IMG/VR virus record: IMGVR_UViG_3300044631_002195
Location: 1-28,555 of that record
Direction: 5' to 3' (one strand)
Origin: a virus
Length of the DNA stretch: 28,555 nucleotides
In this document: positions 1 through 28,555 of the stretch, in pieces
How positions within the stretch are numbered: the stretch's first letter is position 1
How the letters are laid out: every line of letters begins with the position of its first letter
Program-made: the position numbers and the translations under genes
Notes under the pieces: model-generated
Told to the model about the DNA's origin: nothing
Seen by the model: only the letters and a program-made list of their open reading frames with translations
Database searches by the model: none

Positions 1-3000
1 TTCCCATAGATCTAAAAGCTGCTGATAAATATTGAGCTTTCATTGCTGCTGAATTTTTAAATGGGTCAAGCATGTTGTTAACCATTACTTGTCCAGGGTT
101 ATAGAAGCTTGTTGTTCCTGTTCTTACCGCTTCTCTACCTAAGCCGCTTGTTAAAGCCTGCTGTCCACCTATCTGATGAGATGCTGCTCTAGATCTTGCT
201 GCCGCTGCATCCCTTTCTCTTTGTGCACGTTGTTCTGCTTCCCAGTTAGCTCTTGCAGCAGGGTTTCCTGGTTTGCGTGATCCATCTTTTTTAGGACCGT
301 AAGCATATCTTCCTCGTCTGATTGGACCGCCACCAACTGGTCCTCCAGCATTAAGATATTTTGGATTAGCATGCACGGCATGATATTTACTCCAATCAAC
401 CTCAATACCATCATCCAATCTTTTGAGCATTGCTTCATAAGGTGGTCTAAGATCTACAGGTAAACCATTTATTATTTTTACTAATTGTGGACGGGCATCT
501 TCTAATATTTTCTTCATTTTTTTGCCGTATTTTTTTGGGCTCATTTTAGAAATTATTGGGGCAGTATCACGTGCAAAATCTTTTCTTGCTCCACCCTTAA
601 CGGCAAGCAGATTAATCATTGCCTGCTTTTCCATAGAGTTCATTTCAGCAGCTTCTGCAAGACGTGTGTTACCAGATGCTCTAGGGAATACTCCAGACTG
701 TCCGACATCTGGATTAAAATTACCATATACGTTTGATCTAGATAAATCTTTATTGTTTAAAAGAAGAGAGTTGGCAAGCTGTCTAAGCACTGTATCTTCA
801 TCCCATGGCACATTGGTGTTAGCAAAGCGTGGATCATAGTCTGATTCTAGTGCGAGCAGTTTGCTTTTTTTTCTTGGATCTAATGGGTTAGCAACCGTTC
901 TAGCTCTTTGAACTGGAGATGCTATTCCAAAAAGATCTCTTGCAATTTGAGTGCCGATTGGCTCATGTGTTGCAACTACTTCATGAGGAACGCCTTTAAC
1001 AAAAAGCTTTTTATTACCAACCTTATACAATCCAGATACGCCAGGTACAGGATAACTCATTCCTGTGCTTGCAGAAATCTGATGTCCATATTCAGTTACT
1101 GGTGTATCAGCAAACTTTCCTAGAGCATCTTTCGAACTCAATTCCCTTGCTTTTGCTAAAATCTTTAATTGCTTATCTGGTGCAAGTAACTTTAGTGCAG
1201 GAGCAATATTTCCATAATTTGATCTACCTCTAGAAATATGTCCGCCTGGAATCATTCCGCCAGCATTCCATGCTCCCGATACGAGCATTGGTCTTGGAGG
1301 TCTTCCAGCAAGTATCCACTTTGATCTTTTTGCTGCTGCTTCTAAAAGCATACGTAAAGAATTTTTTTGATCTTTATTTGCTCTTACTACTCTGCCAGAT
1401 TCCCAGTCAGCCTTGCTTTTAATTTTGCCATCATCTTGCAATGCTGCAAATATATCATCTACGCTTGCAAACTTGTCTAGGCCTGTTTTCTTTAATGCTG
1501 TAGCAAGGTTTGCTTTTGCATCTTCTGAACTTAAATTTAAAACATCTCTTGATAAACCTATAGTTTCAAGGGTGCTCATTACATTATTTATTCCAGCAGG
1601 TAATACAGCACCAACCCCCATATAACCACTAGTTGTATATCCAACTAAATCTTTGCGTCTAAAATGTGCTTTATCGTGCAATCCTTGAATAGATGGAGAC
1701 TTATCAGATGCATTTAAAAATGTTGTTGGAGCAATTGCTGCTATAAGATCATGCACTCCAGCAAATTTTTTATTTGCTAGCATTGCTTCTCTAACGTCAT
1801 TTAATTGATAATTTAAAGCTTTACTTTGGCTTCTTGGGTATACAGTTTCTCCATCTGCATTTTTAATACCAGTTGCATCTTTAACACGTGGGACCATGCC
1901 ATCTCTTTCTAGTCCCTGGACCTGCTTAATTCTTATTTTTACAAAATTATCATCAGACCCACCAGCTTGAGCTTTAGCTCTATCAAAGTTGCTTGTTGCA
2001 ATATTTATAGCTTTATCAATTGGTAAATTATTGTGATAAGATAATTCAGCTGCGTCAAGCATGATCATTCTTACTCTTATATCATCTTCGTATCTTGGGT
2101 TGTTAATAAACTTTAAATATTCTCTATACTGTCTTTTAAAACTTTCTTCTTTCATTCTAGCCTTAGCAGATTTAGACATCTCTTTACCGTATGAATTAAC
2201 GCCCTTCATTATCTGCCCGCCAAAATTGTATCCGCTATTTGCTGCATCAACTGCTGCATAAAGCTCAGGCATTCTTTGAATTTGAGGACCAAAAACTACT
2301 TCCCGTGGAGTAAGAGCTGCTGTAATATTTCCACCGTCATTTAAATATGTGCTTGGAGCCATTGCAACTAATGGGGCATTTGCTGGATCCATTGCAGCTT
2401 GCTGGTTCAAAACATATCCACCTAGTGGAACACTTCCCAATCTATCATCATAGTCTACTGAAGATGGTCCTGAAACCACTGTTTTGTTTGGACCAAATGA
2501 TTCAATGTCTCCACCTATATTAAATTTAGGCATTCTTGTTGTTTGAATACTGTAAGGTGCGCCAAATGTTCTTACACCACGGAGTCTTCCAAACTCTTCC
2601 ATGACGGAAGCATTTGTCTTTTTCTTATACAAATCTCTAAGTGTAAACTGTCCATTCGCATCAACAACTGGTTGATCCATCATTGGAGCTCTTGTTAAAT
2701 CAATTGTTCTTCCTCGTCCAGCAGCGTACATACTTACTGCTGATCCCATATCTGTTTCTATTTGTGCATTAAGTGCAAGTATTCTTGCTTTTGCTTGATC
2801 AACAGTAATTTCTGCATTTCTCATTTGCTGAACAATTAATGCAGATTGAGTTGCTGCGCTATCTGCAAATCTTTGAGTTATTGGAAGAATATCATCGAAT
2901 GTATCTAGTAGTTCTCTGCTTACCGTTCCACCCATTGCAATTGTTTTCTTTAGATTTGCAATCTCCTGCTCTGTTTGCATTCCTAGGGTTGCCATCAATG

Positions 3001-5224
3001 CATGGAATTTAGCAGCCTCTGGTGCAACAATTCCTGTAGATATTCCCTTTACACTTGTTAGGCCTTCAACATTTGGAAGTCTGTCATGCATATAAATTTG
3101 AGGAGTTCTAGATATTCCCCTATTTACTGGTATAGCTCCTGGAACACCACCAAACAGAGTAGCTGGATTATTAAGATCCCTCGGTCTAATGTGAGACATT
3201 GCTCTAGTATTAGGATCTCCAACATATGGATCGTTAGGGTCAACTACTCTTCTTCCGTGAGCAGGAGCAACAACTGTATTACCAGCAACAGTAGAGACTC
3301 CTGCGTTTACTGGGACTGCACTCTTCATTGATGCTGCTTGAAGGTTTTGATAATCTAAAACAAGTTTTTGTAATGCATTATGAAGAACTTGAGCTGCAGC
3401 GGCATCTGAATAAAATGCATTCTCAACCATTTCTGCTGCTTTTTGAGCAGCAATAATTTCTGGAGTAAGCATCTTCCATCCATTTGCTCTCATAAAGAAA
3501 GATCTAAGCTGGACTATTCCCTTTGTTATATAGCCAAAGAAGTTTGCGAGCACACCAGTTAACATAATAAGTGGACCAACTAATGCTGTAAATCCTGCCA
3601 TAAATGTCACGGCTTTTTTAATTGGGCCTGGTAAATTGCTGAAGAACTCTAAAATTTTTGATGCACCATTAATAAGCTTTGTTGCAACTCCAAGGAAGTT
3701 TTCTCCGATATCGGCAAGCTCGGCTTTAAATGATTCCATTGCTTTTCTAAACTTTCCAGATGCAGATTCTGTAATCATTCCTAATTCTCGCTCTGCAATT
3801 CCAGCCAAATCTGAAGTACTTGCTTTCATTAAATCCATAACCTGAAGCGTCTGGCTTCCTTCTTTGCCAAGGTTATTTAGCAGTGCGCTCATTCTGGCAA
3901 ACTGAAATTTACCAAACATTTGCTCTAGAGCTCTGGCTTTGCTAAGTGGATCTAATTTATTTAAAGCTGTTTGTAAATCTGTAAGCATTCCAGTTGTGTT
4001 TCCAGTATTTTTTGCAACCATACCCAGAACATCTATGCCGAAATCAGACATCATGCCAACTGTTTGCTTTGTTGGATTAATAAGAGAAGCTAAACCTGAC
4101 TTTAATGCGTTTGCACCTTCGGATGCGTTAATTCCACCCTCTCTCATTGCAGTCATGTAAAGAGCTAAATCTTCAATGCTGCCTCCGAGTTGCTGTATAA
4201 CTGGACCAGCTTTTGGAATTGCTTCTACTAAATCGTTAAGAGTTGTAGATGTCTGGTTTTCAACTGCGTTAAGAAAGTTAATTGATTCTGTAAGTTGCTG
4301 TGTGTTTTGCTTAAAAGCTGTTTGAATTGAAAGAGTAGCTTTCATTGCATCTTGTCTATCTACTTCTCCAAGAATTGCAAGTCTGGTTGTTTCTTCTATA
4401 GAACCTAAAAGGTCGTTGCCCATCTTTCCAGTTGCTGCAATATCAGCACCTAGCGCAATTGTATCTTTAAAAGAAGCTCCCATTGTTTGAGATAAAGATT
4501 TTGCTGTTTGCACAACTTCTTCTCTAATTGCTTTTAAATCTGCTGAAGATGTTGCTGCTAATCCACCATAAACTTTTGTAAGTCTTACAAGCTCTTGGTC
4601 TGCTTCTCTAAATGCTTTTCCTGCTGCAGAACCAAACATTGTTAACGGTACTGTAAGTCCAACTGTAAGCTGACGACCTGCCCACTGAGTATTCTTACCC
4701 CAGTTAATTAAAGATCCTGCTCCTTCAGATAGTGCACGATTCATTATCTGAAGTTCCATGCGAGCTAGCTGTGCGCTATTTTTTACGGCATCCAAACCTC
4801 TTGGAATCATAACGTTGTACTGCATTAGGCCTTGAGCATTTCTACCTAAAGGTTGTAGCACTGAGTTTTGAAGCATTACCTGCTCTTTGGCAAGCTCCCT
4901 TATCATTCCCTTTTGAGTTGTAGCATGCTCTCTAAATGTCTGGAAATAGTTCTTAAGCTTTAATCTTCCAGCGTCTAGGTTTTTACCAAACTTATCTACA
5001 TCAGAATTAAGGTTTACAAAGTGACTAGAAAACTGTCCGCTTCCAGTTAGTGTATCTCTAAATAAGTTATTTGCTAATTTTGTTGAAGCAGATATTGCTC
5101 TATTCGATGCAAGAAGTTCTCTTTGTAATTGTTGGAGACTAGAACTAGCCCTGTGTACTTCAGACACAAGGCTAGACAAGTCGGCTTTGGCGACTATACT
5201 GGTTACAATTTGTTCGTCAGCCAC
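1..5224 (-). CDS. Tail tape measure protein (C-terminus beyond window)
   Basis: This protein sets tail length and is packed in the tail lumen. The frame is open from a GTG at 5224 to the window edge, giving at least 1741 residues. AGGAG lies 6 bases before the GTG, which overlaps the stop of the frameshifted chaperone (TAGTG). The first ~500 residues are helical and match TP901-type tape measures, with the hydrophobic TVGLTVPLT stretch near residue 180. Hydrophobic segments near 537-566 (AVTFMAGFTALVGPL) could be membrane-inserting. Glycine-rich motifs such as GGYVLNQ and LTPREVVFGP follow near residue 950. Residues ~1390-1600 look like a separate kinase-like domain (K1410, E1415, D1493, N1498). 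Identity is secure from length, position after the chaperone and composition; the kinase-like reading is tentative. Confidence 0.93.
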   Translation of the reverse strand, partial: MADEQIVTSIVAKADLSSLVSEVHRASSSLQQLQRELLASNRAISASTKLANNLFRDTLTGSGQFSSHFVNLNSDVDKFGKNLDAGRLKLKNYFQTFREHATTQKGMIRELAKEQVMLQNSVLQPLGRNAQGLMQYNVMIPRGLDAVKNSAQLARMELQIMNRALSEGAGSLINWGKNTQWAGRQLTVGLTVPLTMFGSAAGKAFREADQELVRLTKVYGGLAATSSADLKAIREEVVQTAKSLSQTMGASFKDTIALGADIAATGKMGNDLLGSIEETTRLAILGEVDRQDAMKATLSIQTAFKQNTQQLTESINFLNAVENQTSTTLNDLVEAIPKAGPVIQQLGGSIEDLALYMTAMREGGINASEGANALKSGLASLINPTKQTVGMMSDFGIDVLGMVAKNTGNTTGMLTDLQTALNKLDPLSKARALEQMFGKFQFARMSALLNNLGKEGSQTLQVMDLMKASTSDLAGIAERELGMITESASGKFRKAMESFKAELADIGENFLGVATKLINGASKILEFFSNLPGPIKKAVTFMAGFTALVGPLIMLTGVLANFFGYITKGIVQLRSFFMRANGWKMLTPEIIAAQKAAEMVENAFYSDAAAAQVLHNALQKLVLDYQNLQAASMKSAVPVNAGVSTVAGNTVVAPAHGRRVVDPNDPYVGDPNTRAMSHIRPRDLNNPATLFGGVPGAIPVNRGISRTPQIYMHDRLPNVEGLTSVKGISTGIVAPEAAKFHALMATLGMQTEQEIANLKKTIAMGGTVSRELLDTFDDILPITQRFADSAATQSALIVQQMRNAEITVDQAKARILALNAQIETDMGSAVSMYAAGRGRTIDLTRAPMMDQPVVDANGQFTLRDLYKKKTNASVMEEFGRLRGVRTFGAPYSIQTTRMPKFNIGGDIESFGPNKTVVSGPSSVDYDDRLGSVPLGGYVLNQQAAMDPANAPLVAMAPSTYLNDGGNITAALTPREVVFGPQIQRMPELYAAVDAANSGYNFGGQIMKGVNSYGKEMSKSAKARMKEESFKRQYREYLKFINNPRYEDDIRVRMIMLDAAELSYHNNLPIDKAINIATSNFDRAKAQAGGSDDNFVKIRIKQVQGLERDGMVPRVKDATGIKNADGETVYPRSQSKALNYQLNDVREAMLANKKFAGVHDLIAAIAPTTFLNASDKSPSIQGLHDKAHFRRKDLVGYTTSGYMGVGAVLPAGINNVMSTLETIGLSRDVLNLSSEDAKANLATALKKTGLDKFASVDDIFAALQDDGKIKSKADWESGRVVRANKDQKNSLRMLLEAAAKRSKWILAGRPPRPMLVSGAWNAGGMIPGGHISRGRSNYGNIAPALKLLAPDKQLKILAKARELSSKDALGKFADTPVTEYGHQISASTGMSYPVPGVSGLYKVGNKKLFVKGVPHEVVATHEPIGTQIARDLFGIASPVQRARTVANPLDPRKKSKLLALESDYDPRFANTNVPWDEDTVLRQLANSLLLNNKDLSRSNVYGNFNPDVGQSGVFPRASGNTRLAEAAEMNSMEKQAMINLLAVKGGARKDFARDTAPIISKMSPKKYGKKMKKILEDARPQLVKIINGLPVDLRPPYEAMLKRLDDGIEVDWSKYHAVHANPKYLNAGGPVGGGPIRRGRYAYGPKKDGSRKPGNPAARANWEAEQRAQRERDAAAARSRAASHQIGGQQALTSGLGREAVRTGTTSFYNPGQVMVNNMLDPFKNSAAMKAQYLSAAFRSMG

Positions 5225-5891
5225 TAATTACTCCTAGAGTATCCTAACCCTGCGCCAATTCCAAATCCAGCCTGTGCTGCGAAGGGTCCTTGTAAACCAA
5301 CAACATCATCTGCTGATGCTTTAATTCCAAGTGCTCTTCTTTGGATATCTTCAAAGGTAGAACCTTTTTCTTTTTCTTCTACATCATCATCTAATTGTAT
5401 TCCTTTTAGTGACGCTGCAAATTTTCTTTGGTTATGCTCTTTCTCATTCATCGCTGTTATGGTTTGAACCAATTCTGGCATTGATAAATTTTCTTCTAAT
5501 TCCTCGTAATTCTTCCAGTGACCCAGAAGAAAAACTTGTCCTTCTAAAGCGGCTAAATCTAGTTCTGACCAGCCAGTACCGCTGCCGCTATTAGGTTTGG
5601 GTCGTCCATCTTAATTCCTCCGCAAACTTCAAGGATTCTATTAATTGTTGGAACATCCAAAGCGTCTTCAAGTTTGTCAAGGTCTGCAACTAAATCTGGA
5701 AGCTGTGTTTCTAATGCTACTCCGCATGCTTCAACTAAAATTCCAAGGGTTGCTGTCTCATCTTCTGCATCTTGAACTTTCTTAATTACTTCCATAAACT
5801 TTCTTAGTTGCTTGATTGATAATGGCTTGAGCTTTACTTTAGCTCCGCTTTGTAATTCAATCTCTTCTACATCATATACTGTTGTTGCCAA
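5224..5891 (-). CDS. Tail assembly chaperone, -1 frameshift (long) product
   Basis: This is the long 'G-T'-type chaperone, which coats the tape measure and recruits tail tube subunits. The upstream frame starts at TTG 5891 behind a strong AAGGAGG. Ribosomes slipping back one base at CCCAAAC (5601-5595) after residue 99 would enter a frame that is open to a TAG at 5224. The result is 222 residues: 99 shared plus 123 unique. The downstream frame has no stop between the slip site and 5224 and reads sensibly (WSELDLAALEGQVFLLGHW), so the internal ATG at 5481 is probably not a separate start. The product ends at the tape measure start. The frameshift is inferred from the canonical heptamer in the correct frame and from conserved gene order; it has not been shown experimentally. 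Confidence 0.78.
5559..5891 (-). CDS. Tail assembly chaperone, short product
   Basis: This 110-residue protein lies between the major tail protein and the tape measure, the standard site of siphovirus tail assembly chaperones. It starts with TTG at 5891, preceded by AAGGAGG at ideal spacing, so the TTG is credible; no ATG is available. The sequence is acidic and helical (KLKPLSIKQLRKFMEVIKK, then LPDLVADLDKLEDAL), as in lambda gpG-like proteins. It ends AAVLAGQN 12 codons after the CCCAAAC heptamer. It lies just downstream of a terminator-promoter pair, so it may head its own transcript with the tape measure. The family is assigned from position, size and the frameshift site rather than from a residue motif. 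Confidence 0.8.
   Translation of the reverse strand: MATTVYDVEEIELQSGAKVKLKPLSIKQLRKFMEVIKKVQDAEDETATLGILVEACGVALETQLPDLVADLDKLEDALDVPTINRILEVCGGIKMDDPNLIAAAVLAGQN
5595..5601 (-). promoter_or_regulatory. -1 ribosomal slippery heptamer CCCAAAC
   Basis: Read on the minus strand in the chaperone frame, the codons are GAC CCA AAC, giving C CCA AAC, the X-XXY-YYZ pattern of a canonical -1 slippery site. The -1 frame has a stop (TAA) a few codons upstream of the heptamer and is then open to 5224, so slippage here gives one continuous 222-residue product. A weak CAGC/GCTG stem lies downstream; no convincing pseudoknot was seen by eye. Confidence 0.75.
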
Positions 5892-5919
5892 TTTATCCTC
5901 CTTAAGGATCGTCTAAATT

Positions 5920-5948
5920 ATTATAGCATAACCATTATAAGGATACAA
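5920..5948 (-). promoter_or_regulatory. Promoter with extended -10 (TGCTATAAT) before tail chaperone
   Basis: On the minus strand, TTGTAT (5948-5943), a 17-base spacer and TATAAT (5925-5920) lie directly after the major tail protein terminator. The -10 is extended by TGC. The same TGCTATAAT string occurs after the capsid terminator at 9968-9960. The Shine-Dalgarno and TTG start of the chaperone follow about 25 bases downstream. The -35 matches TTGACA at only three positions. Confidence 0.55.
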
Positions 5949-5951
5949 CAG

Positions 5952-5979
5952 CAAAGCCCCCAATTTCTTGGGGGCTTTG
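5952..5979 (-). terminator. Rho-independent-type hairpin after major tail protein
   Basis: A perfect 12-bp inverted repeat, CAAAGCCCCCAA / TTGGGGGCTTTG with a 4-base loop, begins about 20 bases after the major tail protein stop. The U-tract on the minus strand is short (CUUUGCUGUUG), so termination may be partial. The core GCCCCCAA/TTGGGGGC is identical to the stem after the capsid gene. Confidence 0.7.
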
Positions 5980-5998
5980 ATATTAATTATTAATATAA

Positions 5999-6733
5999 TT
6001 AAGCTGGTAGAACTAGAACTCGGTCAATAATCTTACCGTATTCTGAATTCTGATGTTCTGAGTTACCTGATGGTAGCAAACGGAATGTTACTGGGAATGT
6101 TGTTGCTGCTGTGCGAGCCAAAGAGAACTGTGACTGCTCAACAGACAAAACACGACGTGCATAATATACACGCTCAGTTGATGGTGCCTCTGATGTAGGA
6201 GCTTGACCAACTGCAATCAGCTGACGCTCTGTTGGAGCTGCGCCAAGTGCACCTGCTTCCAAACCAAGTGTGTCGGTTGCTGTTAGACCAGATCCACTTG
6301 AATTAAGAGTGCTCTTCTTCTGGCCGAATACTGCTAGAACATTTTCTAGTGTACCTTCTGCCATTTCTGTTGAAATCTGGACCATCATCGCAGACTTAAA
6401 TAGCTTAGCTGTATCGAGCAACTGATCAACAGTTACTGAATCGAATGTTGGCTGGTAGCTGATTTGAAGACCATTGTTTGTAAAACCTACGTTGCGGTAT
6501 GCCGCTGCTGTAAGTCCTCCTGCTGTGTTTACTGTAAGCTCATTAAGAGTATCTGTGTATGACTCTCCTGATTCAAATGCTGGTACGAGTGTAGAGTTAT
6601 TTGCTGAACCTGTGTTAGCAACTCCTGCCTCCATATTGTCATCGTATCCTGCTACTGTAGAATCGTCTACAGACAAGAATAGCGGTGATGCACCAACAAG
6701 AATATTTTTTGCATTTCCAATGTTTTGTGCCAT
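5999..6733 (-). CDS. Major tail (tube) protein
   Basis: The 244-residue predicted tail tube subunit would polymerise around the tape measure. It starts at ATG 6733 with GGAG 9 bases upstream. The composition is rich in Ala, Thr, Ser and Gly and looks beta-strand rich, with a C-terminal VYYARRVLSVEQSQFSLAR region followed by TFPVTFRLLP, typical of structural tube proteins. It lies between the tail terminator and the chaperone, where siphovirus tube genes are normally found. It is followed by a strong hairpin, as expected for a very highly expressed gene. No sheath gene neighbours it, which argues for a non-contractile tail. The call rests on position, size and composition; no catalytic motif is expected. 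Confidence 0.8.
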   Translation of the reverse strand: MAQNIGNAKNILVGASPLFLSVDDSTVAGYDDNMEAGVANTGSANNSTLVPAFESGESYTDTLNELTVNTAGGLTAAAYRNVGFTNNGLQISYQPTFDSVTVDQLLDTAKLFKSAMMVQISTEMAEGTLENVLAVFGQKKSTLNSSGSGLTATDTLGLEAGALGAAPTERQLIAVGQAPTSEAPSTERVYYARRVLSVEQSQFSLARTAATTFPVTFRLLPSGNSEHQNSEYGKIIDRVLVLPA

Positions 6734-6834
6734 TGTTTATTTCTCCTTCATTTCATGAAATTAATATATATATTTTGGCTGGCTAGGCCCTTTCCTCTGT
6801 TCTAATTTTACTCTACTAGCTTGCAAAAGGCAAA

Positions 6835-7344
6835 CTAGGCAAATCTGCCATTCCCATCTAATATTCTTGAGTATTTTACTTCCAATACTACATCTGCTGC
6901 ATAGAATCCTTGGATTTCTTCTGATGGGGCTGTAGCTGATATATCTGCTATTTGAATGCTATGGAACTTGAATTTATCTGATAACCCCGCCCATTTATTA
7001 ACATCTCTTGCGGATTCATCCATTCTTCTAAACTCATCAGTTAGGAAGTTTCTCATCTCAACAATGTCCAGGATCTCTGGTGAATATAGGGTTAATAGGA
7101 TTTGCTCGCAGCATATCATCCAATTATTCTCATATGACATACCAACCTTATCGTAGACTATATGCTTCTTTCCGCTCAAGAACTGATTCATTTCTGGTTG
7201 CTGCTGAACTGGAACTATTGGTATCAGAGTTTCATCTAAGTTGTCTGAGTAGTAATCATTTTCATCAAATATGCTTATAGACTTAAGCCTATTCCATAAA
7301 AATTTTCTTATTTCAAACATTGCATCTAGTTTATAATTAGCCAT
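6835..7344 (-). CDS. Tail terminator / tail completion protein
   Basis: The 169-residue protein is encoded just before the major tail protein, the usual place of the tail terminator (lambda gpU / HK97 gp10-like) that caps the tube and joins it to the head. It starts at ATG 7344, overlapping the end of the neck gene by 8 bases, so it is probably translationally coupled. The sequence has an N-terminal helix (EIRKFLWNRLKSI), a QQQPEMNQFL segment, a central strand pair (NNWMICCEQILLTLYS) and a C-terminal FYAADVVLEVKYSRI strand, resembling the alpha/beta fold of this family. The assignment is from synteny and fold-like pattern; a related minor neck protein is the alternative. Confidence 0.6.
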   Translation of the reverse strand: MANYKLDAMFEIRKFLWNRLKSISIFDENDYYSDNLDETLIPIVPVQQQPEMNQFLSGKKHIVYDKVGMSYENNWMICCEQILLTLYSPEILDIVEMRNFLTDEFRRMDESARDVNKWAGLSDKFKFHSIQIADISATAPSEEIQGFYAADVVLEVKYSRILDGNGRFA

Positions 7345-8128
7345 TTGCTAACCTCGCAAATGCTGCTGATGTTGCAGCTTCTGCTTCATTTGCCAGCTGA
7401 TTTGGCGAGAAGCTATATTTAACTGTTTTAACTTGTGCTGGAACACCTAATGCTCTAGACAATGATGAATTAAATAGTCTTTGGAATCCCGATTTTTTTA
7501 TTGACATGTTAACTAGATTGCCAGTAAAGAAGTATCTATATTGTGCAAAGAATGCATTTTTAGTTGCCGCTCCGCCTGGCTTTCTAACAGTAACTGATTG
7601 CCCCTTTGGCATGAATATAGTATATCCATCTATATCAAACACAAGCCTTTCTGAAAATCTTGGGGCAATAACTACAGTCTTTCCCTGCTCCATTATTTCA
7701 GCTTTTTTTATAAAGACATGCTTATTATTAGAATTTTCAGATGGCACAAAAGATTTAGAGTCAGTTAATTCATAATTAACTTTTAATGAAAGCCCGTCGG
7801 CTGGGAGCTTCTTTAACTTAAATAGTCTTGCTTGATCATCGCCTATTCTTCCCCACTCATAAACATGATGAAAAGATCTAGGTGCCGTTCTTGCCTTAGC
7901 ATCTATATAGTCTCCAAAATCAACTTGAAGTTGATCGAAGATTACATTTCTAAATGCCGATTGAAATTGAGCATTTTCTGCAAGTTTAGCCATTACGTTT
8001 GTTTTATAAAACAGTGCAGCAGATATCTGTGCAACTGTACTGTCTCTTATTGCACCACTTACTGGCTTATTAGCCATAAGGTTAACTAATCCGCTTGCTG
8101 CTTTAATTGCTAAAATTTCAGATGCCAA
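7337..8128 (-). CDS. Neck / head-tail joining structural protein
   Basis: The reading frame extends upstream to TTG 8182 and ATG 8176, but the residues encoded there (HHCRERRTRR) look like out-of-frame translation of the previous gene. I therefore prefer the TTG at 8128, which has GGAG upstream and gives about 263 residues with an 11-base overlap; this is uncertain. The protein begins with a helical, alanine-rich part (AIKAASGLVNLMANK) and continues as a basic, beta-rich region (KTVVIAPRFSERLVFDIDGYTIF, FFAQYRYFFTGNLV). Its position between the stopper-like gene and the tail terminator suits a gp9/gp10-type minor structural component. I do not recognise a specific family. Confidence 0.6.
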   Translation of the reverse strand: MASEILAIKAASGLVNLMANKPVSGAIRDSTVAQISAALFYKTNVMAKLAENAQFQSAFRNVIFDQLQVDFGDYIDAKARTAPRSFHHVYEWGRIGDDQARLFKLKKLPADGLSLKVNYELTDSKSFVPSENSNNKHVFIKKAEIMEQGKTVVIAPRFSERLVFDIDGYTIFMPKGQSVTVRKPGGAATKNAFFAQYRYFFTGNLVNMSIKKSGFQRLFNSSLSRALGVPAQVKTVKYSFSPNQLANEAEAATSAAFARLANG

Positions 8129-8543
8129 TCTTCTGGTTCTCCGCTCTCTGCAATGATGCGTTATATCCGACAACATTTCCAAAAGGATCTGATATAGGAG
8201 TTGTTCCTATTACATCAAACACTGTTGGTGTATCATTTGGATAATTTAGCTCGTACCATATAGGCTTACCGCTAGCATCTCTAATATTTTTTATCTTGTC
8301 TCTAGGGGTTAGCCGCTCTGCAGTTCTGGTTTCTACATATTGATTGTTTGAGTACCTATTTGAAAAATTTTGATTGTCGTTTGTTCTATTTCGGCTTTCT
8401 GTAATAATTCCTCTAGCGTAGCAGTCTAATGTTTTTATGTATAAGAACTCTCTAATAATTGCACCAGTATCTTTATCCTGTTGCTCTTGTTGTCTGTACA
8501 CATCCATTTTCATGGTCATGAGGCCGTCCACTAAGTCAAACAT
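8118..8543 (-). CDS. Putative head-tail stopper protein
   Basis: The 141-residue protein starts at ATG 8543 within a TAATG overlap with the stop of the upstream connector gene, indicating translational coupling. The N-terminus (MKMDVYRQQEQQDKDTGAI) followed by beta-strand-like segments (FLYIKTLDCYARGII) and the central TAERLTPRDKI is like small oligomeric stopper proteins that plug the portal after DNA packaging. The size and the position, second after the capsid-connector pair, support this. No enzymatic motif is visible. The assignment is mainly by gene order, and another neck role is possible. Confidence 0.55.
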   Translation of the reverse strand: MFDLVDGLMTMKMDVYRQQEQQDKDTGAIIREFLYIKTLDCYARGIITESRNRTNDNQNFSNRYSNNQYVETRTAERLTPRDKIKNIRDASGKPIWYELNYPNDTPTVFDVIGTTPISDPFGNVVGYNASLQRAENQKIGI

Positions 8544-9526
8544 TACACCAGAACCATTTGTGTTATTACGTAGTCTGCAAGTAGCTTGTCTGCGTATGAA
8601 GAGCCAGTTCCACTAAATGCTTCTGAAGAATACTCAAAGTCCCAATCTGTTGTGGAAACCTTTTTAATATATCTGTCTTTCCAGACACGATCTTTTGCAA
8701 AGTACATCTTCATTATTTCTACAGCTGCGTCACGAACCTCATTTGGAACATACTCCCAACCAAATCTGGCGTATACCTTATAATTCTTAGACCTTCTAAA
8801 TATATCTGGAGAAGAATCATGAATTGATGGAGGAACCATTCCGTTAGCTATATAAACATCATTATCTAAAATAGACGCTATGTTTACCTTTAAACCAAAG
8901 CCGCTTGTTGTGATATCAATAGTCAGCCCAAGGTTATTAACTTGATTTAAATTATCAACAAGAAGCTGATCATTTGCGTGAAGGGTATGCAGCCTATTTA
9001 CTTTTTTAGTAAGAGGCATAGTGTCAGAATCATTTCCTACTGAAGAAAAATAATCATCGTGTAGGAAAAACTTCTGCCCAGTATAGCCATCAATTATATT
9101 TCTTGCATATCTTTCAGCAAGCTTAAGTTCTTGATATGTCTTATGATTTGGATCATTTGAGTCTGAACCAAATCCCATTTCTTGTGCAGCCTCTTGTATA
9201 TCTACATAAGGAGTTACAATATCAAGCATGGTGATATTAGAATATGCAACACTTTCATATTGCCATTCCCATACTAGCTTAAACTTTCTTGTTCTTGCTG
9301 TGTACGATAATGGTAAATAAACTACGTAAGAGCCTGTATCGACTTCGCTTTGTTCCGCCGTAAGAGTTGTAAGTATTGATTCTGGATTAATTGGTGGAGA
9401 TATGATTGGGTCACCAGTTATGTCATAAACTTTGACAGTTACTGGAGAGCTAAGTGTTACAGCTTCACCCTTCACGTAAATCTTTGTTGTTGCGGGTGTG
9501 CTTGTGTTTACATATATCTCTGCCAT
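8543..9526 (-). CDS. Head-tail connector (adaptor) with N-terminal beta domain
   Basis: The 327-residue protein seems to have two parts. Residues ~1-110 form a beta-sandwich-like region (TKIYVKGEAVTL, VTVKVYDITG, YVVYLPLSYTARTRKFKLVWEW). Residues ~120-327 have the helical pattern of gp6/gp15-type connectors that dock on the portal: AERYARNIIDGYTGQKFF, then PNEVRDAAVEIMKMYFAKDR, then a Ser/Gly-rich tail ending DKLLADYVI. It lies two genes after the capsid protein and is coupled through TAATG to the stopper. Usual connectors are roughly 100-200 residues, so the N-terminal domain is an addition that may be exposed at the neck. The connector part is fairly clear; the N-terminal function is unknown. 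Confidence 0.65.
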   Translation of the reverse strand: MAEIYVNTSTPATTKIYVKGEAVTLSSPVTVKVYDITGDPIISPPINPESILTTLTAEQSEVDTGSYVVYLPLSYTARTRKFKLVWEWQYESVAYSNITMLDIVTPYVDIQEAAQEMGFGSDSNDPNHKTYQELKLAERYARNIIDGYTGQKFFLHDDYFSSVGNDSDTMPLTKKVNRLHTLHANDQLLVDNLNQVNNLGLTIDITTSGFGLKVNIASILDNDVYIANGMVPPSIHDSSPDIFRRSKNYKVYARFGWEYVPNEVRDAAVEIMKMYFAKDRVWKDRYIKKVSTTDWDFEYSSEAFSGTGSSYADKLLADYVITQMVLV

Positions 9527-9535
9527 ATGTTAGGC

Positions 9536-9934
9536 TTAGTTGTAGTACTCCTGTACTTCTCTAGGTGTAGCTAATCTAAACCCTTCCTCCTTATCAAAAA
9601 TTTCTTGAGCCACATCTGGCTTCATTGCTACAAACGGGTGCTCTCTTGTAAATGTAAATCCAAGCGCATCATATCTAGCATTTGGTCGATCCATCTTTAC
9701 TAGAATCATATCTTCATCAAGCTTTTGATTTGGATCCAGTCTAGGAAGAATTTCATCTGCATCTTCTTTTGCATTTTCTATATTCTTAAGGGTTCCTTGG
9801 TAAACTGACCAAGTTACTCCTTCTTCTGCGAGTGCCGCAATTACATCTGCTTTATTTTTTAGTCCATCGACATCAACTGCAAAGTTTGCTGCTAGTGCCT
9901 TTAGATCCTTGACCTTAAGTGTGTCAAATGACAT
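9536..9934 (-). CDS. Small capsid-region protein with SAP/HeH-like N-terminus
   Basis: The 132-residue acidic protein is the first gene after the capsid terminator and its paired promoter. AAGGAG precedes ATG 9934 at good spacing. Residues 5-38 (LKVKDLKALAANFAVDVDG, then KADVIAALAEEG) have the helix-turn-helix spacing of SAP/HeH/LEM-like domains, which occur in several phage head-region proteins and often bind nucleic acid. The C-terminal half (LGFTFTREHPFVAMKPDVAQEIF...GFRLATPREVQEYY) resembles a small peptide-like domain found next to connector genes. It may be a minor head or head-completion protein. The domain call is by eye and moderate; the function is unproven. Confidence 0.5.
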   Translation of the reverse strand: MSFDTLKVKDLKALAANFAVDVDGLKNKADVIAALAEEGVTWSVYQGTLKNIENAKEDADEILPRLDPNQKLDEDMILVKMDRPNARYDALGFTFTREHPFVAMKPDVAQEIFDKEEGFRLATPREVQEYYN

Positions 9935-9959
9935 ATATACTCCTTTGGTATGTATATAA

Positions 9960-9988
9960 ATTATAGCACTAGAAAATTAAAATGAAAA
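9960..9988 (-). promoter_or_regulatory. Promoter with extended -10 (TGCTATAAT) after capsid terminator
   Basis: On the minus strand, TTTTCA (9988-9983), a 17-base spacer and TATAAT (9965-9960) with TGC directly before it form an extended -10 promoter. The -35 overlaps the U-tract of the capsid terminator. A good Shine-Dalgarno sequence and the ATG at 9934 follow. The arrangement and the TGCTATAAT string repeat at 5928-5920. Confidence 0.6.
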
Positions 9989-10015
9989 GCCCCCAAAATT
10001 AATTGGGGGCCTTTC
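9985..10015 (-). terminator. Rho-independent terminator after major capsid gene
   Basis: The stem is GCCCCCAA / TTGGGGGC (9989-9996 with 10003-10010) with a 6-base loop. On the minus strand it is followed by CTTTTCATTTTAATTTT, a good U-tract. It lies about 25 bases after the capsid stop codon. Confidence 0.8.
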
Positions 10016-10034
10016 CAGCAAGTTATTTCTTAAA

Positions 10035-11087
10035 TTAAGAAGCAACCTTAACGTCTTTTACAACTACCCATGCGTCTGCCTGCTCAATTTGGGTTCCAAC
10101 ACGAGTATACATTGTATATTCGATTGAGTCCTTCTTTGGCCAGAAGAATCGGTAAACAGTTACGTCACGCTTGATACCAATAACTACGTTATTAGGGAAT
10201 GTCAAGTGAACGTCTCCGTGATCTCCTGTTGGTGTTGCATATGAGCCAGTCTGTGTTTCCTTAAGTAGTGGAACCTCAACAATTGGAATACCAAATGCGA
10301 ATGGTGCTACGTACCCTGCTGGACCACCAAGTCCGCCTTCATTTCCACGGATAATGCTTGAAGCAATATCTTGTGGGTTAGCAGAACCGTATTGACCCAA
10401 CTGTGAAGTTGAGTACAAGTAGTCTTGAATTAGGTTTGAGCCTGCAAGGAAGCGTAGGTCTGGACGACGTTGCTTGTACTTACGTGGCATAGCCTTAAGA
10501 GCCTTGTTGAAGATTTCACGAGACACGTTTGCGCCTGCTCCAGCTACTACATGGCCGTTTGCCTTTGCAATCTTAACAACACCATCAAATGACTTGTATA
10601 GTGCATCTGATGTTAGAGCTGTGTTACCGTTAAGGACTACGTCCTCAAGGTCGTTACCAGCCTGTGTTGCCATAAGTCTTGCAATGTGATCTTCTAGATC
10701 TGCACCTTCAATGTTGTCTTCTAGAGACTCAGTTGAAAGCTCCCAATCTAGGCGAAGCTTCTTTGTTGTGAGAGAAATCTTTGAAAACTGTACAGCTGCA
10801 TTTGAGCCAGTGTCAGTTGCTTCGGCTGCAAGCTTCATAAGCTTCTCACCAACGCCAATACGATCAATCTCTGTAGTGTCAGCTCTCATTCGAACTGTAC
10901 GTGCTACTTTACCGATTACTGTTGCATCGAACATGTAATCGAGGAATCTTGCGGATTGCTCAGGATTGAGCAAGCCTCCCTTACCCTCGGAACCTACGTG
11001 AATTCCGTCGGTAGGGTTTGCAGAACCTGTCATGCTACCTGTTAGAGTAGCAGCTTCTGCTGCTTTTGCTAATAGTTCATTACTCAT
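10035..11087 (-). CDS. Major capsid protein (HK97 fold)
   Basis: The 350-residue protein forms the icosahedral shell. It starts at ATG 11087 with GGTGA upstream and lies directly after the protease-scaffold gene, the standard order. Features consistent with the HK97 fold are the flexible N-terminal arm, the E-loop-like region around residues 60-115 (VARTVRMRADTTEIDRIGVG), a spine-helix region (LEDHIARLMATQAGNDLEDVVLNG), and a C-terminal part with GIPIVEVPLL and NNVVIGIKRDVTVYRFFWPK. The gene has its own terminator, as expected for the most abundant virion protein. The first ~35 residues are Ala/Ser/Gly-rich and could be removed or act as a delta-like segment. Confidence is high from sequence pattern and synteny. 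Confidence 0.9.
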   Translation of the reverse strand: MSNELLAKAAEAATLTGSMTGSANPTDGIHVGSEGKGGLLNPEQSARFLDYMFDATVIGKVARTVRMRADTTEIDRIGVGEKLMKLAAEATDTGSNAAVQFSKISLTTKKLRLDWELSTESLEDNIEGADLEDHIARLMATQAGNDLEDVVLNGNTALTSDALYKSFDGVVKIAKANGHVVAGAGANVSREIFNKALKAMPRKYKQRRPDLRFLAGSNLIQDYLYSTSQLGQYGSANPQDIASSIIRGNEGGLGGPAGYVAPFAFGIPIVEVPLLKETQTGSYATPTGDHGDVHLTFPNNVVIGIKRDVTVYRFFWPKKDSIEYTMYTRVGTQIEQADAWVVVKDVKVAS

Positions 11088-11105
11088 TAGTTTTTCACCA
11101 TACCC

Positions 11106-12422
11106 TTATTTTGTTAATTCGCTAACGGAACCGAGGAAAGTGCCGTTCCATTTTGATTTTTTCATTGTTACTCCAGCTGACCCGCCAAGGTCAGAGGACT
11201 TCTTGATTGCAGTGTCTGATTCTACTGCGTCTACTCTTTTTTCAACTGTGTCCATGATGGACTTGATTGAATCAACTGCTGTTGAGAGTTCTGTGTGCTT
11301 TTCTGCTAATTCTGAAATTCTCAAATCGACATTCTTGCTAAAAGCTTCGACTGTCTCCTTGATTGTTGAAACCTGAGCAGCGTTTGCCTCAGAGGCCTTT
11401 TCCAAAGTCTCTGAGAAGAAACCCTTAAGGTCGCCTAGCATTTTAACAAAATCAGGTGATTCCTGAACTGTTAGTTCTGCTGATTTTTCCAGAACTTCGG
11501 CAGAAGTTTCTTCAGCTACAACTTCAGCAGACTCTTGTTCTACTGGGGCAACTTCTTCAATAATTTCTGCAGGTGCTTCTACAGCTACTGCTTCTTCTAC
11601 TACTGGAGTTGCTTCTGTTACATTAAGCTTTTCCACTTCATTTCCTCCTTCTGCAATTGCCATATTTATATTTGTGTTGTCAGGCAATGTTTGCAATCTT
11701 GATCTACGTGAATCAAGAATCTTCTCTATTTCTTTTCCTTTGTTTACGTCGTTTGACTCTACCCATCCAATGAGTTCTGTTTTTTTACCAGTAACTGGAG
11801 ATATGTATTCTGATTCTGTTGACATAAATACAGAATCGCTTTCTATACAATAAAAAATATTTTCCATTTTAACATCTGCTGCGATGCCTTTAAAAATCAT
11901 TTGTCCATTTACTTTTTCAATAGATAAAATGTTACATAGTTCATTTGCTGGTGAATCAACGATTGATAGTTCAACTAGTGCATAGTCTTTGATAAACCTT
12001 ACTGATGCTCCTGTTGATTTATTTACTTCATTATCTGATTCAATAATCTTTCCGCCAATAGAAAATCCTGTTAGTGTTCCGTCTAAAACTTTTTCCCAAG
12101 TATCTTGGGCGCCCTTGGAAATGTATGCATCAACGTAAACACCGTTGTAAAATTCTTTTGTTGCAGGGTCATAAAAAGTTTCTGGTCTAAATGATGCCAC
12201 CTTGCCAACTGCAAGTGGCTGATGCATTTCTCTTAGATTACCTCTAAAGCTTTCAAACGCTTTCATGCTAGCTTCTTGAGTAACGACATCACCAGTCTGA
12301 TCCAGGTTATCTAATGTTGCGAATCCTGAGACTGTTCTTTTTTCTCTATTGACCTTCGTGAATGGAATTGATAAATTAATAGCATTTCCATTAGAAGACC
12401 AATGTGACTTTTCTATGATCAT
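11106..12422 (-). CDS. Prohead protease (S78) fused to scaffold domain
   Basis: The protein has 438 residues. Residues ~15-175 match the HK97-type S78 prohead protease: KRTVSGFATLDNLDQTGDVV, catalytic His67 in EMHQP and Ser121 in TGFSIGGK, then ALVELSIVDSPAN. Residues ~265-310 are Glu/Ala/Val-rich and low in complexity, and ~325-410 are a predicted coiled coil (LEKASEANAAQVSTIKETVE, IMDTVEKRVDAVE), as in scaffolding proteins. The fusion suggests that one polypeptide both builds and then matures the prohead, with the scaffold probably self-digested. The capsid gene follows after 18 bases. No Shine-Dalgarno sequence precedes the ATG, but TATAAT lies 9 bases upstream, so the message could be leaderless. 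Confidence 0.88.
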   Translation of the reverse strand: MIIEKSHWSSNGNAINLSIPFTKVNREKRTVSGFATLDNLDQTGDVVTQEASMKAFESFRGNLREMHQPLAVGKVASFRPETFYDPATKEFYNGVYVDAYISKGAQDTWEKVLDGTLTGFSIGGKIIESDNEVNKSTGASVRFIKDYALVELSIVDSPANELCNILSIEKVNGQMIFKGIAADVKMENIFYCIESDSVFMSTESEYISPVTGKKTELIGWVESNDVNKGKEIEKILDSRRSRLQTLPDNTNINMAIAEGGNEVEKLNVTEATPVVEEAVAVEAPAEIIEEVAPVEQESAEVVAEETSAEVLEKSAELTVQESPDFVKMLGDLKGFFSETLEKASEANAAQVSTIKETVEAFSKNVDLRISELAEKHTELSTAVDSIKSIMDTVEKRVDAVESDTAIKKSSDLGGSAGVTMKKSKWNGTFLGSVSELTK

Positions 12423-12431
12423 ATGTTATAT

Positions 12432-12460
12432 ATTATAGAGATTGTTGTATCAAAAGGCAA
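12432..12460 (-). promoter_or_regulatory. Possible promoter for protease-capsid transcript (near-leaderless)
   Basis: On the minus strand, TTGCCT (12460-12455), a 17-base spacer and TATAAT (12437-12432) lie in the 56-base gap after the portal gene. The -10 ends 9 bases before the ATG at 12422, so the transcript would start only 2-3 bases before the start codon. No ribosome binding site is present. The site is AT-rich, so chance is possible. Confidence 0.42.
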
Positions 12461-12478
12461 ATAACTAGTTGAGTAGGA

Positions 12479-14059
12479 CTAGTTGACTTGTCTTCCTTCT
12501 CCCTTAGCATTTCTGCCCTCCCCAGATTTATCTGGGGAGCTTGCTGATCTTTCTTGGTCACGGGCTCTGCTCTGAGTAGCCTGAGCCTTAATTTCAGCTG
12601 CCTGGGCTGCAAGATCTACTGGGACATCTCCACCTTCTCGTGGGACCATTCCCATTCTGACTCTAATTTCATTTGGAGTAATTACCTGGAATCTAAGATA
12701 TCTTTCATCTATCTTAGACTGGGTATCTGCATCAGTTAAACTTAATTCATTAAACTTAAGCTCTAAAGCATCTGTCATTTCTTGAATTATTTTATTCAAT
12801 TTCTTTTCTAGGTTTTCTTGAGCAGGGCGACATACCTGTTCTTTAAATGTCTTATCTGCATCTCTTGCTGCTGCCAAGTTGATACCAGCTGGTGTACCAA
12901 TTTTGTTAATTGGTACTCTATGAGCCATTAGTATTTCATCTCTATTTGAATTTCTATATTTTTCAAATGAGCCTTCTTGAGCTCCCGCTTCAATTGGCTC
13001 CATTTTAAATTCAGTTTTTGAGTCTGGAGAGTCTGGGGGAAGTGGTATATACAAAGACCTGTGGTTCTTTCCCTTTAGTCCAACCTGGAAAAACTCAAGC
13101 AATTTTCTTTCAGATTCTGGAGAAAGCTTTGCTCCTTTTACTGTAATAATATATCTAGGAACTGCTTTATTTTCAAAATAATCTAGGTTATATTTACCAG
13201 CAAACTCATTGCCAGCCATTGAATTTTGTGCAGCAATAATATCTGGAATTCCATAGTAGTTATTCTTTGGAGTATACTTCTTCAAATGAATAATCTCATT
13301 AGGTCTATCCTCTTGACCTGCTATAGGGTTTACTGTTTCTGTGTCCCCGAAGTTTCTAAAGAATACCGCCTTGCCATAAAGAAGCTGTATAAAACCGTCT
13401 CTAAGGCGTCTTACACGCATTGTCTTTGAAGGTATGTGACCGATGTACCCTATCTTGCCAGTTGTCGTTCTACCGACCTCCAGATAGCCATTACCAGTAG
13501 CTTCTATGTCAGTGTAGAACTTTATAAGTGTTTCTTTAAAAGTTTCGTCTTCATTACAATCTTCAAGCCATCTGTGCAAATCTTGTTTAATTCTATTTAG
13601 CTTCTTGCGAGCTCTTTCTAATTGCTTCTCATCATTAATTTCATCAAGGGCATCTGTTGTCTTTTTTGATTCAATAAAATCAAATCCAAGACCAACAATA
13701 TTTGCAACCTTTGCATTTATAGCAGCATAGTTGTATGGAGAAATTTCATAAATTGTTGATAAATAATCTAAATTATATTCTGGCTGTATTAGATCAAACG
13801 TGGCATATCCGCTAACTGCTTGCTGATGTTGAAGCTGCTGGCTTATTGCACCGTCTTTACCAACAAAAGCTTTCTGAAGATCTCTAGAAACTTTTCTTCT
13901 AAATGAAGCACCTAGACCAGCAATCTTTAAAATATCTTCGCCTTCTACATCAAATGCGTCATCTGATTTTTGAGTGGTTGGGTTGTTAAATCTCATCCAG
14001 TCTGCCATATTAGAAACTTCAATATTGCTCATAGCAGCGTCATCTTCATACTCAATCAT
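12479..14059 (-). CDS. Portal protein
   Basis: The 526-residue protein would form the dodecameric portal through which DNA is packaged. It starts at ATG 14059, overlapping the previous stop as TAATG. The sequence fits the PBSX/HK97 portal group: an N-terminal region (YNLDYLSTIYEISPYNYAAINAKVANIVGLGFDF), YGIPDIIAAQNSMAG, NKAVPRYIITVKG, the NRDEILMAHRVPINKIG stretch typical of portals, then a helical C-terminus (LEKKLNKIIQEMTDALELKF). The last ~40 residues are low in complexity and charged. It is followed by the protease-scaffold and capsid genes, confirming the head module. No terminase is in the window; it would be expected beyond an edge. Confidence 0.9.
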   Translation of the reverse strand: MIEYEDDAAMSNIEVSNMADWMRFNNPTTQKSDDAFDVEGEDILKIAGLGASFRRKVSRDLQKAFVGKDGAISQQLQHQQAVSGYATFDLIQPEYNLDYLSTIYEISPYNYAAINAKVANIVGLGFDFIESKKTTDALDEINDEKQLERARKKLNRIKQDLHRWLEDCNEDETFKETLIKFYTDIEATGNGYLEVGRTTTGKIGYIGHIPSKTMRVRRLRDGFIQLLYGKAVFFRNFGDTETVNPIAGQEDRPNEIIHLKKYTPKNNYYGIPDIIAAQNSMAGNEFAGKYNLDYFENKAVPRYIITVKGAKLSPESERKLLEFFQVGLKGKNHRSLYIPLPPDSPDSKTEFKMEPIEAGAQEGSFEKYRNSNRDEILMAHRVPINKIGTPAGINLAAARDADKTFKEQVCRPAQENLEKKLNKIIQEMTDALELKFNELSLTDADTQSKIDERYLRFQVITPNEIRVRMGMVPREGGDVPVDLAAQAAEIKAQATQSRARDQERSASSPDKSGEGRNAKGEGRQVN

Positions 14060-14400
14060 TATTTACCACCATTTAGTCTAGCCATCTCTTCCTTGTGTAC
14101 GCTAATGTCCAAAGGATCTGGCGTAAGTCCCCATCTTAATCTTTGCTTTTGGTATTCAAATTCTTCATCATCAATTTGTCTACTGCCCTCAATAAACTTT
14201 GGCTGACCAACATCAATTCCGTAGTGTGCTACAGCTGTGGCAAGCAGTGCGATTCTTTCTTTGTTGTCGATCATAGACGCTATAGACAGAAAATTATTAT
14301 CTTCGTCTCCGACCCATCGGCCATCTGGCATTTCCCAAACATAGACGCCTAATCTGGTCTCCCCAGATTTCATCTTAGCACTAGTTCTTTTTATGTCCAT
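14059..14400 (-). CDS. Small uncharacterised protein upstream of portal
   Basis: The 113-residue protein starts at ATG 14400 and is coupled to the portal by TAATG. It contains TRLGVYVWEMPDGRWVGDED near residue 20, a compact beta hairpin-like stretch, then ERIALLATAVAHYGIDVGQPKFIEG and a charged C-terminal helix (EFEYQKQRLRWGL). I do not recognise a family. Tight coupling to the portal suggests a head-assembly or packaging-related role, but this is only context. The composition is that of a normal soluble protein, with no signal or membrane segment. Confidence 0.6.
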   Translation of the reverse strand: MDIKRTSAKMKSGETRLGVYVWEMPDGRWVGDEDNNFLSIASMIDNKERIALLATAVAHYGIDVGQPKFIEGSRQIDDEEFEYQKQRLRWGLTPDPLDISVHKEEMARLNGGK

Positions 14401-14462
14401 AGTTAATTATTTTACCATCTTTGCGTCTACAAGTCCAGCTTTTGTCAGGCAATGTGACAAAA

Positions 14463-16226
14463 TTATATGATTTGGAACACAACCCTGTCTCTAGAGTATG
14501 TTTTTATTGGCTCTTCTGTCATTACTATTGAAGATCCGTCTGCTACGGCTGATGATTTTCCAATATACAATTCGTAGTGCTCTTGATGATTAACCGCATT
14601 ACTTGAATAAACTGTTATATTTTGATAAAGATTATTGTCTAAAACTCCAGACCTGACACCAAGCAGCTGCTTTCCATTTAGCCATACCTGTCCAGATATA
14701 TCAGAGGCTGGCTTTATTAGGATATAGTTGGGTTCATCTATATATAAGTATGAAGATATATTTGTTGCTGATGAAGCGTCTTGCCCGTTGATATATATAT
14801 TGCTAATATTAGACTTTGTTATACCTCCTCCTGCCGTCCAGGAAATATATGTTTCAACCAATCCTGTTTTATTAAATAACAGGTACCCGCTTGATAATGA
14901 TTTTGGAGTAAATATCATCTCTATGCTTCCGCATTCACCAACTAGGTCTATAAAAAATGCTGAAGAATTTGGCCTAATTCCATTATTATAAACTCTGGTC
15001 CTTACTGGATAATTATCTTTTGATATGTCTATGTCCCAAGACGATCCTGATGTTGGTTGAGATGTTGAAATTATATTGCCTGCACTACTAGCATACAATT
15101 TTTTTTCAGAATAAAAATAAAATTTTAAAGAATATAATTCTGGAATGTATAAATCAGAATCCGATGACTCAAAAACTACTCTAAAATACAAAATCTTATT
15201 TGAAGAAAAATTAGACCCTTGGGTGAAACCTGGAATAGATGATCCATTAGAACAAATAGTCCAAGGGCCAGAAGCCGAAGTTTCTGAAACATATATTGAA
15301 ACTCCGCTTGATGCAACCCAATCAATTCTTGAAGAAATATAATCTTTTGCTATACTCAAAACCATATCTTCTACAAACTCCCCAGAAGAATCTCCTGAGT
15401 TTAGATAGATGCTATTGTTGATAGAGTTATAAGAAAGATTATTATTGTTGTAGATTAACGATTCCCATTTTTCCTGCTCGGGATAAGAGTATGTTGTTTC
15501 AATTGTTTGGTACCTATCTGAAGCTTTGAATAGGCTTCCAAGTTCTGGTGAAGATATTTGATCATCCGTATTTAAAAATAAATTATTATAATGAGACATT
15601 ATTGAATCTTGAGACAATGCGTACCTATAAACAGCTGGACTATCAATTAAGAAATATTCTCCAGATGCCGATGGTCCAGAAGATAAAACAACAGATGTAT
15701 TTGTAAATTTTATAGACACTTCCTGAGATGCAACTAAAACTCCATCTACATACAGACTCATTGCTCTTACAGAATAAACACCGACAACATGCATTACCCT
15801 GTTTGGATTGGGCACTGAATAATCAATTCGGACAGATTCTAATTTAAATACAATGTTTCCATTATCCCAATACAATCCAATTCCGCTTGAGTCGGCTAAA
15901 ATTGGAGTAAAAGAGGTTAATGTTTTTGGATGAAACCAAGATTCAAGGGTGAAGTCGTTATCTGATGTATCTGCTGTTGCAAATCCACCTGTGCCAGCCG
16001 TTCCAGAAAAATCTTTTGACAATGTAAACTGTATATAGCTAGAGCTGTCAATTTTATTTGAATGGTCTCCGCCAGAAACTACTGGCATTCCTAGTTTAGC
16101 TATTTGACCAACATAGGACCCGTGATTATTGCAGCCAGAAATATCATAGGCTACTTGACCAGATGACTCATCTAGCTTCCATAGTCCAATAGGAGAATCT
16201 TTTATTGCTGACAAATAGTATGACAT
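14463..16226 (-). CDS. LamG-domain tail adhesin / receptor-binding candidate
   Basis: The protein has 587 residues. Residues ~1-215 match a LamG/concanavalin-like jellyroll: SPIGLWKLDESSGQVAYDIS at the start, DNDFTLESWFHPKTL, then HVVGVYSVRAMSLYVDGVLV. Residues ~235-370 form a second beta-rich region (SSGVSIYVSETSASGPW, LYFRVVFESSDSDLYIPELY). Residues ~415-587 look like another LamG-like unit (FFIDLVGECGSIEMIF, NYILIKPAS, QVWLNGKQLLGV). Such proteins bind carbohydrates or cell surfaces, so it is a candidate adhesin. The ATG at 16226 has no Shine-Dalgarno sequence but has TATAAT 6 bases upstream. It lies between the enzyme island and the portal, an unusual place for an adhesin. Confidence 0.72.
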   Translation of the reverse strand: MSYYLSAIKDSPIGLWKLDESSGQVAYDISGCNNHGSYVGQIAKLGMPVVSGGDHSNKIDSSSYIQFTLSKDFSGTAGTGGFATADTSDNDFTLESWFHPKTLTSFTPILADSSGIGLYWDNGNIVFKLESVRIDYSVPNPNRVMHVVGVYSVRAMSLYVDGVLVASQEVSIKFTNTSVVLSSGPSASGEYFLIDSPAVYRYALSQDSIMSHYNNLFLNTDDQISSPELGSLFKASDRYQTIETTYSYPEQEKWESLIYNNNNLSYNSINNSIYLNSGDSSGEFVEDMVLSIAKDYISSRIDWVASSGVSIYVSETSASGPWTICSNGSSIPGFTQGSNFSSNKILYFRVVFESSDSDLYIPELYSLKFYFYSEKKLYASSAGNIISTSQPTSGSSWDIDISKDNYPVRTRVYNNGIRPNSSAFFIDLVGECGSIEMIFTPKSLSSGYLLFNKTGLVETYISWTAGGGITKSNISNIYINGQDASSATNISSYLYIDEPNYILIKPASDISGQVWLNGKQLLGVRSGVLDNNLYQNITVYSSNAVNHQEHYELYIGKSSAVADGSSIVMTEEPIKTYSRDRVVFQII

Positions 16227-16228
16227 TT

Positions 16229-16822
16229 TTATATTATATCAGCACTAAAGTTATATACGGCATAGTACTGATCGTCTTCGTTAAAATGACCTATCTTGTA
16301 TAAAGATCCTGGAGGTATAATTAAAACAGATCCCTTTTTTGGAGCAAACTGGCTTTTAATTCCATCTTCAACAACGAATGTTTCTGAAGATGCTTGGGAC
16401 TCGTTTAAGAATAAAAATGCTGTGAATTCTTCTGACTCTTCATAACCTTCATCAAAAATATATGAAACTTCTTGCCTATATAGATTTGATGAACTAGATT
16501 TATTATTTTTAAGACCAAAAGCATTTGTGTAAAGATCTGATGTGCTCCAAAAAGCCATCTTTATACTGTTTGATATGTAAAGGGGTAGGTCGTTGCTTGG
16601 TGAATCAAATGTGACTTGCTTAAAATATCTATTGCTTTTTTCGTGGTTAGCTTTTACATCCATACACTGATCTTGACTAACGCCAACATTGAGCCATTGG
16701 CTATTAGAAATGGAATCCTTTATTTTTTCTACAAAACCATCTGCGTCGGTTATTGAATGGTTAAATATAAAAGAATGTGGTCCCAATTGAGAAACTCCAA
16801 ACATTGGTATGCTAGATGTCAT
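16229..16822 (-). CDS. Degenerate 2OG-oxygenase-like (double-stranded beta-helix) protein
   Basis: The 197-residue protein has the same C-terminal layout as the neighbouring oxygenases: YRQEVSYIFDEG, FTAFLFLNES in place of MYLNDDY, then FAPKKGSVLIIPPGSLYKIGH in place of KPKAGSIIIFPS...H. The first metal His is not present (IFD instead of HxD), and the distal His and 2OG-binding K/R are not at the expected spacing. It is therefore probably not an Fe(II) dioxygenase and could be a non-catalytic partner or a binding protein. It starts at ATG 16822 in a TAATG overlap with the stop of an intact oxygenase gene, which supports a joint function. Homology is inferred by eye from the core pattern. Confidence 0.55.
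   Translation of the reverse strand: MTSSIPMFGVSQLGPHSFIFNHSITDADGFVEKIKDSISNSQWLNVGVSQDQCMDVKANHEKSNRYFKQVTFDSPSNDLPLYISNSIKMAFWSTSDLYTNAFGLKNNKSSSSNLYRQEVSYIFDEGYEESEEFTAFLFLNESQASSETFVVEDGIKSQFAPKKGSVLIIPPGSLYKIGHFNEDDQYYAVYNFSADII
16233..16238 (-). promoter_or_regulatory. Possible -10 box for leaderless LamG adhesin mRNA
   Basis: TATAAT on the minus strand ends 6 bases before the ATG at 16226, and no ribosome binding site is visible. The box overlaps the last codons of the upstream gene in AT-rich sequence, so it may be chance. No good -35 was found. Confidence 0.3.
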
Positions 16823-17430
16823 TAAAACGGCTCCTTATACCAAAATAGCGGGACCATGTATTTGCTTCCGCTGTTTATTTTTTTAGGATGGTGAACATAC
16901 GGGTGTGTAGATGGAAATATTATTATACTGCCAGCTTTTGGCTTTATACTTACTCCTTGATTTGGAAAATCTATCTCCCCGCCATCGTAATCATCGTTTA
17001 AATACATGACTCCTGATATTACTGGATGCTTTATATTTGTAGGATCATCAGAATCAATATGTGGGCCCATGTCTGCGCCAGGGCTATATTTTTTTATATT
17101 AAAAAAATTAGGAAGCCATGGCTTACTAATCATATGAATATTGCAATAGCTTGATATTGCAAACTCAGACAAAGAATGTATAGTGCTGGATATCTTATAC
17201 GCATCAAAATCATTTTCGTCAGTCATACGATTTGTTTGAAATACACCAGATTTTCCAATACCGTATTTTGTCATAGAGTCAGTACTTGCATTCCATTCTT
17301 CCCACTTTGATATTCCTACATCTGGTTTTAATAAATTTTCTGATGCTTCTATGTCAACAATAAATTTTTCTGGGTTGTCCAAGATACTCTCGTAATAAAA
17401 TATTTTATCGTATATCTTTTTTATAATCAT
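16822..17430 (-). CDS. 2OG-Fe(II) oxygenase, prolyl-4-hydroxylase-like
   Basis: The 202-residue protein couples oxidation of 2-oxoglutarate to hydroxylation of a substrate. Metal ligands are His124 and Asp126 (PHIDSD) and His180, and the 2OG-binding Lys190 comes 10 residues after His180, the spacing of collagen prolyl-4-hydroxylase. The family signature YLNDDYDGGEIDFP lies between them, followed by KPKAGSIIIFPS. It is a single-domain enzyme without signal peptide, acting in the cytoplasm. It starts at ATG 17430, 2 bases after the stop of another oxygenase, and overlaps the degenerate relative downstream. The substrate is unknown; virion proteins are a possibility given the adjacent fibre genes. 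Confidence 0.85.
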   Translation of the reverse strand: MIIKKIYDKIFYYESILDNPEKFIVDIEASENLLKPDVGISKWEEWNASTDSMTKYGIGKSGVFQTNRMTDENDFDAYKISSTIHSLSEFAISSYCNIHMISKPWLPNFFNIKKYSPGADMGPHIDSDDPTNIKHPVISGVMYLNDDYDGGEIDFPNQGVSIKPKAGSIIIFPSTHPYVHHPKKINSGSKYMVPLFWYKEPF

Positions 17431-17431
17431 A

Positions 17432-18343
17432 TTATTGGCTATCCGTATTATTTATTTTAAAAAAAGTTTCCTTCTGATTTGTTTCCATTATTTTACCAAC
17501 AGATGGTTTAGATTTTGTTATAGAGTAATCTGGAGATTCTCCCTCTCCTATTACATACCTATGCCACTTTCCACTATTAAATGAAGCTTTTCTTTCAGCT
17601 TTTCTTATAGATTCCCATTCTTCTTCACCGTGTTTCTTAAGACCATCATGCCAATACTCTGATCCGTCATACTGGTACTGCCAAAAAGTTCTAACCAGGT
17701 ACTTGTCTCCGTTAGATATCTTGTCTACGCCATGAAAATACCGAGAGGCTCCTGTTATAGGATCTCCAGATGGGAAAACAACAACATCTCCAGCTTTAGG
17801 CTTATAGTGAATAACTTCTCCAGACTCTTCTTCTAAGAAAGACAATCCTCCGCCCTCGTAATCATCATTGAGATACATTGTGCATGTTACAGCAAATTTT
17901 AATCCTGGGTCATCTGCTGTAGCACCAACATAATCTGTATGATAGTGCATAGCAAGATTGTTTTCTGCTGCCGTTTCTTTATATTTGCATATTGAAAAAC
18001 CAGAAGAATGCCAGTTTGGCAACTGAATATTATATTCGTCTATATAGTCTTTTGTAACAGAATAAAAAACTTTATCTAGTTCTGCTAAAAAATCTGATTG
18101 TTTTTTTGCATATTCATCAGTAAGGTCAATTGGGTTTCCATCCCAATCTGCTTCATACTTGTGATCTCTTGTCATGCCAAGATTCATCATTAATCCAAAT
18201 CCGTACCAGTCGTCCCACGATTTAAATAAAAACTTAGGATCACTTTTTTGAGATAGCTCTAACAAATCAATATAATCCTTATGATTTGGAATTGCATTTT
18301 GATATACAATTACTCTTGGATATATAACAACTTTTTTAATCAT
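17432..18343 (-). CDS. 2OG-Fe(II) oxygenase, prolyl-4-hydroxylase-like, with C-terminal extension
   Basis: I chose ATG 18343 (303 residues) because GGAG lies 8 bases upstream; an in-frame GTG at 18391 would overlap the dehydrogenase gene and lacks a good site. Metal ligands are His135 and Asp137 (HYHTDY) and His204 (YFHGV), with Lys214 10 residues later. MYLNDDYEGGGLSF and YKPKAGDVVVFPSGD complete the family pattern. Unlike its neighbours it has about 80 residues after the core (WHDGLKKHGEEEWESI and a basic stretch), a charged tail of unknown role. It is the largest of the five intact enzymes in the island. Confidence 0.87.
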   Translation of the reverse strand: MIKKVVIYPRVIVYQNAIPNHKDYIDLLELSQKSDPKFLFKSWDDWYGFGLMMNLGMTRDHKYEADWDGNPIDLTDEYAKKQSDFLAELDKVFYSVTKDYIDEYNIQLPNWHSSGFSICKYKETAAENNLAMHYHTDYVGATADDPGLKFAVTCTMYLNDDYEGGGLSFLEEESGEVIHYKPKAGDVVVFPSGDPITGASRYFHGVDKISNGDKYLVRTFWQYQYDGSEYWHDGLKKHGEEEWESIRKAERKASFNSGKWHRYVIGEGESPDYSITKSKPSVGKIMETNQKETFFKINNTDSQ

Positions 18344-18365
18344 TCTGAGATCTCCATTCTTTAAT

Positions 18366-19055
18366 CTATCCGATTTGAATAGATTGTCCACCTATGCAAT
18401 TAGATTTTGGGTCAAACAGCAACTCGACAATATCTGCTATATCTGAAGAAGTTACCTGTATACCTATTGGTTGAGATGCTATGTAATATCTTAAATCAGG
18501 ATTATTTTCAAAAACTCCCTTTGCCATATCTGTATTTATTACACCAGGACATATAGCATTTGGTCTAATTTTTGTTTTACGTAAATCTTTAGCTAAGGAT
18601 GAGGTAAAGCCCTCCACGCCACTTTTGCTGGCCGTGTAAGCTGTATTTGAATTTGGTATATGTGCTGCAATACTGCTCATGTTAATTATCGGAGTATGCG
18701 TTTCTGTATCCATAAGTTTTAAAAAAACAGAACACATGTTCATGGTGCCTAGCAAGTTTACTGATATCACCTCTTTGTATCTTTCATAAGGTTGCAACTC
18801 AAAGGGTGCTGCTTCAAATATACCAGCGCAATTAACAAGTCCAGCAATTTTTTTGTGTTTTATTTTTTCGTAAACAGATCTAACATTTTCAATATCAGAA
18901 ACATCACACTCTTCAATACTATAAGGTGCTGGCTCGTAATCCTTATCCCTTATGTTTTTTGTTGAAATGCCTAACACTTCATATCCAATAGAATGAAGTC
19001 TTTCGGCTACGACTCTACCTATACCTCTGCTAGCTCCAGTTACAATTACTGTCAC
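18366..19055 (-). CDS. Short-chain dehydrogenase/reductase
   Basis: The 229-residue classical SDR has all key residues: the NAD(P)-binding TGASRGIG at 6-13, NCAG at 75-78, and the catalytic Asn100, Ser127 (INMSS), Tyr140 and Lys144 (YTASK), followed by PG at 170-171. Such enzymes oxidise or reduce alcohols and ketones with NAD(P)(H). The length is normal and the gene appears intact. The GTG start at 19055 overlaps the stop of the previous oxygenase (GTGA), so the two are translationally coupled. Its place inside a run of oxygenases suggests it acts on the same small molecule or on an oxidised product. The substrate cannot be read from sequence; FabG-like or sugar-type reductases are both possible. 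Confidence 0.9.
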   Translation of the reverse strand: MTVIVTGASRGIGRVVAERLHSIGYEVLGISTKNIRDKDYEPAPYSIEECDVSDIENVRSVYEKIKHKKIAGLVNCAGIFEAAPFELQPYERYKEVISVNLLGTMNMCSVFLKLMDTETHTPIINMSSIAAHIPNSNTAYTASKSGVEGFTSSLAKDLRKTKIRPNAICPGVINTDMAKGVFENNPDLRYYIASQPIGIQVTSSDIADIVELLFDPKSNCIGGQSIQIG

Positions 19056-19774
19056 GCTTCACCATTTTTTCCAACATAGTCTGGTATTATTCCCATATCA
19101 GCCATGTCTTTCCAATTCTTATACACTTCTTCTTGCTTGGATCTAGTAATCTTTAGCTTTTCTTCTCGTTCACGAATTTGCTCTTCTGTGTAAGTTAAAC
19201 CATCTAGGTCCCAGAAGGATCCTACGGTGTATCTTGTGCCATCATGAACCTTTGTAACCTCATGCTCATTATTGTGGCCTCCCGCAAAAAACACTAGCAT
19301 TCCCTTTTTTGGATGAATTTGAATGTCATCGTTTTTAAAGTTTAAGTATCCGCCTTTAAAATCATTATTTAAATATATAAAGGATGCGTATTTACTTCTT
19401 TCAAACTCTGAAGGGGATCCATCCTCATTTGAATTATCTGAATGGAAAGCAGCAAAAGCTCCTGGAACCCATTTTTGTGCATGATAACTAACCTCATCTA
19501 ATCTTTTTTGAATTAAAGATTCTCCCATTTCTTTTATTCTTGGCTTTAGCATATTGTGAAAATAATCTTTTGGAAGACCAAACATTTCACAACCTCCTGT
19601 AGGGTCTTCATCCCAAAATCCCATTGCAAGAGATCCGTAAAAAGAAATCTGATTCCAGTCAAGTATATTACTCGAAGACAACCAATCAAGATAGGATATT
19701 ATAGATTCGCATTCTTTATCTGTTATAAAAGACTCAACAGAAAAACATTCTTCTCCGTGCTGCTCAATCTTCAT
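19052..19774 (-). CDS. 2OG-Fe(II) oxygenase, prolyl-4-hydroxylase-like
   Basis: The 240-residue enzyme is numbered from ATG 19774. This start is preferred to ATG 19783 because AAAGG is then 10 bases upstream rather than 1. Metal ligands are His111 and Asp113 (FHSDNS) and His171 (EHEV), with Arg181 10 residues later binding 2OG. The core has IYLNNDFKGGYLNF and HPKKGMLVFFAGG. A C-terminal helix of about 45 residues (EEQIREREEKLKI) follows and may mediate oligomerisation. The gene overlaps the preceding oxygenase and is coupled to the dehydrogenase downstream. The Arg in place of Lys distinguishes it, with the 19764-20441 enzyme, from the other three. Confidence 0.86.
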   Translation of the reverse strand: MKIEQHGEECFSVESFITDKECESIISYLDWLSSSNILDWNQISFYGSLAMGFWDEDPTGGCEMFGLPKDYFHNMLKPRIKEMGESLIQKRLDEVSYHAQKWVPGAFAAFHSDNSNEDGSPSEFERSKYASFIYLNNDFKGGYLNFKNDDIQIHPKKGMLVFFAGGHNNEHEVTKVHDGTRYTVGSFWDLDGLTYTEEQIREREEKLKITRSKQEEVYKNWKDMADMGIIPDYVGKNGEA

Positions 19775-20441
19775 CGCCGACATGCCTTTCTATGGTCCAA
19801 AAAAACGGTGCTGTATATCTAACCCCAGAAGTTATTGGTCTAACCCCATGAATATAATTCTTATCTCCTGGGAAAAAATATGCGGCTTTGGATTTTGGCT
19901 TAAACTCAATTCCCTGCAGTGGGAAGTATAGCTCTCCGCCTTCATAATCGTCGTTAAGATAAAACACTGTGCCTAAATCATACCATGGGAAAGAGTTTGG
20001 CGTTCCAGCGTCTGGACCTTCATGCATTTCTTTATCCGCATGTGGCTCTTGTCTAGATCCAACTGGCCATCTAACAATGCATGGACCTGTTGATCTAGAC
20101 TTTACTTTAAAAAATGTATCAATTGTTTTATTTAATCTATTAATAATATTATCTAAAATAGTTATAATTTCTGGACTGTATTTTTCAAAAGTTTCAAGGG
20201 TGACAACTCTGTCTTTCCAAATATTTGCCTGATATATTAAATTTCCATTTTCATTATACTCATCTTCAGTTTCGTCAAAGTGTTTATTGTTTCTAGCCCA
20301 ATCTAACAAAATGTTTTTTTCATCTTCAGTAATTGCATCTAGTATCTCAACTATATTATCTTTTGAGTTGCCAAAATAACCAGATGGGGTAATTGATCTT
20401 GGGCTAAATGTAGCCATATTTTGACTTGTGTTATGTTTCAT
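19764..20441 (-). CDS. 2OG-Fe(II) oxygenase, prolyl-4-hydroxylase-like
   Basis: The 225-residue protein has metal ligands His134 and Asp136 (EPHADKE) and His198 (YIHGV), with Arg208 10 residues later (SGVRYTAPFFW). The core is FYLNDDYEGGELYFP and FKPKSKAAYFFPGD. The insert between HxD and the core strand (HEGPDAGTPNSFPWYD) is longer than in its neighbours and could shape the substrate site. It starts at ATG 20441 (an ATG at 20417 is possible). No Shine-Dalgarno sequence is seen, but TATAAT lies exactly 6 bases before the ATG, suggesting an internal leaderless promoter. The five intact enzymes share a core but differ in their N-terminal halves, which suggests different partners or substrates. 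Confidence 0.86.
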   Translation of the reverse strand: MKHNTSQNMATFSPRSITPSGYFGNSKDNIVEILDAITEDEKNILLDWARNNKHFDETEDEYNENGNLIYQANIWKDRVVTLETFEKYSPEIITILDNIINRLNKTIDTFFKVKSRSTGPCIVRWPVGSRQEPHADKEMHEGPDAGTPNSFPWYDLGTVFYLNDDYEGGELYFPLQGIEFKPKSKAAYFFPGDKNYIHGVRPITSGVRYTAPFFWTIERHVGDED

Positions 20442-20447
20442 ATTTAT

Positions 20448-20453
20448 ATTATA
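20448..20453 (-). promoter_or_regulatory. Possible -10 box for leaderless oxygenase mRNA
   Basis: TATAAT on the minus strand lies 6 bases upstream of the ATG at 20441, within the 20-base gap after the preceding stop. No ribosome binding site or convincing -35 is present. The spacing fits a leaderless start. Confidence 0.38.
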
Positions 20454-20461
20454 CCTTAGTT

Positions 20462-21166
20462 TTAAGTAAAACTCTTTCTAGTCCAATCCATTTTTTTGTA
20501 ACCGCCGCCGCCTTTAACCCTATGCTTTTTTGCTGATTCATTTTTTCTGCTTAAAATGTCAAAAGATGAATGGAACTCTTTTTCCATTTCCCAAGACTCT
20601 CGCCTAAAAGGAATAATTTGAATATAAGGGGTGCCAGCACTTATTGTTCCGACAAAATCCTTTTTAATAAAAAATGGCATGAGGCCAGGTGTGCTAACCC
20701 TATCATTATCAATGATTCCAGATGTTGTTATAAATGGAAGATCAAATCTGTTTATGGGATTAATATAAAGTCCGCTGTATCCATCTGGTAATTCTGGCAT
20801 CCAGTTTGGGTACCAGTGAAAAGCATTTTCTTGGTATCCGTATGGAACTGGGAACTCTCCCATAACATCCCTTGGCTCACAAAAAGATTTATACTCGTCT
20901 GGAACTGAGACAGATACTTTTCCATCAATTTTATAAAAATGGATGTCGCATGGCGTTAAAAGTAAATATCCAGATACAAAGGAATCCATTAATGCTGGGC
21001 ATGCCTTAAATGATAAGGTATCAGAATCTAATATGTTTCCATCTTTATTAACCCAGTTTCTATTCGCAGAAGAAAACCATTCTGGAACAGATATCTTAGA
21101 AGGCACTGGGTATACAGAATTTTTAAAGTTGTAGTCTTGTGCAGAATGAAAAATTATTTTTGGCAT
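20462..21166 (-). CDS. DUF6065-like protein of unknown function (copy 2)
   Basis: The 234-residue protein carries VPEWFSSANRNW near residue 27, LSFKACPALMDSFVSGYLLLTPCDIHF, then INPINRFDLPFITTSGIID and GTISAGTPYIQIIPFRRESW. This pattern occurs in uncharacterised proteins of phages and bacteria that often sit near oxygenase genes. The C-terminal part parallels the upstream neighbour (ANTPICTILPI against AGTPYIQIIPF), so the two are probably paralogues. It starts in a TAATG overlap with that neighbour. The C-terminus is basic (KKHRVKGGGGYKKMDWTRK). No catalytic residues are obvious. The function is unknown; the coupling indicates that the pair acts together. Confidence 0.6.
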   Translation of the reverse strand: MPKIIFHSAQDYNFKNSVYPVPSKISVPEWFSSANRNWVNKDGNILDSDTLSFKACPALMDSFVSGYLLLTPCDIHFYKIDGKVSVSVPDEYKSFCEPRDVMGEFPVPYGYQENAFHWYPNWMPELPDGYSGLYINPINRFDLPFITTSGIIDNDRVSTPGLMPFFIKKDFVGTISAGTPYIQIIPFRRESWEMEKEFHSSFDILSRKNESAKKHRVKGGGGYKKMDWTRKSFT

Positions 21167-21870
21167 TAATCTATAACCTTTAGATTAATAGCCTTAACCT
21201 CATGCTCACCAACTTTTTGCCCAAACCAATTTAATCCATTTTTATAAAAGTTTGTCCATTTGCCAGAACTCAATATGCTATTTCTGATTTCATCAGCAGA
21301 TTTAGAATCATTAATTTCTAATCCAGAATCCTTTTTTTCTTTGTTAACTTCAAACACTATCTCTGAATTTTGCAGTTCAGATAAAGATATAGGCAATATA
21401 GTGCATATAGGTGTATTTGCTTTAATGGTTATTACTTTATTTGGTTGAGTTACTCTATAAGCTATTGGAAGTGGCCCATCAAAAAAGGAAGTGCTTATGA
21501 GTGTTGTAAAGCATGTTGCTCCATCAACAAAGTAGTTTGATGGTGGCATTGTTAGCAGAGTTACATTATTTTCTGTAGTAAACTTTATTCCTATATTAAA
21601 GCTAACAGTAGCATTTGCTCTTTGAAGACTTACATACTTATCGCCAGCCAAAACTTTAATGTGATCTGCTGAAGAATCTGAAATACCGTCCCATATAAAA
21701 GATATGTCTTCTGGAAAAGAAACTGACCACCCTAGTCTATTTGTTAAAGCAAGTGGAAAACATTGATACGCATGTTTGTCATACGTATCGTCCATCCACC
21801 ACCTTTTTACTGGCATTTGATATATATCTGCAGAATTTTCTGAAACTCTTTCTGCGTATATTTTGTACAT
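21166..21870 (-). CDS. DUF6065-like protein of unknown function (copy 1)
   Basis: The 234-residue protein contains VKRWWMDDTYDKHAYQCFPL followed by ALTNRLGWSVSFPEDISFIWDG. I recognise this as like the DUF6065 family (W-M-D-x-T, A-Y-x-C-x-P-L, N-x-x-G-W), which has no known function. The beta-rich middle (TFTTLIS-like strands, PPSNYFVDGATCFTT) and ANTPICTILPISL suggest a beta-sandwich or cupin-like fold. It is coupled by TAATG at both ends: its ATG overlaps the stop of an oxygenase, and its stop overlaps the start of its paralogue. The family name is from memory of the pattern and should be treated as probable. Confidence 0.65.
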   Translation of the reverse strand: MYKIYAERVSENSADIYQMPVKRWWMDDTYDKHAYQCFPLALTNRLGWSVSFPEDISFIWDGISDSSADHIKVLAGDKYVSLQRANATVSFNIGIKFTTENNVTLLTMPPSNYFVDGATCFTTLISTSFFDGPLPIAYRVTQPNKVITIKANTPICTILPISLSELQNSEIVFEVNKEKKDSGLEINDSKSADEIRNSILSSGKWTNFYKNGLNWFGQKVGEHEVKAINLKVID

Positions 21871-22562
21871 TATAAAAGGCCTTCGTAATACTTTTCCTCT
21901 AGCTTGAAATATTCTGGAGTGTGCGCTGTTTCTAGATAGTCTAGCATTGTAACAATTGAATATTTTAATCCGCTTGTTACTGGCATGGCTGCATGGGAAT
22001 ATATAAAAGCAGAAGGGAAAAGATACAAGTCTCCAGCTCTGGGTTTAATTTTTAAATTAAACTTATCAAAAAACAACTCTCCGCCTTCGTAGTCATCGTT
22101 TAAATATCCAACAGAAGAAAGTACGCATGTATAAGAATAGCCATGGTCTGAGTGCACTTTAAAGTGTTGGTTCTCTCCGTATCTGACATAATTAAACGAT
22201 TCCCAATATTTTAATGGTGCAATATTAAAACCAGAACTGTAATGATTTACTGGATCCAGCTGAACATCTTTTGAGTCTTTCCATATTTGAGCAAGAGCTC
22301 TGTCAGTTTCGTCAAACATGTTTGACTGCTTATTTTCATTATTTGTAGTTATTGAACCATCGTCATTTACCTTAATTTTAAAATCAACACAATCTCTATA
22401 CGATAAATCTGTATTAGAATACCCAGTAGATGCTTGGTTCCACTTGTACCTTAATGATTTTTGAGAACCAATTGTATTTTCTAGCCTATCGATTAGATTT
22501 AAATCTTTTTTAAACACGTCCCTGTAAACAGCAATTCCAGGTGCTAATAGTTCTACATCCAT
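21870..22562 (-). CDS. 2OG-Fe(II) oxygenase, prolyl-4-hydroxylase-like
   Basis: The 230-residue first oxygenase of the island has metal ligands His137 and Asp139 (VHSDHGYS) and His190 (YSHAAMPV), with Lys200 10 residues later (SGLKYSIVTML), as in collagen prolyl-4-hydroxylase. The core is GYLNDDYEGGELFF and IKPRAGDLYLFPSAF. The N-terminal half (MDVELLAPGIAVYRDVF) is like the start of other phage members. It starts at ATG 22562 behind AAGGAG, with a possible extended -10 (TGATATACT) further upstream. Its stop overlaps the start of the DUF6065-like gene. The protein is complete, with no signal peptide. Confidence 0.86.
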   Translation of the reverse strand: MDVELLAPGIAVYRDVFKKDLNLIDRLENTIGSQKSLRYKWNQASTGYSNTDLSYRDCVDFKIKVNDDGSITTNNENKQSNMFDETDRALAQIWKDSKDVQLDPVNHYSSGFNIAPLKYWESFNYVRYGENQHFKVHSDHGYSYTCVLSSVGYLNDDYEGGELFFDKFNLKIKPRAGDLYLFPSAFIYSHAAMPVTSGLKYSIVTMLDYLETAHTPEYFKLEEKYYEGLL

Positions 22563-22584
22563 TAAAGTACTCTCCTTTTTTTAA

Positions 22585-22593
22585 AGTATATCA
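22585..22593 (-). promoter_or_regulatory. Possible extended -10 box before first oxygenase
   Basis: TGATATACT (extended -10) lies on the minus strand in the 37-base gap after the cupin-like gene, upstream of the AAGGAG and ATG of the first oxygenase. The -35 region is poor (TTCCAA at about 17 bases). Confidence 0.3.
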
Positions 22594-22599
22594 TATTGA

Positions 22600-23178
22600 T
22601 TAAATTATTGGAACCCAAACTCCAGGCTCATTATGCTTTAATGCAAATAGCGGTGACACATAAAACTCAATAATATCTGACTCTGAGTCAACCTCAATCC
22701 TAATTAGATCAGTTGGCTTATTAATAATTAAATCACCATCAACCACATTTTGAGATTGAGTTATCTGACCATTATTAAAATGTATTTTGCCGTTATCTAC
22801 TTTTGCAAAATAAAATCCATGAAGAAATGGTATATTCTGTCCTGGGAAATCAAACCACTTTATATTGTCGTTATTATAGTATTTTACAGCTTTACCATAA
22901 ACCATATAATCCTGTGCTTTTTTGTTTATCTGGTAGGTGTCGCATGCATGACCAACTGTAATCGCCACATGCTTATATAAATCATAACAGGATTTTGTGT
23001 ATATAGAAAATATATTTTTTGGCATTTTTTTTATAGATCTAACTTTTACTAAAGATCCGTCTACAAGGTTATAAACATCGTCTATCTTCGGCCCTAAATG
23101 CTCAATATCATGAATAATGTTGTTTATTCCAGAAATATTTTTATGAATAAATTTAGTTTCACTAAATATTTTTTTCAA
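22600..23178 (-). CDS. Cupin-like protein of unknown function
   Basis: The frame begins at TTG 23199, but that part overlaps the previous gene. The TTG at 23178 is taken here (about 192 residues, 17-base overlap); the start is uncertain. The C-terminal half has a beta pattern similar to a double-stranded beta-helix: FLHGFYFAKVDNGKIHFNNG, VVDGDLIINKPTDLIRIEV, then IIEFYVSPLFAL. It lacks the HxD...H triad of the oxygenases, so it is probably not an Fe(II)/2OG enzyme. The N-terminus is helical (GINNIIHDIEHLG). It sits at the head of the enzyme island. The family is not recognised, and the cupin-like description is from pattern only. Confidence 0.5.
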   Translation of the reverse strand: MKKIFSETKFIHKNISGINNIIHDIEHLGPKIDDVYNLVDGSLVKVRSIKKMPKNIFSIYTKSCYDLYKHVAITVGHACDTYQINKKAQDYMVYGKAVKYYNNDNIKWFDFPGQNIPFLHGFYFAKVDNGKIHFNNGQITQSQNVVDGDLIINKPTDLIRIEVDSESDIIEFYVSPLFALKHNEPGVWVPII

Positions 23179-23701
23179 CGTACACAGCTCTCTTGTCAAA
23201 ATAAACTACTGGGTAGGAATAGTTTCTAAAATCAAATATTTGATCTAAATCTATTTTAGTAATAATATCTTCAAATCCTAAATCATATATAGAATTGTAA
23301 AGTTGATCACCTGCTGGGGTTCCGCTATTATCTGAATATATATTTGACCAAACCTGGTACCCCAAATGTTTTGAAAGCATGTCGTTTGTAATTACAGAAT
23401 ATTTTGCAACATTTTTGTTTCTGTAAAATGGGTCAACATACATTCTATTTATTTGGCATGACATTAGCCATGCGCTTTGAGCAATTGGAAAATCGTTATA
23501 TATCTTGTTAGATACTACTATATCCCCAGTTAAATATTCACCAGAGTTATAGGCAGTGCACATAACCTTTATATCAGACTCAGCATCTTCTACAAAAGCA
23601 AAGTAGCCCCATATGTTTTCTTGCTTAAGGTCTAAAGGAAATTCTTTATAAGCAATATCCTTTACGACCTCTTTTTTTTCATTCCCGACAAGGAACTTCA
23701 T
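23162..23701 (-). CDS. GNAT-like acetyltransferase (tentative)
   Basis: The 179-residue protein starts at ATG 23701, with AAAGG 7 bases upstream, in preference to a TTG at 23707. The segment INRMYVDPFYRNKNVAKYSVI (residues ~85-104) resembles the acetyl-CoA binding motif A of GNAT enzymes (V-x-P-x-x-R-x-x-x-x-A). LYNSIYDLGFED near residue 135 resembles motif B (LY...GF). The N-terminal strands (WGYFAFVEDAESDIKVMCTA) are also compatible. It opens the enzyme island just after the fibre genes. If it is a GNAT it could acylate a sugar, lipid or protein amine. The motifs are weak, so this is tentative; an unknown structural accessory is the alternative. Confidence 0.5.
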   Translation of the reverse strand: MKFLVGNEKKEVVKDIAYKEFPLDLKQENIWGYFAFVEDAESDIKVMCTAYNSGEYLTGDIVVSNKIYNDFPIAQSAWLMSCQINRMYVDPFYRNKNVAKYSVITNDMLSKHLGYQVWSNIYSDNSGTPAGDQLYNSIYDLGFEDIITKIDLDQIFDFRNYSYPVVYFDKRAVYVEKNI

Positions 23702-23723
23702 TGCCAAACCTTTCTAGTTTGTT

Positions 23724-25031
23724 TTATGCGGTCCAATCGGTTGGGTAACCGTCGTAAGTAAGACCATTTTCTGTAAAGTAGAAATCTTTTGGCTCAACGT
23801 TTATTGAATAAACTTGAATTGTTACATCTATATTTTTTTCAAGATTTTCAATTGGAACGAATGCTTTTTCATTATAATTGTATATTAAATCAGATGGAAT
23901 TATGTCTGGTGACATTATAGGCTGAATTAGTCCATCTCTTTTTGCAATAATGCAGTGTGTCATAGAGTAAATATCTGAGTTTACAACAACCGCTCCTTGC
24001 GAATCATGTATTCCTATATTTGTTACTGTTGCCAAAGTTTCTTGTGCATTAGCAAAATCTTCTTCGCTAATAACAACTGGTGTTCCGTCGTAAGCATAGT
24101 CATCTGGCAATCCGCTAAAGCTTAGAGTTACAACTTGATCTCCAACTAGAAGTTGTCCAGCAGCAACTAAACCGTTAGGTGTTCTAATTAAAGTACTGAC
24201 TCCAACGCTCTTATAGTTAAACCCTGGAGGTGAAAAGAATCCTGGTGGTGAAAAGAATGCTGGAGGGGCAAAGAACCCTGGAGGTGAGAAGAACCCTGGA
24301 GGTGCAAAGAACCCTGGAGGGGCAAAGAACCCTGGAGGTGAGAAGAACCCTGGAGGTGCAAAGAACCCTGGAGGGGCAAAGAACCCTGGAGGTGAGAAGA
24401 ACCCTGGAGGTGAGAAGAATGAAGGTGCCTGAGTTGTTACGTTTCCAGAATAAGATGAAAATCCACCGCTACCGTTTGCATTTCTTGCCCGTACACGGTA
24501 TGCCTGAGTAGTATTTGCCTCATTTGCTATTGTAGTGCTTCCGCTACCTGCCTGAGTAACAGTTTTATTTTTAACTGGTGACTCATTAGATTCAATGTAG
24601 TAATCAATAATTGTGGATCCACCATCAGATGGTGCTGTCCAGGAAATTGTATCTTGGTTTACTCCAGCAGATGCTCCTGGCTGCGCCATAGTTGCTGGAA
24701 CAGTTGTGGCTGTTGCGGTTGCGGTATTTGAAGCCACTGATGAAGCATATGCGTCAACTGATGTAACCGTATAAGAATAAAGTGTATTAGATGCCAGTCC
24801 TGTATTAGAAAATGTATTTGTTGGATGAGCAACTGTTGCAATTTCAGTGCCACCACGAAATACTTTATAAGAAGAAGGAGTGTTGCCAGATGTTGGGTTT
24901 GTCCAAGACAAATCAATTCTACCATCATTAAATGGTCTATTTGCTGGAACGTTTGTTGCTGTTAAGTTGGTTACTGGATTTGGTCCAGTAAAGTTATCTT
25001 GAGCTGCTGCTCTTCTACCTATATTTTTCAT
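23724..25031 (-). CDS. Fibronectin-III tail protein with PPG repeats and Hint-like C-terminus
   Basis: The protein has 435 residues, with ATG 25031 behind AGGAG. Residues ~16-109 and ~112-201 are two fibronectin type III domains (RIDLSWTNPTSGNTPSSYKV; TISWTAPSDGGSTIIDYYI). Residues 205-270 are eleven FF[S/A]PPG hexapeptides, with one PPA variant. Residues ~274-430 resemble a Hint (hedgehog/intein) domain: TLIRTPNGLVAAGQLLVGDQV like block A, YSMTHCII like block B, and VYSINVEPKDFYFTENG like block F. The block A Cys is replaced by Ser275, and the terminal His-Asn by Tyr426-Asp427, so protein splicing is unlikely. It probably decorates the tail or baseplate. The oxygenases downstream could act on the prolines. 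Confidence 0.75.
   Translation of the reverse strand: MKNIGRRAAAQDNFTGPNPVTNLTATNVPANRPFNDGRIDLSWTNPTSGNTPSSYKVFRGGTEIATVAHPTNTFSNTGLASNTLYSYTVTSVDAYASSVASNTATATATTVPATMAQPGASAGVNQDTISWTAPSDGGSTIIDYYIESNESPVKNKTVTQAGSGSTTIANEANTTQAYRVRARNANGSGGFSSYSGNVTTQAPSFFSPPGFFSPPGFFAPPGFFAPPGFFSPPGFFAPPGFFAPPGFFSPPGFFAPPAFFSPPGFFSPPGFNYKSVGVSTLIRTPNGLVAAGQLLVGDQVVTLSFSGLPDDYAYDGTPVVISEEDFANAQETLATVTNIGIHDSQGAVVVNSDIYSMTHCIIAKRDGLIQPIMSPDIIPSDLIYNYNEKAFVPIENLEKNIDVTIQVYSINVEPKDFYFTENGLTYDGYPTDWTA
24222..24419 (-). repeat. Eleven 18-bp repeats encoding FF[S/A]PPG
   Basis: The 198-base in-frame array lies inside the fibronectin-III tail gene. Units alternate Ser and Ala at position 3, in order S S A A S A A S A S S. 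The S-A-A runs give a 54-bp higher-order repeat with nearly identical DNA, which suggests growth by unequal recombination or slippage. One unit ends PPA instead of PPG. Confidence 0.95.
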
Positions 25032-25050
25032 TTTATTCTCCTATTGCCTA

Positions 25051-27390
25051 TTATCTTAAATCTCCAGCTAACAACCAAGTTGAAGCTGCAATTTTTGTTG
25101 CTGTTACTGATGAATTTAGTGCTCTTAATGTTCCACCTGGAGTTGAAAGAATTGTTATTCCATTTCCAGTTATATTTGCACCAGTGCCTGATGATTGATA
25201 GAAGCTGATTGAAGAACCGATTGCATATTTTGCATTTCCTGTTGCTTCAAAGCTGATATTCACTGCACCAGACAGTGGAATTAATGAGTCACGAACTGCT
25301 GCATCTGTTCCAAGTAAATCAAGTGTTGTGTTTGATGAAACAGCTGATGCTATTGTTGTTAGAGATGGAACTCCAGCCTTTGTCTGTGTCTTATCTGTAA
25401 ATGCTACTCCTGCTGCTGCAACTGTTACTGTTCCAGTAAATGTTGGTGAAGCAATTGGTGCTTTTGCTGCTAAATTAGTTGTAACTGTTGATGCAAAGTT
25501 TGCGTCATCACCAAGTGCTGCTGCTAGCTCATCAAGTGTATTGAGTGCTGCTGGAGCACCTGCTAGAAGTGCGTTAACCTGTGATGTTGCATCTGCAATA
25601 GCTTCTGATTTAGCTGTTGCAATTGCTGTTGCCTGTGCTGTAGAAACTGGCTTTGAGGCATCTGCTGTATTATCAACATTTCCAAGGCCTACGTGTGCTT
25701 TTGTAACACCAGCAACTGTTCCAGTAAATGTTGGTGAAGCAATTGGTGCGTATGTTGATGCTGCTGTTGTAGATGCTAGCTTAGCATCAAGTGCTGATCC
25801 TAGGCCATCAATTTTTGTTATTTCAATTGCAGCTGATGCATTTATATCTGCATTAACAATTGCGCCATCTGCGATTTTTGCAGATGTTATTGCTGAATCT
25901 GCAATTTTAACAGTAGAGACTGCTCCATCTGCAATCTTGCCTTCTGTAACTGCTAATCCTGCAATTTTGCCTTCAGTTACAGCAGAGTTATTTATTTTAT
26001 CTGTTGTAACGGATGAATCTGCAAGCTTGCCAGTTGTTACTGCAAGGTCAGCAATTTCATTTGTGCCGACTGAGTTATCAGAAAGGTGAGATTGTGAAAT
26101 TGAATTATCTGCAATTTTTGCACCAGTTACAGCTAGATCTGCAAGCTTTGCTACGGTGACTGCTTGATCTGCAAGCTTCGCTGTTTCAACTGCTCCCGTG
26201 TCAATTTTTGCTGCAATGATTGAAGAATCTGCAAGCTTTGCTACGGTGACTGCTTGATCTGCAAGCTTTACTGTGGTGACTGCTTGATCTGCAAGCTTCC
26301 CTGTTTCAACAGAACCATCTGCAATTTTAGCAGAAGTTACTGCTGAATTGTTAATCTTTGCAGTTGTTACATTAAGATCTACAATTTTTTCAGTTGCAAC
26401 AGAATTATCTTGTGGCACTCTTAAATCTGAAAGTCTTACATCTGATGTATAAACTAAATTTGCTGCATCTAGGATACCATGTATGTTTGTAGAAATTGAA
26501 GAATGGTTAGATAGAGAATTTACTACAATGCCATCTGCATAAGCTTTAGTTGAAGCATCTGTACCAGTTGTTGGGACACCAAGATTTGAAATCTTGTTTG
26601 TTCCCATGTTTAATTCACCAGACATTGTATCGCCAGATTTGGCAACTTTTCCAGAAATGGCTGTTGTTAGTGTTCCAGAAAGATCTGCGTTATCTGCTAG
26701 AGATGTAGCAATTTCTGCTAAAGTATTTAGAGCTGCAGGTGCTGCACCAACAACTAACTCAATTGCATCCTGAACAAATGCTGTTGTTGCTACTTGAGTT
26801 GTATCTGTTCCAGCAGAAGCTGTTGGGGCTGTTGGTGTTCCAGTCAATGCTGGGGAAGTTAAAGACTTAGATGTAAGAGTTTGGGCTCCTGTTGTTGTAA
26901 CAAGAATGCTTGTGTCAGCAATTCCGTGTACGTTTGTTGCATCAGATTCGTGAGCTGAAAGCGCTGTTCCTGCTGCAGTTGCTGCCGCTGATATAGCCTC
27001 TGACTTGGCAGTTGCTACATTTGCAGTGGTTGCTAAAAGTGAAGTATCTGCAATTCCGTGTACGCTTGTTGTGGCGTTGTTGTGGTTAGTAACTGCTGTA
27101 GCTACTTCTGCATCAAGTGCTGCTCCACCTGGAAGCTGAGCCAAAGGTATTAATCCTGCTCCGTCAAGAGAGGCTACTCCGTTGGCAACACCTTTTGTGC
27201 TAAGGGCAACGTAGTCGTCTACTGTACCTGAAAGAGCGTAATCAAGATCTCTCCAGGGAGTGTCTCCATCTCCAAATTTAAAAGTATTAGTATCTGTTTC
27301 AATACCAATTTCTCCTGCTGCTAGTGTTGGGTTAGCATCAAACCAATCCTCTGCTAGACCTCTTCTTAACTGTAATCTTACTGTTGCCAT
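25051..27390 (-). CDS. Long tail fibre protein with Mtd-like N-terminus and decapeptide repeats
   Basis: The 779-residue protein starts at ATG 27390 with AAGGGGT 7 bases upstream. Residues 1-52 (VRLQLRRGLAEDWFDANPTL, GEIGIETDTNTFKFGDGDTPW) match the N-terminal domain of major-tropism-determinant-like fibres. Residues ~90-210 are helical with the phage fibre motif PTAPTASAGTDTTQVATTAF. Residues 330-519 are 19 decapeptides of the type AVTxAKIADx, probably a beta-solenoid or trimeric shaft. Residues ~545-575 contain KAHVGLGNVDNTADASKP, a common fibre motif. The C-terminal ~100 residues (ISFEATGNAKYAIGSS to the end, LLAGDLR) are beta-rich and a likely tip. It probably binds or projects towards the host surface. 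Confidence 0.85.
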   Translation of the reverse strand: MATVRLQLRRGLAEDWFDANPTLAAGEIGIETDTNTFKFGDGDTPWRDLDYALSGTVDDYVALSTKGVANGVASLDGAGLIPLAQLPGGAALDAEVATAVTNHNNATTSVHGIADTSLLATTANVATAKSEAISAAATAAGTALSAHESDATNVHGIADTSILVTTTGAQTLTSKSLTSPALTGTPTAPTASAGTDTTQVATTAFVQDAIELVVGAAPAALNTLAEIATSLADNADLSGTLTTAISGKVAKSGDTMSGELNMGTNKISNLGVPTTGTDASTKAYADGIVVNSLSNHSSISTNIHGILDAANLVYTSDVRLSDLRVPQDNSVATEKIVDLNVTTAKINNSAVTSAKIADGSVETGKLADQAVTTVKLADQAVTVAKLADSSIIAAKIDTGAVETAKLADQAVTVAKLADLAVTGAKIADNSISQSHLSDNSVGTNEIADLAVTTGKLADSSVTTDKINNSAVTEGKIAGLAVTEGKIADGAVSTVKIADSAITSAKIADGAIVNADINASAAIEITKIDGLGSALDAKLASTTAASTYAPIASPTFTGTVAGVTKAHVGLGNVDNTADASKPVSTAQATAIATAKSEAIADATSQVNALLAGAPAALNTLDELAAALGDDANFASTVTTNLAAKAPIASPTFTGTVTVAAAGVAFTDKTQTKAGVPSLTTIASAVSSNTTLDLLGTDAAVRDSLIPLSGAVNISFEATGNAKYAIGSSISFYQSSGTGANITGNGITILSTPGGTLRALNSSVTATKIAASTWLLAGDLR
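25834..26403 (-). repeat. Nineteen 30-bp (10-residue) repeats in fibre shaft
   Basis: These units encode SVATEKIVDL, NVTTAKINNS, AVTSAKIADG, SVETGKLADQ and onwards to AIVNADINAS, with pattern [A/S/N][V/I]xTxK[I/L]xDx. The DNA of neighbouring units is partly identical (AVTVAKLADQ-type units recur), while others have diverged. They form the fibre shaft. Confidence 0.9.
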
Positions 27391-27442
27391 TTTTTACCCC
27401 TTATATATTTTATTTATACTGCCTATTGTATCACTTAATGAT

Positions 27443-27808
27443 TTAAGATATAAGCCCAGAATCAAAAACCATTGAAACATCTGAATCTGTAGAATATGGA
27501 GATCCTCCATCTACGAATTTGCTGGTTGCACCAGGATTTACTCCATTTGCCTGTAGCGTATATATTGGCTGGCCGTCATAATCTATAGCTAGTCCAATAT
27601 CCATAAAACTTACCTGTGTGCTTGCATCTGGAATTTCTGAATTAAAAGCTATTGGAACCCATGTTCCATTTAGCTGAATTTGTAGTTTATTTGTTGCTGT
27701 ATCAAATCGAAGGGGTGTTTCGCCTAAAACGACGTTAGACCCAAATGTTGCAGTACCTGCTACATTAAGTCCATTCTTTACTTTAAAATTTTTATCTACT
27801 GTTGCCAT
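27443..27808 (-). CDS. Small tail fibre-associated structural protein
   Basis: The 121-residue protein lies between two fibre genes and starts at ATG 27808; the nearest SD-like stretch (AGGGG) is 14 bases away, so initiation may be weak. Its N-terminus (DKNFKVKNGLNVAGTATFGS) is a repeat-like beta motif found at the beginning of many phage fibre proteins, followed by LRFDTATNKLQIQLNGTWVPIAF. The C-terminus (VSMVFDSGLIS) is short. It lacks a receptor-binding-sized domain and may be a fibre base, an attachment piece or a trimerisation aid. No enzyme motif is visible. The assignment rests on the N-terminal motif and position. Confidence 0.65.
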   Translation of the reverse strand: MATVDKNFKVKNGLNVAGTATFGSNVVLGETPLRFDTATNKLQIQLNGTWVPIAFNSEIPDASTQVSFMDIGLAIDYDGQPIYTLQANGVNPGATSKFVDGGSPYSTDSDVSMVFDSGLIS

Positions 27809-27872
27809 TTAAGTTCACATATCCCCTAAGTTTTTGGTGGGGTTTTAAAAGGACCCCTTACCTTTTATTTAA

Positions 27873-28555
27873 TTATGCGTTAAATACTGTACCAGATACA
27901 GTAATTGTTGAATCGTTTACTGGATTTACTCTGATTCGGCAATGAGTTCCATCTACATCTGCTGTAATTGTTCCTCTTGAACCATTTGTTCCAACGATTG
28001 CATATTCTGTAATTGCTACGTTATCAGATGAATCTAGTGTTACTAGAATTTCTGAGATTTCGTTATGAGTTCCGTTATCAATCTTAACCAAGAACTTACC
28101 TGATTTAAAGTTTGTCTTATTGAACTGGTATGCAGTTACTGGAACTGAACCAAGTGATGTTGTTCTTGCTGCCACCTGCTTTGCAACATCATTTATATTA
28201 AGATCTGTAAATGGTGTTGTAGCATCTAGAACATCATCAAGTGCTGCCTGAGCAGATGCAATTGCATCTGTTTCTGCTTGGTCAGCGTATGCTTCGTAAG
28301 CAGTTGTAATTGCTCCTTCACGAGTGTCTGTGTAAGCCTTAGCATCTACCTCTGCTTGGTCAGCGTATGCTTCGTAAGCAGTTGTAATTGCTCCTTCACG
28401 AGTGTCTGTGTAAGCCTTAGCATCTACCTCTGCTTGGTCAGCGTATGCTTCGTAAGCAGTTGTAATTGCTCCTTCACGAGTGTCTGTGTAAGCCTTAGCA
28501 TCTACCTCTGCTTGGTCAGCGTATGCTTCGTAAGCAGTTGTAATTGCTCCTTCAC
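27873..28555 (-). CDS. Tail fibre protein, C-terminal part (N-terminus beyond window)
   Basis: The frame is open from the window edge to 27873, giving 226 complete residues; the true start is outside the window. A GTG at 28175 is only an internal codon, because coding pattern continues upstream (QAETDAIASAQAALDDVLDA). The visible N-terminal part is tandem 26-residue helical repeats (AKAYTDTREGAITTAYEAYA), probably a trimeric coiled-coil shaft. The C-terminal ~100 residues (RTTSLGSVPVTAYQFNKTNF, ISEILVTLDSSDNVAITEYA, HCRIRVNPVNDSTITVSGTV) are beta-rich, like a small tip or attachment domain. It is the first fibre gene of the module as seen here. The fibre identification is by repeat style and context. 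Confidence 0.72.
   Translation of the reverse strand, partial: EGAITTAYEAYADQAEVDAKAYTDTREGAITTAYEAYADQAEVDAKAYTDTREGAITTAYEAYADQAEVDAKAYTDTREGAITTAYEAYADQAETDAIASAQAALDDVLDATTPFTDLNINDVAKQVAARTTSLGSVPVTAYQFNKTNFKSGKFLVKIDNGTHNEISEILVTLDSSDNVAITEYAIVGTNGSRGTITADVDGTHCRIRVNPVNDSTITVSGTVFNA
28273..28555 (-). repeat. Perfect 78-bp tandem repeats in fibre gene, cut by window edge
   Basis: Identical units begin at 28273, 28351, 28429 and 28507. Three are complete and the fourth is truncated after 49 bases at the window end. Each encodes 26 residues in frame. The absence of any base difference implies recent amplification or active homogenisation. The total copy number is unknown because the array leaves the window. 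Confidence 0.95.

Follow-up and report, generated by a model that had tools for sequence, protein, structure and literature searches.

FFxPPx arrays of phage tail-type proteins adjoin sets of prolyl-hydroxylase-like oxygenases: a possible tail-maturation cassette

A prolyl hydroxylase encoded by a virus has been described in the chlorella virus PBCV-1, whose enzyme, vCPH, was characterised with peptide substrates (Eriksson et al. 1999, as cited in PMC9301287); the initial annotation of the present locus had likewise mentioned viral prolyl hydroxylases, known from a chlorella virus, that act on proline-rich peptides. Of the aquatic phage genes that still lack an explanation, those of 2OG-Fe(II) oxygenases are some of the most frequent, and they are generally classed with host metabolism. 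Here, we describe a phage locus in which five such oxygenase genes lie behind the gene of a putative tail-type protein with an aromatic-proline array, and our literature searches found no report of either the array or its link with oxygenases.

The window, i.e., the whole stretch of 28,555 nucleotides analysed from the IMG/VR record IMGVR_UViG_3300044631_002195, carries on its minus strand, as are all features given below, a gene (23724..25031) for a protein of 435 aa. This protein is composed of an fn3 domain (Pfam score above the cut-off), the array (24222..24419; aa 205-270), and a C-terminal intein-like (Hint) domain (23727..24224). The array consists of eleven FF[SA]PP[GA] hexapeptides, namely ten FF[SA]PPG units and one FFAPPA, and TRF found in its DNA a period of 18 bp with 11.1 copies. 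Homologues of the protein are encoded at more than 100 viral loci. Based on weak PHROG hits, the placement of its gene, with tail-fibre genes on one side and portal genes on the other, and a relative (L011) in which an S74 tail-spike chaperone is fused behind the array, the protein appears to be of the tail type. Directly upstream is the gene of a tail fibre with an Mtd_N domain (25051..27390; PF18454, 7e-13), and the cassette ends before the portal gene with a LamG-type lectin-domain protein (14463..16226; PF13385, 6e-15). A chance origin of the array is excluded, because 0/120 random viral stretches carry an aromatic-proline array; a cellular origin was also rejected, with one scan of a genome collection returning just two ORFs, which were apparently unrelated. 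When array proteins, DUF6065, and oxygenase 1 were searched by tblastn in 50,697 phage records, where low-complexity filtering limits the search, no isolate with the array was found, and three oxygenase matches were examined in their genomic context.

All five oxygenase genes score above the gathering threshold of PF13640: oxygenases 1 (21870..22562; 2.6e-13), 2 (19764..20441; 2e-7), 3 (19052..19783; 5e-11), 4 (17432..18391; 1.6e-10), and 5 (16822..17430; 7e-11). Their products possess the HxD...H motif (HSD, HAD, HSD, HTD, and HID, respectively) followed, exactly 10 residues past the distal His, by K (oxygenases 1, 4, and 5) or R (oxygenases 2 and 3). The ORFs, Pfam, and this motif check thus confirm the arrangement first noted, a repeat tail protein upstream of five intact oxygenases on the same strand. 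Indeed, HxD...H and K/R are retained in 99-100% of about 490 oxygenases neighbouring arrays. The nearest solved structures by profile are B. anthracis P4H (4.5e-16), human prolyl 3-hydroxylase 1 (1.9e-14), and PBCV-1 P4H (1e-10); in agreement with the profile search, the best Foldseek matches of the AF2 model of oxygenase 1 (pLDDT 93.4) are prolyl hydroxylases, the top one being a Pseudomonas enzyme of this kind bound to EF-Tu. The five window enzymes all lack a feature of B. anthracis P4H, namely an Arg residue seven residues before YL[NS]D that presumably takes part in peptide binding, and have C, F, S, Y, and P there instead; in 462 homologues, the position is mostly Y/S/C/F, with Arg visible in B. 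anthracis P4H. This departure from collagen-type P4H counts against the array hydroxylation proposed below. In the tree of oxygenases, furthermore, clades hold one member per locus with conserved position (e.g., the oxygenase 2 clade has members in 21 non-redundant loci), by which tandem duplication of a single enzyme was rejected; judged from these sequences, the window oxygenases are distinct, position-conserved orthologues. Next to oxygenase 5, a gene at 16229..16822 lacks the HxD...H motif and has no Pfam match, but its N-terminal half weakly matches an oxygenase profile, and it may be a degenerate relative.

Among phages of the freshwater type, the gene of a tail protein that ends with a Phe/Pro repeat almost always adjoins an oxygenase set. 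PF13640 genes were found in 50/50 repeat-bearing IMG/VR records (48 over the cut-off, usually with 5-8 copies) and in just 2/40 random records, so that the explanation that oxygenases are simply common among viral contigs was rejected; the co-occurrence of repeats and oxygenases that the initial annotation had raised is thereby borne out. An oxygenase was present in the fetched DNA at 97/119 repeat loci vs 2/120 random stretches, and the density per 10 kb was 3.23 near arrays vs 0.02 at random. Where at least 2.5 kb was available downstream of the array, an oxygenase lay within 2.5 kb in 95 of the 107 cases, and 470/487 oxygenases were on the strand of the array; the distance to the array is often no more than 70 bp. 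The loci have 2-9 distinct enzymes each, and the pairing extends to phages without the portal family of the window; arrays with no oxygenase nearby also exist (G067/L224, L072, L074, L101, L113, and others). The usual view of phage 2OG oxygenases would assign these enzymes to host metabolism, i.e., 2OG drawdown, nitrogen signalling, or repair, as proposed for cyanophages (PMC3037559) and again for S-SCSM1, which has 24 copies (PMC9602691). That view, however, leaves unexplained the adjacency to tail arrays, the one-per-locus orthologues, and the joint absence with the array described below, and we regard it as highly improbable here.

Among the capsid relatives with a tail region, both array and oxygenases are present in 18 (plus the window), neither in seven, and one alone in none; six other capsid relatives with zero oxygenases, which end before the tail region, were left out of this count. 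G065 would seem to be a counter-example with oxygenases and no array, but its tail region is missing because the record begins at the capsid gene. This lineage shows only about three state changes, just one of which is on well-supported branches. In several of the seven array-less relatives, there are tail proteins of a collagen-like (GPTGPTG) or Gly-rich type in its place.

These collagen-like sister tails bear on what the enzymes would recognise. By analogy with collagen, the Pro residue before Gly would be 4-hydroxylated and the fibre stiffened; PPG does occur in ten of the eleven window units, and the nearest enzymes are P4Hs and prolyl 3-hydroxylase 1. Over 1052 in-register units of 89 arrays, however, F1, F2, P4, and P5 are invariant despite codon variation, whereas the sixth position is Gly in only 615 (58%), even though the array set was itself chosen for two PPG units; a strict Pro-Gly motif was hence rejected. 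In the sister arrays FFPPFFPP and FFPFFPP, Gly is scarce or absent, and yet FFPP arrays are accompanied by equally large enzyme clusters, while the collagen-like tails of sister phages occur without oxygenases. The Gly-x-y register is also lacking, as had been pointed out initially, with Gly as a rule at most every sixth residue. We therefore consider the collagen-type reading very unlikely: the earlier proposal that the oxygenases act on the tail repeat is strengthened by the co-occurrence and by the joint presence and absence in capsid relatives, but its Pro-Gly rationale is not sustained.

Several other genes accompany the array. The DUF6065 family is the commonest non-oxygenase companion (98/133 array loci); in the window, a DUF6065 protein (21166..21870; PF19541, 1.8e-28), for which a dUTPase-like fold is predicted (Foldseek on a model), is followed by a second DUF6065-like protein (20462..21166; phrog_7084; profile link to DUF6065, E 1.8e-36). 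A short-chain dehydrogenase/reductase (SDR) gene (18366..19055; PF00106, 3.3e-42) overlaps the oxygenase genes on both sides. Between the array gene and oxygenase 1, two small uncharacterised proteins are encoded (22600..23199 and 23162..23707, with relatives in 13 and 14 array loci, respectively). The DUF6065-type genes, the SDR, the possible degenerate oxygenase, and the Hint-like C terminus were additional to the initial annotation. Upstream of the array, the tail-fibre family recurs at 104 loci, and array, oxygenases, DUF6065, and fibre genes travel as a block. The oxygenases might thus act elsewhere, whether on a different protein of the virion or, in the host, on a surface glycan or a protein such as EF-Tu, and their company with the array would then reflect a horizontally exchanged tail/adhesion cassette. 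The EF-Tu complex among the Foldseek matches fits this alternative, and when phage oxygenases were sampled irrespective of arrays, an array was in view in 9/116 stretches (1/73 of those with one or two oxygenases); most such stretches have no array, and the oxygenase family therefore has other jobs. On the other hand, the oxygenases keep with the array across differing N-terminal domains, C termini, and phage lineages, and their number tracks the array type (median 5 for FFxPPx, 7 for FFPP-type, and 2 for TPFGF). Association cannot separate a substrate from a cassette-mate, and action elsewhere is a possible, if rather unlikely, alternative.

Modification of the array by the enzymes is well supported by association, because co-occurrence, joint presence and absence, distinct orthologues, and prolyl-hydroxylase structural kin point the same way. 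We thus favour, as probable, a phage tail-maturation cassette in which the oxygenases would hydroxylate the array of a tail-tip or adhesin-like protein. The protein, with fn3 domains followed by the FF-small-PP-x array, would be synthesised first, and the oxygenases encoded behind it, distant kin of bacterial and viral prolyl hydroxylases, would then act on the array before virion assembly, each at its own residue or in its own context. The targets would most likely be prolines, and Phe is also conceivable. The effect of the hydroxylation would be to adjust how soluble, rigid, or adhesive an otherwise very hydrophobic tail segment is. Self-cleavage probably removes the Hint domain that follows the array, which would leave the array as the C terminus, like that of relatives whose protein ends directly after the array. 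Its family resembles bacterial intein-like domains in matching inteins and a BIL domain (PDB) by profile, with Pfam hits to Intein_splicing in 9/14 and to Hint_2 in 5/14 members. The window copy, with a weak Hint_2 match on its own (E 0.029), differs in the family alignment in that Ser replaces Cys1 and the terminal His-Asn is replaced; most aligned relatives keep Cys1, and many keep His-Asn. A more elaborate version, in which each of the oxygenases hydroxylates its own array position (Pro, perhaps Phe) to give a hydroxylated adhesive tail-tip polymer, somewhat like mussel foot proteins, with its C terminus freed by the intein-like domain, seems to us doubtful.

In conclusion, the array gene almost always adjoins those of 2-9 enzymes resembling prolyl hydroxylases, suggesting a chemical modification of the tail tip by the phages themselves. 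Through the tight link to a tail repeat that is easily recognised, a large subset of phage oxygenases acquires a concrete, testable substrate. If the proposal is true, it would mean that phages hydroxylate virion proteins by a multi-step process of their own, FFxPP arrays would serve as a marker for such systems, and peptide hydroxylases acting on repetitive substrates would be available as a natural set.

In terms of known systems, collagen-like phage tail fibres similarly have a proline-containing repeat within a tail protein but in the Gly-x-y register. The cyanophage oxygenases belong to the same PHROG family as the window enzymes (phrog_61), and several of those in S-SCSM1 flank tail-fibre genes; no aromatic-proline array, however, was near those examined in context, and the literature treats them as metabolic. 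B. anthracis P4H and human prolyl 3-hydroxylase 1, the best profile matches among solved structures, are cellular, and the Arg before YLND in the former is missing from the phage enzymes. PBCV-1 vCPH (PDB 5C5T; Foldseek E 3.5e-9) is a prolyl hydroxylase that is also encoded by a virus and shares the fold of the window enzymes but is, to our knowledge, a single enzyme of an algal virus, whereas phages of the window type are equipped with an ordered set of orthologues beside the tail-array gene.

The main genes of the window, a 28,555-bp virus record of IMG/VR, all lie on the minus strand. They run from the tail fibres (28.5-25.05 kb) through the gene for the array (25031-23724), a pair of small genes and a block made up of oxygenases, proteins of DUF6065 type and an SDR (22562-16229) to a LamG protein, the portal, the capsid protease, the major capsid protein and the tape measure, in that order; the coordinates and motifs given in the initial annotation were correct on re-check. 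The array protein is composed of an fn3 domain, eleven FF[SA]PP[GA] hexapeptides and a C-terminal Hint/intein-related domain. When 14 homologues of this domain were aligned, the alignment had PDB matches to inteins as well as to a bacterial intein-like domain. Array proteins end either with the Hint domain or, in many loci, with a stop at most 40 residues past the array, and these short ends are FK, FWD, RFY or Cys-rich. The two types of end are consistent with a putative Hint cleavage, after which the array would be the C-terminus. In a relative (locus L011), an S74 chaperone stands behind the array, which hence belongs to a tail spike or fibre. At the contig end, a perfect 78-bp tandem repeat (28273-28555; 3.6 copies, 100%) is found in a tail-fibre gene and may be the cause of the assembly stop. 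Since the capsid protein (10035-11087) is up to 63% identical to those of Streptomyces phages (Stanwilliamsviridae, e.g., Sham), in which the order of head genes is also similar, the host is likely actinobacterial.

The initial annotation had proposed that the phage hydroxylates its own Pro-Gly repeats in the manner of collagen prolyl-4-hydroxylase, and had named co-occurrence of repeats and oxygenases in related phages as a check. Such co-occurrence was indeed observed: PF13640 was present in 50 of 50 repeat records (48 over the cut-off, mostly 5-8 copies) versus 2 of 40 random records, and the oxygenase density in fetched stretches was 3.23 versus 0.02 per 10 kb. An oxygenase was located within 2.5 kb in 95 of the 107 arrays with at least 2.5 kb of downstream DNA, 470 of 487 oxygenases were on the same strand as the array, and the first one often started 0-70 bp past the array gene. 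Our confidence in the association is very high. No array-adjacent oxygenase was found in G067 and about nine other cases, several of which are the first array in a genome whose second array has oxygenases. In L025, two unlike arrays (892-1377 and 9697-10020) occur in one phage, and oxygenases and DUF6065 adjoin the second only. The clearest counter-example is L224 (G067), in which the protein that carries an FFPFFPP array also has WSxW (TSP1-like) repeats (8051-11263) and an oxygenase is absent from the 25.6-kb record. As for companion genes, 98 of the 133 array loci have a DUF6065 protein and 51 have phrog_7084; those in the window (21166-21870 and 20462-21166, respectively) belong to one family by profiles, and the predicted DUF6065 fold resembles dUTPase (TM 0.74 target-normalised, about 0.4 query-normalised).

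When IMG/VR was scanned with two FFxPPG units, at least 119 loci were obtained, nearly all with long in-register arrays. Across 89 distinct arrays with 1052 units, F1, F2, P4 and P5 are invariant, by construction at the ends of stretches delimited by matched hexamers but with no broken unit inside, and yet they are encoded by differing codons (TTC/TTT, CCA/CCT/CCG/CCC). The third residue is A, S or G. The sixth is Gly in 58% of units, the true share being lower because the scan demanded two Gly; in the other units, it is S, A, R, L, V, T, N or another residue.

As a matched control, 39 whole records of capsid relatives were checked for arrays and oxygenases. Thirteen had at least three oxygenases without the exact FFxPPx pattern, and in 11 of these, array variants (FFPPFFPP, FFPFFPP, HFPPFFPP, FFSPPFFPPG and similar) were found upstream; upstream DNA is missing in the remaining two (G065 and G073). 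In another two records, G085 and G086, a TPFGF pentamer array is accompanied by Hint and two oxygenases. This third type of array, (TPFGF)n followed by Hint, is seen with two oxygenases and an SDR in L217 (13560-14858), L218 (13083-14381) and L435 (13180-14277). The array was absent in seven records with the tail region present and zero oxygenases (G072, G075, G077, G078, G081, G082 and G084), two of which cover only about 2 kb of that region. Among relatives with the tail region, therefore, 18 as well as the window had both features, seven had neither and none was mixed; independence within the capsid lineage is nonetheless weak, because the capsid tree has only about three state changes, one of them on well-supported branches. 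The pairing also appears in G017 (106 kb) and G023 (98 kb), both without the portal family of the window, where the array follows another N-terminal domain and the first oxygenase gene is in convergent orientation. Sham (capsid 63% identical) has neither array nor oxygenases in the 35 kb examined. In several oxygenase-free relatives, collagen-like GPTGPTGATG proteins or Gly-rich fibres occupy the place of the array. The GPTGPTGATG tail proteins stand at the same locus in the oxygenase-free sister phages L229 (3631-5784), L233 (1085-2542) and L235 (1966-2976); this exchange is a natural swap of a tail module.

Conversely, when oxygenases were picked by the LNDDYEGG motif with arrays ignored, an array was present in 1 of 49 stretches with a single oxygenase, 0 of 24 with two, 1 of 14 with three and 7 of 29 with at least four. 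Most of the large array-free clusters are cut off upstream (L453 starts inside a Hint domain), but those of three other phages (L370, L387 and L408) look genuinely array-free; the oxygenases therefore have further roles, too. In L380, a single oxygenase gene directly follows that of a tail protein (3-2000) in which (V/I)PGLS repeats resemble elastin. In the cultured Synechococcus phage S-SCSM1, several 2OG oxygenases lie beside gp245 (L364, 5081-6346), a short tail fibre that has repeats of the FRQPR/RAPFNF type; this phage offers a cultivable place for testing tail hydroxylation.

The array-neighbour oxygenases are predicted with high confidence to be active. Among about 490 of them, the iron triad and the K/R that binds 2OG are kept at 99-100%. 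In the clades of their tree, a locus is represented essentially once, and the distance from the array is conserved along it (59 position changes versus 120 in shuffles); the five enzymes in the window are thus separately maintained orthologues, which suggests a division of labour. The type of array also clusters on this tree (16 changes versus 41 shuffled), with which phage kinship is confounded, and the oxygenase number depends on it, the median being 5 for FFxPPx (35 loci), 7 for FFPP-type (16) and 2 for TPFGF arrays (three loci, one lineage). We consider it reasonably probable that the array would be the substrate of the oxygenase cluster. Given what the enzymes are related to, Pro would be the first candidate for hydroxylation, with Phe as an alternative, and any assignment of the modified residues and of the purpose of modification is made with low confidence.

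Published accounts of phage 2OG oxygenases call them numerous and either of unknown function or modulators of host 2OG and nitrogen (PMC3037559; PMC9602691), or treat them as P4HA genes with a "cryptic" use (PMC9301287); a link of oxygenases to tail arrays was not found in open-licence reports. Phage 2OG oxygenases have also been described as structurally similar to human prolyl hydroxylase EGLN3 (PMC12774648). Prolyl hydroxylases and their kin come first in both of our searches: B. anthracis P4H, prolyl 3-hydroxylase 1, PKHD-type enzymes and PBCV-1 P4H by profile, and P. putida prolyl hydroxylase with EF-Tu, algal P4H with (Ser-Pro)5 and PHD2 by structure (model pLDDT 93.4). The Arg residue before YLND in B. 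anthracis P4H is not kept in the phage enzymes, and their substrate recognition is hence probably not collagen-like.
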